A stretch of 64,000 nucleotides of DNA, taken from positions 62,001 through 126,000 of the forward strand of contig NZ_BMLX01000005.1 in NCBI RefSeq assembly GCF_014645535.1, given 5' to 3'. The stretch's first letter is position 1. Each line of letters begins with the position of its first letter. The DNA is from Silvimonas iriomotensis (lineage in GTDB: Bacteria > Pseudomonadota > Gammaproteobacteria > Burkholderiales > Chitinibacteraceae). Shown here piece by piece: positions 1-64,000 of this stretch. The position numbers were made by a program, and so were the translations under genes. The notes under the pieces are model-generated. The model ran no database searches. It saw only the letters and a program-made list of their open reading frames with translations, and was not told the DNA's origin.

Positions 1-349
1 TCAGCCGTTCATCACTGAAGCGGCGGTGGAGCAATACCAGCAGGCCAACCAGCGCCATGCTGCCAAACACACCACCGGCCACCATGGCGATCATCTGCTT
101 CACGCTGTGCGGCACGCCCAGGGCATCCCAGATCCAGATGGGCGTGAGCAAACCGCCCAGATGCCCGAGAAATACCATCAGGATGCCGATGTGAAACAGG
201 TACGAACCCAGGCGCAACTGGCCACGGCGGATCAATTGTGTGGATTCGCTGCGCCAGGTGTATTGCTCACGCTCAAAGCGCACCAGACTGCCAAACAAGA
301 ATACCGTCAGCCCGATATAGGGGTAGATGCCAAAGAAAAACTGATTCAT
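1..349 (-). CDS. narI: Respiratory nitrate reductase gamma subunit, first copy (3' end off the window)
   Basis: NarI is the membrane cytochrome b of the Nar complex. It oxidises quinol and passes electrons to NarH. Only the first 116 codons are present; the gene runs off the left edge. The translation begins MNQFFFGIYPYIGLTVFLFG and continues with VRFEREQYTWRSEST, then FHIGILMVFLGHLGG, which matches the narI2 product at 57244-57948 segment by segment. FHIGILMVFLGHLGG contains the His residues expected for haem ligation in the second helix. The start codon lies 15 bp past the narJ stop. It is the last gene of narGHJI, and anything after it is outside the window. Confidence 0.93.
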   Translation of the reverse strand, partial: MNQFFFGIYPYIGLTVFLFGSLVRFEREQYTWRSESTQLIRRGQLRLGSYLFHIGILMVFLGHLGGLLTPIWIWDALGVPHSVKQMIAMVAGGVFGSMALVGLLVLLHRRFSDERL

Positions 350-364
350 GTCGATGCCCTCCCC

Positions 365-1024
365 TTATGCGGCCTGGTTGCGTGGGTAAAACTGGATGGT
401 CTGCGGCGCACCTGGCTTGAGCAGCGGCTCTACGCCGTCTGCGCTGGGCCCGAACATTTCCATGGCTTCATCCATGTCGCGCACGGGCGGTTGCACCAGC
501 GGCAGCGGTTTTACCGTCGCCAGGCTCACCAGCACGTTGAATACGCAGGCGTAGGGTGAGTTCTTCTCTGCCAACCGTTCGCCAATGACCGCGATCACGT
601 GAATGGCTTCGTCCAGGAACGATTGCGCGGTGGCTTGATCCACGCCGCCCAGGAACTCCAGCAGCAACGGCAGGTAATCCGGCAGCTCGCTGGCCTCGAC
701 CTGGAAACCGTGTTCTTTGTAGGCATCCATCAGGTCAACCATGGCCGGGCCACGATCGCGGCTTTCGCCGTGAATATGCTCGAACAGGTGCAAGGAATAC
801 TTGCGGCCGCGGTCAAAGGTATCGACATACACTTCCTGCGCGGCAATCAGCGAGTGCGCGCGCAAGTGCGCGAACAGCGGCGCCAGCTTGACGCGCAGGC
901 CGGCCGGCGCCAGCGCCAGCAAGCCATCCAGTTCTGGCAGCGCATCCAGCAGGTCTTGTTCCGGGTACTGCAACAGCGCGGACATCACCTGAAAATGTAC
1001 GGTTTGCGGAATGCGCATGTTCAT
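365..1024 (-). CDS. narJ: Nitrate reductase molybdenum cofactor assembly chaperone, first copy
   Basis: NarJ is a cytoplasmic chaperone that holds apo-NarGH during cofactor insertion and is not part of the final enzyme. The protein is 219 aa, a normal length. It shows the TorD/NarJ-family core: a Leu-rich first helix (QVMSALLQYPEQDLLDAL), FDRGRKYSLHLFEHIHGESR in the middle, DLMDAYKEHGF, and ELPDYLPLLLEFL. Its ATG overlaps the narH stop by 4 bp (ATGA), which implies translational coupling. The second copy at 56546-57247 has the same motif order but is diverged. Confidence 0.95.
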   Translation of the reverse strand: MNMRIPQTVHFQVMSALLQYPEQDLLDALPELDGLLALAPAGLRVKLAPLFAHLRAHSLIAAQEVYVDTFDRGRKYSLHLFEHIHGESRDRGPAMVDLMDAYKEHGFQVEASELPDYLPLLLEFLGGVDQATAQSFLDEAIHVIAVIGERLAEKNSPYACVFNVLVSLATVKPLPLVQPPVRDMDEAMEMFGPSADGVEPLLKPGAPQTIQFYPRNQAA

Positions 1025-2577
1025 GACTGCACCTCCGATTTGTTTTTGCGGGACTTGGGCATATCCACAAAGATGGTGCTGCCTTGTTTACGCTGGCCAA
1101 ACAACCCTTCGGTTGAAGCGCCGCCCGAGCAGCCGTTGCCAAAGGTGAAACCACAGGCGGCCTTGTCGTTGAAGCTGTCTTCCACCTGTTCCTTGTGGCT
1201 GGACGGAATGACAAAGCGGTCTTCGTAATTGGCAATCGCCATCACTTTGTACATTTCATCCACCTGCGCCTGCGTCAGCCCGACCTGCTTGAGCACCTCC
1301 AGGTTTTCGGTCTGATGTACCGACTTGTCACGCATATAAGCGCGCATCGCCAGCATGCGTTCCAGCGCAGCCAGCACCGGTTTTTCGTCCCCGGCGGTTA
1401 GCAGGTTGGCCAGATACTGCAGCGGAATCCGCAACTCGCTCACGTCCGGCAAGATGCCGTGCTTGCCCAGCAGGCCAGACTCAGCGGCCGACTGGATCGG
1501 CGAGAGCGGCGGCACGTACCAGACCATGGGCAAGGTGCGGTATTCCGGATGCAGCGGGAAGGCGATCTTCCATTCCATCGCCATCTTGTAGACCGGGGAT
1601 TTGACGGCGGCATCCAGCCAGGATTGCGGGATACCCTGCTTGAGCGCTTCGGCCTGGACTTCGGGCGAATGCGGGTCAAGAAAGACCTTGAGTTGCGCAG
1701 CGTAGAGGTCTTGTTCGTTCTCTACTGACGCGGCATTTTCGATCTGGTCGGCGTCATACAGCATCACGCCCAGATAGCGGATACGGCCCACGCAAGACTC
1801 TGAACACACGGTGGGCTGGCCGCCTTCAATCCGTGGGAAGCAGAAGGTGCACTTCTCGGCTTTGCCAGACTGCCAGTTGTAGTAAATCTTCTTGTACGGG
1901 CAGCCCGATACGCACATGCGCCAGCCGCGGCATTTGTCCTGATCAACCAGCACAATGCCATCGTCTTCACGCTTGTAGACCGAGCCGGACGGGCACGACG
2001 CCACGCAGGCCGGGTTCAGGCAGTGTTCGCACAGGCGCGGCAGATACATCATGAAGGTGTTCTCGAACGTGCTGTACATCTCTTTTTGCACGTTCTCGAA
2101 CAAGACGTCCTTGCTGCGTTTGGCAAACTCGCCGCCCAGATCGTCTTCCCAGTTCGGGCCCCAGTGGATTTTCTCCATCTTCTTGCCGGTGATCACCGAC
2201 ACCGGGCGCGCGGTGGGCGGTGTTTGCGATTCTTTGGCGTTTTGCAGATGCTCGTAATCGTAGGTAAACGGCTCGTAGTAGTCGTCGATTTCCGGCAGGT
2301 TGGGGTTGGCAAACATCTGCGCCAGAATGCGCAGCTTGCCGCCCTGACGCGGTTCGATCTTGCCCGAAGGCAGCCGTTTCCAGCCGCCATTCCATTTTTT
2401 CTGGTTTTCCCATTCCTTGGGGTAACCAATGCCAGGTTTGGTCTCGACATTGTTGAACCAGGCGTATTCCACGCCATCGCGGCTGGTCCAGACGTTTTTA
2501 CAGGTGACAGAACAAGTATGGCAGCCGATGCATTTGTCCAGATTGAGCACCATGGCGACTTGGGCACGGATTTTCAT
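1021..2577 (-). CDS. narH: Respiratory nitrate reductase beta subunit, first copy
   Basis: NarH carries the iron-sulfur wire between NarI haem and the NarG active site. It is 518 aa. Four Cys groups are visible: CIGCHTCSVTCKNVW near the N-terminus, CEHCLNPACVASCPSG, CRGWRMCVSGCPYKK, and CTFCFPRIEGG followed by CSESCVGR. In the third group a Trp replaces the second Cys, the usual NarH signature of the [3Fe-4S] cluster. The C-terminus is Ser/Lys-rich and diverged from copy 2. Its start overlaps the narG stop by 4 bp and its stop overlaps the narJ start by 4 bp, a tightly coupled operon. Confidence 0.97.
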   Translation of the reverse strand: MKIRAQVAMVLNLDKCIGCHTCSVTCKNVWTSRDGVEYAWFNNVETKPGIGYPKEWENQKKWNGGWKRLPSGKIEPRQGGKLRILAQMFANPNLPEIDDYYEPFTYDYEHLQNAKESQTPPTARPVSVITGKKMEKIHWGPNWEDDLGGEFAKRSKDVLFENVQKEMYSTFENTFMMYLPRLCEHCLNPACVASCPSGSVYKREDDGIVLVDQDKCRGWRMCVSGCPYKKIYYNWQSGKAEKCTFCFPRIEGGQPTVCSESCVGRIRYLGVMLYDADQIENAASVENEQDLYAAQLKVFLDPHSPEVQAEALKQGIPQSWLDAAVKSPVYKMAMEWKIAFPLHPEYRTLPMVWYVPPLSPIQSAAESGLLGKHGILPDVSELRIPLQYLANLLTAGDEKPVLAALERMLAMRAYMRDKSVHQTENLEVLKQVGLTQAQVDEMYKVMAIANYEDRFVIPSSHKEQVEDSFNDKAACGFTFGNGCSGGASTEGLFGQRKQGSTIFVDMPKSRKNKSEVQS

Positions 2578-5500
2578 TTTTTGTCTCCTTCAAGCGGTGC
2601 TTCCATCCAGTCCACGTGCTTCATCTTCCGGACAATCACAAACTCATCACGGTTAGCGCCGACGGTGCCGTAGTAGTTAAAGCCGTAGGCTTGCTGCGCA
2701 TAGCCGCCGATCATGTGCGTGGGCTTGGTGACCGTACGGGTGACCGAGTTGTGAATACCGCCGCGCTTGCCGCTGGTTTCCGCGCCCGGCACGTTCACGA
2801 TCTTTTCCTGGGCGTGGTACATCAGGGTCATGCCGTCCGGCACGCGCTGGCTCACCACCGCGCGGGCGGTCAGCGTGCCATTGCTGTTGAAGACTTCGAT
2901 CCAGTCGTTGTCGGCAATACCGGCCTTTCTGGCATCGGCCTCAGACAGCCATACGTGCGGGCCGCCGCGGCTGAGCGTCAACATGCGCAGGTTGTCGGAA
3001 TAGGTCGAGTGAATGCCCCATTTCTGGTGCGGCGTGATGAAGTTCAGCACGATCTCCGGCTCGCCGTTGGGCACCTTGCCCAGCATGGGCGCAACGGTTT
3101 TCAGATCGACTGGCGGCTTGTACACGCAAAAGCCTTCGCCAAAATCGAGCATCCAGCGGTGATCCTGGTAGAACTGCTGGCGGCCGGTGAGCGTGCGCCA
3201 GGGGATCAGCTCGTGCACATTGGTGTAACCGGCGTTGTAGCTGACTTCTTCGCTTTCAATGCCAGACCAGGTGGGCGAACTGATGATCTTGCGCGGTTGC
3301 GCCTGAACGTCGCGGAAGCGGATTTTTTCATGCTCGCGGCCATTGGCCAGATGCGTGTGATCGCGCCCGGTCACGGCAGAGAGCGCCGTCCAGGACTTCA
3401 CCGCCACATGGCCATTGGTTTCCGGCGCCAGGGTCAGGATCATCTCCGCCGCATCAATGGCGGTATCCAGTCTGGGCTGGCCGTTGGCTGCAACGCCGTT
3501 GAGCGCGGCCAGTTCGTCGATCTCATGCCCGGTCTGCCAGAAAATGCCCTTGCCGCCGTTGTTCACGTTCTTCAACAGCGGGCCGATGGTGGTGAATTTC
3601 TCGTAGATGCGGTGGTAGTCGCGCTCGACTACCGTCATGTTCGGCGCGGTCTTGCCAGGGATCAGATCGCACTCGCCGTGCTTCCAGTCTTTGGGCGCAA
3701 ACGGCTGGCCCAGTTCGGCCGGGCTGTCGTGCATCAGCGGGGTCAGCACCAGGTCTTTTTGCACGCCCAGATACGGGCCGGCGATCTCGGTAAATTTCTT
3801 CGCGATGGCCTTGTAGATTTCCCAGTCGGTCTTCGATTGCCACAAGGGCTGCACCGCTTCACTCAGCGGGTGAATGAACGGGTGCATGTCAGACGTGTTC
3901 AGGTCATCTTTTTCATACCAGGTGGCGGTCGGCAACACGATATCGCCGTACAGACAGGTGGTAGACATGCGGAAATCCAGCACCGTCAGCAGATCAAGTT
4001 TGCCCTCTGCCGCCGGACGCACTTTCACTTCGCCCGGTTTGATCGACGTGGTTTCGTCATCGAACACCGCGTTTTGCGTACCCAGCAGGTATTTGAGGAA
4101 ATACTCATGACCCTTGCCGGACGAACCCAGCAGGTTGGAGCGCCACACAAACAGATTGCGCGGGAAGTTTTTCGGGTTGTCCGGGTCTTCACAGCTCATG
4201 TTGAGCGTGCCGGCTTTCAGGCCCTCTACGGCAAACTTCACCGGATCAACCCCGGCGGCATCAGCCTGGCGGGTGATGTCGAACGGGTTGGTTTCCAGTT
4301 GCGGGGCTGAGGGCAGCCAGCCCATGCGCTCGGCTTTGGCGTTGAAATCAATCAGCGCCATATTGTCGTACTGACCTGCTCCGGCCTTGGGGCCAAGGAT
4401 TTCGGCCACAGAGAGTTTCTCGTGCCGCCACTGGCTGGTATGCGCGTAAAAGAAACTGGTGCCGTTCATTTGCCGGGCCGGCCGTTGCCAATCCAGACCA
4501 AATGCCAGCGGTGTCCAGCCCGGTTGCGGGCGCAGTTTTTCCTGGCCCACGTAATGCGCCCAGCCGCCACCGCTCTGGCCGACACAGCCGCACATCATCA
4601 GCAAGTTGATGATGCCGCGATAGGTCATGTCGTTGTTGAACCAGTGGTTCAGCGCCGCGCCGACCACCACCATGCTCTTGCCATGGGTGTCGTGGGCGTT
4701 CTGCGCAAACTCGCGGCCAACGGTAATGACGTCCGCTGCTTTCACGCCGGTATGGCGTTCTTGCCATTTGGGCGTGTAGGCAATGTCATCGGCGTAAGAG
4801 GTGGCGACATTGCCGCCGCCGTGGCCGTTATCAACGCCATAATTGGCCAGCATCAGGTCATACACGGTGGCGACCAGCGCGGTACTGCCGTCTTTGAGCG
4901 TGACCCGGCGGGCAGGCACGTTGCGGAACAAGAGGTCATCCTTGTCGCCGCCAAAGTAATCAAAACCCACGCTGACGATGTCGTCGGCGCGGTCTTTCAG
5001 GCTCAGCAGCGGATCAAGCCCGGCGCCATCGGCCAGGTTTTTCAGTTCCAGATTCCACTTGCCCTTGCGGTCGCCTTCTTCATGCCAGCGCGAGCCGATG
5101 GTGCCGTTGGGCACGGCCAGTGCGCCGGTGTTCTGGTCGATCAGGACGGTTTTCCAGTCCGGGTTTTTCGCCTCACCCAGATCGTCTGGCAGCATGGACG
5201 CGCGCAGGAAATAATCCGGCGTATAGCCTTCGCCCTGTTCCCGCAATGTCACCAGCATGGGGAAATCGGTGTACTGCTTGCCGTAGCGGGTGAAGTAGTC
5301 AGACTTGCCGGTTTTGTGGAATTCATTGAGCACCACGTGGCCCATGGCCAGCGCCAGCGCGGCATCGGTGCCTTGTTTGGGCGCCAGCCAGAGATCGCCA
5401 AACTTGGCCATTTCGCCAAAGTCGCTGGAGACCGCCACCGTCTTGGTGCCCTTGTAGCGCACCTCGGTGTAGAAGTGGGCGTCCGGCGTGCGGGTCATGG

Positions 5501-6269
5501 GGATATTGGAACCCCAGACCATCAGATAGGTGGAGTTGTACCAGTCGGCCGACTCCGGCACGTCGGTCTGTTCGCCCCACACTTGCGGGCTGGCCGGCGG
5601 CAAGTCGCAGTACCAGTCGTAAAAACTTAGCGGCACGCCACCGATCAGGCCCAGGTAACGGGCGCCGGCGGCGTAGCTGACCATGCTCATGGCCGGGATA
5701 GGGCTGAAGCCGATCACGCGATCCGGGCCGTACTCTTTGGCGGTATAGGCGTTGGCGGCGGCGATCAGTTCGGTGACTTCATCCCAGTTGCTGCGCACAA
5801 AGCCGCCCTGCCCGCGCACCTGTTTGTAGCTGTCTGCTTTGGCCTTGTCAGACACGATCGAATGCCAGGCATCAATGGGGCCGAGCGTCTTGCGCGCCTC
5901 GCGCCACAGCACGGCCAGGCGGCCACGCAGCATGGGGTATTTCACGCGCTGTGCGGAGTACACATACCAGGAATAAGACGCGCCGCGCGGACAGCCGCGG
6001 GGTTCATGGTTAGGCAGATCAGGCCGCGTGCGCGGGTAGTCGGTCTGCTGCAACTCCCAGGTAATCAGCCCGTTCTTCACAAACACGCGCCAGGAACAGG
6101 AGCCCGTGCAGTTCACGCCGTGGGTAGAGCGCACCACCTTGTCGTGCGTCCAGCGGTTGCGGTAGCCGTCTTCCCATTTGCGGTCCTCGTTCACCACGGC
6201 GCCGTGGCCGTTGGCAAAGGTCTCGCGGGTGCGGGAGAAAAACTTCAAGCGGTCGATCAGGTGACTCAT
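2574..6269 (-). CDS. narG: Respiratory nitrate reductase alpha subunit, first copy
   Basis: NarG is the catalytic Mo-bis-MGD subunit that reduces nitrate to nitrite on the cytoplasmic face. The protein is 1231 aa, full length. The N-terminal [4Fe-4S] motif with one His ligand is visible as THGVNCTGSCSW, with a later Cys in RGCPRGASYSW. The molybdenum-ligand region reads YDWYCDLPPASPQVWGEQTD. The C-terminal dinucleotide-binding fold ends in NRDEFVIVRKMKHVDW. A vestigial Tat-like stretch, LKFFSRTRETF, sits at the N-terminus as in other cytoplasmic NarG proteins. It is the first gene of narGHJI. Its promoter lies in 6270-6478, shared with a divergent lipoprotein gene. Confidence 0.98.
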   Translation of the reverse strand: MSHLIDRLKFFSRTRETFANGHGAVVNEDRKWEDGYRNRWTHDKVVRSTHGVNCTGSCSWRVFVKNGLITWELQQTDYPRTRPDLPNHEPRGCPRGASYSWYVYSAQRVKYPMLRGRLAVLWREARKTLGPIDAWHSIVSDKAKADSYKQVRGQGGFVRSNWDEVTELIAAANAYTAKEYGPDRVIGFSPIPAMSMVSYAAGARYLGLIGGVPLSFYDWYCDLPPASPQVWGEQTDVPESADWYNSTYLMVWGSNIPMTRTPDAHFYTEVRYKGTKTVAVSSDFGEMAKFGDLWLAPKQGTDAALALAMGHVVLNEFHKTGKSDYFTRYGKQYTDFPMLVTLREQGEGYTPDYFLRASMLPDDLGEAKNPDWKTVLIDQNTGALAVPNGTIGSRWHEEGDRKGKWNLELKNLADGAGLDPLLSLKDRADDIVSVGFDYFGGDKDDLLFRNVPARRVTLKDGSTALVATVYDLMLANYGVDNGHGGGNVATSYADDIAYTPKWQERHTGVKAADVITVGREFAQNAHDTHGKSMVVVGAALNHWFNNDMTYRGIINLLMMCGCVGQSGGGWAHYVGQEKLRPQPGWTPLAFGLDWQRPARQMNGTSFFYAHTSQWRHEKLSVAEILGPKAGAGQYDNMALIDFNAKAERMGWLPSAPQLETNPFDITRQADAAGVDPVKFAVEGLKAGTLNMSCEDPDNPKNFPRNLFVWRSNLLGSSGKGHEYFLKYLLGTQNAVFDDETTSIKPGEVKVRPAAEGKLDLLTVLDFRMSTTCLYGDIVLPTATWYEKDDLNTSDMHPFIHPLSEAVQPLWQSKTDWEIYKAIAKKFTEIAGPYLGVQKDLVLTPLMHDSPAELGQPFAPKDWKHGECDLIPGKTAPNMTVVERDYHRIYEKFTTIGPLLKNVNNGGKGIFWQTGHEIDELAALNGVAANGQPRLDTAIDAAEMILTLAPETNGHVAVKSWTALSAVTGRDHTHLANGREHEKIRFRDVQAQPRKIISSPTWSGIESEEVSYNAGYTNVHELIPWRTLTGRQQFYQDHRWMLDFGEGFCVYKPPVDLKTVAPMLGKVPNGEPEIVLNFITPHQKWGIHSTYSDNLRMLTLSRGGPHVWLSEADARKAGIADNDWIEVFNSNGTLTARAVVSQRVPDGMTLMYHAQEKIVNVPGAETSGKRGGIHNSVTRTVTKPTHMIGGYAQQAYGFNYYGTVGANRDEFVIVRKMKHVDWMEAPLEGDKK

Positions 6270-6386
6270 GCGAACCCCGTTTTTTTGATGGTTGCGGGCG
6301 CGGCAAACGGATCGCGCCTATTGCAGCCAATGCTAGGCTTCGGGGTGACTGGCCGATATTCGTCAACGGGTGAGCGTGAGGTGATC

Positions 6387-6413
6387 AAAAGAACTGGGCG
6401 GACTAGTTCTTTT
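6387..6413. promoter_or_regulatory. Perfect 9-bp inverted repeat upstream of narG1
   Basis: AAAAGAACT (6387-6395) and AGTTCTTTT (6405-6413) form a perfect inverted repeat with a 9-bp spacer, 118-144 bp upstream of the narG1 ATG. The 10-mer GGACTAGTTC (6400-6409) recurs upstream of narK1 at 11026-11035 at almost the same distance from its start. A shared anaerobic or nitrate regulator is inferred, not shown. It also lies 66-92 bp upstream of the divergent lipoprotein start. Confidence 0.5.
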
Positions 6414-6478
6414 GGCCAGGGTGGCGGCCCACACGCGGCCGCGTTGCGCGCTGACAGCAAACCAGGCCAGGAGCGGCT

Positions 6479-8134
6479 ATGGTTCAGAGCACGCTGCCCG
6501 TTCTGATGACCCATCTCCTCCGGACCTTGTCCATGCACTGGATCGCCCGCCGCTGGTCTTTGCTGTTACTGATCTCTATCGTGATGGCCGGGTGCGCCAC
6601 GCGCGCGCCACTGGCCGAGTTTGATCGTCCTGCCAGTCACGCCCTGCCGGCCGATCCTGGCGGGCCATTGGGCCAGAGCGTGACGGCGGCCGGCATCGCG
6701 CATCCGGATCAATCCGGGTTCTATTTGCTGGTGCACGGCCAGGAGGCTTTTGAGGCGCGCCTGGCGCTGATCCAGCAAGCGCGCACCTCGCTTGATCTGC
6801 AGTACTACACCGCGCTGCAAGACCATACCGGGACAGTCATCCTGAACGCCCTGACCGCCGCCGCCCGCCGCGGCGTGCGCGTGCGCGTGCTGCTTGATGA
6901 CCTCAATCTGGGCCACCCGGACAGCATGCTCGCCATCATGGCGGTGCAACCCAATTTTGAAGTGCGGGTGTTCAACCCGTTGACCACTGGCGATCGCTCC
7001 ATGTTTGCGCGGGCCGGTGCGCTGTTTGCGGATTACGATCATCTGGAACGGCGCATGCACAACAAGTCATTGATTGCCGATGGCGTGCTGGCCATTGTTG
7101 GCGGCCGCAATCTGGCCGACCAGTACTTTGACGCGCGGCCCGACATGAATTTCCGGGATCTGGATGTACTGGCCGCCGGCCAGTTGCCCGGCAAGCTGGA
7201 AACCAGTTTTGACCACTACTGGAACAGCAAGGAAAGCTACCCGCTGCAGGCGCTGGAATCCCGGCCACCAACCCCGGAGGCGATCAACGCCTGGCAAACC
7301 GCCAGCAACGCCCCGCCGCCGCCCACCGACAACAAAGAACCGGCGCAAATGCAGATTCCGGATGCAGCCAGCGCCGATGCCTTGCTCGCCACCGCCACCA
7401 GTCACCTGATCTGGGCCCATGCCTGGCTGGCAGCAGACAACCCGGACAAGGTAGAAGCGGACAATGCCAGCGCACCGGCCATGAGCAAGCCGGGTGCCGG
7501 GCTGTTCATGGCGGCCCGGCGGGCGCAGCATGAGTTCATCATCATGTCGGCTTATTTTGTCCCGCGGGATGGCGGCACGCAGATGCTGGCAGACCTGGAA
7601 CAGCGCGGCGTGGCGGTGAAAGTGCTGACCAACTCGCTGGCCTCGACCGACGTCGCCGCCGTGCATTCGGCCTGGCGCAAATACCGCAAGCAACTGGTCG
7701 CCAGCGGCGTGGAAGTGCACGAATTCCGCCCGGTGGCCGGGGTGCACGGTGCGGCGCTCTCCACCGGATCGTCCCGCGCCAGCCTGCACACCAAGGCCTA
7801 TGTGGTAGACCGGCAGATTCTCATGATCGGCTCGTTCAACCTGGACCCGCGCTCGGTCAATCTCAATACCGAACAGGCCGTGCTGATCAAAAGCCCGGAA
7901 CTGGCCGAACAGGTAGCGCATTTGTATGACCTGGCCGCCACGCCCAAATACAGTTACCTGCTGGAACTGGCCCCGCCGCACCGGCCCGATGACACCGCGC
8001 AAAGCCGCCAGTTGCGCTGGGTTGGCCAGGAAGACGGCCAGGACAAAACCTGGACCAGCGATCCTGACGCCGGCTTGTGGCGACGCATGCTCAGCGGCGT
8101 GGTCACCCTGTTCCCGGCCGATGACGAACTCTAG
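6479..8134 (+). CDS. Phospholipase D / cardiolipin synthase-like lipoprotein
   Basis: This is a 551-aa phospholipase D superfamily protein, probably a cardiolipin synthase of the ClsC type or a related envelope PLD. Both HKD motifs are present: HNKSLIAD followed by GGRNLADQYFD, and HTKAYVVD followed by GSFNLDPRS. A hydrophobic segment ending in IVMAGC looks like a lipobox, so the mature protein would be a lipoprotein. I kept the upstream ATG because AGGAG lies 5 bp before it (6469-6473); an internal ATG at 6533 would give a tidier signal peptide. Its 3' end overlaps the converging next gene by 4 bp. The substrate cannot be read from sequence. Confidence 0.88.
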   Translation: MVQSTLPVLMTHLLRTLSMHWIARRWSLLLLISIVMAGCATRAPLAEFDRPASHALPADPGGPLGQSVTAAGIAHPDQSGFYLLVHGQEAFEARLALIQQARTSLDLQYYTALQDHTGTVILNALTAAARRGVRVRVLLDDLNLGHPDSMLAIMAVQPNFEVRVFNPLTTGDRSMFARAGALFADYDHLERRMHNKSLIADGVLAIVGGRNLADQYFDARPDMNFRDLDVLAAGQLPGKLETSFDHYWNSKESYPLQALESRPPTPEAINAWQTASNAPPPPTDNKEPAQMQIPDAASADALLATATSHLIWAHAWLAADNPDKVEADNASAPAMSKPGAGLFMAARRAQHEFIIMSAYFVPRDGGTQMLADLEQRGVAVKVLTNSLASTDVAAVHSAWRKYRKQLVASGVEVHEFRPVAGVHGAALSTGSSRASLHTKAYVVDRQILMIGSFNLDPRSVNLNTEQAVLIKSPELAEQVAHLYDLAATPKYSYLLELAPPHRPDDTAQSRQLRWVGQEDGQDKTWTSDPDAGLWRRMLSGVVTLFPADDEL

Positions 8135-8994
8135 GCGCTGGCCTGGCTGTTGGGCGGTTTTTGCTGCCGGCGATACTCGCTGCGTTTCATGGCCATGTAT
8201 TCATCTGCATCCATTTCATGCAGCTGGCGCGGATAGCGCTCGGTGGCGGTAAACCAGTTGCGCATGCGCGCTTCGGGCTGCGGCGCCGACAACCAGGACT
8301 CGATCGCAAAGTAATAGCGGATGGTATTGCGCTCCACAAGGCCGCGGATACCGCCCACCGGCGCGCCATCCACCGTGGTAAAGCCCACCTTGTCGCTACC
8401 CAGCGTGTTCAGGTAGGTCTGCAGCGCCAGCCTGGCGGTCAGACCATAACCGTAGGCATAAGACAGATGCACAAAGGTGTGTCCGGCATCCAGCGGGGCA
8501 GATTCCAGATTGATGCGGTAATCATGCGTCCCCAGCGGGCCGTTGCCCGCCACCAGGTTGATCTGTGAATACCCGTCGTCCCCGGCCTGGGCGCGCCAGG
8601 CGAAATCCAGTTCATGGGCATCAGAGAGCGGCTGATCAAACTTGCGGCCAATGAACACCACCAGTTGGTCTGGTCGGGCGCCTTGATGGCAGTACTTGAT
8701 GTTCAGATGCAGGATCAGGATGTCGCACCAGTTGCCCGGATCGCTCACGCCGGCCTTGAACTGCGCGAACGGGTGATCCACCACGGCGTAGATTTCGCCT
8801 TTGAGTTCTTTGTCGGTCTGGGTGGAAGCCAGCACCAGCGGCTGGCCAAACTGGTTGTGTTCCAGTTGCGCGGTCAGGCTCTGGTAATGCCCCAGCAGCG
8901 CCTCACCCGGGGTTTGCGCCGCCGCCAATGCGGCCAGCAACAACAAGATGGCCAGTAACCAGGCTTTGCCGGCGTGTCGATGATGCTTGCGCAT
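8131..8994 (-). CDS. Secreted protein of unknown function
   Basis: The start at 8994 has a strong Shine-Dalgarno (AAGGAGGGG). It gives 287 aa opening with MRKHHRHAGKAWLLAILLL and an Ala-rich cleavage region (LAAAQT), a clear Sec signal peptide. I do not recognise the mature domain. It contains an IEVID-free mixed alpha/beta pattern, two Cys in the WCDILILHLNIKYCH segment, and a charged C-terminus (ADEYMAMKRSEYRRQQ). In-frame sequence upstream of 8994 is probably not translated. It converges on the PLD gene with a 4-bp overlap of stops. Confidence 0.8.
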   Translation of the reverse strand: MRKHHRHAGKAWLLAILLLLAALAAAQTPGEALLGHYQSLTAQLEHNQFGQPLVLASTQTDKELKGEIYAVVDHPFAQFKAGVSDPGNWCDILILHLNIKYCHQGARPDQLVVFIGRKFDQPLSDAHELDFAWRAQAGDDGYSQINLVAGNGPLGTHDYRINLESAPLDAGHTFVHLSYAYGYGLTARLALQTYLNTLGSDKVGFTTVDGAPVGGIRGLVERNTIRYYFAIESWLSAPQPEARMRNWFTATERYPRQLHEMDADEYMAMKRSEYRRQQKPPNSQASA

Positions 8995-9252
8995 GATGTC
9001 CCCTCCTTGTGCTGCGTTGTCAGGCCAGGTCTTTGAATTGATAGCAGTTTGTCTGTTTTGATCATGCCACGACAGGCCGGACGGCAGAATACGGGCTGCC
9101 CCAAATGGCCGTCGGCATTTGTCCGACAGGCAAATGAGAATGCCCTTGGCATTGCTGCCACGCATGATGCGGTTAAATGACTTCGCCTGAGCCGGTTACG
9201 GGGCTGAAAACAAGCGCCCCGACCTGCCACTCAACTTGCACGGGAGAACACC

Positions 9253-9447
9253 ATGACGACTCTGGCCGACCTGACCAATACGGACCTCGAAATCCTGCGT
9301 GAAGCCGCTGCCGGCAAATCCATCAACCTGGATTTCCAGCATGTGCGCAACTTGCTTGATGTGGAACCGCCGCTGATCGAGGCCAAGCCTATTTATGGCT
9401 TCCAGATCACCAAAGCCGGTGAGGAAGTGGTGCAACAGCATCAGTAA
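9253..9447 (+). CDS. Small protein of unknown function, 64 aa
   Basis: A short acidic protein preceded by GGAGAA at 9243-9248 and followed directly by a strong terminator, which together argue that it is a real monocistronic gene. The sequence (DLTNTDLEILREAAAGKSI, then VEPPLIEAKPIYGFQITKAG) has no Cys, no signal peptide and no membrane segment. It could be a small winged-helix-like or regulatory domain, but I do not assign a function. Confidence 0.75.
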   Translation: MTTLADLTNTDLEILREAAAGKSINLDFQHVRNLLDVEPPLIEAKPIYGFQITKAGEEVVQQHQ

Positions 9448-9464
9448 TGCGCTGCCACGCCAAT

Positions 9465-9493
9465 AAAAAAAGCGCCCCACGGGCGCTTTTTTT
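9465..9493. terminator. Bidirectional intrinsic terminator
   Basis: A-run plus GCGCCC, loop CAC, then GGGCGC plus a 7-T run: a 13-bp symmetric stem. It serves the 64-aa gene on the plus strand and narK1 on the minus strand. Confidence 0.93.
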
Positions 9494-9512
9494 GTCTGTG
9501 CCAATGCCGGAC

Positions 9513-10898
9513 TCAGCACGGCATGGCAGCACCCTTGCGGGCGTAGCGCCACAGCGTCAGCAGCAGGCAACTGACATAGAACACCAGCAGCACATACAAC
9601 GCCGTTTCTGCCGCACCCGTGGTTTTCATGGAGAAACCAAACAGTTGCGGGATCAAAAAGCCGCCATAAGCGCCGATCGCACTGATAAAGCCACCGGCCG
9701 CAGCAGATTCACGCGTGCCGTTATGTTCAGCCTCAGCGGCAGCCATGCCTTTTTCCTTTGCCTCGCGCTGGGCGCAAGTCAGGAAAATGGTCGGGATCAT
9801 GCGGTAGGTGGAACCGTTACCAATACCGGCCAGCACAAACAAGAACTGGAAGGCGATGAAGAAGCCCCAGAAATTGCCGCCCTGCCCTTGTGCGGGCAGG
9901 AAAGACAGCACCGCAAGCACGGCCACGATCATGCCGGCGAAGATACCGGCGGTGACGCGGGCGCCACCCATCTTGTCGGACACCCAGCCGCCCATGGGCC
10001 GCACCAGCGCGCCAATCAGCGGGCCAATGAACACAAAGCTGGTGACATCCATACTCGGGAACTGGGTTTTGGCCAGCAAGGCAAAGCCGGACGAAAAACC
10101 GATAAAGCTGCCGAACGTGCCCAGATACAGCCAGCACATCAGCCAGTTATCCTTGCGACGGAAAATCACGGCTTGTTCAGAGAACGAGGCACGGGCGCTG
10201 GAGAGATCATTCATGCCGAACCAGGCCGCCACACTGGACGCAATAATGAACGGCACCCAGATAAACGCCGCGTTTTGCAGCCAGATCTGATGTTCAACGC
10301 CATCCTTGGTAAAGGTCTGCGCATCGCCACCAAAGGCCGCGAACATGCCGCCGGTAATCACCAGCGGCATCACGAACTGCGCCACCGACACGCCCAGATT
10401 ACCCAGACCGGCGTTCATGCCATTGGCGTAGCCTTTCTGACTCTTGGGGAAGAAGTACGCAATATTGGCCATGGAGCTGGCAAAGTTGCCGCTACCCAGA
10501 CCGGTCAGGAGTGCAATCACCAGCATCACCGAGTACGGCGTGGTCGGGTCTTGCACGGCCATGCCCAGCCAGACTGCCGGGATCAGCAAGGACGCCGTGG
10601 AAATGGTGGTCCATTTGCGGCCGCCCAGAATCGACGGCATAAAGCTGTAGAAAATGCGCAGCGTAGCGCCCGAAAGCATGGGCAGCGCGGTCAGCAGGAA
10701 CAATTGATCCTTGGTGTACTGAAAGCCGATCAGCGGCATCTTCAGCACCACGATGCTCCACATGATGGAGACCGAAAACGCGAGCAGCAGACAGGGGATG
10801 GAAATCCACAAATTGCGCTTGGCAATCTGCTCGCCCGATTGTTGCCAGAAAGCCTGGTTTTCAGGCTCCCAGCGGGAAATGACAGCAGACGTTGACAT
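9513..10898 (-). CDS. narK: Nitrate/nitrite transporter NarK, first copy
   Basis: A major facilitator superfamily nitrate/nitrite carrier, 461 aa with about 12 hydrophobic segments. The NarK-family Gly-rich signatures are visible: GLGSGNFASSMANIAYFFP, and a second one around AGIGNGSTYRMIP. The start MSTSAVISRWEPENQAFW is chosen because the same N-terminus (RITRWEPNNPAFW) opens the NarK2 protein; upstream in-frame sequence overlaps the promoter. It lies 3.2 kb from narG1 on the same strand but is a separate transcript with its own palindrome at 11014-11033. Confidence 0.95.
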   Translation of the reverse strand: MSTSAVISRWEPENQAFWQQSGEQIAKRNLWISIPCLLLAFSVSIMWSIVVLKMPLIGFQYTKDQLFLLTALPMLSGATLRIFYSFMPSILGGRKWTTISTASLLIPAVWLGMAVQDPTTPYSVMLVIALLTGLGSGNFASSMANIAYFFPKSQKGYANGMNAGLGNLGVSVAQFVMPLVITGGMFAAFGGDAQTFTKDGVEHQIWLQNAAFIWVPFIIASSVAAWFGMNDLSSARASFSEQAVIFRRKDNWLMCWLYLGTFGSFIGFSSGFALLAKTQFPSMDVTSFVFIGPLIGALVRPMGGWVSDKMGGARVTAGIFAGMIVAVLAVLSFLPAQGQGGNFWGFFIAFQFLFVLAGIGNGSTYRMIPTIFLTCAQREAKEKGMAAAEAEHNGTRESAAAGGFISAIGAYGGFLIPQLFGFSMKTTGAAETALYVLLVFYVSCLLLTLWRYARKGAAMPC

Positions 10899-11013
10899 GA
10901 TGACTGGCCTGTGACGATGGAGTATTGGATAGACACCGCCAAGGGTACGACCAGCAAGCCAGTGGCATAACTGGCCACAAGCACGCCGCAAACACTGCAT
11001 TAGAACCATGCGC

Positions 11014-11033
11014 ACTAGACCAAATGGACTAGT
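11014..11033. promoter_or_regulatory. 20-bp near-palindrome upstream of narK1 (NarL-like 7-2-7 arrangement)
   Basis: ACTAGACCAAATGGACTAGT matches its reverse complement at 8 of 10 pairs. Within it TAGACCA (11016-11022), 2 bp, and TGGACTA (11025-11031) form two inverted heptamers in the 7-2-7 spacing used by NarL/NarP. The heptamers match the TACYYMT consensus only partly, so NarL binding is a hypothesis. The element lies 116-135 bp upstream of the narK1 ATG. Confidence 0.5.
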
Positions 11034-11147
11034 TCGCCCCTGGCAAAAAGTCAGGATCATGCGCCAGAACATGGTTTAATAACGGGTTTGGCGCACCGGC
11101 CGGCCCGCGTGCGACCAGGCAACACCAATAAGGGATACAGGGGCAAT

Positions 11148-11759
11148 ATGGACAAGAGAGCGTTTCTGACTGCTGGCGCGGCACTGGTTGCGGGTGTCGC
11201 CACCCCGGCGCTGGCCCGCAAAAAAGAAAAAGCCGCCCCTGCCCCCGAACCCGCCGCACCTGCCCCGACCCTGCTGACAGTCTCTGGCGCCATTACCCGC
11301 AGCAATCGCGGCCCGCTGGACCCGGTGTTTGATCAGCTACTGAAAAAACAGAACGTGCATTTCAACTCGGCCTGGACCCTGACCTTTGCCGACCTGCTGA
11401 AAATGCCGGCGGTAGAAGTCAGCGCCACGCTGGAATACGACGGCAAACCGCACCTGCTCAAAGGGCCGTATCTGGCGCAATTGCTAGCTACGGCCGGCGC
11501 CCCCACCCGTGACGGCACCAAAGTGCTGCTGCGCGCGATTGACGGCTACGCCGCGGGCGTCTCGCTGGGTGACCTGCGCAAGTACCGCTATATCGTCGCC
11601 ACCCACATCGACGGCAAGCCGATTCCGCTGGGTGGCCTCGGCCCGCTCTGGGCGGTGTACTCCCCCGACAGTTTTCCGGAAATGACCGCCAAGCCGCTGC
11701 CTGACCGCTACGCTTCGTGCCCGTGGGGCCTGTATCACATTGAAGTGCTGACGGGCTGA
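11148..11759 (+). CDS. Small exported molybdopterin-oxidoreductase-fold protein
   Basis: A 203-aa protein beginning MDKRAFLTAGAALVAG with an Ala-rich signal region, preceded by ACAGGGG. The mature part resembles the sulfite-oxidase-type molybdopterin-binding fold (PF00174-like): NSAWTLTFADLLKMPAVEVS, then LLKGPYLAQLLATAGAP, RAIDGYAAGVSLGDLRKYRY, and GGLGPLWAVYSPDSFPE. It is much shorter than catalytic members, and the Cys that ligates Mo in SUOX-type enzymes is not evident, so it may be a cofactor-free relative. It is divergent from narK1 and followed by its own terminator. Confidence 0.75.
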   Translation: MDKRAFLTAGAALVAGVATPALARKKEKAAPAPEPAAPAPTLLTVSGAITRSNRGPLDPVFDQLLKKQNVHFNSAWTLTFADLLKMPAVEVSATLEYDGKPHLLKGPYLAQLLATAGAPTRDGTKVLLRAIDGYAAGVSLGDLRKYRYIVATHIDGKPIPLGGLGPLWAVYSPDSFPEMTAKPLPDRYASCPWGLYHIEVLTG

Positions 11760-11784
11760 TCACCGGGCGCCGCCTGCGGAACAA

Positions 11785-11818
11785 ACAAAACCCGGCATTG
11801 CGCCGGGTTTTGTTTTTG
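11785..11818 (+). terminator. Intrinsic terminator
   Basis: A 12-bp stem, ACAAAACCCGGC with GCCGGGTTTTGT, around a 5-nt loop, followed by T-rich sequence. It ends the 11148-11759 gene and can also serve the converging reductase gene. Confidence 0.9.
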
Positions 11819-11838
11819 CTGCGTAGTTCCCCATGCCA

Positions 11839-12720
11839 TCAGGCGGGTACGTTGCCCGCGCCAATCTGATCCAGCGCCGCCAGCATCTGCGGCGGCAGTT
11901 GTACCGCCAGGCTGGCGATATTCTGCTGCAAATGCGCCACGGATGACGTCCCCGGAATCAGCAGAATATTGGGCGAGCGCTGCAACAACCAGGCCAACGC
12001 CACCTGCATGGGCGTGGCGCCACATTGCTCGGCAGCGTGGCTGAGCGCATCGGCCTGCAAAGGCGAGAACCCGCCCAGCGGGAAGAACGGCACGTACGCA
12101 ATGCCCTCGGCCGCCAGGCTGTCGATCAGCGCGTCATCACGCCGTTGCGCCAGGTTGTACATGTTCTGCACGCACACAATCTCGGCGATCGCGCGCCCTT
12201 GCGCCACTTGCTCCGGCAACACGTTGCTAAGGCCGATATGCCGGATCAGCCCGCGCGCCTGCAGTTCGGCCAGTGCCGTCAGTTGCGGCTCCACGTCGCC
12301 CGCAGCGGGGCCGTGAACGCTGAACATCAAGCGCAAATTGACCACGTCGAGCACATCCAGCCCCAGATTGCGCAGGTTGTCGTGCACGGCGGCTTCCAGC
12401 TCGGCCGGGGAGTTGGCCACATTCCACGCCCCATCTGCCCCGCGGCTGGCACCCACCTTGGTGACAATGGTCAGGTTATCGGCATACGGGTGCAACGCTT
12501 CGCGGATGATCTGGTTGGTGACGTGCGGGCCGTAGAAGTTGCTGGTATCAATATGGTTAATGCCGCTTTCGATTGCGGTGCGCAAAACGGCCAGTGCGGC
12601 GGCGCGATCCTTCGGCGGGCCGAAAACCTGCGGGCCAGCCAGTTGCATGGCGCCATAGCCCATACGGTTCACGGTACGGCTGCCCAGGGTAAATGTGCCG
12701 GCGCGGCTTGCATCAGTCAT
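11839..12720 (-). CDS. Aldo/keto reductase family oxidoreductase
   Basis: A 293-aa TIM-barrel NAD(P)H-dependent reductase of the YdbC-like branch. Catalytic residues visible are the Asp and Tyr in HIDTSNFYGPHVTN and the Lys in IVTKVGASRG. The strand that normally carries the catalytic His reads DVVNLRLMFSVHG, so the canonical His is displaced or missing. The C-terminal cofactor loop LLIPGTSSVAHLQQN is intact. It is divergent from a TetR gene, with a candidate operator between them (12771-12801), so it is likely the TetR target. Confidence 0.9.
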   Translation of the reverse strand: MTDASRAGTFTLGSRTVNRMGYGAMQLAGPQVFGPPKDRAAALAVLRTAIESGINHIDTSNFYGPHVTNQIIREALHPYADNLTIVTKVGASRGADGAWNVANSPAELEAAVHDNLRNLGLDVLDVVNLRLMFSVHGPAAGDVEPQLTALAELQARGLIRHIGLSNVLPEQVAQGRAIAEIVCVQNMYNLAQRRDDALIDSLAAEGIAYVPFFPLGGFSPLQADALSHAAEQCGATPMQVALAWLLQRSPNILLIPGTSSVAHLQQNIASLAVQLPPQMLAALDQIGAGNVPA

Positions 12721-12770
12721 TGAAACTACTCCTTCTGAACGGTGGTATCCGGTAAAGCGGGATACATCTA

Positions 12771-12801
12771 GAATACGAATAATCCTTCAGAATTTGTATT
12801 C
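12771..12801. promoter_or_regulatory. Candidate TetR operator
   Basis: GAATACGAAT (12771-12780) and ATTTGTATTC (12792-12801) are inverted arms with 9/10 match and an 11-bp spacer, in the gap between the divergent reductase and tetR genes. The right arm ends 4 bp before the tetR ATG. A TetR dimer operator controlling both genes is the simplest reading. Confidence 0.55.
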
Positions 12802-12805
12802 GCAT

Positions 12806-13444
12806 ATGCGCACAGACTCCCTCCCCACACTCGACGCCCGCAAACGGCCACGCCAGGCCCGATCGCAAGCCACCGTCGATACCATTTTCGAAGCCACTAT
12901 TCAGGTTTTGCTGGCAGAAGGGCTGCCACGCCTGACTACCATCCGCGTGGCCGAGCGCGCTGGTGTCTCGGTCGGCACGCTATACCAGTACTACCCGCAA
13001 AAGCAGGCGCTGCTGTTTGCCGTGCTGCAACGGCACCTGGAACAGGTCGCCCGCACGGTAGATGAAGCCGCGTTGTCCATGCACGGCGCCACGCTGGCGC
13101 AGATGGTCAGAACCATCGTCACCGCGTTTGTGAAAATCAAAACGCAGAACCTGGCCGAATCCCGCGCGCTGTACGCCGTGGCCACTGAACTTGACTCACG
13201 CGAGTACGTGCAGAGCATCAAACAACGCAACCGCGCCGCGCTGGAAGCCATGCTCAGGACGGCCTCCGACGCGCGGTTTGCTGATATCAGCACCGTCACC
13301 TTCATGTTTGCCGGCGTGATGATCGGCCCGATCCAGGTTTTGCTGGAAGGCGAACCCACCCCGGAAATGCTCAAGCTCTTGCCGGAGCAACTGGTGTCGG
13401 TGTGTCTGGGGTATCTGGAACGCGAAGCCCTGCGCCCGGCCTGA
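12806..13444 (+). CDS. TetR/AcrR family transcriptional regulator
   Basis: 212 aa. The N-terminal HTH is clear: KRPRQARSQATVDTIFEAT, then TTIRVAERAGVSVGTLYQYY, then PQKQALLFAVLQRHLE. The C-terminal ligand domain is generic (FVKIKTQNLAESRALYAVA). The ATG at 12806 has no good Shine-Dalgarno and sits next to the candidate operator; longer in-frame versions would overlap the reductase gene. It probably represses the divergent aldo/keto reductase and itself. Confidence 0.92.
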   Translation: MRTDSLPTLDARKRPRQARSQATVDTIFEATIQVLLAEGLPRLTTIRVAERAGVSVGTLYQYYPQKQALLFAVLQRHLEQVARTVDEAALSMHGATLAQMVRTIVTAFVKIKTQNLAESRALYAVATELDSREYVQSIKQRNRAALEAMLRTASDARFADISTVTFMFAGVMIGPIQVLLEGEPTPEMLKLLPEQLVSVCLGYLEREALRPA

Positions 13445-13701
13445 ACGCCGGTTTCAGCCAGGCTGGCCCGGACGCGCCAGCGCAGGAAAGACGTCACCAG
13501 CCCCGCCACCAGCAACCCCAAGGCGCCGCCCGGATAATGATGCTGTTGTGTCTGGTCTTGTGTGCGCTGATCAGCACGGACTGGTGTTGCACGATTTGCA
13601 GCAGGCATGAGTCACCCTCGGCGGGAAGCCAAAACGGGTTGATCCGTCACAAACCAGGTTATGACCAAAGTAATGACCCGACAAGGTGTTTTACCGCCTG
13701 G
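13445..13701. other. Intergenic sequence between tetR and the transposon
   Basis: No convincing gene. Short open frames here are low-complexity or antisense to tetR. The last bases before the transposon form the left copy of the target-site duplication. Confidence 0.6.
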
Positions 13702-13706
13702 GTACA
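13702..13706. repeat. Left target-site duplication GTACA
   Basis: GTACA immediately precedes the TGT terminus at 13707. The identical GTACA follows the ACA terminus at 17252-17256. Five base pairs is the duplication length made by Tn7-family transposases. Confidence 0.8.
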
Positions 13707-13721
13707 TGTTTTCTTCCGAAT

Positions 13722-13840
13722 AAATGAGATTTCCCTTTCAGCACTATTGAGGCTTCCTGGGGAGTCTTTCTAAAAATTGTTGAGACCGATCGAAGCCAAA
13801 AAATGGGATTAGTTAGGTTTTAAGTCTAAAAGTGGGATCG
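13722..13840 (+). repeat. Left-end transposase-site repeats of the Tn7-like element
   Basis: Five related motifs in the same orientation have TGRGA/TGAGG cores at 13725, 13748, 13781, 13804 and 13833 (spacings 23, 33, 23 and 29 bp). The best copies are AGCCAAAAAATGGGATT and AGTCTAAAAGTGGGATC. They match the reverse complement of the right-end motifs. Confidence 0.68.
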
Positions 13841-14046
13841 GAATTTTCCATCTATTCATTCAAGAACGTCCGACAATTGATTGGCTCACTCGGTAGCGCC
13901 GCCCTAACCCCAAAGACATGGCCAGACAGGTCAGTTTCCGGTGCGCCTTGCTCTGCGTCTGCAAGCGTTTGAGACTGACCAGACGATGCGACCGTAGAAT
14001 TCCCTGGTACCGCTACATGAAGCGGGAACCTCTCCAAGGCATTCCA

Positions 14047-14847
14047 ATGAGCGATCAAAGCGATAGTACTCTTAAAAACATAGGAATCTTTTCCGTTCTC
14101 CAAGCTGCAACGGAAGAAAAATTCTTCTTTCTGGCCGCTACTTTTATTCTGTTCCTGGACAACTGCTTTATCGGGTCTGGGCAACCAGGAATATTCGACC
14201 TGGCCCGTAGCAAGGCCTTGATGGACCAGTCCAACCTCGCTACTAAAGGCATTCTTTACTTTGTTGGATTTTCCTTTCTCACAGGCATCCTTTTTCCGCG
14301 GATCACGAGTGATCTATTCACGATGCTCGACTGGATCTTCGACAATCCATTTTCTTTGGTAAGCAACTGGTTCAACGTAAATGAGCAGGTACCGGAACGT
14401 CCGCGTGGGCATGTTTCTGGGTATAAATTGCTCCAACATGCCCATAAAACTCGGGAAAAGTATTACCTGGACCTTCTGGACCAATATGAAGACGACTATG
14501 CCAAGCTGATTCGTAAATGGAGGGAGGACAAGGTCAATAGCTTTTACTGCCTGACCATGTTTGCGATAAATCTTTATCTGGGATGGGGGGCAAGTAACTC
14601 GCTGGCGTACCAGCTCGCCATCCATGCGGGAAACATTCATCTGATCTGGCTAGGGTTGCTCCTTCTGATCTGGCTGTTCCTTTCAAACCTTTTGAGGGAT
14701 CCTCCAACACTGACGGCTTACTGCCCGAGCTTGTATGAAGAGATCAAGAAGGCAGAAATAGAAGAGAAGAAGCGCCGTGACGAATTGCTGGAGAATCGTC
14801 CATCCAACTTCAGGCCACTCCGAAGAGACCGGACTGATCTGGACTAA
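14047..14847 (+). CDS. Polytopic membrane protein, unknown function (transposon cargo)
   Basis: 266 aa from the ATG at 14047. About four hydrophobic segments: near residues 20-42 (FFFLAATFILFLDNCFIG), 65-85 (GILYFVGFSFLTGILFP), 165-185 (CLTMFAINLYLGWG) and 200-222 (LIWLGLLLLIWLFLSNLL). A charged cytosolic stretch (HAHKTREKYYLDLLDQYEDD) lies between the second and third, and a Lys/Glu-rich tail (EEIKKAEIEEKKRRDELLE) follows. I do not recognise the family. Codon use is less GC-rich than the neighbours, consistent with cargo of the mobile element. A defence role is possible by context but unsupported. Confidence 0.7.
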   Translation: MSDQSDSTLKNIGIFSVLQAATEEKFFFLAATFILFLDNCFIGSGQPGIFDLARSKALMDQSNLATKGILYFVGFSFLTGILFPRITSDLFTMLDWIFDNPFSLVSNWFNVNEQVPERPRGHVSGYKLLQHAHKTREKYYLDLLDQYEDDYAKLIRKWREDKVNSFYCLTMFAINLYLGWGASNSLAYQLAIHAGNIHLIWLGLLLLIWLFLSNLLRDPPTLTAYCPSLYEEIKKAEIEEKKRRDELLENRPSNFRPLRRDRTDLD

Positions 14848-14993
14848 TCATACAAACACACGACGAGTTATTGGTATGAGAACAATAGCCGTAAGTTGGG
14901 TTGGAAAAACCCAGGACAACCGAATCCATTTTAATAAGTGAAAGTACAAGCCAAACCCACTGTTCACGATGCTCTCTTCAGTGAGAGTGTTGA

Positions 14994-15040
14994 TTTGCAC
15001 TGAATCCTGACCCACCTTTTGCATCGAATTCTGACCCACC
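14994..15040. repeat. IS21-type terminal direct repeats
   Basis: Two tandem 23-nt units at 14994-15016 and 15018-15040, period 24 bp. Both end TGACCCACC and begin TTTGCA. This is the multiple-repeat end structure seen in IS21-family elements. Confidence 0.7.
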
Positions 15041-15053
15041 TGATGGACCCTTT

Positions 15054-15170
15054 TCAGGGGGTGGGTTGGGGCTGCCTGGGGGCTTTTTTCTCCTTTTCCG
15101 GTGGAAACGTGCTGTTCTTGAAACGGTAGCTGTCGTTCCCGGTTTCAACAATGTGGCAGTGGTGGGTCAG
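15054..15170 (-). pseudogene. IstB C-terminal fragment
   Basis: The minus strand encodes LTHHCHIVETGNDSYRFKNS followed by a Lys-rich tail and stop at 15054. This is the conserved C-terminus of the IS21 helper ATPase IstB. Sequence before LTHHC is unrelated to IstB, so the gene is cut there. Confidence 0.75.
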
Positions 15171-15861
15171 CGAATTGCCGGAAGGCTTCCGGCAACTCCA
15201 GAAGATCCTGCTCAAACGGCCCGGCGGCGATCGGGAAATGGTCGACATCCTCGCCCTGGTGCTGATGCATGATGAAGCCGCCGTGTTGACGGCGGTCGAG
15301 CTGGCCCTGGAAGCCGGAATTCCCTCCAAGCAGACCATCCTCAACTTGCGGATCGGCGTACAGTGTGGCAAGGGTGCAGGGTACCTTCTCTCGGATGGTT
15401 AACCACTCGCTCCGGCTGTAACGATGTGCCGCATTCTGGCGCAGGTTGCGAGCATTGATAAAAGCAGGTGACGCGACAATGTCCGGATGACGATGCAAGG
15501 AAAAGCGAAGGCCGAGAAGGTCTAGCTGGTCAGCCACCGAATTGTATTTTTGCCGGGCTTCATCACTCAGGCCCCCGTCAACCGATTTGCACTCTATGTA
15601 CAAACGCGGCCGCCAGACATCCCGCCAAATGACCTCGATGTCCGGGATGTAGGTGTGCGCGGCGTTGTCAAACCACATCACAAATTCCCTGCATTGCACA
15701 TTCAGACGGGCGACGTCGGGATTGCCTTCAAGAGCAAGCAACATATCCCGCTCGGATTTCGACTCATATACCAGCCTTTGTCCGGTTTTAAATGAGTGAT
15801 GTTCGCCGATGTACTTCATGGAATTGGTATTACTGATAATACGAAGACCGGCCTTCAGCAT
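15145..15861 (-). CDS. TnsA-like transposon endonuclease with replaced C-terminus
   Basis: The start at 15861 follows GGGGAGGTG and overlaps the preceding small ORF. The 238-aa frame has the TnsA N-terminal nuclease domain: VYESKSERDMLLAL (E33/E37), AHTYIPDIEVIW (D74) and LYIECKSVDGG (E90-x-K92), the restriction-enzyme-like triad that cuts the 5' donor strands in Tn7. From about residue 170 (after TLYADPQ) the frame runs antisense through the IS21 remnant, so the C-terminal winged-helix/TnsC-contact region is lost. It is the first transposase-type gene inward from the right end, as in Tn7. It is probably non-functional. Confidence 0.72.
   Translation of the reverse strand: MLKAGLRIISNTNSMKYIGEHHSFKTGQRLVYESKSERDMLLALEGNPDVARLNVQCREFVMWFDNAAHTYIPDIEVIWRDVWRPRLYIECKSVDGGLSDEARQKYNSVADQLDLLGLRFSLHRHPDIVASPAFINARNLRQNAAHRYSRSEWLTIREKVPCTLATLYADPQVEDGLLGGNSGFQGQLDRRQHGGFIMHQHQGEDVDHFPIAAGPFEQDLLELPEAFRQFADPPLPHC
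15175..15349 (+). pseudogene. IstA transposase fragment
   Basis: The plus strand encodes LPEGFRQLQKILLKRPGGDR, then MVDILALVLMHDEAAVLTAV, then ELALEAGIPSKQTILNL, a stretch typical of the C-terminal part of IS21-family IstA. The similarity stops at ILNL, and there is no start or stop belonging to the gene. It lies opposite in direction to the adjoining IstB fragment. Confidence 0.65.
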
Positions 15862-16040
15862 GGGACACCTCCCCATACCACAGGTCGCCAATTGGATTGC
15901 AGCTGGCAAATTTTGGGCGTAACAATGCCCTGAACAAAAGCACTCATGTCTTTGTCTCCATGGGTAATTCGTGGCTCGCGAGGAAGCCACAAACGATGGA
16001 GCGCAACCGTACGTCCGATATCAAACGTTAATGTTGCCAT
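15855..16040 (-). CDS. Possible small ORF upstream of tnsA-like gene
   Basis: A 61-aa frame from the ATG at 16040 (MATLTFDIGRTVALHRLWLP, ending VVWGGVPC). Its stop overlaps the tnsA-like ATG by 7 bp (ATGCTGA), an arrangement typical of coupled genes. No Shine-Dalgarno is seen and the family is not recognised. It could instead be untranslated leader. Confidence 0.35.
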   Translation of the reverse strand: MATLTFDIGRTVALHRLWLPREPRITHGDKDMSAFVQGIVTPKICQLQSNWRPVVWGGVPC

Positions 16041-16247
16041 TGGATTAGTACGGCGACAGAATGAGACTTGATCCCGTCCAAAAGATCGTTCTCCCTCGGC
16101 CAAAGCAATACTTGGCTGAGGGGGTCCCACCCTGACCGTTGCGCTTTACTACTAGGTCACCTGGTTTTATCCCGTTAAATCATTCTCCTGTTTCAATTCA
16201 ATACACATTGATGATAGTGACAGCCCCGAAGGGCTATCGCTGATGAA

Positions 16248-16457
16248 TCAATTGCCATTCATTGCCTTTGATTGTTTTCCGTGTTGTCGGGTTTGCTGTT
16301 CAATCCACTCAAGAACGTCCTCGCGCCGCCAGCGCCGAATGCGGCCGACACGCAGGAACGGCGGGCCTTCGTGCTGGCCAATAATTTTATCGAGCGTTTT
16401 TACGCTGATGCAGAGCAGCTGCGCCACATCTTTGGCTTCCATGAACATGTCGGTCAA
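16248..16457 (-). CDS. AlpA/excisionase-like helix-turn-helix protein
   Basis: 69 aa with a MerR/AlpA-type winged HTH: EAKDVAQLLCISVKTLDKII, then GPPFLRVGRIRRWRREDVLEW. Such proteins act as excisionases or as small activators on mobile elements. The start is TTG at 16457, with GGGAGG 8 bp upstream; the in-frame ATG at 16448 would be 17 bp away. It is transcribed inward from the right end, ahead of the tnsA-like gene. Repeats at 16637-16763 upstream are possible binding sites. Confidence 0.78.
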   Translation of the reverse strand: MTDMFMEAKDVAQLLCISVKTLDKIIGQHEGPPFLRVGRIRRWRREDVLEWIEQQTRQHGKQSKAMNGN

Positions 16458-17180
16458 CTCTTAGTCCTCCCGAAAGAAACGGAAATGGACGTCCTGTGGC
16501 GCAAATTAAACGCGCCGGGGATGCCCGCTGTCAAACAATGCTTTTATTTTAAAATCATTAAATCAATCAATTTTACCGATTTAATTTAAGGAAAATTGCC
16601 CTTACACTATTTTCTTGCAAGTCATAGAATCATTTTCTAAATAGCAATATGCCATTATGTCGCAGCATCTCTCAAAAATCCTTACAAGTAACAAACAAAT
16701 TCGAACCATAATAGCGGCAATTTTCTGCGTTACATTTTTTCCTAAATAGCAAATTGCCATTTACGGCTAAAACCCCCATAAACATTAACTCTTTTAGTCC
16801 GAATTACAAATGTTTTTCTTTTGTTACTGGTTGCAGGTAAGTTGCAATGTATTCAATTAAATACATAAAATCAGTGCAAGAATTTATTTCGCACACGAGA
16901 AAATTTGACAGATACTGAAAGCATCAGTCACTGCTACCAGCTGATCTTGCATCACTTTGCGAAACAAACTGGCATTCGACAGGCGGTCATTTTTCAAGGA
17001 CGAGCGAGATAACAGGTCAAAGCCTAGGCAAACCCCTTCCAATATGGGATGACCTGGACTAGCTCAGGGTGTTTTGCTCCCTTTTTCCCTCGCTTCTCCT
17101 CTCGCTTCCAGAGCGTCGATTAAAACCCTGGATCACGCGCCAGTCGGTGCCGTTGCTCCAAGCGCCCCAGGCCCGATTTC
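16458..17180. other. AT-rich gene-poor stretch of the transposon right arm
   Basis: About 720 bp without a supportable gene. It has a strongly AT-rich core (16540-16920) holding the two 21-22-bp repeats. The GC-richer 17040-17180 segment shows nothing recognisable. Confidence 0.6.
16637..16763 (+). repeat. Two near-identical 21-22-bp direct repeats
   Basis: CTAAATAGCAATATGCCATT (16637-16656) recurs as CTAAATAGCAAATTGCCATT (16742-16761) 105 bp later. They lie upstream of the AlpA-like gene and are likely operator or accessory-protein sites. Confidence 0.5.
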
Positions 17181-17251
17181 CAGTCTCAACTTTAGGCTTC
17201 GATAAATCTCATCTTTTGGCTTAAAAATCCCAACATCTCCGGAAATAAACA
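17180..17251 (-). repeat. Right-end transposase-site repeats of the Tn7-like element
   Basis: Three contiguous motifs with TCYCA cores at 17184, 17207 and 17228 (spacing 23 and 21 bp): TCTCAACTTTAGGCTT, TCTCATCTTTTGGCTT and the diverged TCCCAACATCTCC. They run up to the terminal ACA at 17251. They are inverted relative to the left-end motifs. Confidence 0.68.
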
Positions 17252-17256
17252 GTACA
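17252..17256. repeat. Right target-site duplication GTACA
   Basis: Identical to 13702-13706 and directly abutting the ACA terminus. Removing 13707-17256 restores a continuous host intergenic sequence upstream of the glyoxalase-fold gene. Confidence 0.8.
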
Positions 17257-17285
17257 TTCAGCGCAAAAGATGACCTGGCTCCACA

Positions 17286-17309
17286 CTACTGACAGAATGG
17301 TGTCAGTAG
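17286..17309. promoter_or_regulatory. 9-bp inverted repeat upstream of the VOC-WYL pair
   Basis: CTACTGACA (17286-17294) and TGTCAGTAG (17301-17309) are perfect inverted arms with a 6-bp spacer, 65-88 bp before the VOC gene start. It is a good candidate operator for the downstream WYL regulator. Confidence 0.5.
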
Positions 17310-17373
17310 CCCCCGCGTACATTGCACCTCACGCCACCCCGGCGTCATACCAATGCACTCAGGAGACTCGATC

Positions 17374-17757
17374 ATGGACACCATTCAAAATCCGTTCTGC
17401 TGGACTGAAATTGCTGTTGCCGACATGGAGCGTGCCGTGCGTTTTTACGAAGCCGTGTTCAACACCCATCTCAAGCGTGAACGCTTTGGCGACTCTGACC
17501 AGGCCATTTTCCCGCATGCCGAAGACCAGCCGGGCGGTGCGCTGTTCAAGGCGGCGCACATGCAGCCGGGCGCCAGCGGCACACGCGCTTATCTGAACGT
17601 GGGCACGGAAAAGCTCGACACCGTGCTGGGCCGGGTGGAACGCGCGGGCGGCAAGATGGATTTCCCGGTGGTGTTTCTGGGCGATTGCATTGGTTACATT
17701 GCCGGCATGGTTGATTCAGAAGGCAACCGCGTTGGCCTTTTCTCTCACGCGGGTTAA
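17374..17757 (+). CDS. VOC (glyoxalase/bleomycin-resistance fold) family protein
   Basis: 127 aa, one VOC module: FCWTEIAVADMERAVRFYEA at the start of the first beta-alpha-beta unit, GTRAYLNVGTEKLDTVLGRV in the second, and GYIAGMVDSEGNRVGLFSH with the terminal Asp-Ser/Glu. AGGAGA lies 8 bp before the ATG. The substrate is unknown. It is followed 12 bp later by a WYL regulator, probably co-transcribed, so the enzyme is likely under its control. Confidence 0.92.
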   Translation: MDTIQNPFCWTEIAVADMERAVRFYEAVFNTHLKRERFGDSDQAIFPHAEDQPGGALFKAAHMQPGASGTRAYLNVGTEKLDTVLGRVERAGGKMDFPVVFLGDCIGYIAGMVDSEGNRVGLFSHAG

Positions 17758-17769
17758 CCAGGGCACCCC

Positions 17770-18465
17770 ATGCGCCGCGCAGACAGACTCTTCCAGATTG
17801 TGCAGTTCCTGCGCGGCCGGCGGCTGACCACCGCACGCTGGCTGGCAGAGAAACTGGAAGTCTCGGAGCGCACAATCTATCGCGATATCCAGGATTTGAT
17901 GGCCTCTGGCGTGCCTATTGATGGCGAGGCCGGCATGGGCTACGTGCTGCATAAAACGTACGACATGCCGCCCTTGATGTTTGATCAGGAAGAAATCGAA
18001 GCCGTCACCATCGGCCTGCGGATGGTGCGCTCCTGGGGCGGCAACCGGCTGGAACGCGCCGCCATCCGCGCCCAGGCCAAGATCAACGGCGCCCTGCCAC
18101 TGGATTTGCGCCGCCGCTTTGGCCGGGTGTCTTTGTATTCGCCGGGCTGGACCAAACCGTTTTCGGGTGAGTTCTTTGATCTGATCCACGCCGCGATCGG
18201 CACCAACCAGGTGCTGCAGATGGATTACTGCCGGCTCGATAGCGAGGAAAGCGAACAGCGCCATATCTGGCCACTGGGCCTGTTCTTCTGGGGTGCCAAG
18301 TGGACGCTGGTGGCCTGGTGTGAAAAGCGGGTGGATTTCCGCACATTCCGGCTGGACCGGATTACCGCCTTGCAGCCGGCGGACCGGGCGTTCATCCCGC
18401 ACCGGGAACGCGATCTGGATGCGTATTTCAAGTCTGCGGGCGTGCCGGCGGATGTGGATGAGTGA
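17770..18465 (+). CDS. WYL-domain transcriptional regulator (YafY family)
   Basis: 231 aa. The N-terminal DeoR/HTH_11 domain reads MRRADRLFQIVQFLRGRRLT, then EKLEVSERTIYRDIQDLMAS. The WYL domain follows (VLQMDYCRLDSEESEQRHIW, then KWTLVAWCEKRVDFRTFRLD). The stop TGA at 18463-18465 overlaps the first heptamer of the adjacent repeat array. It likely binds 17286-17309 and senses a small effector. Confidence 0.93.
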   Translation: MRRADRLFQIVQFLRGRRLTTARWLAEKLEVSERTIYRDIQDLMASGVPIDGEAGMGYVLHKTYDMPPLMFDQEEIEAVTIGLRMVRSWGGNRLERAAIRAQAKINGALPLDLRRRFGRVSLYSPGWTKPFSGEFFDLIHAAIGTNQVLQMDYCRLDSEESEQRHIWPLGLFFWGAKWTLVAWCEKRVDFRTFRLDRITALQPADRAFIPHRERDLDAYFKSAGVPADVDE

Positions 18466-18814
18466 GGTGTGAGGTGTGAGGTGTGCAGAGTGCAAATGCC
18501 GGTCTGCCAGATGCAACTACTCTTTTACACACACCACCACTTCGTCATTCCTGACCTCGGCGGCCCCCTTGGCCGGAATCCAGGCGCAAATAGGTGTGCC
18601 GAAGGCACGGAAAATGGTTTGCCAGCTAAAGCCCACCTGCGGTGGGCGTGCTGGATTCCTGCCTTCGCAGGAATGACGAACCAGGGGTATGCACGCCTCC
18701 CCCTCCTCACTCCTCACTCCTCACTCCTCACTCCTCACTCCTCACTCCTCACTCCTCACTCCTCACTCCTCACTCCTCACTCCTCACACCTCACACCTCA
18801 CTCCTCACTCCTCA
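18464..18814. repeat. Heptamer-repeat element, copy 1
   Basis: Layout: 3 units of GAGGTGT (18464-18484); a conserved 58-bp flank; a palindrome-bounded 71-bp core (18582-18652); a conserved right flank; and 16 units of CTCCTCA/CACCTCA (18703-18814). Its flanks match copy 2 (21555-21934) in the same orientation, but the core is inverted. The GA-rich strand carries TGA in every reading frame. The complementary strand is open and encodes only LLTPHSS-type repeats, which I do not regard as protein. Confidence 0.85.
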
Positions 18815-18861
18815 CATCCCCGCCCGCTCCCCTTGCCCCGCCCGGCCTCAATCCCGCATAA

Positions 18862-18876
18862 TGCAACATTATTGCA
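18862..18876. promoter_or_regulatory. Candidate Zur box
   Basis: TGCAACATTATTGCA is a 15-bp palindrome (TGCAA-N5-TTGCA) located 20 bp before the first gene of the zinc uptake operon. Length and symmetry fit Zur operators of proteobacteria. The exact sequence differs from published consensus forms. Confidence 0.5.
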
Positions 18877-18895
18877 ATTAAGCCATTCCGGTTCG

Positions 18896-19066
18896 ATGTC
18901 CCACCAACATACCCACGATCACTCGCATGCCCACGCGCATAGCCATGCTGCGCCCGCCAGACCGGGCCTGCCTGCCCGTCTGTTTGCTTCCAGCGCTGGC
19001 CAGCGATTGCTGATTGCGCTGGTGCCGCTGGCGCTGGTGTGGTTGATGACCTGGTGGGCCATGTAA
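18896..19066 (+). CDS. Small His-rich membrane peptide heading the zinc operon
   Basis: 56 aa. Residues 3-17 carry His at every second position (MSHQHTHDHSHAHAHSH), then a Pro/Ala linker and a single C-terminal membrane helix (LLIALVPLALVWLMTWW). Its TAA is followed directly by the znuC ATG. The His tract is an obvious Zn-binding segment. The associated ZnuA lacks the His-rich loop common in the family, so this peptide may take over metal capture or sensing (inference). The Shine-Dalgarno is weak. Confidence 0.65.
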   Translation: MSHQHTHDHSHAHAHSHAAPARPGLPARLFASSAGQRLLIALVPLALVWLMTWWAM

Positions 19067-19783
19067 ATGATCCGGCTGGATGACATCACCGTTTGCTATC
19101 GCAAACACCCGGCAGTGCATCATGTCAGTGGCACGTTCACAGCCGGTGGGCTGACCGCCGTGGTGGGCCCCAACGGCGCAGGCAAGACTACGCTGCTCAA
19201 GGCAGTCACCGGTTTGCAGCCGTTGACCACGGGCAAGATCACCGCAGACGGGGCGATTGCCTATCTGCCGCAACTGGCAGAGCTGGATCGCCAGTTTCCG
19301 CTGACGGTCAATGAGCTGGTCCTGTCTGGCGCGTGGAAACGCAAGGGCGGGTTCTCCAGCCTGGCGGGCGATGAATCCACCCGTACGCAAGCGGCGCTGG
19401 ATCGGGTTGGCCTCTCCGGGTTTGGCGAGCGTCCGATCAGCACGCTGTCTGGCGGCCAGTTGCAACGCGCCCGCTTTGCGCGCCTTCTGGTGCAGGACAC
19501 GCCCATCATCTTGCTGGACGAACCCTTCAACAATATCGATACCCGCACGCGCGATACGCTGCTGCATATCCTGGAACACTGGCGCGATGAATCGCGCACC
19601 GTGGCCGTGGTCGTGCACGACATGGGCATCGCGCACTCGCATTTCCCTGAAACCCTGTTGCTGGCGCATGAAGTGATTGCCTGGGGCCCGACCGCCACCA
19701 CGCTGGACCCGGCCAATCTGGATCGCGCGCAGCAAATGACCGAATACTGGCAAAACGATGCCCCCTGGTGTGCCCGCCCATGA
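19067..19783 (+). CDS. znuC: Zinc ABC transporter ATP-binding protein
   Basis: 238 aa ATPase of the Zn/Mn importer family. Walker A is GPNGAGKTTLLKAV, the signature is LSGGQLQRARFARLL, Walker B is IILLDEPFNN, and the H-loop is VAVVVHDMG. A Gln-loop (YLPQLAELDRQFPLTVNEL) is typical of metal-uptake ATPases. It overlaps the permease start (ATGA). Zn rather than Mn is inferred from the His-rich leader gene and the Zur-like site. Confidence 0.92.
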   Translation: MIRLDDITVCYRKHPAVHHVSGTFTAGGLTAVVGPNGAGKTTLLKAVTGLQPLTTGKITADGAIAYLPQLAELDRQFPLTVNELVLSGAWKRKGGFSSLAGDESTRTQAALDRVGLSGFGERPISTLSGGQLQRARFARLLVQDTPIILLDEPFNNIDTRTRDTLLHILEHWRDESRTVAVVVHDMGIAHSHFPETLLLAHEVIAWGPTATTLDPANLDRAQQMTEYWQNDAPWCARP

Positions 19784-20649
19784 CCCTCAATGAATTGTTG
19801 ATTGCACCGGTCACGGACTTTGCCTTCATGCGCCGCGCACTGGCCGGTTGCGTGGCGCTGGCCACGGGTTGCGCCCCCATGGGCGTGATGCTGGTGTTGC
19901 GCCGCATGAGCCTGATGGGCGATGCGCTCTCTCACGCCGTGCTGCCAGGCGCGGCGGTCGGCTTTATTTTTGGCGGTTTCGCCCTGCCCTGGCTGGCCGG
20001 TGGCGGTATTGCGGCCGGTTTGCTGGTGGCGCTGCTGGCGGGTCTGGCCAGCCGTTTTACCAGCCTGAATGAAGACGCCAGTTTTGCCGGCTTCTATCTG
20101 GTATCGCTGGCGGTTGGCGTGGTGCTGGTGTCACGCTGGGGCAGCAATGTCGATCTGATCCATCTCTTGTTTGGTTCCGTATTGGCCATTGATGACCCGG
20201 CGCTGCTGCTGCTGGCCTCCATCACCACCCTCACCCTGCTGTGGCTGGCCATCAATTACCGCGGCGTGATTCTGGAATGCGTTGATCCCGGCTATCTGGC
20301 CGTCAATGGCGGGCGCGGCAGTCGTTACCACCTGGGTTTGATGGTGCTGACCGTGTTCAACCTCGTCGCCGGTTTCCAGGCCATGGGCACGCTGATGGCC
20401 GTGGGCATGATGATGCTGCCCGCCACCATCGCCCGCTTGTGGGCCGACACCCTGGCCGGTTTGCTGCTGGCCGCCTGGTTGTCTGGCCTTGCTGCCAGCG
20501 TGGTCGGGCTGTTGTTGTCGTATCACCTTAACCTGCCGTCCGGCCCGGCCATTGTGCTGGTGGCGGGCGTGCTGTATCTGCTGTCGTTGTGGCTGGCACC
20601 GCATGGCTGGCTGGGCCGCCGCGCCAGCAAGACTCATCTGCAACATTAA
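19780..20649 (+). CDS. znuB: Zinc ABC transporter permease
   Basis: 289-aa ABC-3 family permease with about eight hydrophobic segments. The family motif LRRMSLMGDALSHAVLPGAA contains the conserved Gly/Ser/His region. The ATG at 19780 overlaps the znuC stop, so I prefer it to upstream in-frame starts. Confidence 0.93.
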   Translation: MTLNELLIAPVTDFAFMRRALAGCVALATGCAPMGVMLVLRRMSLMGDALSHAVLPGAAVGFIFGGFALPWLAGGGIAAGLLVALLAGLASRFTSLNEDASFAGFYLVSLAVGVVLVSRWGSNVDLIHLLFGSVLAIDDPALLLLASITTLTLLWLAINYRGVILECVDPGYLAVNGGRGSRYHLGLMVLTVFNLVAGFQAMGTLMAVGMMMLPATIARLWADTLAGLLLAAWLSGLAASVVGLLLSYHLNLPSGPAIVLVAGVLYLLSLWLAPHGWLGRRASKTHLQH

Positions 20650-20665
20650 GCTTCAAGGAAACCCC

Positions 20666-21556
20666 ATGCCGCGTCTGTTCCGTAGTCTTGCCCTGCTCTG
20701 CCTGATGGCCTTGTCCGGCCTGGCTGGCGCGGCAGATCGCCTGCCGGTGGCGGTGAGTTTCTCGGTACTGGGCGATCTGGTGCGGCAGGTTGGCGGCGAG
20801 CGCATCACCACCGTGCAACTGGTCGGCCCGGATGAAGACGCGCACGTTTACCAGCCCACACCTGGCGCCATTGCCGATGTCTCACGCACGAAGCTGTTCT
20901 TTGTGAATGGTCTGGGCCTGGAAGGCTGGCTGACCCGCCTGCAACAGGCCGCTAGTTATAAAGGCCAGGTGATCACCGTCAACCAGGGCGGCGAAGCGCT
21001 GACCATGACTGAAGACGGCAAACGCGTTACCGACCCGCACACCTGGCAAGACCCGGCCCGCGTGAAAGGCATGGTAGAGGTCATCACCAAGGCGCTGGCC
21101 AGTGCCGACCCGGCCGGCAGCGCTTACTACCGCCAGCGTGCTGATGCGTATCAAAAACAACTGGATGACCTGGCCAGCTGGGCCACCACCCAGTTCAACA
21201 CCATCCCCGCCGGCAAGCGCGTGATCCTGACCTCGCATGATGCCTTTGGTTATCTGGGCCACCGTTTTGGCGTGAAAATTCTGGCCCCGCAAGGTGTCTC
21301 GACCGACGCTGAACCCAGCGCCAAAGAAGTGGGCGATCTGGTCCGCCAGATCCGCAGCAGCGGCATCCGTGCGGTGTTCATGGAGAACATCAGCAATCCG
21401 AAAATGGTGCAGCAGATTGCCGCTGAAACCGGCACCACCGCCACGGCCCGGCTGTATTCAGATGCGCTGTCCAAAGACGGCAGTGCAGATACTTATCTGA
21501 AAATGTACCGGCACAATGTGACTGCGCTGGTGGCGGGGATGAAGCTGAACAAGTGA
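20666..21556 (+). CDS. znuA: Zinc ABC transporter periplasmic binding protein
   Basis: 296 aa with Sec signal peptide (MPRLFRSLALLCLMALSGLAG). Metal ligands expected of the cluster 9 family are visible: His in DAHVYQPTP, His in DPHTWQDP, His in LTSHDAFGYL and Asp in LYSDALSKDG. The usual His/Asp-rich flexible loop is absent. AAGGAA precedes the ATG. Its stop codon overlaps the first heptamer of repeat element copy 2. Confidence 0.92.
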   Translation: MPRLFRSLALLCLMALSGLAGAADRLPVAVSFSVLGDLVRQVGGERITTVQLVGPDEDAHVYQPTPGAIADVSRTKLFFVNGLGLEGWLTRLQQAASYKGQVITVNQGGEALTMTEDGKRVTDPHTWQDPARVKGMVEVITKALASADPAGSAYYRQRADAYQKQLDDLASWATTQFNTIPAGKRVILTSHDAFGYLGHRFGVKILAPQGVSTDAEPSAKEVGDLVRQIRSSGIRAVFMENISNPKMVQQIAAETGTTATARLYSDALSKDGSADTYLKMYRHNVTALVAGMKLNK

Positions 21557-21934
21557 GGTGTGAGGTGTGAGGTGTGAGGTGTGAGGTGTGAGGTGTGAGG
21601 TGTGAGGTGTGAGGTGTGAGGTGTGCAGAGTGTAAATGCCGGTCTGCCAAGTGCAACTACTCTTTTACCCACACCGCAACTTCGTCATTCCTGCGCAGGC
21701 AGGAATCCAACACGCCCACCGCAGGTGGGCTTTACCTGGCAAACCAGTTTCAGTGCCTTCGGCACACCTATTTGCGCCTGGATTCCTGCCTTCGCAGGAA
21801 TGACGAGTCAAAGGTATGCACGCCTCCCCCTCCTCACTCCTCACTCCTCACTCCTCACTCCTCACTCCTCACTCCTCACTCCTCACTCCTCACTCCTCAC
21901 TCCTCACTCCTCACTCCTCACTCCTCACTCCTCA
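21555..21934. repeat. Heptamer-repeat element, copy 2
   Basis: 10 units of GAGGTGT (21555-21624), a conserved left flank, then a 71-bp core (21709-21779) bounded by 26-bp inverted repeats at 21683-21708 and 21780-21805 (25/26 match), a right flank, and 15 units of CTCCTCA (21830-21934). The core matches the reverse complement of the copy 1 core at 67 of 71 positions, while the flanks match in the forward direction. It fills the whole gap between the convergent znuA and mocR genes and supplies both stop codons. Confidence 0.88.
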
Positions 21935-23361
21935 TCCCGCAACACCCCACGCACCGTTCCGATCAGCCGCCTGGCCTCAAACTTGATCTCTTCATGATTG
22001 AGCCCGGCAAAACCCAGCATCCAGCCTTCTACTGTTTGCGGCCCCAGATGAGCGCTGTGCAGATCACGCAGTTGTGTGCCGGCTTGCCGCACCGCCGGGG
22101 TCAGCAGGGCTTCATGGCCGGTTGGCAGCAAGCCGGCGCATTGCAGGCCGCTGTCATAGCCCACCAGTTGCAATTTATCCGCCAGCGGCGCCAGCTCTTC
22201 CAGCAGGCAATCGCGGCGGCTGCGGTACAGCAGGCGCATGCGGCGCAAGTGGGCGCCAAAATGGCCCTGGCTGATAAAGTCGGCGGTCACGGCTTGCTGC
22301 ACATAGCTGCTATGACCGTCACACGCGCGGCGGGCGCTGGTCAGTGCGGGCATCAACGATTCTGGCGCGACCACGTACGCCAGCCGAAGCCCGGGGAACA
22401 GCACCTTGCTGAACGTCCCCACGTACAGCACACAACCGGCGTCATCCAGCCCCTGCATCGCCGGTAGCGGCTTGTGGTCGTACTGGTATTCACCGTCGTA
22501 GTCGTCTTCCACAATCCAGGCCTTGTGCTGGCGTGCCAGCGCCAGCAGCGCCATCCGGCGGGTAAGCGACAGCCGCATGCCCAGCGGGTACTGGTGCGAT
22601 GGCGTGACGTAGATCATGCGCGGTGACGGCAAACTGCGGTCGCCTTGCCAGGCCAGACCTTCTTCATCCAGCGGTACGGGCTGCAATCTGGCCCCGGCCG
22701 CCTGCAGTGCCGCCCGCGCGCCGTGGTAGCCCGGGTCTTCCACCCAGGCGGTGTCGCCGGCATCCAGGAGGGTCAGTGCCAGCAACTGCAAGGCTTGCTG
22801 AGAGCTGGCCAGGATCATCACTTGCCCGGCATGGCAACGCACCCCGCGCGATTGCGCCAGATACGCAGCAATGGCCTGACGCAAGGGCAGATAGCCTTGC
22901 GGATCGCCGTATTCCATCAGCGCGTTGTGGCCGGACAGGCGCAAGACGCGGGCCTGCAGGCCGTTCCAGATCTCATGGGGAAACGCGCGCATATCCGGAA
23001 TACACGCCCGCAGCCCGGCGTTGCCTTCTGCCTTGAGGGTGGTGCGCTGCATGGACAAACCGCGCTGCGACGGCCCGGCGATAGCGGCCCCGCCAGAGGG
23101 TCTGGCCGGAAAGCGCGCCAGCACATCAATCGCCACAAACGTGCCGGCGCCAACCTTGCGGCTGACATAGCCTTCGGCCTCCAGCCTGGCGTAGGCGGCC
23201 TCTACGGTCACCCGGGCCACGCCCAGCTCGGTCGCCAGCGCACGTGACGCCGGCAAACGCTGGCCTACACCAAGATTGCCTTGCAGGATTTGCGCCCTGA
23301 CCTGGCGGCAAACCAGTTCTTGTAACGACACGCCGGCGGCGTTCTGGGTGAGTAGCGACAT
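21925..23361 (-). CDS. MocR-type GntR/aminotransferase regulator (PdxR-like)
   Basis: 478 aa. The N-terminal GntR winged helix reads LQELVCRQVRAQILQGNLGV, then RALATELGVARVTVEAAYAR. The C-terminal domain is fold-type I aminotransferase with SSQQALQLLA, EDPGYHGAR, VTPSHQYPLG and EDDYDGEYQYD, plus the PLP lysine in YVGTFSKVLFPGLRLAY. Members use PLP as effector and usually control the divergent gene, here an acetyltransferase. The final Glu-Glu-stop is encoded inside the CTCCTCA array. Confidence 0.93.
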   Translation of the reverse strand: MSLLTQNAAGVSLQELVCRQVRAQILQGNLGVGQRLPASRALATELGVARVTVEAAYARLEAEGYVSRKVGAGTFVAIDVLARFPARPSGGAAIAGPSQRGLSMQRTTLKAEGNAGLRACIPDMRAFPHEIWNGLQARVLRLSGHNALMEYGDPQGYLPLRQAIAAYLAQSRGVRCHAGQVMILASSQQALQLLALTLLDAGDTAWVEDPGYHGARAALQAAGARLQPVPLDEEGLAWQGDRSLPSPRMIYVTPSHQYPLGMRLSLTRRMALLALARQHKAWIVEDDYDGEYQYDHKPLPAMQGLDDAGCVLYVGTFSKVLFPGLRLAYVVAPESLMPALTSARRACDGHSSYVQQAVTADFISQGHFGAHLRRMRLLYRSRRDCLLEELAPLADKLQLVGYDSGLQCAGLLPTGHEALLTPAVRQAGTQLRDLHSAHLGPQTVEGWMLGFAGLNHEEIKFEARRLIGTVRGVLRDEE

Positions 23362-23370
23362 TGGCCTTAT

Positions 23371-23387
23371 CCATTCATGGTTAATGG
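23371..23387. promoter_or_regulatory. Candidate MocR operator in divergent promoter
   Basis: CCATTCATGGTTAATGG contains CCATT/AATGG inverted ends and an ATGG direct repeat, in the short gap between mocR and the divergent acetyltransferase. Confidence 0.35.
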
Positions 23388-23450
23388 CATCATATGAAAG
23401 ACCATTTTCACCCTAAACTGATGCCGTCACCAACCCCGCGGACCAAAACA

Positions 23451-24179
23451 ATGCAAACATGGCAAAACGATCTGGGTCAGCCCCTGGGCGAGCCCCTGCC
23501 AGGCTGGACCATGCCGCCGTTCCCGCCGCAGCAGACCCTTAGCGGTTTTGGCTGCCGGCTGGAGCCCTTGAACCCGGCAAAACACGGCAATGATTTGTGG
23601 GAAGCCTTCAGCGCCGATACCGACGGCCGGATGTGGACGTATCTCACGGTCGGGCCGTTTGCCCGCCAGGCCGACCTGGACGGCTGGCTGCAACAACTGG
23701 CCAGCAAGCCCGATCCGCAACCGTACGCCATTGTCGACGCCGAAACCGGCAAGACGCACGGTCTGATCTGCTATCTGCGCATTGCGCCGGAATCGGCCAG
23801 CATTGAAGTGGGCTGGGTGACGTTCTCTCCGCTCCTGCAACAGACCACGCTGGCCACGGCAGCCCAGTTTTTGCTGATGCGCAATGCGTTTGCGCTGGGC
23901 TACCGGCGCTATGAATGGAAGTGCAACGTGCTCAATATCCCGTCGCACAAGGCGGCAGAACGCCTGGGGTTTACTTTTGAAGGGATTTTCCGCCAGGCCA
24001 CCATCAACAAGGGCCGCAATCGCGATACCACCTGGCTGTCGATGCTGGATAAGGAATGGGCCAGGCTGGAACCGGCCTATCTGCAGTGGCTGGATGCAGA
24101 CAATTTTGATGCCGCTGGCCGGCAGCGGGTCAGCCTTTCTGCGCTGACGCGGGCAGCATTAGCCGACGCGGCAGCGTGA
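23451..24179 (+). CDS. GNAT family acetyltransferase (RimJ/RimL-like)
   Basis: 242 aa from the ATG at 23451; in-frame ATGs at 23394 and 23421 are closer to the promoter and cannot be excluded. GNAT features include CRLEPLNPAKHGNDLWEAF, IEVGWVTFSPLLQQTTLATA, and EWKCNVLNIPSHKAAERLGF, then FEGIFRQATINKGRNRDTTW. The last segment is the RimJ/L-type acetyl-CoA and acceptor region. Being divergent from a MocR regulator suggests control by a PLP-binding effector. Confidence 0.88.
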   Translation: MQTWQNDLGQPLGEPLPGWTMPPFPPQQTLSGFGCRLEPLNPAKHGNDLWEAFSADTDGRMWTYLTVGPFARQADLDGWLQQLASKPDPQPYAIVDAETGKTHGLICYLRIAPESASIEVGWVTFSPLLQQTTLATAAQFLLMRNAFALGYRRYEWKCNVLNIPSHKAAERLGFTFEGIFRQATINKGRNRDTTWLSMLDKEWARLEPAYLQWLDADNFDAAGRQRVSLSALTRAALADAAA

Positions 24180-24198
24180 GGGCAAGGTGTAAAAACCG

Positions 24199-24645
24199 TT
24201 AAGCGGGAAGGCGCACGGCGACATAAACGCCGTGGAATGTGGCGGCCAGCGCATTGCTGGCCGTTATCACTTCTACAGCGACCGCCAGGCGCCCTTTGCC
24301 CCGGCGGGCATACATGCGCTCGAACGCCGCCAGATCAGCCGCATCCGGCGGCAGAACGCGGGCGGTAAAGTCAGCAGCAATCGGCAGGATAAAATCGGTT
24401 GCGCCTGACTGGATCACCACATCTGCCCCTTCACCCGCGGCGACGTTGACCGCCATCCAGCCAGCAATGGTCGCCAACGTGGAGATGCTGCCGCCAAACG
24501 CGGTGGCGTGATCATTGCGGTTGGGTTCAAACGGGGCAGACAAATGCCAGGCTGCGGCATCGCCCAGCACGGCCACTTGCATGGCCGCCAGCAGCGGAAA
24601 CCCTGTATGTAACCGCTGCTGCCAGGACGATGCAAAGCCGCTCAC
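24199..24645 (-). CDS. YiiD C-terminal-like putative thioesterase
   Basis: 148 aa, single hotdog domain. FEPNRNDHATAFGGSISTLA carries the conserved Asn/Asp/His and FGGS turn of the YiiD_C family. No acetyltransferase domain is attached, unlike E. coli YiiD. It is 4 bp from the end of the helicase gene on the same strand, probably one transcript. Confidence 0.85.
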   Translation of the reverse strand: MSGFASSWQQRLHTGFPLLAAMQVAVLGDAAAWHLSAPFEPNRNDHATAFGGSISTLATIAGWMAVNVAAGEGADVVIQSGATDFILPIAADFTARVLPPDAADLAAFERMYARRGKGRLAVAVEVITASNALAATFHGVYVAVRLPA

Positions 24646-24649
24646 GCGC

Positions 24650-26056
24650 TCAGGAACCCGAATTCACCGGGGTGCGCGGGGGCAGGAACAGCGCGGCAAT
24701 CTGCTTGGGACGGTTGCGACCGGTGAGCGGCGCATCCGGCATTTCAGCCGGCGAAGTACGGGCGCTGCCACCCAGCGCTGGCGTCTGGTTCCGCACCGGC
24801 GCCATGCCCGGCTTGTTGCCGCGGCGATCCCCGTTGCGCTCATGACGATCGCCCCGGTCATTGCGCTCAGGGCGCTCGCTCCGCTCGGCGCGGGCCGGCG
24901 GCTCAACATGCGTACCCGGCGAGAAACCCGGCACCGGCGTGAGCTGGAAATTCTTCTTGATCAGCTTCTGGATACCGACAAAGGCTTTTTCTTCGCCCGG
25001 ATCAACCAGCGAAATCGCCACGCCCTTGGCGCCAGCGCGGCCGGTACGGCCGATACGGTGCACGTAATCTTCCGGGTTGCCTGGCAGTTCAAAGTTCACC
25101 ACATACGGCAGTTCGGTGATATCCAGACCACGGGCGGCCACATCCGTCGCCACCATGACCTTGATCCGGCCTTCCTTGAACGAGGCCAGGGCTTCCATCC
25201 GGGCTTTCTGGTCGCGATCGCCGTGCACGGCCTCGCAGGCAAAACCTTCACGCTTCAGATCACGCGCCAGTTGATCGGCGCCTTGCTTGGTGCGGGTGAA
25301 CACAATCACCTGCTGCATATCTTGCGTGCGGATCAAATGGGCCAGCAGCGCGCGTTTGCGGTGCGTTTCGCACGGGTGAAGAATCTGTTCGACGTTGTCG
25401 TTGGTGGCGTTCTGGCGGGCCACTTCCACCGTGACGGGCTCATGCAGGAAGTCGGCCACCAGCTTTTTGATTTCCGGCGAGAACGTGGCCGAGAACAGCA
25501 AGGTCTGCTTGCGGTTGACCAGCATGTCCATGATGCGGCGGATATCGGGAATGAAACCCATATCCAGCATGCGGTCGGCTTCATCGAGCACCAGGATTTC
25601 GACTTGCGAGAGGTTCACGGTTTTTTGCTGCACGTGATCCAGCAAGCGGCCCGGCGTGGCAACCAGCACTTCAACACCGCCGCGCAGTGCAGGAATCTGG
25701 CCGTTGATATCAACACCGCCGTACACCACGTGGCTGCGCAAGGTTTGATACTTGCTGTAGGCCTTGACCGATTCGGCCACCTGGTCTGCCAGTTCACGCG
25801 TCGGGGTCAGGATCAGCGCGCGCAGCGGATGGCGGGCCGGCGAGACGCTGGTATTGGCGTGCGGGGCCAGGCGGGTCAGGATCGGCAGCGTAAAGGCTGC
25901 GGTCTTGCCAGTGCCCGTCTGGGCAGCACCCAGTACGTCCTTGCCTTCCAGCACGACAGGAATGGCTTGCGCCTGGATCGGGGTCGGGCTCTCATAGCCT
26001 TGTTCTTCAATTGCTTTGAGTACTGCGGGCGCCAGCCCCAGCGTTGCAAAAGTCAT
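24650..26056 (-). CDS. rhlE: DEAD-box RNA helicase (RhlE type)
   Basis: 468 aa. All helicase motifs are present: Q motif ([20 protein letters not shown]), [31 protein letters not shown] ([13 protein letters not shown]), [30 protein letters not shown] and [12 protein letters not shown]. The C-terminal tail is Arg/Asp/Glu-rich ([20 protein letters not shown]), a likely RNA-binding region. The start at [10 protein letters not shown] is the standard family N-terminus. RhlE proteins act in RNA decay and ribosome assembly. Confidence 0.93.
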
Positions 26057-26318
26057 CCTGCGCTTACTCCACCAAACAAAAGATCCGGCTTGTCGCCGGT
26101 AGTCAGACACCAGAGCGTTATGCAAACCTCTGGATAATCAAAGAGTTTATCACGGTTCCCCGCACGCGCGCTTTATTTGCCCGCTTGTCTGTCAGCGCTT
26201 TGCTTACGTCCATGCCGGACAACCCCACGTCAAACAGATACTCAATGATATATGACTGACAAATAGTAAAGAGTTACGGTGATTGAGGCCAACTATGACA
26301 CATACATAGAATTTGCCA

Positions 26319-26518
26319 CCCGCCATAATGGCGTTGTCCCTGAACGACCGGTTGCGCAAAGGCAGAGAGCAACGTTATACGGTCGGTCTGAACCCAGACA
26401 ATTCTCCGTTTGGCGGGTTGCAAACCGCTGACCGGGCCCGTGCCCCCGCATGGCCTGGTTCTTGGCGGGACGCACTGAAGCCGTGGCCCCGAGCATAACG
26501 CCGGGGCCATTTTTTTTG
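26319..26518 (+). ncRNA. Candidate structured RNA ending in an intrinsic terminator
   Basis: A plausible promoter (TTGAGG 26283-26288, TAGAAT 26307-26312) is followed after about 170 nt by a strong terminator (26484-26518), with no convincing coding frame between. Several hairpins can be drawn: CCCGCCA near 26325 with TGGCGGG near 26465, GGTTGC/GCAAC around 26350-26375, and GTCTG/CAGAC around 26386-26400. It does not match 6S, tmRNA, RNase P or SRP RNA by eye. It could be an sRNA, or the leader of the 26576 gene with a conditional terminator. Confidence 0.35.
26484..26518 (+). terminator. Strong intrinsic terminator with no obvious gene upstream
   Basis: TGGCCCCG (26484-26491) pairs with CGGGGCCA (26502-26509), followed by nine T. 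No supportable gene ends here, which is why an RNA gene or attenuator is suspected. Confidence 0.9.
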
Positions 26519-26527
26519 CTGGACCAA

Positions 26528-26567
26528 TGACTCAATCTGATAACATTGAGTCAGTCCATCATATAAA
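26528..26567 (+). promoter_or_regulatory. Inverted repeat and -10-like box before the 26576 gene
   Basis: TGACTCAAT (26528-26536) and ATTGAGTCA (26545-26553) are perfect inverted arms with an 8-bp spacer. TATAAA at 26562-26567 lies only 9 bp before the ATG, so the transcript may be leaderless. Confidence 0.45.
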
Positions 26568-26575
26568 AACAGATC

Positions 26576-27193
26576 ATGCCTACCCCGCCGCTCAATCTGC
26601 CTGACAACGACACCCTCAAACGCTGGACCCACGGCCAGATCCTGGTGGTTCCCGCCCTGGGCCGCAGCTTTGTCCTGACCAATGACTGGGAAAACGCCCG
26701 CAGTGGCGATCATCCAGAGGCTTATCGCGATGGCGAAGCCTGGCTGTCACGTGACACCCAGTATTTGCCGCGGCTCAATTTCCGGGTAACAGAGGCCATT
26801 GCCGCGCCCGCCAAAACCGTGGCACCGGCCGGGTTTATCAGCGGCGTGTACTGGCACAATGCCAAAGAAGGCGTGCAAGTGCGGCGTGACGGGTTCCGCG
26901 CGTTTCCGCCGGCACGACGCAAACATCAGCCCGGCGAGATCATGGAGCACGGCAAGATCGTCATCCAGACCCGGCACCCGCGCACGCTGGAAGCCATCAG
27001 CCGGCTGGCCGAGCGTCTGGGCACCCGAGAACAAAGTCTTTTGCTGGATGCGCTCTACAGCGGCCTGACCCACATTGCCAGCACCCGGCTGGACCCGGCC
27101 CGCGCCGAAGCCTTCCTCAAGGCATTCAGCGTCACCCAGGCCACCGACCGCGCCACGCAGGAAACAGAGCAAGATCCATTTTCTGTGCTGTAA
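26576..27193 (+). CDS. Protein of unknown function, 205 aa
   Basis: A soluble protein with no signal or membrane segment. Recognisable stretches are GQILVVPALGRSFVLTNDWE, FISGVYWHNAKEGVQVRRDG and a helical C-terminus (AISRLAERLGTREQSLLLDA). I do not know the family. No Shine-Dalgarno is seen before the ATG, consistent with a leaderless mRNA from the TATAAA at 26562. It is monocistronic. Confidence 0.75.
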   Translation: MPTPPLNLPDNDTLKRWTHGQILVVPALGRSFVLTNDWENARSGDHPEAYRDGEAWLSRDTQYLPRLNFRVTEAIAAPAKTVAPAGFISGVYWHNAKEGVQVRRDGFRAFPPARRKHQPGEIMEHGKIVIQTRHPRTLEAISRLAERLGTREQSLLLDALYSGLTHIASTRLDPARAEAFLKAFSVTQATDRATQETEQDPFSVL

Positions 27194-27343
27194 ACGGCGG
27201 CCAAACCTTGCAGGCAGCAACATTTGCCAGCCCGGTCTTGTTGCACCGCACGTCGAAGCTCTTGCAGATTGGCTAGAGGTAGTGCGGCCTGTTCGGTTAC
27301 AATCATCGACTTTCCATCACCGATCCAGGCAGGAGAAACACCC

Positions 27344-28267
27344 ATGTCGATGGCTGACCGCGACGGCGTCATCTGGTACGACGGCAAACTGGTTGAGTGG
27401 CGCTCTGCGACCACGCACGTACTGACCCACACGCTGCATTACGGCCTTGGTGTATTCGAAGGCGTCCGCGCTTATGAAACCCCGAACGGCCCGGCCATCT
27501 TCCGCCTGCAGGATCACACCGACCGCCTGTTCCGCTCTGCCCACATCCTGGGCATGAAGCTGCCGTTCTCCAAAGAAGAACTGAACGCAGCGCAACTGGC
27601 CGTGGTGAAAGAAAACGGTCTGAAGTCCTGCTACCTGCGTCCGATGGCTTTCTACGGCGCTGGCAAGCTGGGCGTAGCCCCGCCGGTTGATGACGTGCAT
27701 ATCATCGTGGCCGCCTGGCCGTGGGGTGCTTACCTGGGCACGGATGGCCTGGAAAAGGGTATCCGCGTGAAGACATCGAGCTTCACCCGCCACCACGTGA
27801 ACATCACCATGTGTAAAGCCAAGGCCAACGGCAATTACATGAACTCGATCCTGGCCAACACCGAAGCCACCCGCGACGGTTACGACGAAGCCCTGTTGCT
27901 GGACAACGAAGGCTACGTGGCTGAAGGCTCGGGCGAGAACGTGTTCATCGTGCGCAAGGGCAAGATCTACACGCCGGACCTGACCAGCGCGCTGGAAGGC
28001 ATCACGCGCGACACCATCGTGCAACTGGCGGAAGAACACAATATTCCGGTCATCGAAAAACGCATCACCCGTGACGAAGTCTATAGTGCCGATGAAGCGT
28101 TCTTTACCGGTACTGCCGCTGAAGTCACCCCGATCCGTGAACTGGATGGCCGTACCATCGGCGCCGGCACCCGTGGCCCGATTACCGAACTCTTGCAAAG
28201 CCGCTACTTTGCTTGCGTCAAGGGCCAGGAAGGCTCGCGCAGCGAATGGCTGACCCCTGTCAAGTGA
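27344..28267 (+). CDS. ilvE: Branched-chain amino acid aminotransferase
   Basis: 307-aa class IV PLP aminotransferase that makes Leu, Ile and Val from their keto acids. Motifs are HYGLGVFEGVRAYETPNGPA, the PLP lysine in NITMCKAKANGNYMNS, ATRDGYDEALLLDNEGYVAE, and TGTAAEVTPIRELDGR. AGGAG precedes the ATG at 27344. It is followed 11 bp later by a zinc-finger gene and then a terminator, a pair conserved in betaproteobacteria. Confidence 0.96.
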   Translation: MSMADRDGVIWYDGKLVEWRSATTHVLTHTLHYGLGVFEGVRAYETPNGPAIFRLQDHTDRLFRSAHILGMKLPFSKEELNAAQLAVVKENGLKSCYLRPMAFYGAGKLGVAPPVDDVHIIVAAWPWGAYLGTDGLEKGIRVKTSSFTRHHVNITMCKAKANGNYMNSILANTEATRDGYDEALLLDNEGYVAEGSGENVFIVRKGKIYTPDLTSALEGITRDTIVQLAEEHNIPVIEKRITRDEVYSADEAFFTGTAAEVTPIRELDGRTIGAGTRGPITELLQSRYFACVKGQEGSRSEWLTPVK

Positions 28268-28278
28268 GCGACAAGAAC

Positions 28279-28485
28279 ATGAGCGAACTCAAAGAAAACA
28301 CCCAACGCGTGATCGAAGTCGGCGCTGCCGACCTGCCGCTGCACTGCCCGATGCCGGACATGATGAAATGGAACGCCCACCCGCGCGTGTTCCTGCCCAT
28401 CGACCGCACCGGCGAAGCGCTGTGCCCGTACTGCGGCACGCAATATCGCCTGAAGGCAGGCGAAGTCATCAAAGGTCATCACTGA
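28279..28485 (+). CDS. Zinc-finger domain-containing protein (zf-CHCC)
   Basis: 68 aa. A single zinc-binding set is visible: Cys in LPLHCPMP, His in WNAHPRVFLP, and CPYC in EALCPYCGTQYRL. It resembles the small zf-CHCC family related to the NDUFS6-like complex I subunit. It is co-transcribed with ilvE. Confidence 0.9.
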   Translation: MSELKENTQRVIEVGAADLPLHCPMPDMMKWNAHPRVFLPIDRTGEALCPYCGTQYRLKAGEVIKGHH

Positions 28486-28502
28486 GCTTTGCTCTGGCTG
28501 TA

Positions 28503-28531
28503 GACAAAACGGCGCATTGCGCCGTTTTGTC
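28503..28531. terminator. Intrinsic terminator after ilvE operon
   Basis: A perfect 13-bp stem, GACAAAACGGCGC with GCGCCGTTTTGTC, around loop ATT. The T-run is interrupted by G but the stem is strong. Confidence 0.85.
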
Positions 28532-28622
28532 GTTTACGCAGCACCGTATTTGTATCTGTTGTATCAAGCAATAACAGACCGTTTAGTATTGCGGCACTTT
28601 GCAGACCAACTTTGAACACTGC

Positions 28623-29645
28623 ATGAATAAAATCCTGATCGTGGCTCCGGCCTGGGTGGGCGATGCCATCATGGCCCAACCGCTATACCGCCGCCTTGCC
28701 GAGCGCTGGCCCGGCGTGAAGATCGACGTGCTGGCGCCGCCATGGACGCGGCCGGTGCATGCGCGCATGCCTGAAATCAGCGAAACCATCGACAACCCGT
28801 TTGGCCATGGTTCGCTGCGTTTGATGGAACGCATGAAGCTGGGCCGCCAGTTGCGCAAGCGCGGTTACGATCAGGTCATCGTCCTGCCCAACTCGCTCAA
28901 ATCGGCGCTGATTCCGTGGTTTGCCAATATTCCCAAACGCACCGGCTGGGTGGGCGAAGCGCGGTTCATCCTGATGAACGACACGCGCACGCTTGATCCG
29001 ATTGCCCTGCCGCAAATGGTCGAGCGCTTTGCCGCTCTGGCTGACGCGCCCGACGTGCCGCTGGCCCGCCCGGTGCCGCACCCGCGCCTGAAGATTGATT
29101 CCGCTGCGCGTGATGCCGCGCTGGCCAAACTGGGTCTGACTGCGGACAAACCCATTGTTGCCTGTTGTCCTGGCGCGGAATACGGCCCGGCCAAACGCTG
29201 GCCGGCCAACCATTTTGCCGATCTGGCCAATCACCGCATGTCGCTGGGCGAGCAAGTCTGGCTGTTTGGCTCCAACAAAGACCAGGAAATCGCCAGCGAG
29301 ATCGCAGCGCTGGCCCCAGGTACGGTCAATCTGTGCGGTCAGACCAGTCTCGCGGAGGCGATTGATCTGATGTCGCTGGCCCAGGTGGTGGTCGCCAATG
29401 ACTCTGGCCTGATGCATGTCGCAGCCGGGCTGGATCGCCCGCTGGTGGCCATTTATGGTTCCAGCTCGCCAGAGTTCACCCCGCCGCTGTCCAACCGGGC
29501 AGAGATCGTCACCCTGGATCTGGAATGCAGCCCCTGTTTTGAGCGGGTGTGTCCGCTGGGCCACATGAATTGCCTCAACCAGCTGGAAGCCGGCCGCGCC
29601 AACCGGGCCATCAACAAGTTGTTGTTGCTGGGCGCACACACCTGA
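28623..29645 (+). CDS. waaF: ADP-heptose--LPS heptosyltransferase II
   Basis: 340-aa GT-9 family enzyme that adds the second heptose to the LPS inner core. Motifs are ILIVAPAWVGDAIMAQPLYR, VIVLPNSLKSALIPWFANIP, CCPGAEYGPAKRWPANHFA and VVANDSGLMHVAAGLDRPLV, with the terminal FERVCPLGHMNCL Cys cluster typical of WaaF. The start MNKILIVAP matches the family N-terminus. Confidence 0.95.
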   Translation: MNKILIVAPAWVGDAIMAQPLYRRLAERWPGVKIDVLAPPWTRPVHARMPEISETIDNPFGHGSLRLMERMKLGRQLRKRGYDQVIVLPNSLKSALIPWFANIPKRTGWVGEARFILMNDTRTLDPIALPQMVERFAALADAPDVPLARPVPHPRLKIDSAARDAALAKLGLTADKPIVACCPGAEYGPAKRWPANHFADLANHRMSLGEQVWLFGSNKDQEIASEIAALAPGTVNLCGQTSLAEAIDLMSLAQVVVANDSGLMHVAAGLDRPLVAIYGSSSPEFTPPLSNRAEIVTLDLECSPCFERVCPLGHMNCLNQLEAGRANRAINKLLLLGAHT

Positions 29646-29873
29646 ACGGGGCCCGGAACAGCACGCCTGGCGGGAACCCGGCACCGCGCAACGGAGAAAA
29701 CCCGCCGCTGCCAAACCGGGCCCGGGGCACCAGGCCCTGCCCCGCCTGGCCATGCTGGCAAGCCTGTGTCACCCTGACAGCGGGGTGATCCGCTGCACCG
29801 ACTTGGCTGAATACCCAGGTGCCCGCATAATGAGCGTTATTAACAAGTCACTTTAAGAAGAAACGCCACCGCG

Positions 29874-31421
29874 ATGGTTGTCAAAAAATTCTACGGCGCC
29901 ACCACCCGGGACGCGCTCCGGCAGGTGCGGGACGAACTGGGCCCGGATGCCCTGATTTTGTCCAACCGCCAGGTTGCGGGCGGCGGCGTGGAAATCATGG
30001 CAGTGGCCGACTCTGACGTGGCCTCGCTGACGGGCGTCCCCAGCCCCAGCAGCTCGCGCACGCCCTCGCGTGCCAACGGCGCACGCCTGATGCGCAACAT
30101 CCATACGGATAACAACTCCCCGGCCACGCGCGCGCTGGAACGCTCTTACGCTATCCCCGACGAAGAACATGAAGATGACGACAGCGAACCCTCGCTGGCC
30201 GACATCAATCCGCCCGCGCCGGCTTATGATCCGCCGGCGCCCGCACCCGGCTATACCAGCCTGCTGGACGAGCCCATGCCGCGCCAGTCCGCGACCGCCC
30301 AGCCCGCACCGCAACCGGCCCCACCGGCGTTGCCGTCGATGGGGCTCAAACAAACTGCCCCGGCACCGCGCCGCGAAGAACCGCTGCACACCGCGACGCA
30401 TTTTCGCTACGAAGATGATCTGGGCCAGCCGCAAAAACAGCCCTCGGCCAACAAAGAGGTGATGGAAGACATCGCCCGGGAAATCCGCCTGCTGCGCGGC
30501 CTGATGGAAAGCCAGATTGCCGGCATGGCCTGGGGCGAGTTGTCACGCCACAAGCCGGAAAAACTGGAAGTCCTGCGCCAGTTGCTGGCCGGTGGGTTCT
30601 CCCCCGCGCTGAGCCGCCAGCTGGTCGAAAAAATGCCAGACCTGGCGCTGGATGCCGGCATGCGCTGGATCAAGGCCGCGCTGGTGCACAACCTGCCTTC
30701 CAGCGCGGGCGACCTGATTGAACGCGGCGGCACCTACGCGCTGATCGGCCCTACCGGCGTGGGCAAAACCACCACCGTCGCCAAGCTGGCGGCGCGTTGT
30801 GCCTTGCTGCATGGCCCGGATTCGGTGGCATTGCTGACCACTGACAGCTACCGGATCGGCGCGCAGGATCAACTGCGTATTTACGGCCGCATCATTGGTA
30901 TTCCGGTACATGACGTCAAAGACCAGACTGATCTGGAACTGACGCTGGCAGACCTCTCTGACCGCCATCTGGTGCTGATTGATACCGTCGGCATGGGTCA
31001 GCGCGATCAACGCATTACCGAACAACTGGCGCTGTTTGGCCGTGACCGCGTGCAAACCATCTTGCTGCTGGCCGCCAATGCCGCGCCCGCGACGCTTGAT
31101 GACGTCGCCCGCCGCTACAAGAACCCGACGCTGGCCGGCTGCATTCTGACCAAGCTGGACGAAGCCATGAGCCAGGGCGGTTGCCTGGATGTGGCCATCC
31201 GCCACCGGCTGGCCCTGCAGTTTGTGACCAACGGGCAGCGCGTGCCGGAAGACCTGCACCACGCCAATGTGGATTACCTGATCGACCGCGCCTTCCGCAC
31301 CGCCGCCGGCGACAACCCGGTGTACCAGTTGCGCAAGGACGAATACCCGCTTTATATGGGCTCGCAAAACTCGGCCAGTGATGTCCCGCTGGATTTGTCG
31401 GTGAGAGATCGTCGTGGCTAA
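29874..31421 (+). CDS. flhF: Flagellar biosynthesis GTPase FlhF
   Basis: 515 aa. SRP-type GTPase that sets position and number of polar flagella. It has an N-terminal B region (MVVKKFYGATTRDALRQVRD), a Pro/Ala-rich linker (about residues 100-165), and the NG domain with GPTGVGKTTTVAKLAARCAL, LLTTDSYRIGAQDQL, DTVGMGQRDQRITEQ and ILTKLDEAMSQGG. It overlaps flhG by 8 bp. flhA, which usually precedes flhF, is not here. Confidence 0.94.
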   Translation: MVVKKFYGATTRDALRQVRDELGPDALILSNRQVAGGGVEIMAVADSDVASLTGVPSPSSSRTPSRANGARLMRNIHTDNNSPATRALERSYAIPDEEHEDDDSEPSLADINPPAPAYDPPAPAPGYTSLLDEPMPRQSATAQPAPQPAPPALPSMGLKQTAPAPRREEPLHTATHFRYEDDLGQPQKQPSANKEVMEDIAREIRLLRGLMESQIAGMAWGELSRHKPEKLEVLRQLLAGGFSPALSRQLVEKMPDLALDAGMRWIKAALVHNLPSSAGDLIERGGTYALIGPTGVGKTTTVAKLAARCALLHGPDSVALLTTDSYRIGAQDQLRIYGRIIGIPVHDVKDQTDLELTLADLSDRHLVLIDTVGMGQRDQRITEQLALFGRDRVQTILLLAANAAPATLDDVARRYKNPTLAGCILTKLDEAMSQGGCLDVAIRHRLALQFVTNGQRVPEDLHHANVDYLIDRAFRTAAGDNPVYQLRKDEYPLYMGSQNSASDVPLDLSVRDRRG

Positions 31422-32307
31422 CAAGGGCCGGCTGGATCAGGCCGCCGGGTTACGTGCCCTGCTCAGCCCCACGCCGTGTCGCAGCATCAGCCTGAATGGC
31501 GGGCGTGGCGGCACAGGCGCCACCACACTGGCCATCAACCTGGCCGCCGCGCTGGCCGAACGCCAGCGTGAAGTCTTGCTGCTGGATGAGTTTGAAGGCT
31601 TGTCCAACTCATTGCACCGGCTGCGCCGCAACCAGGCCTGGCATTTCGAGTCCGTGCTGCGGCGTGAAGTCACTCTGCATGACGCGCTGGTCCAGACCGA
31701 TGCGGGGTTTTCCATCCTGCCGGTGTCAGCGCGCCCCACCATCCTGGCCAATCTCAATGAACGTGAACTGACCTGGCTGGCCCAGGAGTTCGAGAACCTC
31801 GTCACCAGTACTGATTTTCTGCTGCTTGATACGCGTCCGACCACGTTGGCCGGTGTGCCGTCCCTCTCTCTGGCGGCCGATGACGTACTCATTATTGTTT
31901 CGCACAATGCAGAGTCGATGACCGACGCCTACGCCACCATCAAGGTGCTGCATAACGAATACGCGCGCCGCGATTTCCGCATTCTGGTCAATCGCGTAAA
32001 CAGCCTGGAAGACGCTACGCAACTGTTCGAGCGCATCCGCAGCGTGGCCATGCAGTATCTGGGTACGCAAATCCAGCTGCGGCTGGTGGGTTATGTGCCG
32101 GAAGACGACAAACTCAAGCGTGCTACGCGCCTGGGACGCACGGTGATCGACGCATTTCCGGATGCCGAAGCCAGCCACGCGTTCCGGCAACTGGCCGATG
32201 CCATGCTACGCTGGAAGCGACCCAGCCAGTCGCACGAAACACCTGGCCACTTTGTTTACCGGCTGGTTGAATCCAGCCGCATTCTTACTGACCGACTGCA
32301 GAACTGA
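31414..32307 (+). CDS. flhG: FlhG/FleN-like MinD-family protein with degenerate P-loop
   Basis: 297 aa. Near the N-terminus DQAAGLR (residues 8-14) matches the DQAxxLR element by which FlhG stimulates FlhF GTPase. The deviant Walker A, normally KGGxGKT, reads GGRGGTGATTLAINLAAALA: the signature Lys is Arg and the P-loop Lys is Ala. The Walker A' region reads LLLDEFEGLSN instead of the usual DADLGLAN form, and Walker B is LLLDTRPTT. Predicted loss of ATPase with retention of FlhF activation. It is coupled to flhF by overlap. Confidence 0.9.
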   Translation: MANKGRLDQAAGLRALLSPTPCRSISLNGGRGGTGATTLAINLAAALAERQREVLLLDEFEGLSNSLHRLRRNQAWHFESVLRREVTLHDALVQTDAGFSILPVSARPTILANLNERELTWLAQEFENLVTSTDFLLLDTRPTTLAGVPSLSLAADDVLIIVSHNAESMTDAYATIKVLHNEYARRDFRILVNRVNSLEDATQLFERIRSVAMQYLGTQIQLRLVGYVPEDDKLKRATRLGRTVIDAFPDAEASHAFRQLADAMLRWKRPSQSHETPGHFVYRLVESSRILTDRLQN

Positions 32308-32324
32308 GCCGACCACACCCGCCC

Positions 32325-33431
32325 ATGGCCCACACCGAGCCGCCGATCACTGCCGTTGCTGACCTTCGCCAGGACGCCCAGGGCGAGCACCTGTATCTGG
32401 CCGGCCGGCTGGATGCAGACGGCACGGCCGCCATCTGGGACAAAGCGCGCCAGCTCGCCCGGCACGATCTGCATGTCGATGCCGCCGCGGTGGACTATTG
32501 CGACGGCGCCGGTCTGGCGCTGATCTACGCGCTGATCCAGCAAGGCGCCCAGGTGCAGAACCTGCCGCAGCGCTACGGCGCACTGCTCAATGAGCTCAAC
32601 CCCACCCAGGCCCTGCAAACCACGCCGCCAGAGAAACGGCCGGCCTTCCTGATCCGCCTGGGTGCGCGTGCCGCAGCGATCTGGACCTCGTTCTATGACC
32701 TGATGTCATTCACCGGCGAACTGACCGCCGCGTGGGGCGTGTGGTTGCGCAAGCCCGGCATCATGCGCTGGGGCGACATGCTGGAGCAATGCATCAAGGC
32801 CGGTGTGAACGCCACGCCGATCGTGCTGCTGGTGGCGTTTTTGTTCGGGGTGATCCTGGCGTTCCAGTCCGCCGTGCCAATGCGGCAGTTTGGCGCAGAA
32901 CTGTTTGTGGCCAACCTCGTCGGTCTGTCGCTGGTGCGTGAACTGGCGCCGCTGATGACCGCCGTCTTGCTGGCAGGCCGCACCGGTGCGGCCTTTGCCG
33001 CCGAGATCGGCACCATGAAGGTCAATGAAGAAATCAACGCGCTGATCACGCTGGGTCTGGAGCCCGTGCGCTTTCTGGTGCTGCCGCGCATTCTGGCCGT
33101 CACGCTGATGGCCCCGCTGCTGACCGTGCTGGCCGAAGTCATTGGCATTCTCGGTGCCGGCCTTGTGTTGCTCACATTCAATATTCCGCTGCAGACCACC
33201 GCCACCCAGGTGATGGATTCGGTCGGTTTCGCGGACTATATCGGCGGTCTGGCCAAAGCCACCGTGTACGGTTTTGGTATTGCGGTCATTGGCTGCCGGC
33301 GCGGGCTCAACACGGGCGCGGGCGCCAGCGCCGTGGGGGCCAGTACCACACAGGCAGTGGTCAGCAGTATTGTCATGCTGGTGGTGGCGGATGGTCTGTT
33401 CGCCGTCGCCTTTTACTATCTGGGGTGGTAA
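32325..33431 (+). CDS. STAS-MlaE fusion lipid ABC transporter permease
   Basis: 368 aa. Residues 1-95 form an STAS domain (VDAAAVDYCDGAGLALIYAL), normally the separate MlaB. The rest is an MlaE permease with five to six membrane segments and the family signature VRELAPLMTAVLLAGRTGAA, then AEIGTMKVNEEINALITLGL. It is part of an inner-membrane MCE transporter moving lipids between inner and outer membrane. It begins 17 bp after flhG. Confidence 0.93.
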   Translation: MAHTEPPITAVADLRQDAQGEHLYLAGRLDADGTAAIWDKARQLARHDLHVDAAAVDYCDGAGLALIYALIQQGAQVQNLPQRYGALLNELNPTQALQTTPPEKRPAFLIRLGARAAAIWTSFYDLMSFTGELTAAWGVWLRKPGIMRWGDMLEQCIKAGVNATPIVLLVAFLFGVILAFQSAVPMRQFGAELFVANLVGLSLVRELAPLMTAVLLAGRTGAAFAAEIGTMKVNEEINALITLGLEPVRFLVLPRILAVTLMAPLLTVLAEVIGILGAGLVLLTFNIPLQTTATQVMDSVGFADYIGGLAKATVYGFGIAVIGCRRGLNTGAGASAVGASTTQAVVSSIVMLVVADGLFAVAFYYLGW

Positions 33432-34175
33432 ATGGATGTCATCCAGGTAGACAACATGACCTGCGCCTACGGCCGCAATGTGGTGCTCAAGGACATCAAC
33501 CTCTCGGTGCACGAGGGCGAAATCCTGACCATTCTGGGCGGCTCTGGCTGCGGCAAATCCACGCTGCTCAAGCATATGATCGGGCTGGAAAAACCGCGCA
33601 CCGGGCATGTCTTGATCAAAGGCGAGAACCTGATGCGCGCCGCCGGCGATGAACGCCGCCGCATTTTGTCGCAGTTCGGGGTGGCGTATCAGTCTGGCGC
33701 GCTGTTTGGCTCCATGACCGTGCTGGAAAACGTCATGCTGCCGCTGCAGTCGTACACGCATCTGACACCGGATGCGCAAGACCTGGTCGCCCGGCTCAAG
33801 CTGCGGCAGGTGGGGCTGGAGCAGTTTGCCGATTATCTGCCGTCGGCGTTGTCGGGCGGCATGCAAAAACGCGCCGCCATTGCCCGCGCCCTGGCGCTGG
33901 ACCCGGCCATCCTGTTTCTGGATGAGCCCTCCGCCGGGCTGGACCCGGTCACCTCGGCCGAGCTGGATGCGTTGATCATCCGGCTGGCGCGCGTACTGGG
34001 GCTGACCTTTGTGGTGGTCACGCACGAACTGGCCAGCATCTTTGCCATTGCCGACCGGGCCATCATGCTGGATAAAAGGAACAAGGGCATCATTGCCGAA
34101 GGCAAGCCCGCCGATTTGCGCGATCATCATCCGGATGAACGCGTAACCCGGTTTTTCAGACGTGGAGCCGTATGA
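33432..34175 (+). CDS. MCE-type lipid ABC transporter ATP-binding protein
   Basis: 247 aa, MlaF-like. Walker A LGGSGCGKSTLLKH, Q-loop VAYQSGALFGSMTVLENVML, signature LSGGMQKRAAIARAL, Walker B ILFLDEPSAGLDPVT. The GMQKR variant is characteristic of Mla ATPases. It starts at the base after the permease stop and overlaps the MCE gene by 4 bp. Confidence 0.94.
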   Translation: MDVIQVDNMTCAYGRNVVLKDINLSVHEGEILTILGGSGCGKSTLLKHMIGLEKPRTGHVLIKGENLMRAAGDERRRILSQFGVAYQSGALFGSMTVLENVMLPLQSYTHLTPDAQDLVARLKLRQVGLEQFADYLPSALSGGMQKRAAIARALALDPAILFLDEPSAGLDPVTSAELDALIIRLARVLGLTFVVVTHELASIFAIADRAIMLDKRNKGIIAEGKPADLRDHHPDERVTRFFRRGAV

Positions 34176-35224
34176 CGACTCACAACCGACATTATTTCCG
34201 CCTTGGCCTGTTTGTGGTGCTGGCCGTCGTCACCGCCGCCATCCTGTTTGTGGCCTTTGGCGCCAACCGCTGGCTGGGCAAGCGCGTCACCATGGAAACG
34301 TATTTTGACGAATCCGTGCAGGGGCTCGATGTCGGCTCCAAGGTGCGCTATCGCGGCGTCACGGTGGGCGAAGTCAGCAAGATTTCGTTTACCTATACCA
34401 AATACCAGCAAGACTCACCGCCGTCCGAGCGTTTGCAGTACGTGCTGGTGGAAATGCGCTTCCGGCCCGATGTGTTTGGCGGCCGCGCCATGCAGATTCC
34501 CAGCCAGGAAAACCTGCAGCGTGAAATCGACCGCGGTTTGCGGGTGCGGCTGACACCGCAAGGCCTGACCGGCACCAGCTACGTGGAAATCGATTATTAC
34601 AACCCGTATGCCAACAAGCCGCTGGTGATCAACTGGAAACCGCAGGATCTGTACATCCCGTCGGCCCACAGCGCGGTATCGCAACTAATGAACGCCACCC
34701 AGGACGTCATCACGCGTATGCAAAAGCTGGATATCGAAACCACGGTGGATCGACTCAATCACCTGCTGGCCACCACCGATAACGCGCTCAGCGCCATTCC
34801 AGTCGAGCACATTGCCCGTTCCATCGATAGCCTGGCGGCCAAGCTGGACAAGATCCAGGTCGGCCGGCTGGCCGATGACACAAGTGCCATGGTCAACGAA
34901 GTGCGCGCCACGTCCGCCAGCCTGCACGCCATGCTTAACGCTCCGGGTATGGCCAGCGCCCCGGCCAACCTGGCGGCCAGCACAGAAAGACTGCGTGCCT
35001 TGCTGGACGACCCGCAACTGGCTGATTCGATCAAACACCTGGATCAGACCATGGCCCGTCTGGACCGCCTGACCGCCGGCAATGAAGGCCAGTTGTCTGA
35101 AACGCTGATGAACCTGCACTCGGCCAGCGAAGACCTGCGCCGGCTGACCGATCGCGCCAACAACAACCCCGGTAGCCTGCTGTTTGGCAGCATGCCTACC
35201 CCTTACCCGCTGCCCACGCCATGA
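34172..35224 (+). CDS. MlaD family (MCE-domain) periplasmic lipid-binding protein
   Basis: 350 aa. One N-terminal membrane anchor (FRLGLFVVLAVVTAAILFVA), one MCE domain (VTMETYFDESVQGLDVGSKV, then VTVGEVSKISF), and a long helical C-terminus of about 160 residues rich in Leu/Ser/Thr (STERLRALLDDPQLADSIKH) that could form the hydrophobic tunnel of PqiB/LetB-like or Mce proteins. It is longer than E. coli MlaD (about 180 aa). Confidence 0.93.
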   Translation: MTTHNRHYFRLGLFVVLAVVTAAILFVAFGANRWLGKRVTMETYFDESVQGLDVGSKVRYRGVTVGEVSKISFTYTKYQQDSPPSERLQYVLVEMRFRPDVFGGRAMQIPSQENLQREIDRGLRVRLTPQGLTGTSYVEIDYYNPYANKPLVINWKPQDLYIPSAHSAVSQLMNATQDVITRMQKLDIETTVDRLNHLLATTDNALSAIPVEHIARSIDSLAAKLDKIQVGRLADDTSAMVNEVRATSASLHAMLNAPGMASAPANLAASTERLRALLDDPQLADSIKHLDQTMARLDRLTAGNEGQLSETLMNLHSASEDLRRLTDRANNNPGSLLFGSMPTPYPLPTP

Positions 35225-35832
35225 TCAGAGCCCCGTATCTGTTGATTGCCCCGCTGTTTGCGCTCCTGGCGGCCTGCTCCAGCCCGCCGCCGGCGGAATC
35301 GCGCTATGAACTGGATGCCAACCGGCCCGAGAGCGCGACCACTGCGCCGCGCTTTGCCGACACGCTCAAGGTCATGCTGCCCAATGCAGTCGCCGGGCTG
35401 GACGGCACGCGGTTTATCTACCGGGAAACCGCGCAGCGCTATGCACGCGATCCGTATCGTGGTTATACCTCCCCGATTCCGCTGTTTGTGTCAGACCGCA
35501 TGACCGACTGGCTGAATCGCAGCAACCTGTTCACACACGTCATTCCGGGCCGCTCGCCGTGGGGCACGCGTTACGTGCTGGAAAGTGATATCCGCGCGTT
35601 CTACATAGACCTGCGCCCGGATCAACCGCGTACCGCGCAGGTGCGCCTGGGCGCGCGGGTGCGTGACACCGAAACCAACACCTTTGTTTACGATGGTGAA
35701 GTGGCCGGCGCTGCGCGCGTGGCTGATCCGGCCAATGGCGACAGTTTTGCCGCCGCGCAATCGCAAGCATTGGGCGAGGCCCTGACGCAACTGGAAACCG
35801 CGCTGCGCAAGGTGCAAATACCGGCGCAATAA
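35221..35832 (+). CDS. ABC transport auxiliary lipoprotein (PqiC-like)
   Basis: 203 aa with a lipoprotein signal peptide (MIRAPYLLIAPLFALLAACS). The mature domain fits the ABC-type transport auxiliary component family, PqiC/DUF330-like: FADTLKVMLPNAVAGLDGTR, YVLESDIRAFYIDLRPDQP, ALTQLETAL. It probably docks the MCE protein at the outer membrane. 4-bp overlap with the MCE gene. Confidence 0.9.
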   Translation: MIRAPYLLIAPLFALLAACSSPPPAESRYELDANRPESATTAPRFADTLKVMLPNAVAGLDGTRFIYRETAQRYARDPYRGYTSPIPLFVSDRMTDWLNRSNLFTHVIPGRSPWGTRYVLESDIRAFYIDLRPDQPRTAQVRLGARVRDTETNTFVYDGEVAGAARVADPANGDSFAAAQSQALGEALTQLETALRKVQIPAQ

Positions 35833-35862
35833 GCGTGCGCGCCGCCCTTTGCCCGGTGAACA

Positions 35863-35898
35863 GGCAGCATTGCCACCCACGCTGCCCTTTCTTTTCTT
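35863..35898 (+). terminator. Weak candidate terminator after MCE operon
   Basis: GGCAGC (35863-35868) pairs with GCTGCC (35881-35886) around a 12-nt loop, followed by CTTTCTTTTCTT. The stem is short. Confidence 0.35.
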
Positions 35899-35981
35899 AA
35901 AATAAGCCTGATTTTGAATTTATCCGCCAGCAAGCCAAGGCTGGTTGAGGCAAAATCAGCACTGCGTATTTCGAGAAAGAT

Positions 35982-38180
35982 ATGGTCGCCGTTACCCGCC
36001 CGCTTGCCCAGTCCATTGCCGAAGCCGCCGATCCGGCGCGCTGGCTGTCCGCGCTCTCCAGCCGCTATCCGGCCGAGCATGTCCGCCGCCTTGAGCAGGC
36101 GCTGGAGTGGTCTGCCTCGCTGTACCAGGGCAAGACCCATCCTGACACCCAAGAGCCGCTGTTCCCGCACGCAGTTGCCGCGGCCTCGATCGTCGCTGAT
36201 CTGAATCTGGACGCAGACGCGGTCATCGCCACCCTGTTGTTTGCGATCCCCGACAGCCTGGCGGATGCGGAAGTCGCCATTGAAACGCATTTCGGCAAAG
36301 CGGTGTCCACACTGGTCGAAGGCGTCTGGCGCGTGCGCAAGATCCGTTCGCTGGCGCAAGGCCGAGCCCGCGGTGCCGATCACGCCGAGCAGATTGAAGC
36401 GCTGCGCAAAATGCTGCTGGCCATGGTCGAAGACATGCGCGTGGTGCTGATCAACCTGGCCTGGCGCACGCAAACCATGCACACGCTGGGCAAGGTGCCT
36501 GACGAAGACCGCCGCCGCATTGCGCGGGAGACGCTGGATATCTACGCCCCGCTGGCCAACCGGCTGGGCGTCTGGCAGATCAAGTGGGAACTGGAAGACC
36601 TGGGTTTCCGCTACATGGAGCCGGAAACCTACAAGAAGATTGCCAAACTGCTGGATGAGCGCCGCGTTGATCGCGAGAACTTCATCAGCAACGTGCTGGC
36701 CACCCTGCGCACCGAACTGACCGCCGCCGGTATCAAGCACGTCGACCTGATGGGCCGGCCCAAGCACATTTTCAGCATCTGGAAAAAGATGCAGAAAAAG
36801 AAGCTGGATTTCTCCGAGCTGTATGACATCCGCGCGGTGCGTGTGCTGGTCGATGACGTCAAGGATTGCTACACGGTGCTGGGCATCATCCACAACCTGT
36901 GGCAGCCCATTCCCGGCGAGTTTGACGACTATATTGCCAACCCCAAGGGCAACTTCTACCGCAGCTTGCACACGGCCGTGATCGGCCCCAGCGACAAGGC
37001 GGTGGAGGTCCAGATCCGCACCTTCGACATGCACGAGCATGCCGAATTCGGCGTAGCCGCGCACTGGCGCTACAAGGAAGGCGGCAAGGGCGACAGCAAG
37101 TACGAAGAGAAAATCGCCTGGCTGCGCCAGTTGCTGGACTGGCGCGAAGACATGGCGCAAGAAGCGCATCTGGCCGATGCCTTCAAGGCAGAATTGTTCG
37201 ACGACACCATTTATGTGCTGACCCCGGCGGGCCGCGTGATCGCCCTGCCCAAGGGTTCTACGCCGGTGGACTTTGCCTATCACTTGCACAGTGATCTGGG
37301 GCATCGCTGCCGCGGCGCCAAGGTGAACGGCCAGATCGTGCCGCTGAACACCGCGCTGGAAAACGGCCAGCGCGTGGAAATCCTGGCCGCCAAGGAAGGT
37401 GGCCCCAGTCTGGACTGGCTGCATCAGGGCTACGTCAAGAGCCACCGCGCCGCGCAGAAAATCCGTTATTGGGTGCGGCAGCAAAACCTGGATGTCGTCG
37501 TGGCCCAGGGCAAATCCTTGTATGACAAGGAAGCCGCCCGCGCTGGCGCCACGCAAGCCAATCAGGACGAAGTAGCGCAACGGCTGGGCTACAAGACCGT
37601 CAACGAGTTGTACGTGGCGCTGGGGCACGATGATGTCTCGCTGCGGCAACTGGCCGACGCCTTTGTGGTGCACCCGCAGCCTGTGGAAGAGCCGGTTGCG
37701 CCGGAAGACGTGGTCAAGCGCGCCCGTGCCGACCAGCACGGCGAAGGCATCCTGATTGAAGGCGTGGACCAGTTGATGACCATGCTGGCCAAATGCTGCA
37801 AACCGGTGCCGCCCGATGCGGTAGTCGGCTTTGTGACCAAGGGCCGGGGGATTTCGATTCACCGTTCTGACTGCATCACGCTCAAGCGCCTTGCCGCGGC
37901 CTCCCCCGAGCGCCTGATCAAGGCGGACTGGGGCAAGCAGACCGGCAATGTGTTCGCCACGGATATCATGGTGGAAGCGCATGACCGGCCCAGCTTGCTG
38001 CGCGACCTCTCTGACGTGATGTCACGCGAGAAAATCAACGTCACCGGCGTGAACACGCTCTCGAAAAACACCCTCGCGCGCATGCGCTTTACCGTCGAAA
38101 TCAGGGGCGTTGCCGACCTGCCGCGCATTTTTGTGCGCTTGTCTGATGTCCCCGGCGTCTTGAAGGTGGAACGTGTCTAA
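35982..38180 (+). CDS. relA: RelA-type (p)ppGpp synthetase
   Basis: 732 aa. The domain order is pseudo-HD, synthetase (RPKHIFSIWKKMQKKKLDFS, then YDIRAVRVLVDDVKDCYTVL, then YIANPKGNFYRSLHTAVIGP), TGS (IYVLTPAGRVIALPKGSTPV), then zinc-finger and ACT-like (HDRPSLLRDLSDVMSREKIN). The hydrolase motif His-Asp is lost: the segment reads ATLLFAIPDS where SpoT-type enzymes have LLHDVIED. It should therefore be a synthesis-only RelA responding to uncharged tRNA on ribosomes. Confidence 0.95.
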   Translation: MVAVTRPLAQSIAEAADPARWLSALSSRYPAEHVRRLEQALEWSASLYQGKTHPDTQEPLFPHAVAAASIVADLNLDADAVIATLLFAIPDSLADAEVAIETHFGKAVSTLVEGVWRVRKIRSLAQGRARGADHAEQIEALRKMLLAMVEDMRVVLINLAWRTQTMHTLGKVPDEDRRRIARETLDIYAPLANRLGVWQIKWELEDLGFRYMEPETYKKIAKLLDERRVDRENFISNVLATLRTELTAAGIKHVDLMGRPKHIFSIWKKMQKKKLDFSELYDIRAVRVLVDDVKDCYTVLGIIHNLWQPIPGEFDDYIANPKGNFYRSLHTAVIGPSDKAVEVQIRTFDMHEHAEFGVAAHWRYKEGGKGDSKYEEKIAWLRQLLDWREDMAQEAHLADAFKAELFDDTIYVLTPAGRVIALPKGSTPVDFAYHLHSDLGHRCRGAKVNGQIVPLNTALENGQRVEILAAKEGGPSLDWLHQGYVKSHRAAQKIRYWVRQQNLDVVVAQGKSLYDKEAARAGATQANQDEVAQRLGYKTVNELYVALGHDDVSLRQLADAFVVHPQPVEEPVAPEDVVKRARADQHGEGILIEGVDQLMTMLAKCCKPVPPDAVVGFVTKGRGISIHRSDCITLKRLAAASPERLIKADWGKQTGNVFATDIMVEAHDRPSLLRDLSDVMSREKINVTGVNTLSKNTLARMRFTVEIRGVADLPRIFVRLSDVPGVLKVERV

Positions 38181-38766
38181 ACCACTCGCAACCCTGGCTT
38201 TGTTCATCACCGCCCTGCTGCCCGTGGCCGCAGGGGCTGCCGATACCGCATCGGCCCCGGCCACTGCTGCGCAGCAACTGGCGGCTTCCGGGCCGCTGAC
38301 GCCGGTGAAATTCAGGAATAGCTGGAACGGGGTGGTCAGCCAGATCGCCGCCATGGGCAGTGCGGACCAGGCCCAGAAACTGGGTGAAACGCTGATGCTG
38401 GGTGAAATGACGCCAGAAGCCGGCGGCAAGGACAGCGCCTGGCTGGCGCGCTGTGGCGATGGTGACCGCGTGACACTGACGGCAGCCACGCCAGACTCGC
38501 CGCTCACCCACGTCACCATTGAAACGCCGATCAACGCAGCACAACTGGGCCCGGGCCGGGTTGCGCCGGCGGTGATGTGGACCATCAGTTTCTTTCATCC
38601 GGAACGCAACAGCGACGACATCAAGAAACTGGCTGTCCAGTTGATGCGCGGCATGGCCACGGAACAAACCAGTACGGTCCAGGATGGTAATGACGAGTAC
38701 CGTTTAAGCGCACTGCCCGATGGCGCGCTGCGGTTTGATGCCAACCGCGTTGTGACGTCCCGATAA
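38173..38766 (+). CDS. Secreted protein of unknown function
   Basis: 197 aa from a GTG that overlaps the relA stop by 8 bp. A signal peptide (MSKPLATLALFITALLPVAAGA) is followed by an Ala-rich stretch. The mature domain is unrecognised; it has a single Cys and a repeated beta-like pattern (DSPLTHVTIETPINAAQLG, VMWTISFFHPERNSDDIKKL). It may ride on the relA transcript. Confidence 0.75.
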   Translation: MSKPLATLALFITALLPVAAGAADTASAPATAAQQLAASGPLTPVKFRNSWNGVVSQIAAMGSADQAQKLGETLMLGEMTPEAGGKDSAWLARCGDGDRVTLTAATPDSPLTHVTIETPINAAQLGPGRVAPAVMWTISFFHPERNSDDIKKLAVQLMRGMATEQTSTVQDGNDEYRLSALPDGALRFDANRVVTSR

Positions 38767-38777
38767 GGCCAGCGTGC

Positions 38778-39851
38778 TTAGCCCAGGGTCGGGCTGATGA
38801 CGCCCGTCACCAGCAGCACCGTCTGCAGTACCCCGAACAACGCAATCGCCCCCGCGCCCGCCCAGGACAAACCCCGTTGCCAGCCACTGCGCCGGCCATG
38901 TGCCGGCGCCAGCCGGTTCACCCCCATGGCGCCCAGGCTGATCAGCGAGACCGTGATGGCCACGCCCGCCGCCATGGCAAAGGTTGATAACACGCCGGTC
39001 AGGAAAATACCGTTGGCCAGGCAAAAAATCAGCACCAGGATTGCCCCGGTACACGGCCGCAACCCCACGGCCGCACCAGCCAGCGCCATTTGCCGCCAGT
39101 TGCGGGCCGCCCGGGCCTGCCCGGTCGCGCGATAGGTCACTTTGCCATGGGCTGCCCCACCCGTTTTGCGCCGCAGCGGCGCATGCATGGCGCCGGCCTT
39201 GGGCGCCTGCGGCTGGTCTGGTTCACAACCGCAGGTATCCAGACCGCGCGCCAGCCGCCAGAGCATAAGCAGGCCCATGCCGCCCAGAATGGCGTAACTG
39301 ACGGTTTCCAGCGTGGCGGCGTGGTTCAGGATCGCCAGCGAGGTATTCCCCAGCAGCGCCGCCAGTCCGCCCACCAGCACAATCGCGCACAGCGCTTGCA
39401 CCGTAGCGGCCCAGGCGCTCAGCGCCACCCCATGCAAAATGCGCGCGCGCTGCGTCAGAAAATAACTGCCGATCACCACCTTGCCGTGGCCTGGCCCGGC
39501 GGCATGCAGCACGCCGTAGACAAAAGACACCAGCACGATCAGCCACAGCGCAGTCGAATGACTGCCCTGCCGGCTTTGCTGCAAGGCATCCCGCAGGATG
39601 GCGTTGAGCTTGCTTTGCCACACCACCAGCTGGCCGATGACCGCCCGCACCGGCGCCGGCAAGGCAGATAGCGTCTGTGTCGGGCTTGGCGCCGCCACGG
39701 CGGCGGCCGCGCTGGCCGCAGGGGCAGATGCCGCCTGTGCCTGAACCACCGGCCGGCCAAAGTAATCCACCGCCATGGCTGGCTGCGCCAGGGTGATCGC
39801 ACACAGCGCCAGCAAGGTCAGCAGCCAGTACATGGGTTTGAGCGCGGACAT
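38778..39851 (-). CDS. NicO-type nickel/cobalt efflux permease
   Basis: 357 aa from the ATG overlapping the upstream stop (TGATG), with GGAAGGTGA before it. A signal/anchor segment is followed by six or so membrane helices. The family motif VLHAAGPGHGKVVIGSYFL is intact, and GLRPCTGAILVLIFCLANG matches the second conserved loop. A cytosolic loop (DTCGCEPDQPQAPKAGAMHA) could bind metal. It is paired with a DUF1007 protein, a common arrangement for metal export in proteobacteria. Confidence 0.9.
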   Translation of the reverse strand: MSALKPMYWLLTLLALCAITLAQPAMAVDYFGRPVVQAQAASAPAASAAAAVAAPSPTQTLSALPAPVRAVIGQLVVWQSKLNAILRDALQQSRQGSHSTALWLIVLVSFVYGVLHAAGPGHGKVVIGSYFLTQRARILHGVALSAWAATVQALCAIVLVGGLAALLGNTSLAILNHAATLETVSYAILGGMGLLMLWRLARGLDTCGCEPDQPQAPKAGAMHAPLRRKTGGAAHGKVTYRATGQARAARNWRQMALAGAAVGLRPCTGAILVLIFCLANGIFLTGVLSTFAMAAGVAITVSLISLGAMGVNRLAPAHGRRSGWQRGLSWAGAGAIALFGVLQTVLLVTGVISPTLG

Positions 39852-40441
39852 CAGCAAATCACCTTCCATACCAGCGGGTTTACCGAGCCGTAAAAGATCG
39901 GGTGGGCGTGGTCTTCAAAAGATTCCAGCTTGCAGCTGCCCACCCCGTCGCCGGTCAGGCTGACCGAGGTCGGCCTGGTCGGCTCGTAATCCACAAAGAA
40001 CGACTCATCGTAAAACCCCAGCGTCACGCGGCCCTGATGCGGATCGACCGGGCGTTCCAGCGGCAGCGTGAACTCGTACACCATCTTGTTGCCTTCCAGC
40101 TTTGCCACGAAGTCTGTGGGGGCTTTGACGTTGACGGGCGTTTTCTCGATAAACACGTGCTGAAAGTAACCGTAGTTCTGCAGATTATCGAAACCGCCCT
40201 TCTTCACCTTCGCCGCTTCTGCGCGGGTCAGTGGTTTGCCAGCCTTATGGTCTTTGGCGACATCACTGAGCACCGCCGTGGTGAAGTCTTCATCAAACAC
40301 CCAGCGTTCTTTGAGCGATTCAATCTTGCCTTGCCTGAACTGCACGGCAACGTCATAAGTTACCCAGACATGCGGATGGGCCTGGGCCAGCGCAGGCAGC
40401 AACAAGGTGGCCAGCGGCCAGCAACGGAACGAGTGCAACAT
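39851..40441 (-). CDS. DUF1007 family periplasmic protein
   Basis: 196 aa from MLHSFRCW, with signal peptide ending LAQAHP and the DUF1007 opening HPHVWVTYDVAVQFRQGKIE. Later motifs are ERWVFDEDFTTAVLSDVAKD and TLPLERPVDPHQGRVTLGFYD. It probably partners the NicO permease encoded next in metal handling. The biochemical role is unknown. Confidence 0.88.
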   Translation of the reverse strand: MLHSFRCWPLATLLLPALAQAHPHVWVTYDVAVQFRQGKIESLKERWVFDEDFTTAVLSDVAKDHKAGKPLTRAEAAKVKKGGFDNLQNYGYFQHVFIEKTPVNVKAPTDFVAKLEGNKMVYEFTLPLERPVDPHQGRVTLGFYDESFFVDYEPTRPTSVSLTGDGVGSCKLESFEDHAHPIFYGSVNPLVWKVIC

Positions 40442-40562
40442 GGCGTGTTTGATCAACCAGAGAACATCAACAAAACCGCAAGCGGTGGGCATTTAACGGC
40501 CAGTCGCGCCGGGCGATGACACAACCGGCGCGCCAGTGTAGCGCCATCGGGCGCGGGCCAAT

Positions 40563-40590
40563 AAAAAAGCGGCCCGAAGGCCGCTTTTTT
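40563..40590. terminator. Bidirectional intrinsic terminator
   Basis: AAAAAAGCGGCC, loop CGAA, GGCCGCTTTTTT: a 12-bp symmetric stem with a U-run. It terminates pyk on the minus strand. Confidence 0.93.
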
Positions 40591-40608
40591 GCGTGCAATG
40601 CCAGGCCC

Positions 40609-42048
40609 TTAGCGGGTACGGCGCTCGCCCACCTTCACGATCTTCAGGCTGTTGGTGCTACCACCCAGGCCAACCACATCGCCATAAGTGAACACCACCA
40701 GATCGCCCTGCTGGACCACGCCACGCTGGATCAGTTCCAGCTCGGCACGAATCAGCAATGCTTCCTGATTGGCGTTTTCGTACGACATGATGAACGGGTA
40801 GACGTCACGGAACAGCGCCAGACGCGCGTAGGTGTCGGCTTCCGGGGTCAGGGCATACACCGGCACGCCGCTGATGAAGCGCGACAGCCACAGCGCCGAA
40901 GCGCCCGACTGGGTCAGCGCGGCAATGGCTTTGACCTTGAGGTGACCGGCAGCAAACAGCGCAGCCATGGCCACAGACTGGTCGATACGGGTGAAGTCGC
41001 CTTGCTTGAGAACTTCATCGCTGATGCGGGTATCCTGGGATTTCTCTGCCTCAAGACAGATACGTGCCATGGCTTCCACGGTTTCAACCGGGAACTTGCC
41101 GCTGGCCGATTCGGCCGACAACATCACGGCGTCGGTGCCATCCAGTACCGCGTTGGCGACGTCAGAGACTTCCGCACGGGTCGGCACCGGGCTGGAAATC
41201 ATGGACTCCATCATCTGCGTGGCAGTAATGGTCAGCTTGTTCTTGCGGCGGGCAGCCTTGATCATCTTCTTTTGCAGGGCCGGCACGGCAGCGTCGCCCA
41301 CTTCAACAGCCAGGTCACCACGGGCAACCATGATACCGTCCGATGCATCCAGAATTTCTTCCAGGTTGGTGATGGCCTCGGTCCGTTCGATCTTGGCAAT
41401 CAGCAACGCCTTGCTGCCAGCAGCGCGCAGCAGGGTGCGGGCCATGTACATGTCAGCACCGCTCTTGGGGAAAGACACAGCAACGTAATCCGCCTTGATC
41501 ACGGCAGCGGTCTTGATGTCTTCCATATCCTTGGCTGTCAGCGCCGGCGCGGTCAGGCCGCCACCTTGCTGGTTGATGCCCTTGTTATTGGACAGAATGC
41601 CGCCCACTTTCACGCGGGTGTGCACTTCGCTGCCCAAGACTTCGGTGACTTCCAGCACAATGCGGCCGTCGTCCAGCAACAGGATGGCGCCCGGCGATAC
41701 GTCGTTGGGCAGCTCTTTGTAATCCAGACCGACGCGGTCAATGTTGCCCAGACCGTCAAAAGCGGCATCCAGAATGAACGCGGCGCCATTCTGCAGATCC
41801 ACCTTGTTGTCTTCAAACTTGCGCACGCGAATCTTGGGGCCTTGCAGGTCAACCAGGATGGCGAGCGGCGAATTGGCCTTGGCGGCTTCCTGGCGGACCA
41901 GATCGGCACGATCCATATGGTCTTGCGCCGTCCCGTGAGAGAAGTTGAGCCGGACCATGTTCACACCGGCGTTGACCAGGCGGCCCAGCGTGGCTGCGTC
42001 GTTGGAAGCCGGGCCCAGCGTGGCCACGATTTTTGTGCTGCGTTGCAT
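40609..42048 (-). CDS. pyk: Pyruvate kinase
   Basis: 479 aa, converts phosphoenolpyruvate and ADP to pyruvate and ATP. Motifs are RSTKIVATLGPASNDAATL, RLNFSHGTAQDH, GIMVARGDLAVEVGDAAVP (catalytic loop), and ITATQMMESMISSPVPTRAE. AGGAGTG lies 8 bp before the ATG, so I prefer MQRSTK to the longer frame. Confidence 0.97.
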   Translation of the reverse strand: MQRSTKIVATLGPASNDAATLGRLVNAGVNMVRLNFSHGTAQDHMDRADLVRQEAAKANSPLAILVDLQGPKIRVRKFEDNKVDLQNGAAFILDAAFDGLGNIDRVGLDYKELPNDVSPGAILLLDDGRIVLEVTEVLGSEVHTRVKVGGILSNNKGINQQGGGLTAPALTAKDMEDIKTAAVIKADYVAVSFPKSGADMYMARTLLRAAGSKALLIAKIERTEAITNLEEILDASDGIMVARGDLAVEVGDAAVPALQKKMIKAARRKNKLTITATQMMESMISSPVPTRAEVSDVANAVLDGTDAVMLSAESASGKFPVETVEAMARICLEAEKSQDTRISDEVLKQGDFTRIDQSVAMAALFAAGHLKVKAIAALTQSGASALWLSRFISGVPVYALTPEADTYARLALFRDVYPFIMSYENANQEALLIRAELELIQRGVVQQGDLVVFTYGDVVGLGGSTNSLKIVKVGERRTR

Positions 42049-42261
42049 GCAATTCACTCCTGTCTCTGATCGAGAGATCACTGTTGTTCTGCTGCTGTTG
42101 CAATCGGGATAGTCAGGCTAGCCGCTGGGACAGGTTTGGCACCCCTGTCCGGCATGGCTAGTCAATACGAAGCTGAAGGGGTATGCAATACCCATATTGA
42201 TTTATGTCGCTTGTGGCGTGTGGGCACGCACCGCATATCGGCGCGATCAATGGTCAGGTGG

Positions 42262-42333
42262 TGTCCCCAGCAGGAATCGAACCTGCAACTAGCCCTTAGG
42301 AGGGGCTCGTTATATCCATTTAACTATGGAGAC
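42262..42333 (-). tRNA. tRNA-Arg (anticodon CCT)
   Basis: A full cloverleaf folds on the minus strand: acceptor GTCTCCA/TGGGGAC, D-stem GTTA/TAAC, anticodon stem AGCCC/GGGCT with loop CTCCTAA (anticodon CCT), T-stem GCAGG/CCTGC with loop TTCGATT, and discriminator A. 72 nt without CCA. No duplicated 3' end suggesting an integrated element was seen nearby. Confidence 0.95.
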
Positions 42334-42672
42334 ATGCCAGACAACCAAAACCCGCTATCTCCATCATTTTTCAGGCAAAAAGCAGATAAAACGGGGATGC
42401 TTGCGGGGGCATTGCCAATCTTTGCCACCCGTCGTTTTCTGGTCGTTTCCTCATATCGCGCGCTGCGTACTGGCGTGTTATCCATGCCGCAGCACCCGGC
42501 GATGGCCCGCATTATACCGACATGGGCCAAAAAGACGTACAAGTACAAGGGTCAAAGCTGCCGGATTGTGATTTCAGGCAGCCAACCCCGTGGCAAATGC
42601 CGGGTTCCTTGCAGAAAGGCAATCTGTTGAGCACGCGTGATGCGGGCCGCGATGACATGAAACAGCCATGAA
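42334..42672. other. Intergenic region upstream of tRNA-Arg
   Basis: No supportable gene. It should hold the tRNA promoter on the minus strand. Open frames here have poor composition and no start signals. Confidence 0.55.
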
Positions 42673-42700
42673 AAAAGCCCGGGAGACATGCCGGGCTTTT
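42673..42700 (-). terminator. Intrinsic terminator of the NHL-protein gene
   Basis: AAAAGCCCGG and CCGGGCTTTT pair around an 8-nt loop. On the minus strand the stem is followed by a T-run. Confidence 0.88.
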
Positions 42701-42733
42701 CAGTTTTTTGCGTATCAGGTGAGGCGGCCGTTA

Positions 42734-44074
42734 TTACTGCACCGGCGAAATCTTGCGCACGGCGCCACTGCCGCTCTCGACCACATACAAATTACCTTGT
42801 GCATCAAGGGTAAGCTGCTGCGGGCCGTTGAAGGTTGCGGCGCTGCCAATCCCATCCACGGTGCTTGCAGTCGTGCCTCCAGCAAGTGTAGTGACCACGC
42901 CATTGCGCGAGATACGGCGGATGGCATTGTTGCCGTAATCCGAGACATAAACAGTGCCGTTCTGGTCCACCGCCACGCCCGTCACACCATTGAATGTGGC
43001 CTGGGTTCCGTTCCCGTCAGAAAAACCGTTCACTCCGCTGCCAGCCAATGTGGTCACCACGCCCGCCGGGGTCACCCTGCGTACTTGCGAGGCTGACGTA
43101 TCACCAACATACAGATTGCCGTCAGGCCCGATGGCAATGGCTTTGGGATAGATAAACGATGCGCCGGCACCGGTGCCATCCTGGCTGGCCGAAGTGCCAG
43201 ACCCGGCGACCGTGCTGACCATGCCATCCACGCCGATTTTGCGAATACGAAAATTGCCAGGATCAGTAACATAGACGTTACCAGCGTCATCAACCGCAAC
43301 GCCGTGGGGCCAGGCAAACGCAGCGCTGCTAGCCGGTCCGTCCTGATAGGCCGAGGCGCCGCTGCCCGCCAGCGTAGACACTGTCCCGTCGACCGCAATT
43401 TTTCGGACAACCTGATTGCCGTCATCAGCAACATAGATGTTGCCCTGCTTGTCCAGCGCGATCTCCACCGGGAAAGAAAACTGGGACTGAAGTCTTTGAC
43501 CGTTGATCAAACCCTTGTTCGTCCAGCCCATGACCCCCGGCTGGATATAGGTGTAGTTCTGATACCCGCCGGCCCACAGTTGCACCGAACCGCCCGCGGA
43601 TAGCGACATGATGGTGTTGGCCGTTGCATCAGACATATACAACGTGCCATCCGTTGCGCTCACAATACCAACCGGATTTTGCATGGCATATTGCGGTGCC
43701 AGGGTAGAGACCTGCGCCCTGGCCGCAACACAACTTAGCTGGATACTGCTGACATCCGCATTGACCGTACCGCTTTGCTGGCCAAGGCTGCAACTGGCCC
43801 AGACCGGTTGTCTGGTGATTGTCACTGCATAACCCGCGCCTTTACCCATGGTCGCCGGGAAACTGAAACCGCCGTTGGCCGATACCGTAGTGGTGTCGCC
43901 ATTGCTGTTCTGCAAGATCACCGGTTCGCCGTCCGGCAAACCGCTGATGGTGCCGCCTATCTTGTACGCTGGTGCCGGCGTGTCGGCACCACCTCCACCG
44001 CCACAAGCCGCCAGCAAGCCCGCAAGGCTGACAACGCAAAAAACCCGTGTGCGTTTTTTTATTGTTTTCATCAT
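42734..44074 (-). CDS. NHL-repeat beta-propeller lipoprotein
   Basis: 446 aa. The lipoprotein signal peptide ends LAGLLAACGGGGG. Residues 35-125 form an Ig/carboxypeptidase-like module (IGGTISGLPDGEPVILQNSN). From about 135 on there are at least five NHL repeats with the pattern P-x-G-(I/V)-A-(V/I)-D...G-N-(I/V)-Y-V-(A/S)-D...N...(I/V)-R-(K/R)-(I/V), each with a VSTLAGSG-type linker. Likely a cell-surface scaffold or ligand-binding protein; the ligand is unknown. Confidence 0.92.
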   Translation of the reverse strand: MMKTIKKRTRVFCVVSLAGLLAACGGGGGADTPAPAYKIGGTISGLPDGEPVILQNSNGDTTTVSANGGFSFPATMGKGAGYAVTITRQPVWASCSLGQQSGTVNADVSSIQLSCVAARAQVSTLAPQYAMQNPVGIVSATDGTLYMSDATANTIMSLSAGGSVQLWAGGYQNYTYIQPGVMGWTNKGLINGQRLQSQFSFPVEIALDKQGNIYVADDGNQVVRKIAVDGTVSTLAGSGASAYQDGPASSAAFAWPHGVAVDDAGNVYVTDPGNFRIRKIGVDGMVSTVAGSGTSASQDGTGAGASFIYPKAIAIGPDGNLYVGDTSASQVRRVTPAGVVTTLAGSGVNGFSDGNGTQATFNGVTGVAVDQNGTVYVSDYGNNAIRRISRNGVVTTLAGGTTASTVDGIGSAATFNGPQQLTLDAQGNLYVVESGSGAVRKISPVQ

Positions 44075-44443
44075 TGCTCAATCCGTTTTATCTGGTGATG
44101 TATTTATTTGTCACGGCCGCTCTCCAGTTGTGCCGGAGGCAGCGGGCTCCCTACCCTTGCGTAACAAGGCGGTAACGCTAGCAGTAAACGGGTGTTTGAA
44201 TCCAACGCGTACGGGGGTTGTATCGATTTATGTATGAAATCGTTGTCAGGACGGCACGGTGACGGGCAGATCCAGGGCAAAACACAGCGGCACACATACC
44301 GTTGTCATTGAAAACAAGTGGTCTGAGTGGCATCGCCGTCATCCTTGCCACGCCTTGCCCGTTAATGGCATACCGCAAGCATTGCTTTGCTTTATTTATC
44401 CGGTCTTCCCCGATACGCACACCCCGTCACCCAGGAGTACACA
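44075..44443. other. Divergent intergenic region
   Basis: About 370 bp between the NHL lipoprotein and the peptidase. I see no gene or clear operator. AGGAG at 44432-44436 is the ribosome-binding site of the peptidase gene. Confidence 0.55.
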
Positions 44444-46630
44444 ATGGCAAGTCAAGGCTGGCAGCGTAGAGACGTTCTGAAAATCCTGGGCGCGATGCCT
44501 TTGCTGACCAGTTTGCCGACGTGGGCCGCCATTGCGCGGCCGCCTGCGGCGCGGGTCAAGCCGGTGACTGAAGTCTTGTGGGGTCAGCACATCACCGACC
44601 CGTACCGCTGGATGGAAAACACCGCCTCCCCGGAATGGCAACAGTGGTTGAAGGGTCAGGCGCAATACGCGCGGCAGGTGCTGGATGGGATTCCGGGCCG
44701 GGCGGCGCTGGCGCTGCGTTTATCTGAACTATCCGCGGGGGCGGAAGCGCCTGAAGCGATCATTCCTGCGGCAGGCCGGCTTTTTTATTCCAAGCGCCCC
44801 AAAAACGGCAGTAACTTCAAACTGTTCATGCGCAATGACGGGGACGCCACCGAGCATTTGCTGATTGACCCGACCACCATCCAGATTGAAGGCTCGCACG
44901 CGGCGCTGGACTGGTGGCTGCCCTCCCCCAACGGCAAATACGTGGTCTATGGCATTTCCAAAGCCGGTTCAGAAAATTCTGTGCTGCGCGTGCTGGAGAT
45001 CGAGACCCACACCGATCTGCCGGAAGAAATAGACCGCACGCACCAGGCCGGCCCCAGCTGGTTGCCCGACAGCAGCGGCTTTTTCTATAACCGCTTTGCG
45101 CCAGGTCGCCAGCCCACTGATCTGAACTACCAGCAAGACAGCGCCAACTGGCTGCACAAACTGGGCACGCCCGTCAGCAGCGATCAACGCATGCTGGCTG
45201 GCCAGCAATGGCCGGGGGTGGATGTGGACCCGATCGAGTTCCCGTTCATTCAGACTGATCCGGCCTCTGACTATGTACTAGCGGCGTCGATGGGGGGTGT
45301 GCGCCTGGCCAATCCCTGGTACTGCGCAAAACTGGCAGATGTGCTGGCTGGCAACCCGGGCTGGCGCAAGGTCTGCGATGTCGGCGACGACGTGAACAAC
45401 GTGATCCAGCGCGGTGATCGACTGTATATGCTGAGCACGCACGGTGCGGCGCAGAACGGCCAGATTCTCAGCACCAGCGCAGCAGCGCCGGATATCAAGG
45501 CCGCCGAGGTTGTCCGCCCCGCTGGCGATGTGGTTGTCAGCGCCATGACCCTGGCGCGGGATGGCCTGTATCTGCAATTGATGGATGGCGGTTACAACAC
45601 CCTGATCCGCATTGATGATGCCGGCCAGAGTCTGGAAATCAAGCTGCCGTACGAGGGCTCGGTTGATGGCCTGAGTACACTCTCAACCATGGATGGCGCG
45701 TGGTTTCTCGGCTCCAGCTGGCTGGTGCCCCCCACCGTGTTCCGTTACGACCCCGCGACGGGCCAGACCAGCGATACCGGCCTCGTATCGCAGCCGGATG
45801 TCGATCTCTCGCCTTATGAGGCCCACCGCACCTTTGCCATCGCCCGCGACGGCACGCGCGTGCCGCTGTCGATCGTGTCGAAAAAGGGTCTGAAGCGCGA
45901 TGGCAAGAACCCGACGCGGGTAGAGGCTTATGGCTCTTACCAGATCGTCAGTTCGCCGTATTTCTCTACCCGGTTTATCTCTTTCCTGGAGCAAGGCGGC
46001 GTGATGGCGGCCGCGCATGTGCGTGGCGGTGGCGAGTACGGCAAACGCTGGTGGCAAGCCGGCAAGGGCCCCAACAAACCCAATACCTGGCGCGATCTGA
46101 TCGATTGCTGCAAAAGCCTGATCAAGGATGGCTGGACAGACCCGCAGCATCTGGCGATTGAGGGTGGCTCTGCCGGTGGCATTACAGTGGGCAGAGCAAT
46201 GACCGAAGCACCGGAGCTGTTTGCCGTGGTGGTGTCTGATGTCGGCTCATCCAATCCCGTGCGGATGGAGTTCTCGCCCAACGGGCCGGACAATATCGAC
46301 GAATTTGGCAGCATCAAAACCGCAGCCGGTTTCAAGGACTTGCTGGCCATGGATTCCACCCAGCATGTGAAAAACGGCGTCAGATACCCGGCGGTGCTGC
46401 TGACCACGGGTGTGAATGATCCACGCGTGGCACCGTGGGAAGTCAGCAAGATGGCGGCGCGCCTGCAAAAAGCGACAACCTCCGGCAAGCCGGTCATTCT
46501 GAGTGTGGATTACGATGCCGGCCATGGCCTGGGGTCGTCGCGCAAACAGATTGATGAGCAAATGGCCGACGAATACGCCTTTATCTTCTGGCAGACCGGC
46601 GTGAAGGCGTTCCAGCCACGCAAAGGTTGA
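44444..46630 (+). CDS. Prolyl oligopeptidase family serine peptidase
   Basis: 728 aa from the ATG with AGGAG 7 bp upstream. The N-terminus WQRRDVLKILGAMPLLTSLP fits a Tat signal (RRxVLK), so export in folded form is likely. The S9 propeller domain starts VTEVLWGQHITDPYRWMENT. The hydrolase domain has the nucleophile in AIEGGSAGGITVGRAM, an Asp in VNDPRVAPWE, and the His in SVDYDAGHGLGSS. It cleaves short peptides after Pro or a related residue. Confidence 0.93.
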   Translation: MASQGWQRRDVLKILGAMPLLTSLPTWAAIARPPAARVKPVTEVLWGQHITDPYRWMENTASPEWQQWLKGQAQYARQVLDGIPGRAALALRLSELSAGAEAPEAIIPAAGRLFYSKRPKNGSNFKLFMRNDGDATEHLLIDPTTIQIEGSHAALDWWLPSPNGKYVVYGISKAGSENSVLRVLEIETHTDLPEEIDRTHQAGPSWLPDSSGFFYNRFAPGRQPTDLNYQQDSANWLHKLGTPVSSDQRMLAGQQWPGVDVDPIEFPFIQTDPASDYVLAASMGGVRLANPWYCAKLADVLAGNPGWRKVCDVGDDVNNVIQRGDRLYMLSTHGAAQNGQILSTSAAAPDIKAAEVVRPAGDVVVSAMTLARDGLYLQLMDGGYNTLIRIDDAGQSLEIKLPYEGSVDGLSTLSTMDGAWFLGSSWLVPPTVFRYDPATGQTSDTGLVSQPDVDLSPYEAHRTFAIARDGTRVPLSIVSKKGLKRDGKNPTRVEAYGSYQIVSSPYFSTRFISFLEQGGVMAAAHVRGGGEYGKRWWQAGKGPNKPNTWRDLIDCCKSLIKDGWTDPQHLAIEGGSAGGITVGRAMTEAPELFAVVVSDVGSSNPVRMEFSPNGPDNIDEFGSIKTAAGFKDLLAMDSTQHVKNGVRYPAVLLTTGVNDPRVAPWEVSKMAARLQKATTSGKPVILSVDYDAGHGLGSSRKQIDEQMADEYAFIFWQTGVKAFQPRKG

Positions 46631-46651
46631 CGAGTTGCGGTAGCATCACCC

Positions 46652-46685
46652 ACGCCTGCCGGTGTAATGCCTGGCAGGCGTTTTT
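46652..46685 (+). terminator. Intrinsic terminator after the peptidase gene
   Basis: ACGCCTGCC (46652-46660) pairs with GGCAGGCGT (46673-46681), followed by a T-run. Confidence 0.85.
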
Positions 46686-46709
46686 CATTTCTACCGGGGT
46701 AACCGCAGC

Positions 46710-47141
46710 ATGACCGTCACCATTTATCACAACCCGTCCTGCGGTACCTCACGCAATACGCTGGCGCTGATCCGCAACGCCGGGATCGAACCCGAAGTGA
46801 TCCTGTACCTGCAAACCCCGCCGGACCGCGCCCAGTTGACTGCGCTGCTGGCCGCCATGGACATGACACCGCGCGCCTTGCTGCGCAAAAAGGGTGAGGT
46901 GTACGAATCGCTGCAACTGGACAACCCGGCCCTTGGCGACGACCCATTGCTGGACGCCATGCTGGCGCACCCGATCCTGATTGAACGGCCGATTGTGGTC
47001 ACACCGCTGGGCACGCGGCTGTGCCGGCCCTCTGAACGCGTGCTTGATATCCTGCCCGCCGCGCAACAAGGGCCGTTTGCCAAAGAAGATGGCGAAGTGG
47101 TCATCGACGCCGACGGCCGCCGCGTGGCCCCTAAAGCTTGA
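46710..47141 (+). CDS. arsC: Arsenate reductase (glutaredoxin-dependent)
   Basis: 143 aa, thioredoxin-fold ArsC. The active site is TIYHNPSCGTSRNTLALIRN, with Arg residues in the PHPILIERPIVV-type segment (AHPILIERPIVVTPLGTRLC) and RPSERVLDIL. It reduces arsenate to arsenite using glutaredoxin/GSH. No arsB, arsR or acr3 is adjacent. Its stop overlaps a TTG of the next frame. Confidence 0.94.
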   Translation: MTVTIYHNPSCGTSRNTLALIRNAGIEPEVILYLQTPPDRAQLTALLAAMDMTPRALLRKKGEVYESLQLDNPALGDDPLLDAMLAHPILIERPIVVTPLGTRLCRPSERVLDILPAAQQGPFAKEDGEVVIDADGRRVAPKA

Positions 47142-47149
47142 TTGTCCGC

Positions 47150-47689
47150 ATGGGTCAGCACGGGCCGATTGCGCGTCACACCTTTGCAACCCGTCTGGGC
47201 ACGATGATCGCCTGCGCGACCGACCGCGGTTTGTGCTTGCTGGAATTCATCGAGCGCCCGACGCTGGCCAAAGAATACGCGGACCTGAGCCGCCTGCTGA
47301 CCGCACCGGTGATCGACGCCCCGCACGACTACACGCGAGAAGCAGAACAGCAGATCAACGCCTGGTTTGCCGGCCAGCGGCTGGACTTTGATCTGCCGCT
47401 GGATATGCCTGGCACCGCGTTTCAGCAGCAGGTCTGGCAAGCCCTGCTGGCCCTGCCCTTTGGCAGCACGGCCAGTTATCAGCAACAGGCCGAACGGATC
47501 GGCCGGCCCGATGCCGCCCGTGCAGTGGGCGCCGCCAACGGGCAGAATCGGCTGGCGGTGATCGTGCCTTGCCACCGGGTGTTTGCCAAAAATGGCAATC
47601 TGACCGGCTATGGCGGCGGTATTGAACGCAAACGCTGGTTGCTGGCGCACGAGGCAAGCGGCCTGGCGCGCCAGCAAATTCAGCGCTGA
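47150..47689 (+). CDS. ogt: Methylated-DNA--protein-cysteine methyltransferase
   Basis: 179 aa. The active-site Cys is in LAVIVPCHRVFAKNGNLTGY, and the helix-turn-helix is GSTASYQQQAERIGRPDAAR. It repairs O6-alkylguanine and O4-alkylthymine by suicidal alkyl transfer. I chose the ATG at 47150; a TTG at 47138 overlapping the arsC stop is the alternative. Probably co-transcribed with arsC. Confidence 0.93.
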   Translation: MGQHGPIARHTFATRLGTMIACATDRGLCLLEFIERPTLAKEYADLSRLLTAPVIDAPHDYTREAEQQINAWFAGQRLDFDLPLDMPGTAFQQQVWQALLALPFGSTASYQQQAERIGRPDAARAVGAANGQNRLAVIVPCHRVFAKNGNLTGYGGGIERKRWLLAHEASGLARQQIQR

Positions 47690-48550
47690 TCAACCGCCCG
47701 GCTTTTTCACCCGGAACACCACCAGCAAACCGGCAATGATGATGCCCATGCCCAGCATGGCCCATCCGGTGAGCGCATTACCCAGCACCAGGTAATCCAG
47801 CAATGCAGTCACCACGGGCACCAGATAAAACAGGCTGGTCACGTTCACCAGATTGCCGCTGGCCATCATGCGGTACAACAGCATCTGCGCCCCGACCGAT
47901 ACCACCAGCCCCAACCACAGCACCGAGACCAGCACCGTCCAGTGCCATTGAACATGCATGGGCTGGACGGCACCCAGTATCAGGCACACGCCAAGGCTCA
48001 TGGCGCATTGCAAGGGCAGTACCACACCCGGCGATTGCTTGACCCGGCTTTGCACCAGCGCACCCAGGGTCATGCATGCCAGCGCGCCCAGTGAAAACAC
48101 CACGCCCGCCGCAGACAAGTGCGCCACGATAAGGCTTTGCCACACCACCAGCGCCAGCCCGGACAGTGCCAGCAGCAAGCCGGCCAGCCGTGCCGGCGCA
48201 AAATGCCGTTCGGTCACCAGCAAAGTCAGCACGGGTTGCGTGCCCAGCACGGTGGCCAGCACCCCGGGCGTCATACCGTGGGCCATGGCCTGGAAATAAC
48301 ATACCGAGTAGCAGCTCATCATCAGCAAGCCGCCACCGGCTACCCGCCAGCGCGTGCCTGGCGCCGGCAGCCAGCGCCTGTCGCGCCAGCCCAGTACCAG
48401 CAAAGCGCCCAGCGCCAGCGCAAAACGCAGCGCCAGCAAGGCCATCACAGAGGCATGATTCAGCCCCCAACGGGTAAACAGGGGTGCACTGCTCCAGAGC
48501 AGCACAAAGAAAGTCATGGGCGCGGCCCAGGACAAAGTACGGATATTCAT
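47690..48550 (-). CDS. DMT-superfamily (EamA) transporter
   Basis: 286 aa, ten hydrophobic segments in two EamA repeats. The first opens FFVLLWSSAPLFTRWGLNHA and the second ends FYLVPVVTALLDYLVLGNAL. A metabolite exporter is likely; the substrate is unknown. It converges on ogt with no gap between the two stop codons. I preferred the ATG at 48550 to the TTG at 48568. Confidence 0.9.
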   Translation of the reverse strand: MNIRTLSWAAPMTFFVLLWSSAPLFTRWGLNHASVMALLALRFALALGALLVLGWRDRRWLPAPGTRWRVAGGGLLMMSCYSVCYFQAMAHGMTPGVLATVLGTQPVLTLLVTERHFAPARLAGLLLALSGLALVVWQSLIVAHLSAAGVVFSLGALACMTLGALVQSRVKQSPGVVLPLQCAMSLGVCLILGAVQPMHVQWHWTVLVSVLWLGLVVSVGAQMLLYRMMASGNLVNVTSLFYLVPVVTALLDYLVLGNALTGWAMLGMGIIIAGLLVVFRVKKPGG

Positions 48551-48647
48551 GGGAAATCCCGTCTGCAAAAAGTCGGATAGCCCCAGACCGCGCCACAGCG
48601 GGCGCTGTTAGAACAACACAAGGGTCAGGGGAAAGAAGCGGCGCGGA

Positions 48648-48803
48648 TCAGCGCACTGCCACGGCACGTGGTGGTGCCAGGGCAAGCACTGCGGCCACTG
48701 CAACGACAGCCACTGCAGACGGCGGGGACATGTTCACACGCGCAAGCGCATGCGCCGGCTGCGGGGCCGGTTGTGCTGCGATGCGCTGGGCGGTTGCAAA
48801 CAT
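48648..48803 (-). CDS. Possible 51-aa single-span peptide
   Basis: The frame MFATAQRIAAQPAPQPAHAL, then ARVNMSPPSAVAVVAVAAVL, ends in an Ala/Val-rich hydrophobic stretch. Ribosome binding is weak and composition alone is not decisive; the rest of 48551-49030 has no gene. Confidence 0.25.
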   Translation of the reverse strand: MFATAQRIAAQPAPQPAHALARVNMSPPSAVAVVAVAAVLALAPPRAVAVR

Positions 48804-48928
48804 GAAGAAGTCTCTTGAAACGGGGATGAATCCAGTGCGCTTATGCTAACAGAATTCCGGCGTGGCGGTTCAACCCCTGTGCAACGCTGTCGGTGCAATC
48901 CTGCAGGCAAAGAGTCTGACCGCTGCTT

Positions 48929-48964
48929 GCAAGTGCCAACACCATGCCACTTGCCAGCTTGCAA
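48929..48964. promoter_or_regulatory. Overlapping palindromes upstream of narK2
   Basis: GCAAGTGCCA (48929-48938) and TGCCACTTGC (48945-48954) are inverted arms with 9/10 match. The adjacent TTGCCAGCTTGCAA (48951-48964) has TTG/CAA ends at FNR/CRP-like spacing. A likely operator region for the second nitrate cluster. Confidence 0.45.
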
Positions 48965-48986
48965 TCAGGGTAATGCTGGCTATTGT
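48959..48986 (+). promoter_or_regulatory. Candidate narK2 promoter
   Basis: TTGCAA (48959-48964), 16 bp, TATTGT (48981-48986). This places the transcription start near 48993 and supports the GTG at 49031 over the TTG at 48983 as narK2 start. Confidence 0.4.
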
Positions 48987-49030
48987 TAGAAACGCTTTGG
49001 CTGACATTGACACTTCTGACAGGGGGCGCT

Positions 49031-50431
49031 GTGGCACACCGGATCACGCGATGGGAACCCAACAACCCCGCCTTCTGGGAAAGCGAAGGCGAACGCGTTG
49101 CCAAGCGCAATTTGTGGATATCCATCCCCTGTCTGTTGCTGGCGTTTTCCACCTGGGTGGTGTGGAGCGTGGTGGTCCTGAAAATGCCGCAAGTGGGCTT
49201 TCACTACACCAAAAACCAGCTGTTCATGCTGACTGCCCTGCCCAATCTGTCTGGCGCCACGCTACGGATTTTCTACAGCTTTATGCCCTCGCTCATTGGC
49301 GGGCGCAAGTGGACCACCCTCTCCACCGCCAGTTTGCTGATCCCCTCGATCTGGCTGGGTTTTGCGCTGCAAGATCCGAACACGCCGTTCTCGGTCATGT
49401 TGATCATTGCGCTGTTGTGCGGCTTTGGCGGCGGCAATTTCTCCAGTTCCATGGCCAACATTGCGTGGTTTTTCCCCAAAGAGCGCAAAGGCTGGGCCAA
49501 TGGCATGAATGCGGGCCTGGGTAATCTGGGGGTGTCGGTCATGCAGTTTCTGGTGCCCATTGTCATCACCATGGGCATCTTTGGCGCGCTGGGCGGCCAG
49601 CCGCAAACGTATACCCAGAACGGCGCCGAGCATCAGATGTGGCTGCAGAACGCCGGTTTCATCTGGGTACCGCTGGTGATTGCCGCCACGCTGGCGGCCT
49701 GGTTCGGCATGAATGATCTGGCCGTGGCAGAAGCCACGGTGGCTGAGCAAGCGGTCATTTTCAAACGGCTGGATAACTGGCTGATGTGCTGGTTGTATCT
49801 GGGTACGTTCGGCAGCTTTATCGGCTTTTCCGCTGGCTTTGCCTTGCTGACCAAAACCCAGTTCCCCGAGATCAACGTCACCGACTACGCCTTTATCGGC
49901 CCCTTGATCGGCGCCATTATCCGCCCGGTGGGCGGCACGGTGTCCGACAAACTGGGCGGCGGCGCGCGCGTGACCATGTGGGTGTTTGTGCTGATGGCCG
50001 CCGCCATTTTTGGCGTGCTGTCTTTCCTGCCGCACACCGGGGCCGATGGCAACCCGGTCGGTGGCAGTTTCTGGGGTTTTTTCCTGATGTTCCAGGCGCT
50101 GTTCCTGCTCTCTGGCATTGGCAATGGTTCGACCTACAAGATGATCCCGGTGATCTTTCCGCGCCTGGCCAAAAAAGCGGCCGAAGGCAAAGACGAAGCC
50201 GCGCAGAAAAAAGCCTTGCTGGATGGTGCAGTCGAAGCGGCCGCTGCCGGCGGGTTTATCAGCGCGATCGGCGCGTATGGCGGGTATTTCATCCCGCAAA
50301 GTTTCGGGGTGTCGATGGATGCCACCGGCTCGGCCGAAGCAGCCCTTTACGCCTTCATCGTGTTCTACATCACCTGCGTGTTGCTGTGCTGGTGGCGCTA
50401 CGCCCGCAAGGGCGCAGCCATGCCGTGCTGA
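49031..50431 (+). CDS. narK: Nitrate/nitrite transporter NarK, second copy
   Basis: 466 aa MFS carrier. Start is GTG at 49031 with AGGGGG 5 bp upstream; the N-terminus RITRWEPNNPAFW then aligns with NarK1. Signatures are GFGGGNFSSSMANIAWFFP and SGIGNGSTYKMIP. It is very similar to NarK1 over its length, so one is a paralogue or the clusters were acquired separately. It is the first gene of the second nitrate cluster. Confidence 0.95.
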   Translation: MAHRITRWEPNNPAFWESEGERVAKRNLWISIPCLLLAFSTWVVWSVVVLKMPQVGFHYTKNQLFMLTALPNLSGATLRIFYSFMPSLIGGRKWTTLSTASLLIPSIWLGFALQDPNTPFSVMLIIALLCGFGGGNFSSSMANIAWFFPKERKGWANGMNAGLGNLGVSVMQFLVPIVITMGIFGALGGQPQTYTQNGAEHQMWLQNAGFIWVPLVIAATLAAWFGMNDLAVAEATVAEQAVIFKRLDNWLMCWLYLGTFGSFIGFSAGFALLTKTQFPEINVTDYAFIGPLIGAIIRPVGGTVSDKLGGGARVTMWVFVLMAAAIFGVLSFLPHTGADGNPVGGSFWGFFLMFQALFLLSGIGNGSTYKMIPVIFPRLAKKAAEGKDEAAQKKALLDGAVEAAAAGGFISAIGAYGGYFIPQSFGVSMDATGSAEAALYAFIVFYITCVLLCWWRYARKGAAMPC

Positions 50432-50442
50432 ACAGGAGCTGC

Positions 50443-50538
50443 GAAAAGCGAAACGTGAAATGTGAACGGTGAAAAGCAAACCCGTGCATGCGCGGTTTTC
50501 CGGTTCATTGTTCACCCTTCACACCGGCTTTTCACACT
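50443..50538. repeat. Degenerate heptamer-repeat element between narK2 and narG2
   Basis: Left array of five 7-mers: GAAAAGC, GAAACGT, GAAATGT, GAACGGT, GAAAAGC (50443-50477). Right array in inverted sense: TTCATTG, TTCACCC, TTCACAC, CGGCTTT, TCACACT (50504-50538). Same two-sided GA-rich/CT-rich plan as the elements at 18.5 and 21.6 kb, but diverged and shorter. It starts 12 bp after the narK2 stop. Confidence 0.5.
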
Positions 50539-50567
50539 CCCCACCCACTGTTCTACCGGGGCAAGTC

Positions 50568-53500
50568 ATGAGTCATTTTCTTGATCGCCTGACCTATTTC
50601 AGCCAGAAGCGCGAGCCGTTTTCCAATGGCCATGGCGAGTTGCGTGCCGAAGACCGGCAGTGGGAAGAGGCCTATCGCCTGCGCTGGCAGCACGACAAGA
50701 TCGTGCGCTCTACCCATGGCGTGAACTGTACGGGCTCCTGTTCCTGGAAAATCTATGTCAAGGGCGGGATTGTGACGTGGGAAACCCAGCAGACCGACTA
50801 CCCGCGCACGCGCCCGGATATGCCCAATCACGAGCCGCGCGGATGCTCACGCGGGGCGTCGTACAGCTGGTATCTGTACAGCGCCAACCGCATCAAATAC
50901 CCCATGATCCGTGGCCGCTTGCTGCGGTTGTGGCGCGAGGCGCGCAAAACACTGGCGCCGGTAGAGGCCTGGAAATCCATCGTGGAAGACCCGGCCAAAA
51001 CGCAGCAATACAAGGAAATCCGCGGGCGGGGCGGCTTTGTGCGGGCAACGTGGGAAGAAGCCAACGAGATCGTCGCCGCCGCCAATATCCACACCATCAA
51101 GACCTGGGGGCCAGACCGGGTTGTCGGGTTCTCGCCCATTCCGGCCATGAGCATGGTCAGCTATGCCGCTGGCGGCCGTTACCTGAGCCTGCTGGGCGGC
51201 ACGCTGATGTCGTTTTACGACTGGTACTGCGACCTGCCGCCGTCCAGCCCGCAAACCTGGGGCGAGCAAACCGATGTGCCGGAATCGGCCGACTGGTACA
51301 ACTCTGCCTTCATCATTGCCTGGGGTTCCAACGTGCCGCAAACGCGCACGCCGGACGCCCATTTCTTTGTCGAGGCCCGCTACAACGGCACCAAGATTGT
51401 GGCGGTGACGCCGGATTACTCTGAAGTCGCCAAGCTGTCTGATATCTGGCTGCACCCCAAACAAGGCACGGATGCCGCGCTGGGCATGGCCATGGGTCAT
51501 GTCATCCTGACCGAGTTTTTCGTGCAGCGGACCGTGCCCTACTTTGATGACTACTGCCGCCGCCTGACCGATCTGCCCATGCTGGTGCAGCTAAAAAAAC
51601 AGGGCGAACACTGGGTGGCAGACCGCTTCTTGCGGGCTTCTGATTTTGCTGATCATCTGGGCCAGGCCAATAACCCGGACTGGAAAACAGTCGGTTTTGA
51701 CGAAACCAGCCAGCGTTTTGTCGCGCCGCAAGGCTCGATTGGTTATCGCTGGGGTCAGCAGGTAGAAGGCGATCTGGGCAAATGGAACCTGGAGCAAAAA
51801 GACGGCGCCGGGGCCGAGGTAAAACTGGCGCTGAGTTTGCAGGCGCACAGGGATGACGTCCTTGGCGTGGCCTTCCCCTACTTTGGCGCACAGGAACACG
51901 AATACTTTACCCACAACGATCAGGGTGGCGACGTCCTGGTGCGGCATGTGCCGGTCAAACGCGTGGGCGAGACCCTGGTCACCACGGTGTTTGACCTGAT
52001 GTGCGCCAATTACGGGGTGGATCGGGGTCTGGGTGGCCAGGCCGCCGGCAGCTACGACGATGACATTGCCTACACCCCGAAGTGGCAGGAAAAGATCACC
52101 GGTGTCCCGCCGGAAAAAGTGATCGAAGTCGCCCGCCAGTTTGCGCAGAGCGCCGAGAAAACCGAAGGCCGCAGCATGGTGATCATCGGCGCGGCCATGA
52201 ATCACTGGTATCACCAGGACATGAACTACCGCGCCGCCATCAACATGCTGATGCTGTGCGGTTGTATTGGCAAAAGCGGCGGCGGCTGGGCGCATTACGT
52301 GGGCCAGGAAAAACTGCGCCCGCAAACCGGCTGGACCGCGCTGGCGTTTGCGCTGGACTGGGCCCGCCCGCCACGCCATATGAACAGCACGTCGTTCTTT
52401 TACGCCCATACCGATCAATGGCGTTACGAGACCCTGACCACGGCCGAAGTGCTCTCGCCGCTGGCCGACACCGGCCGTTATGGCAAGACGCTGATCGACT
52501 GCAACGTGCGCGCCGAACGCATGGGCTGGCTGCCTTCATCGCCGCAGATCAACACCAACCCGCTCAGCGTGGCCGCCAAAGCCGCCGCGGCCGGGGTCGA
52601 GCCCAAAGACTGGCTGGTGCAACAACTGCAATCCGGCCAGACCCGCATGGCGTGCGAAGACCCGGATGCGCCGGAGAATTTCCCGCGCAACCTGTTTGTC
52701 TGGCGCTCCAACCTGTTTGGTTCATCGGGCAAGGGGCACGAGTATTTCCTCAAGCATTTTGTCGGCGCGCAGCATGGCATCCAGCAAGGTGACATGGGCG
52801 AAACCGGCGGCGAAAAACCGGAAGAAGTGGTCTGGCACGACAAGGCGCCAGAAGGAAAACTGGACCTGATCACCACGCTGGATTTTCGCATGAGCACCAC
52901 CTGTCTTTATTCAGACATCGTGCTGCCCACCGCCACCTGGTATGAGAAAAACGACCTCAACACCAGCGATATGCATCCGTTTATCCACCCGCTGTCAGCC
53001 GCCGTTGACCCGATCTGGCAAAGCCGTAGCGACTGGGAAATCTACAAGGGTTTCGCGAAGAAATTCTCAGAACTCGTCCCCGGCCACCTGGGTCTGGAAA
53101 AAGACCTGGTGCTGGTCCCGCTGCAACACGACACCCCGGGCGAACTGGCGCAACCCTTTGACGTGCTGGACTGGAAAAAGGGCGAGTGCGAACTGGTCCC
53201 CGGCAAAACCGCACCCAATATGGTGGTGGTCGAACGCGACTACCCCAACGTCTACAAGCGCTTCACCGCCCTGGGCCCTTTGATGAAAAAGCTGGGCAAT
53301 GGCGGCAAGGGCATCAACTGGAACACCGAGCATGAGGTTGATGGCCTGGGCAAGCTGAACCGGATCGTCACCGAAGAAGGCATCAGCAAGGGCTTGCCGC
53401 GCATCGAAACCGACATTGATGCCGCCGAGACCATCATGCAACTGGCGCCGGAAACCAATGGCGAAGTGGCAGTAAAAGCCTGGCAAGCGCTGGAGAAATT

Positions 53501-54320
53501 CACCGGCCGCCAGCACAGCCACCTGGCCGACGTGCGCGAAGACGAGAAAATCCGCTATCGGGATATCCAGGCGCAACCGCGCAAGATCATCAGTTCGCCC
53601 ACCTGGTCCGGTATCGAGAGTGAACATGTGAGCTACACCGCCGGTTACACCAACGTGCATGAGCTGATCCCCTGGCGCACGTTGTCGGGCCGGCAGCAGT
53701 TTTACCAGGACCACCGCTGGATGATCGACTTTGGCGAAGGCCTTGTGAGCTATCGCCCGCCGATCGACACCCGCACCGTCGCCCCGCTCAAGGGCAAGCA
53801 CGCCAATGGTTTTCCGGAGATCACCCTCAACTTCATCACGCCGCACCAGAAATGGGGCATCCACTCCACCTACACCGACAACCTGATCATGCTCACGCTC
53901 AGCCGCGGCGGGCCGATTGTGTGGCTGTCTGAAGTGGATGCAAAAAAGGTGGGCATTGAAGACAACGACTGGATCGAACTCTTCAACGTCAACGGCGCCA
54001 TCGCCGCCCGCGCCGTGGTCAGCCAGCGGGTGAAAGAAGGCATGTGCATGATGTACCACGCCCAGGAAAAGATCGTGAACGTGCCGGTGTCTGAAGTCAC
54101 CAGACACCGCGGCGGCATTCATAACTCCGTCACCCGCGCCGTGCTCAAACCCACGCACATGATTGGCGGCTATGCACAGTTGTCTTACGGCTTTAACTAC
54201 TACGGCACCGTCGGCTCCAACCGCGACGAATTCGTGATCGTGCGCAAAATGAACCGCGTGAACTGGGCCGATGCCGATGAAGACCACGTGAAAGGGCTTG
54301 ATCCGGACAAGGCGACGTAA
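50568..54320 (+). CDS. narG: Respiratory nitrate reductase alpha subunit, second copy
   Basis: 1250 aa. Start at MSHFLDRLTYFSQKREPF, matching NarG1. [4Fe-4S] motif THGVNCTGSCSW with the last Cys in RGCSRGASYSW, and Mo-ligand region YDWYCDLPPSSPQTWGEQTD. It is strongly similar to NarG1 along the whole length, with insertions around residues 400-470 and 740-760. It is separated from narH2 by about 680 bp of repetitive DNA, unlike the 4-bp overlap in operon 1. Confidence 0.97.
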   Translation: MSHFLDRLTYFSQKREPFSNGHGELRAEDRQWEEAYRLRWQHDKIVRSTHGVNCTGSCSWKIYVKGGIVTWETQQTDYPRTRPDMPNHEPRGCSRGASYSWYLYSANRIKYPMIRGRLLRLWREARKTLAPVEAWKSIVEDPAKTQQYKEIRGRGGFVRATWEEANEIVAAANIHTIKTWGPDRVVGFSPIPAMSMVSYAAGGRYLSLLGGTLMSFYDWYCDLPPSSPQTWGEQTDVPESADWYNSAFIIAWGSNVPQTRTPDAHFFVEARYNGTKIVAVTPDYSEVAKLSDIWLHPKQGTDAALGMAMGHVILTEFFVQRTVPYFDDYCRRLTDLPMLVQLKKQGEHWVADRFLRASDFADHLGQANNPDWKTVGFDETSQRFVAPQGSIGYRWGQQVEGDLGKWNLEQKDGAGAEVKLALSLQAHRDDVLGVAFPYFGAQEHEYFTHNDQGGDVLVRHVPVKRVGETLVTTVFDLMCANYGVDRGLGGQAAGSYDDDIAYTPKWQEKITGVPPEKVIEVARQFAQSAEKTEGRSMVIIGAAMNHWYHQDMNYRAAINMLMLCGCIGKSGGGWAHYVGQEKLRPQTGWTALAFALDWARPPRHMNSTSFFYAHTDQWRYETLTTAEVLSPLADTGRYGKTLIDCNVRAERMGWLPSSPQINTNPLSVAAKAAAAGVEPKDWLVQQLQSGQTRMACEDPDAPENFPRNLFVWRSNLFGSSGKGHEYFLKHFVGAQHGIQQGDMGETGGEKPEEVVWHDKAPEGKLDLITTLDFRMSTTCLYSDIVLPTATWYEKNDLNTSDMHPFIHPLSAAVDPIWQSRSDWEIYKGFAKKFSELVPGHLGLEKDLVLVPLQHDTPGELAQPFDVLDWKKGECELVPGKTAPNMVVVERDYPNVYKRFTALGPLMKKLGNGGKGINWNTEHEVDGLGKLNRIVTEEGISKGLPRIETDIDAAETIMQLAPETNGEVAVKAWQALEKFTGRQHSHLADVREDEKIRYRDIQAQPRKIISSPTWSGIESEHVSYTAGYTNVHELIPWRTLSGRQQFYQDHRWMIDFGEGLVSYRPPIDTRTVAPLKGKHANGFPEITLNFITPHQKWGIHSTYTDNLIMLTLSRGGPIVWLSEVDAKKVGIEDNDWIELFNVNGAIAARAVVSQRVKEGMCMMYHAQEKIVNVPVSEVTRHRGGIHNSVTRAVLKPTHMIGGYAQLSYGFNYYGTVGSNRDEFVIVRKMNRVNWADADEDHVKGLDPDKAT

Positions 54321-54354
54321 GACGGGTCTGGGTGGTGCCTTTGACGGCTTTGCT

Positions 54355-54501
54355 GGATCCCCCCGCCAAGGTCGGGAATGACGAAGTGAAGGGGTGAACC
54401 GGTCAATCTTGCGAATCGTGGTTTGTGGGATTGGGGGTGTTTTGAGGTGCCTTTACCAAGCCTGATATCGCCGCTGGATTCCTGCCTGCGCAGGAATGAC
54501 G
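54355..54501 (+). repeat. Two REP-like palindromes after narG2
   Basis: 54355-54383 and 54476-54501 both have the form GGAT...GGGAATGACG or GGATTCCTG...CAGGAATGACG. The second is nearly identical to the palindromes bounding the cores of the heptamer elements at 18653-18678 and 21780-21805, so the same repeat family is dispersed in this genome. Confidence 0.7.
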
Positions 54502-54578
54502 AGGCGGTGGCATGCAGGCGCAGTAGATATCGCCTTCGCCTTTGCTTTTCGGGATCGCGGTTGCAGTTGATTTTCGGG

Positions 54579-54614
<36 letters not shown>

Positions 54615-54639
54615 GTTGGGGCTGCTTTTGACGTCGGGC

Positions 54640-54830
54640 CCCTTTGACAGCGCCGAGCATCGCAGCAAGGCGCGGGGTTTCGGCGCAAGGGTGTTTGAGG
54701 GCTTTAGCCCGAGTTCCCTGGAGCCAGCCGCGGCTTGCGAGAAGCGCAGGGAACTCGCGCAGCGAGCGCAGTCGCAGGGGTCGCCTTTTCTTTGGTTACT
54801 TTCTTTTGGCGAAGCAAAAGAAAGTAACGT
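54640..54830. repeat. Dispersed intergenic repeat with long hairpin
   Basis: The segment ends in a perfect 14-bp stem, GTTACTTTCTTTTG (54795-54808) and CAAAAGAAAGTAAC (54815-54828), loop GCGAAG. It resembles a non-coding repeat I recall as common in beta- and gammaproteobacterial intergenic DNA. The hairpin between narG2 and narH2 could attenuate transcription or protect mRNA ends. Confidence 0.6.
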
Positions 54831-54996
54831 GCTCCGGCCACCGCCGGTATCAAAACACCGCGCCGCAAGGCGCTAACAACGCATTGCAACGGTGGATTAT
54901 CGCTATCACGCCGAGATCCCCCCTGCAGCGCGCATTGCAAAGGCCAGCACCAGTGCAACCAGCGCCGCACTCAAGCGCTACGGAGAACACACGAAA

Positions 54997-56556
54997 ATGA
55001 AAGTCCGCGCCCAAATCGCCATGGTGTTGAACCTGGACAAATGCATCGGCTGCCATACCTGTTCGGTCACCTGTAAAAACGTGTGGACCAGCCGGCTGGG
55101 CGTGGAATACGCCTGGTTCAACAATGTCGAGACCAAGCCCGGTGTCGGTTACCCCAAAGACTGGGAAAACCAGGAACACTGGAACGGCGGCTGGACGCGC
55201 AAGGACAACGGCAAACTCAAGCTCAAGCAAGGCAGCCGGCTGCAGATTCTGCTCAATCTGTTTGGCAACCCCAACCTGCCAGAGATCGACGACTACTACG
55301 AGCCGTTCACGTTCGATTACGAATACCTGCAAACCGCGCCAGAGATGAAAACCCAGCCGGTGGCGCGGCCGATTTCCATCCTGACCGGCAAGCGCATGGA
55401 AAAGATCGAATGGGGCCCGAACTGGGAGGAAATCCTGGGCGGCGAGTTTGCCAAACGCAGCCAGGACTACAACTTTGAGTCCGTGCAAAAAGAGATCTAC
55501 GGCGAGTTTGAAAACACCTTCATGATGTACCTGCCGCGCCTGTGCGAGCACTGCCTGAACCCGGCGTGCGTGGCGTCCTGTCCGTCCGGTTCCATCTACA
55601 AGCGCGAAGAAGACGGCATTGTGCTGATCGATCAGGACAAATGCCGTGGCTGGCGCATGTGCGTGTCCGGCTGCCCGTACAAGAAGATCTATTACAACTG
55701 GTCTTCCGGCAAGGCCGAGAAATGCATCTTCTGCTATCCGCGGATCGAGGCCGGCCAGCCCACCGTGTGTTCAGAAACCTGTGTGGGCCGCATCCGCTAT
55801 CTGGGTGTGTTGCTGTATGACGCAGACCGTATTGAAGAAGCCGCCAGCGCCGAAAACCCGCAGTCCTTGTACGAGGAACAACTGGGGATTTTCCTCGACC
55901 CGCACTCCGAGGCAGTGCGGGAACAGGCGCGCAAGGACGGTGTGCCGGAAAACTGGCTGGACGCCGCGCAGCACTCGCCCGTGTACAAGATGGCGGTGGA
56001 ATGGAAAATCGCCTTCCCGCTGCACCCGGAATACCGCACCTTGCCCATGGTCTGGTACGTGCCGCCGCTCTCGCCCATCCAGGCCCGCGCCAATGCCGGC
56101 GAAGTGGGCGTGAACGGGCATATTCCGGATGTAAACAGCCTGCGCATTCCGGTGCGTTATCTGGCCAACCTGCTCACCGCTGGCGCTGAGGCGCCCGTGG
56201 TGTCGGCACTGGAACGCATGCTGGCCATGCGCGCGTTCTTCCGCCAGCGCCAGCTGGAAGGCACGGATGACCTGCCGTTGCTGGATCAGGTCAACATGAG
56301 CCTCAACCAGGTGGAGGACATGCACCGTTATCTGGCCATTGCCAATTACGAAGACCGGTTTGTCATCCCCAGCACGCATCGCGAATACGCAGAAAACGCC
56401 TACCAGATGCGCGGCGACTGCGGGTTCTCGTTTGGCAATGGTTGTTCTGATGGCACGACAGAAACCAGTTTGTTTGGCGGCAAGATGGGCACCAAGAAAG
56501 TCTTCCCGCTCAAGACCATTGCCGGTAACTCGCCGGAGAACACCATTGACCACTGA
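54997..56556 (+). CDS. narH: Respiratory nitrate reductase beta subunit, second copy
   Basis: 519 aa. Cys motifs are CIGCHTCSVTCKNVW, CEHCLNPACVASCPSG, CRGWRMCVSGCPYKK (Trp variant, [3Fe-4S]) and CIFCYPRIEAGQPTVCSETC. The start MKVRAQIAMVLNLDKC mirrors copy 1. A GGAG lies 12 bp upstream, rather far. A transcript from narG2 must cross the repeats at 54321-54990, or a local promoter must exist. Confidence 0.97.
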   Translation: MKVRAQIAMVLNLDKCIGCHTCSVTCKNVWTSRLGVEYAWFNNVETKPGVGYPKDWENQEHWNGGWTRKDNGKLKLKQGSRLQILLNLFGNPNLPEIDDYYEPFTFDYEYLQTAPEMKTQPVARPISILTGKRMEKIEWGPNWEEILGGEFAKRSQDYNFESVQKEIYGEFENTFMMYLPRLCEHCLNPACVASCPSGSIYKREEDGIVLIDQDKCRGWRMCVSGCPYKKIYYNWSSGKAEKCIFCYPRIEAGQPTVCSETCVGRIRYLGVLLYDADRIEEAASAENPQSLYEEQLGIFLDPHSEAVREQARKDGVPENWLDAAQHSPVYKMAVEWKIAFPLHPEYRTLPMVWYVPPLSPIQARANAGEVGVNGHIPDVNSLRIPVRYLANLLTAGAEAPVVSALERMLAMRAFFRQRQLEGTDDLPLLDQVNMSLNQVEDMHRYLAIANYEDRFVIPSTHREYAENAYQMRGDCGFSFGNGCSDGTTETSLFGGKMGTKKVFPLKTIAGNSPENTIDH

Positions 56557-57247
56557 AACCGGCCCGCACACCCTGCCCCTGCGCGCGCTGGCGGCCTTGC
56601 TGGGTTATCCGGCCCGGGACATGGTCGCGGCGGTGGTGCCCATCCACGACGTGCTGATGAGCAGCCGTTTGCTGGCTCAGCCGCAGAAAGAACGCCTGAT
56701 CCCGCTGTGCACCCGGCTGGCCACCAGCGATTTGCTGGATGCCGAAGAAAACTGGGTAAACCTGTTTGAGCGCGGCCGGCGTACGTCGTTGCACTTGTTT
56801 GAACACCTGCACGGCGAGTCACGCGATCGCGGCTCGGCCATGGTTGATCTGCTGCAAACCTATGAAACCGCCGGCTTGTATCTGCAAGACGGCGAACTGC
56901 CGGACTACCTGCCCGCGCTGCTGGAGTTCTGCAGTTGTGTGGACATGAAAACTGCGCAGACCCTGATTGCCGACTGCGCCCACCTGTTGCGCCCGCTGGG
57001 TGAAACCCTGCTGGCCAAAGGCAGTGACTACGCCGCCATCTTTGAGGCCATCTTGCAGCTGGGCCGGCAGGACGGGCTGGACTGGACCCGCGCCGCGCCG
57101 CCGCCCGAGCTCGAAGACATTGATAAAGAGTGGCAGGAAGAACCCGCCTTTGGCCACCAGAACACCCGTTGCGGTAACGAACCAGTTACCCAGACCATCC
57201 AGTTCATGTCCCAACCGGCCGCGCGCCGATCAGGAGCCTCATCATGA
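56546..57247 (+). CDS. narJ: Nitrate reductase assembly chaperone NarJ, second copy
   Basis: 233 aa from a TTG at 56546. GGAG sits 8 bp before it and the gene overlaps narH2 by 11 bp; no ATG or GTG is available before the conserved LRALAALLGYPARDMVAAV. The core motifs FERGRRTSLHLFEHLHGESR and GELPDYLPALLEFC are conserved with NarJ1. A Cys-containing C-terminal extension is not in copy 1. Confidence 0.92.
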   Translation: MTTETGPHTLPLRALAALLGYPARDMVAAVVPIHDVLMSSRLLAQPQKERLIPLCTRLATSDLLDAEENWVNLFERGRRTSLHLFEHLHGESRDRGSAMVDLLQTYETAGLYLQDGELPDYLPALLEFCSCVDMKTAQTLIADCAHLLRPLGETLLAKGSDYAAIFEAILQLGRQDGLDWTRAAPPPELEDIDKEWQEEPAFGHQNTRCGNEPVTQTIQFMSQPAARRSGASS

Positions 57248-57948
57248 CCGATCCCTGGTGGCATCAGTTTCTGTTCGGGTTTTATCCCTACATTGCGCTG
57301 ACCATGTTTTTTGTGGGCAGCCTGGTGCGCTTTGACCGCGAGCAATACACGTGGGAAAGCGACTCGTCCCAGCTCTTGCGCAAACACCAGTTGCGGCTGG
57401 GCTCCATGCTGTTCCATCTGGGCGTGCTGGTGGTGTTCTTCGGCCATCTGGTCGGGTTCCTGATGCCGGAACCCATCGTACTGGCGCTGATGAGCCCGCA
57501 TGTGCACGAAATGATGGCCATGGTGGCTGGCGGCGTTGCCGGCGTGTTCGCGCTGATCGGCATTACCGTGCTGGCCTGGCGGCGCTTTACCGAGCCGCGC
57601 ATCTGGTCCAATACCCGAACGTCTGACGTGCTGGTGCTGGCGATCCTGTGGCTGCAACTGGCATTGGGGCTGTTGACGGTGGTGTTCTCGCTCAACAAGT
57701 TGCCCGGTTACAGCTTTGAAGTGCTGGTGCAATACGTGCAAGGCATCGTCACCTTCCGCCCCGGCAATGCCGATCTACTCATCGGCGTGCCCTGGGTCTA
57801 CCAGGTGCATATCTTCCTGGGGCTGACGATCTTTCTGGTGTTTCCGTTTACCCGTCTGGTTCATATCTGGAGCGGCTTTGCCTCGGTGTTTTACCTGATC
57901 CGCCCGTACCAGATTGTCCGCACCCGCCGCCGCAGCCTGGAGCGTTAA
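57244..57948 (+). CDS. narI: Respiratory nitrate reductase gamma subunit, second copy
   Basis: 234 aa with five membrane helices. Haem-ligand His residues are expected in LFHLGVLVVFFGHLVGF and in VYQVHIFLGLTIFLVFPFTRLVHIW (cited in two parts: VYQVHIFLGLTIF and FPFTRLVHIWSG). It overlaps narJ2 by 4 bp. The C-terminus is basic (RTRRRSLER), facing the cytoplasm. Confidence 0.96.
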   Translation: MTDPWWHQFLFGFYPYIALTMFFVGSLVRFDREQYTWESDSSQLLRKHQLRLGSMLFHLGVLVVFFGHLVGFLMPEPIVLALMSPHVHEMMAMVAGGVAGVFALIGITVLAWRRFTEPRIWSNTRTSDVLVLAILWLQLALGLLTVVFSLNKLPGYSFEVLVQYVQGIVTFRPGNADLLIGVPWVYQVHIFLGLTIFLVFPFTRLVHIWSGFASVFYLIRPYQIVRTRRRSLER

Positions 57949-57951
57949 CTC

Positions 57952-58671
57952 ATGCCGTTTGCCACCATCAATGATGTCCGTATCGAAGCGGCAGACCTGC
58001 ACAGCCTGTCCAGTGCGGCGGTAGAAGAACTGTTGCGCCAGCGGGCGGTGGATGTAGGCCTGCTGACCGATGACGCCAGTGACGACGCGCTGGCCAGCGC
58101 GCTGGAACAGTTGCTGGAACAGGAAGTCCACGTGCCGGTGCCAGAGGCGGCTGAACTGGCGCGCTACTACGAAGCGCACCAAAGCCGTTACAGCGCCGGT
58201 GAACTGGTGTGGGCGTCGCATATTCTCTTGCAGATGACGCCCGGCATGCCGGTTCAGGCTCTGCTGGCCCGCGCCGAAGGCATTTTGCATTACGTGCAGG
58301 CGCATCCCGACCACTTTGAAGCCTCTGCCCGCGAGAACTCCAACTGCCCCTCTGCCGAAACCGGCGGCAATCTGGGCCAGTTGCAGCGTGGCGATACCGT
58401 GCCGGAGTTCGAACAATCGCTGTTTGCCGATCAATCAGTCGGCATCTGGCCGCAACTGGTCCGTACCCGCTACGGCTTTCATATCCTGCGCATTGACCGG
58501 CGGGAGCCGGGCAAGGTCATCCCGCTGGATGCCATTACCGGGCGCGTGCGCAAAGACCTGCAACGCCAGGCGCTGGACAAGGCCCTGGCACAGTACATCA
58601 GCGTGCTGGCCGGCGCGGCGAAGGTCGAAGGCGTGACGCTGGATCAGGCCACATCGCCACTCCTGAACTAG
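57952..58671 (+). CDS. Parvulin-type peptidyl-prolyl isomerase of the nar operon
   Basis: 239 aa, NifM/PpiC-like. The parvulin domain covers about residues 85-190: WASHILLQMTPGMPVQALLA, HFEASARENSNCPSAETGGN, LGQLQRGDTVPEFEQSLFAD and TRYGFHILRIDRREPG. The His residues of the active site are present. No signal peptide, so it is cytoplasmic. It starts 3 bp after narI2 and may assist folding of NarG or NarI; such genes occur in nar operons of other betaproteobacteria. Confidence 0.9.
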   Translation: MPFATINDVRIEAADLHSLSSAAVEELLRQRAVDVGLLTDDASDDALASALEQLLEQEVHVPVPEAAELARYYEAHQSRYSAGELVWASHILLQMTPGMPVQALLARAEGILHYVQAHPDHFEASARENSNCPSAETGGNLGQLQRGDTVPEFEQSLFADQSVGIWPQLVRTRYGFHILRIDRREPGKVIPLDAITGRVRKDLQRQALDKALAQYISVLAGAAKVEGVTLDQATSPLLN

Positions 58672-58675
58672 CGGG

Positions 58676-61600
58676 TTAGCCCAGCATGAATTCGGCAGCG
58701 GGCACCGCCTTGCCCCAGTGATAGCCCTGCCCCATATCGCAGCCGATCGCCTTCAGCCAGCCGGCCTGCTCGGCGGTTTCCACGCCTTCAGCCACCACCC
58801 GCATACCCATGCCATGCGCCATGGCAATGATGGACTGCACCAGCACTGCGCTGGAGGGCTTGTGGATCACGTCCTTGATGAACGAGCTGTCGATCTTGAG
58901 CGTGGTAATGGGGAAATGCGTCAGATAACTGAGCGCGGAGTACCCCGTACCGAAGTCATCCACCGCAATGTTCACGCCCATGGCGTAAATGGTTTCCAGC
59001 GTGCTGCGCGTGGCGGCGTGATCTTTCAGCAGCAGGCTTTCGGTCATTTCCAGTTCCAGCCAGCGCGGGGCACAGCCGGTCGCCGTCAGTGCCTTGCGCA
59101 CGGTGGCGCCAATGTCGGCTTGCTGCACCTGGCGCGGCGAGATATTCACCGCCACATGCAGTTCGCGCGTGTGGCTGCGGTTCCACTCAACCGCCACCTT
59201 GCAGGCATCCAGCAGCACATATTCGCCAATCTCGATGATCAGCCCGGTATCTTCGGCAATGCCGATAAAGCTGTCCGGCGCCACCCAGCCGCGCTCGGGG
59301 TGATGCCAGCGCAGCAAGGCCTCGGCGCCGATCACTTCGCCGCTGCTGAAATCAAATTTGGGCTGGTAATACACCATCAGCTCGCCACGGGCCATGCTGC
59401 GGCGCAGATCGGTCTCCAGTCCCAGCCGTTCATGATCGCGCTGGCTGATTTCCCTGGAGTAAAACTGGAAGTTGTTGCGGCCCTTGGCTTTGGCGTCATA
59501 CAGCGCGCCGTCGGCATTCTTGACCAGCGTTTCCGCCAAGTTGCCGTCTTGCGGGTAGACCGCAATGCCGATACTGCCGGTCACCACCAGCTCGCGCCCT
59601 TCCAGCGTCATGGGGGCGGCTAGCCGGCCCAGGATATGGCTGGCCAGTGAACTGAGGCGCGTTTCTTCGCGAATGCCCGGCAAGACCAGGATGAACTCGT
59701 CCCCCCCCAGCCGCGCCACGGTATCAGACGCGCGCACGCAGCTTTTCAGGCGCAGCGCGGTTTCGCACAACAGGTCATCACCGGCCGAATGCCCCAGCGT
59801 ATCGTTGATGGTCTTGAAGCGGTCCAGATCCAGCATCATCACGCCGACCTTGTCGCTGTTGCGTTGCGCTGTCACCAGCGCCTGGGCGATGCGGTCGTTG
59901 AACAAGGCGCGGTTGGGCAGCCCGGTCAGCACATCGTAGAAAGCCAGCGAGTGGATTTTCTGGCGATACGCCAGCAACTCGGTGATATCGCGCCCGACGG
60001 CCAGCACCGACACCACATTGCCTTGTGGGTCGAATTCCGGGTTCAGCCGCATTTGCCAGGTTTTCAGCGGCTGGCCAAATTCAACGTCAATGACATCGGC
60101 CAGCCCGGTTTCCAGCACATTGGCCAGCGTGGCATTGAAGGCATCCGGATTGCGCAGCACCGAGCCCTCGGTCACTGGCTTGTTCACAACGTCGCTCAAT
60201 AACTGGCCGGTGGCATCGGCAAATGCCTGGTTGGCGTAAAGCCGGCGCGTGTCGTGGTCGTACCGCACGATCAGGTCGGGCGAGTTCTCTGCCAGCGTGC
60301 GGAAATCCTGCTCGTGCGCCATCAATTGCGCCTGCACGCGCTTGAACTCGGTAATGTCGCGGCCAATGGTCAGCGCGCCGCGTACGCTGCCATCGGCATC
60401 GCGTTCGGCCACCAGCAAGATGTGATACGTGCGCGGCACCTCAAAAGGCGGCTGGATCACCAGTTCCACCTCATCGTCCGTGCCCATGGCGATCACTTTG
60501 CGCAGGGTCTTCAGAAAGGTTTTCTGGCTATTACCGGGAAACCGCTCGGGCGGAATGCGCTCGTTGGGATCGTCCGTGGTCTTGCCCAGAATCTGGTGCA
60601 GGTGCGAGTTCATATACAGAATCTCGCCACCCCGCCCGTAGCGGCATACCGCGTCGGGCGAGTTCTCGGCCAGCGCGCGGAACTCGCGTTCACGGTCTGC
60701 CAGCAGCCGCTCAACGCGCATGCGCTCAGTGATATCGGCCATCAGTTCGGCGTTGGCATGCTTGAGCGCAGCGGTGCGCTTGTCGACCAGCCGGCGGATT
60801 TCGACCGCCTGCATCGATTGCCGCCACAGCCAGGCCGTGGCCAGCAGGCTCAGCAAAACGCCGCCCAGCAATGTCATCAACGAGCCAACGTGGTTCACAA
60901 AGAACGGCATCGGCGCGTACACCACCACGTACCAGGACTGCCCGGCGACGGTAAACGTGCTGGCGCTGACCTCGGTGCTGTGCGGGGATAACCAGGCCGG
61001 CAACCAGCCCTGCGTCGGCGCCACTGGCGGCGGGCTGCCAATGCGGTAGGCCAGGTTGCGCTCATCCGCCGTCCTGCCCGCGTAAATACTCAGATCGACA
61101 TGCGTTTTGGGATCGTACTCGCCCGCGCCGTCCAGCAAGGTTTTGAAGAGGCCTTCCGCGCGGAACACGGCGGCAGTGTCGCCAATGGGGGGCGAGCCGG
61201 GTGGCGCATTGCGCGCATACACCGGCATCAGCATCACAAAGCCCAGTCGCGACATGGCGCTTTGCCGCCCCTGCGCCAGTTGCAATAGCCCGGTAGACGC
61301 CGGCCGGCCGGTGGCCAGCGCGTTGGCCAGCGCGCTGCGCTCGGCCAGATTGCCCGTGACATCCAGCCCCAGCGCGGCCTCGTTACCCGCCAGCGGTTCC
61401 AGATAATCCACCACGGTATAGATCGGCCGGCGCGGGCTGGGCTCGACCTTGCCGTTTTGCAGTCGCGTGATCGTAAAACCGGGCCAGGTCTTGCGCATCT
61501 GCGCTTCATAAGCGGCCCGATCACTATCCAGGATCACCCGGTGAAAGTTGAGCGCCTGCACATAGGGATAGCGCGCCAGCAAGGGCCTGGAAAAGACGTG

Positions 61601-61855
61601 GAACTGCTCACGCGTGACGGGAGTGTCTACCGTGACAAACAGCTGGTTGATGACGACCAGCACTTGCGCCATGTCATCCAGCCCATCCCGCACGGCAAAC
61701 ACGCGCTCGTTGGCTTGCTGCCGGAAATCCAGCGAAACCCGGTCGTATTCAAGCTGCCCGACCGCCAGAAACAGCAGCGCGGTGACAGACAGCCCCGCCA
61801 GCAAGGCGAACAGGGCCGCATAGGGAAAAGCAAACAACCCGCGGGATCTGAACAA
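58676..61855 (-). CDS. Membrane CHASE-PAS-PAS-GGDEF-EAL signalling protein
   Basis: About 1059 aa. Two membrane helices (FAFPYAALFALLAGLSVTAL and LMTLLGGVLLSLLATAWLW) flank a periplasmic CHASE domain. Two PAS domains follow (FRALAENSPDAVCRYGRGGE; FRTLAENSPDLIVRYDHDTR), then GGDEF (VARLGGDEFILVLPG) and EAL (GAEALLRWHHPERGWV). Both c-di-GMP synthesis and hydrolysis motifs look intact. No ATG exists near the N-terminus: I chose TTG at 61855 with AGAGGA upstream; TTG at 61909 is the alternative. It converges on the nar cluster. Confidence 0.9.
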   Translation of the reverse strand: MFRSRGLFAFPYAALFALLAGLSVTALLFLAVGQLEYDRVSLDFRQQANERVFAVRDGLDDMAQVLVVINQLFVTVDTPVTREQFHVFSRPLLARYPYVQALNFHRVILDSDRAAYEAQMRKTWPGFTITRLQNGKVEPSPRRPIYTVVDYLEPLAGNEAALGLDVTGNLAERSALANALATGRPASTGLLQLAQGRQSAMSRLGFVMLMPVYARNAPPGSPPIGDTAAVFRAEGLFKTLLDGAGEYDPKTHVDLSIYAGRTADERNLAYRIGSPPPVAPTQGWLPAWLSPHSTEVSASTFTVAGQSWYVVVYAPMPFFVNHVGSLMTLLGGVLLSLLATAWLWRQSMQAVEIRRLVDKRTAALKHANAELMADITERMRVERLLADREREFRALAENSPDAVCRYGRGGEILYMNSHLHQILGKTTDDPNERIPPERFPGNSQKTFLKTLRKVIAMGTDDEVELVIQPPFEVPRTYHILLVAERDADGSVRGALTIGRDITEFKRVQAQLMAHEQDFRTLAENSPDLIVRYDHDTRRLYANQAFADATGQLLSDVVNKPVTEGSVLRNPDAFNATLANVLETGLADVIDVEFGQPLKTWQMRLNPEFDPQGNVVSVLAVGRDITELLAYRQKIHSLAFYDVLTGLPNRALFNDRIAQALVTAQRNSDKVGVMMLDLDRFKTINDTLGHSAGDDLLCETALRLKSCVRASDTVARLGGDEFILVLPGIREETRLSSLASHILGRLAAPMTLEGRELVVTGSIGIAVYPQDGNLAETLVKNADGALYDAKAKGRNNFQFYSREISQRDHERLGLETDLRRSMARGELMVYYQPKFDFSSGEVIGAEALLRWHHPERGWVAPDSFIGIAEDTGLIIEIGEYVLLDACKVAVEWNRSHTRELHVAVNISPRQVQQADIGATVRKALTATGCAPRWLELEMTESLLLKDHAATRSTLETIYAMGVNIAVDDFGTGYSALSYLTHFPITTLKIDSSFIKDVIHKPSSAVLVQSIIAMAHGMGMRVVAEGVETAEQAGWLKAIGCDMGQGYHWGKAVPAAEFMLG

Positions 61856-62029
61856 GTCAGCCGTCCTCTCTTGCCTGCGGACCGGGCAAAGCCATGCCGT
61901 TGCCTCCAATGCATTGTCATTATTTCGGTTAACGCGAATCTAACCCAAGCCCCGCCGCACGGCTACGTTCTCTCCCTGCAATGATGCACGGGTGGAACAA
62001 ACCGGTGCATTTGCGCCCGCAAAGCACCC

Positions 62030-62674
62030 TTACGTGCTTGAAGCCGGGGTGTCGATAGTGCATTGGGCATCAGGCTGGCCGGGTTGTTGCAGCAATACGT
62101 CGGCGCCTTTGTTCCAGAGCGAAAACAGCCCGTCCTCCACCTTGAGTTCATAGTGCGCACCAGAGGCCGCCACCACTTGCGTCAGCACCAGCTTGTGCTC
62201 CGGCAAGGCGGCGTAGGCATAGCCCGCCCCCACCTGCACAAAAGCCGTCGGGATGGTGTCGTTGACGCCCGGGCAATGCATGGCAAATGGCCCGGTGCTG
62301 GTAGTGGCGCCGCTATTGCGGTGGGTGGCCGGGAAATCGGCCCGCAGTTCATAAATGCGGGTGACATAGCTGGCGGTGACGCAGGCGTCCAGATCATCGG
62401 CCTTCCAGCAATCATTGCGCCCCTTGATCCAGCCGCGCTGTACCTGCTTGAGTTGTTTGCGCGCGGTCTGGCTGGCGCTTTTATCGGTACCGGCCAGTTT
62501 GTACAGCCGGCTGGTTTCTTTATCCAGCGCGGCCAGATCATCACTGCCGCAAATGGCTTTTTCCACGGTGGTCGAAACACGGGCGCAATTGAAAGACGGT
62601 TTGGCAGCCAGCGCCAGGTGACTGAATAACAAGGCGATTGCGGCGGCACAGAACAAGATCGGACGGAGCGTCAT
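62030..62674 (-). CDS. LprI-like/MliC-like secreted lysozyme inhibitor fusion
   Basis: 214 aa with signal peptide (LFCAAAIALLFSHLALA). Residues 27-105 match the LprI N-terminal family (DUF1311): FNCARVSTTVEKAICGSDDL, then QLKQVQRGWIKGRNDCW and CVTASYVTRIYELRADF. Residues 130-210 resemble MliC: LPEHKLVLTQVVAASGAHYE, then LFSLWNKGADVLLQQPGQ and a terminal Cys. Both halves belong to families linked to lysozyme inhibition, so a periplasmic anti-lysozyme role is inferred. Confidence 0.8.
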   Translation of the reverse strand: MTLRPILFCAAAIALLFSHLALAAKPSFNCARVSTTVEKAICGSDDLAALDKETSRLYKLAGTDKSASQTARKQLKQVQRGWIKGRNDCWKADDLDACVTASYVTRIYELRADFPATHRNSGATTSTGPFAMHCPGVNDTIPTAFVQVGAGYAYAALPEHKLVLTQVVAASGAHYELKVEDGLFSLWNKGADVLLQQPGQPDAQCTIDTPASST

Positions 62675-62832
62675 GGCGTTTTTCCGGAAGGGTTATTGGC
62701 TGTTTTGTCATTCAAGCACGGTTTTTCCTTGACTGCCGGTCAACAGTTTCTTTCCAGCCACACGGTTTTTCTGCCCGCGCGTGACGGTTAGTCTGGCGGC
62801 CTTGAATCAAAACCAACACAGACAGGCACATC

Positions 62833-63429
62833 ATGACCCGTTTTCTGATCATCAACGGCGGTAAACAGTTTGGCCATTCCGCCGGCGAACTCAATCGCAC
62901 CCTGGCCGCATTTGCCGAGAAAACCCTGAAAGACTTCCAGTTTGAAGTCGAGACCACCTTCGTTGATGGCGGGTATGACGTTGAAGCCGAAATCGAAAAA
63001 TTCCTGCGCGCCGATGTGGTGATCTACCAGATGCCCGGCTGGTGGATGGGCGCACCGTGGACGCTGAAAAAGTACATGGACGAAGTGTTCACCGCTGGCC
63101 ACGGCCGCCTGTACGCCAGCGATGGCCGCAGCCGCAGCGATGCCAGCCTGAAATACGGTTCCGGCGGGCTGATTCAGGGCAAGCAGTACATGTTGTCGCT
63201 GACCTGGAACGCGCCGATGGAGGCGTTTACCGATCCGGCACAGTTCTTTGAAGGCGTGGGCGTGGATGGCGTTTATCTGCCGTTCCACAAGGCCAACCAG
63301 TTCCTGGGCATGTCACCCTTGCCCACGTTTATCTGCAATGATGTGATCAAGGCGCCCGCCGTTGCGGCGGATATCGACCGTTATTACGCGCATCTGGCCA
63401 CTTTGTTTGCCCCGGCCAGTCGCGCCTGA
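62833..63429 (+). CDS. mdaB: NAD(P)H quinone reductase MdaB-like
   Basis: 198-aa flavodoxin-fold enzyme that reduces quinones by two electrons. FLIINGGKQFGHSAGELNRT is the FMN/FAD phosphate-binding start, YQMPGWWMGAPWTLKKYMDE the conserved middle motif, and YMLSLTWNAPMEAFTDPAQF the end. Followed by a YgiN-like gene, the same mdaB-ygiN pairing as in E. coli. Confidence 0.93.
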   Translation: MTRFLIINGGKQFGHSAGELNRTLAAFAEKTLKDFQFEVETTFVDGGYDVEAEIEKFLRADVVIYQMPGWWMGAPWTLKKYMDEVFTAGHGRLYASDGRSRSDASLKYGSGGLIQGKQYMLSLTWNAPMEAFTDPAQFFEGVGVDGVYLPFHKANQFLGMSPLPTFICNDVIKAPAVAADIDRYYAHLATLFAPASRA

Positions 63430-63450
63430 TCCTTGTTTGTGGAGAAACCC

Positions 63451-63759
63451 ATGCTGACTGTTGTTGCCATCATCAAGGCCCGCCCGGGCCAGCGCGAGAA
63501 ACTGCTGGAGGCGTTTGCGAAGATCATCCCTGCGGTGCTGCAGGAAGAAGGCTGCGGCGCCTACGCGCCCATGGTCGATGCCGTGACGCAGGCCGCCTTC
63601 CAGACGACCTCGCCCGACACCGTGTTCATGCTGGAACAATGGGAAACCATTGCGCATCTGGAGGCGCATATGACCGCGCCGCATATGCTGACGCACCGTG
63701 AAGCGACCAAAGACCTGGTCGAAGGCGCGTCCATCCACATCCTCACGCCGGGGCTGTAA
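63451..63759 (+). CDS. YgiN-like antibiotic biosynthesis monooxygenase-fold protein
   Basis: 102 aa, ABM ferredoxin-like dimer fold: MLTVVAIIKARPGQREKLLE, then TVFMLEQWETIAHLEAHMTA. GGAG is 6 bp before the ATG. It likely works with MdaB in a quinol/semiquinone redox cycle. Confidence 0.9.
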   Translation: MLTVVAIIKARPGQREKLLEAFAKIIPAVLQEEGCGAYAPMVDAVTQAAFQTTSPDTVFMLEQWETIAHLEAHMTAPHMLTHREATKDLVEGASIHILTPGL

Positions 63760-63783
63760 ACACCCGCCCCGGCTGGCCGGCGG

Positions 63784-64000
63784 TCAGTCTTGCGTCATCA
63801 GGCTCAGGCTGCCATCGGTATTCACTGCCACGCTCAAGGCTTCATAGCCCGGCACGCGGGTGTGGGCGGTGTCCATGGGGTGGCTGTGGGTGGCGGTGAT
63901 CACCACCACCGTCGCCCCTGCGGCTTCAGCGCCGGCAATCCCCGCCGGCGCATCTTCAAACACCACGCAATGCGCCGGGTTCACGCCCAGCTTGCGCGCG
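63784..64000 (-). CDS. HAD-superfamily hydrolase, C-terminal part (5' end off the window)
   Basis: The frame is open to the right edge. It contains HAD motif IV (HCVVFEDAPAGIAGAEAAGA) with the paired acidic residues, and a C-terminal substrate-domain remnant. Probably a beta-phosphoglucomutase- or phosphatase-like subfamily IA enzyme; motifs I-III are outside the window. Confidence 0.85.
   Translation of the reverse strand, partial: ARKLGVNPAHCVVFEDAPAGIAGAEAAGATVVVITATHSHPMDTAHTRVPGYEALSVAVNTDGSLSLMTQD

Follow-up and report, generated by a model that had tools for sequence, protein, structure and literature searches.

A probable gutted Tn7-like transposon between tetR and VOC genes of Silvimonas iriomotensis

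An island of low GC content bounded by a short direct repeat lies between tetR and VOC genes of Silvimonas iriomotensis, raising the question of whether it is a transposon that has lost its transposition genes or a collection of unrelated fragments between fortuitous repeats. The locus was analysed within a window of 64,000 nt, the whole stretch of DNA considered here. An initial annotation had proposed a decayed Tn7-like transposon with a 5-bp target duplication, and this is still the best reading, although its basis has shifted: the Tn7-like assignment is carried by multi-repeat arrays at the ends and by tnsA homology, not by the terminal 12-mers and the duplication. The element is accordingly described as a Tn7-like derivative bounded at 13707-17251, gutted and non-autonomous, with a probability of about 0.92.

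Termini, target duplication and subterminal repeats

The element spanned 3,545 bp, with TGT at 13707 as its left and ACA at 17251 as its right terminus. The left terminal sequence, TGTTTTCTTCCG, was directly preceded by GTACA, and the right one, TGTTTATTTCCG when read leftward from 17251, had GTACA immediately outside. The features at the ends were as follows.

13702-13706: GTACA, left copy of the target duplication (both copies checked in the sequence)
13707-13842, forward strand: left end with its TGT terminus and four inward-pointing repeats (core TG(A/G)GA), candidate TnsB sites
17179-17251, reverse strand: right end, ACA terminus and three close-packed inward repeats, candidate TnsB sites
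17252-17256: GTACA, right copy of the target duplication, a perfect match to the left copy

The boundaries and TGT/ACA termini given in the initial annotation were thus found to be base-exact, and the GTACA duplication was present on both sides of the element. The lower GC content that it had reported was also seen, 0.481 in the element versus 0.603 in the window (48% versus 60%); in 500-bp steps, GC dropped near both boundaries and went back up to 0.58 over insertion sequence (IS) fragments. Rfam gave no matches at E 0.5 in the region 12500-18600, and the sole tRNA of the window, at 42259, was distant from the insertion site.

The initial annotation had held that nothing else explains this combination of features, which was overstated. 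Of 200 windows simulated with a first-order Markov model, 61 contained at least one TGT/ACA pair that was separated by 0.5-15 kb, had inverted ends of 12 bp (at most 2 mismatches) and was flanked by a perfect 5-bp repeat (mean, 0.395 per window); the real window had two, the claimed one and another at 50100-55925. Taken alone, the terminal 12-mers and the 5-bp repeat are near chance level. A longer terminal pattern of 26 positions, derived from these very ends, matched the window twice with up to 3 mismatches, once at each end (0 and 2 mismatches), versus 0.02 matches expected.

An inward-pointing repeat of about 23 bp was present at both ends, with four spread copies on the left (cores at 13725, 13781, 13804 and 13833; spacing 56, 23 and 29) and three tightly packed copies on the right (cores at 17232, 17211 and 17188; spacing 21 and 23). 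The sequence AAGYCNAAARNTGRGA was found in four of the seven copies, and the copies scored 21-36 bits against the repeat motif. For a statistical comparison, two 138-bp subterminal segments, with the terminal 12 bp left out, were searched for 16-mer pairs with at least 13 matches. Ten inverted pairs were observed between the ends, against a mean of 0.17 in shuffled segments and a count of 10 in none of 300 shuffles; the best single inverted pair (14/16) was equalled in 3 of 300. The direct-orientation control gave a best value of 11 and a count of 0, and a separate repeat search found two sets of inverted arms at the ends, one 28 nt long (75%) and the other 18 nt (89%). These subterminal arrays were not among the evidence listed in the initial annotation. 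According to PMC8649781, what Tn7-like transposons generally have in common includes arrays of inverted repeats of about 20 bp. PMC11406308 gives TGT/ACA ends and a 5-bp duplication as typical of them, and describes the right-end TnsB sites of Tn7 itself as overlapping and the left-end ones as spaced.

Gene content of the element

Between the two ends, the following features were recognised.

14047-14847, forward strand: cargo ORF, 266 aa, with two strongly hydrophobic stretches
15057-15170, reverse strand: C-terminal fragment of an IS21-family istB
15169-15348, forward strand: istA-like C-terminal fragment, on the strand opposite to the istB fragment
15861 to about 15358, reverse strand: N-terminal part of a tnsA-like gene, with ATG at 15861 and ending at the IS21 fragments
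16248-16448, reverse strand: small helix-turn-helix (HTH) protein, 66 aa, HTH_17 (Pfam, E 2.5e-9), excisionase/AlpA type, candidate regulator
16640-16656: near-palindrome AATAGCAATATGCCATT, candidate operator 1
16745-16761: near-palindrome AATAGCAAATTGCCATT, candidate operator 2

In Tn7, tnsA reads inward from the right end, as does the tnsA-like gene here; both the identity and the direction given for this gene in the initial annotation were borne out, the former by homology. Taken singly, the fragment gave low scores. The NCBIfam model TnsA_like_Actin matched it with E 5.2e-8 and 32.6 bits (163 residues tested), under the curated cut-off of 110; Pfam gave no match for the truncated protein alone, even at E 10; PHROG matches were weak and divided between a head-closure family (9.3e-4) and an endonuclease (8.6e-4); and phmmer of the protein alone against the PDB yielded spurious matches only. 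The single-sequence fold was of low confidence (pLDDT 46.4), too poor for a structure search. Homology is instead secured via relatives in tnsA-tnsB-tnsC-tniQ layouts. The closest TnsA proteins found were those of loci L049 (genome G311), L106 (G694) and L050 (G223), with 33-36% identity over 119-152 aa, and L049 TnsA aligned to 15861-15358 with E 3e-17. In L049, Pfam identified Tn7_TnsA-like_N above cut-off, with adjoining genes for Mu-transpos_C (TnsB), a TniB-family ATPase (TnsC) and TniQ; L050 and L106 had the same four-gene layout, judged by size and position. A four-row TnsA profile matched PseTnsAB in the PDB with E 7.7e-15, a match that the three complete rows, rather than that of the window, may carry. 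Residues E32/E36, D73, E89 and K91, invariant in the four-row alignment, were kept by the fragment, and the catalytic residues of TnsA are presumably among them. In a 28-row tree, the TnsA of the window grouped with those of L049, L050, L106 and L052 (support 95/94), but its branch was long (2.14), which makes its exact place unsure.

The similarity to TnsA stopped at 15358, where the IS21 fragments start. The istB piece was matched by NCBIfam at E 6.6e-4, under the cut-off of the model, and the segment 14988-15114 was found again, at 99-100% identity, within IS copies at five other positions in the genome, one of these matches being shorter. The frame at 15169-15348, which we take to be istA, had no NCBIfam or Pfam match; it was 45-48% identical to a frame carried by IS copies of other genomes (L018, L025, L027 and L031). 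Since the istA-like frame and istB share one strand in those copies and lie on opposite strands here, the IS21 region is rearranged. A search of the window with 13 query proteins (TnsB and TnsC of four Tn7-like sets, and five TniQ) found no similarity to tnsB, tnsC or tniQ at E 0.01. On the grounds of this absence, the element is classed not with functional Tn7-like transposons but as a remnant or a non-autonomous derivative of one, and an IS21-associated deletion may have removed the rest of tnsA together with tnsB-tnsC-tniQ.

The 66-aa HTH gene shared its strand with tnsA and was located upstream of it; further upstream were the two near-palindromes (AATRGCAAWWTGCYATT), 105 bp apart. A palindrome pattern modelled on these sites had as many loose matches in 11 of 100 shuffles. 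Some CRISPR-associated transposons (CASTs) have coopted transcriptional regulators (PMC11406308), and the HTH gene with its paired palindromes was probably a former transcription control of tnsA. The cargo protein belonged to no family in Pfam or PADLOC, with only weak sub-threshold matches in NCBIfam and PHROG, and searches of plasmids, of phages and of viral contigs gave no match. Among 399 genomes it was matched in two, its own included, the other match (E 0.004) containing two stops; its predicted fold (pLDDT 44.5) was too poor for a structure search.

Insertion site, relatives and recurrence of the ends

Pfam placed TetR on one side of the element and a VOC/glyoxalase followed by a WYL regulator on the other, in agreement with the intergenic, non-glmS site given in the initial annotation. 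Its further statement that the classic TnsD pathway had not been used holds for the site, while the loss of tniQ has left no gene from which the target selector could be read. The proposed comparison with genomes lacking the island succeeded at the gene level in two of three congeners: G001 and G002 had tetR and VOC neighbours without the island, the matched blocks being 334 and 75 bp apart, whereas the same interval here was about 3,850 bp, or about 300 bp without the element and one copy of the duplication. The third, G003, matched on the VOC side only. At the base level the comparison failed, as the intergenic DNA had no counterpart: in the three congeners no intergenic alignment reached the joining point from either side, and no base-exact empty site was found.

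Relatives of the TnsA were found in 10 of 300 genomes of the order and 2 of 369 of the class, own genome included in each, as well as in 5 of 10 genomes of the genus of G311; a TnsA profile matched 30 of 398 genomes of the phylum, again own included. Neither a TnsA search of genome contigs nor a profile search of viral contigs gave relatives, and plasmids yielded one record (Nostoc, 29% identity, E 2e-4). From the matched genomes, 27 tnsA-bearing loci entered the tree and a scan in which the 700 bp preceding tnsA were searched for TGRGAY. The sole clear array was at L137, a Tn7-like locus in G166, where four copies pointed inward and none outward; the outermost probably belongs to the flank, and the best copy scored 24.5 bits against the motif of the element. 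L054, L142 and L144 had two inward copies each together with 4, 1 and 1 outward ones, and the other loci had one or none. For L049, L050 and L106, the motif scan found no array, and their ends were not delimited by repeats or by within-genus comparison.

The right-end double repeat (at most 3 mismatches) was absent from 398 other genomes of the order, the window itself being the only match in 399, and as an exact degenerate pattern it was not present in viral contigs. The search of relatives for the end sequences, suggested in the initial annotation, gave one same-core array in 27 loci and no full match, an outcome that speaks clearly neither for nor against a recurrence of the end repeats in TnsB-bearing elements. 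The degenerate terminal patterns used were an exact fit to the left end, not to the right. Left-end candidates comprised five stretches in viral contigs, judged by eye, and 40 in genome contigs, which were scanned for the repeat motif with at most 3 mismatches (L088 showed only 41 bases); 7 of the 40 had one loose motif copy and none had more, and both sets were taken for chance. In plasmids, blastn found no match to the left end and five unconvincing ones to the right end (14-15% of the query, E 0.7).

Other Tn7-like genes resided in the same genome. Contig C3 carried a complete-looking tnsA-tnsB-tnsC-tniQ-tniQ set near a gene that we take to be groEL, and at the start of C4 a tnsA, together with a tnsB truncated by the contig edge, lay in a presumably comM-like gene. 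The ends of the C3 element were sought by inverted repeats and not found. The resident sets are unlikely helpers for the element, because the stretches scanned around them had no array and only isolated motif matches, which scored 13.9-16.2 bits versus 21-36 bits for the element's own copies.

Origin of the element and comparison with known systems

A Tn7-like transposon would have inserted between tetR and the VOC/WYL operon, duplicating GTACA. TnsB, bound to the arrays, may have connected the two ends to target positions separated by 5 bp, and a cut of the donor by TnsA would imply arrival by cut-and-paste. IS21-family copies could later have entered the element, and the transposition genes would then have been lost through recombination between these copies or through a deletion next to them. 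What is left could presumably move only with a matching TnsB(AC) supplied in trans.

The heterogeneous content (IS21 fragments, an orphan nuclease, a phage-like HTH gene and a cargo without known relatives) could also be read as a patchwork island with fortuitous terminal repeats, all the more as 12-mers with a 5-bp repeat arose by chance in 61 of the 200 simulated windows. Such an island would hardly account for ten inverted subterminal pairs, a count unmatched by shuffling, or for a GC content that drops close to the boundaries and rises again over the IS fragments, and this origin is barely credible. An element of the Tn5053/Tn402 or Tn552 type, with a module without TnsA, TGT/ACA-type ends with arrays, and tnsA as accidental cargo, would agree with the ends, as these relatives also have subterminal repeat arrays (PMC8649781). 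However, the Tn5053/Tn402 group is defined by a module without tnsA, and a tnsA fragment is present here, near the right end and directed inward, the position and direction expected for the leading gene of a transposition operon, with its nearest relatives in tnsA-tnsB-tnsC-tniQ layouts; this origin is very improbable.

Within the preferred reading of a gutted Tn7-like derivative, the perfect duplication, the well-kept ends, the open N-terminal frame of tnsA and the other Tn7-like genes in the genome would suit a mini-element that can still be mobilised in trans better than a dead remnant. The genome had no further copy of the ends, though, the scanned stretches of the resident loci lacked an array, and the resident comM-type TnsA shared only 28% identity with that of the element, so that continued mobilisation is rather unlikely. 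Somewhat speculative, and doubtful, is the broader proposal that the element stands for a Tn7-like lineage not described before, which has an end-repeat code of its own and in which an AlpA-like regulator acts on the paired palindromes, the mini-element still being movable by TnsABC elsewhere in the population.

The Tn7-like derivative is a well-preserved but ordinary example of such remnants and introduces no new principle. It presents a clean case of Tn7-like decay, in which ends and duplication persist and the operon is gone beside IS21 fragments, and contributes a further insertion site as well as a divergent tnsA lineage. A survey of 6,549 elements began from tnsB (PMC8649781), and surveys of this kind would be expected to overlook remnants such as this one. 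The element resembles Tn7 in its TGT/ACA ends, 5-bp duplication and tight right and spaced left arrays (PMC11406308, PMC8649781), with four sites on the left and three on the right versus three and four in Tn7 (PMC8649781). Unlike Tn7, it has no tnsB, tnsC or target-selector gene and is not at glmS.

The L049, L106 and L050 elements are complete tnsA-tnsB-tnsC-tniQ sets, unlike the gutted one here. L049 and L106 share with it a small ORF (about 95-106 aa in those loci) before tnsA, the products of which were not similar to the HTH protein or to anything else in the window. L137 has inward repeats with a TGAGA core near tnsA, as the element does, but the sequence around the core differs and its TnsA is distant, falling outside the clade of the element. 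The L137 locus is flanked in G166 by what we take to be a comM-like gene, which is also the target gene of Tn6022 (PMC10293859).

Other Tn7-like elements of the genome

Elsewhere in the same genome, a Tn7-like core that appeared complete was located on contig C3 (L163, nt 10540-16403), and genes that probably belong to another element lay at the two ends of contig C4:

C3:148539-154402, tnsA, tnsB, tnsC, and two tniQ genes
C4:1-2353 (L130), tnsA and a shortened tnsB
C4:304646-305955 (L166), tniQ

The C3 core is of a lineage different from that of the window element. On C4, tnsA and tnsB lay inside a gene that we take to be comM-like. Similar IS-like terminal sequences were present at both ends of this contig; thus, the C4 element was probably split by an IS. 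An additional partial TnsB-like stretch was observed on C3 at nt 176146-176685.

HTH_17 domain and a possible second HTH gene

In L049, the locus carrying the nearest complete relative, Pfam placed an HTH_17 domain inside the TniQ protein (nt 8613-10889); the small HTH protein encoded separately in the window element belongs to the same Pfam family. The window element also contained a 21-nt direct repeat (86%), with one copy just inside the left end and the other within the HTH gene:

13851-13871 and 16300-16320, direct repeat

This repeat may be the trace of a second HTH gene.

Palindromes inside and beside the element

The following palindromes were observed:

16640-16656 and 16745-16761, near-identical pair in the interval separating the small HTH gene from the right end
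17286-17309, CTACTGACAGAATGGTGTCAGTAG, 5' of the VOC gene

Spacing of the pair was 105 bp, about ten helical turns. The palindrome CTACTGACAGAATGGTGTCAGTAG, which lies 34 bp from the right end of the transposon and was not disrupted when the element inserted, was identical in the congeners G001 and G002 and similar in a third, G003; it is likely a conserved operator.
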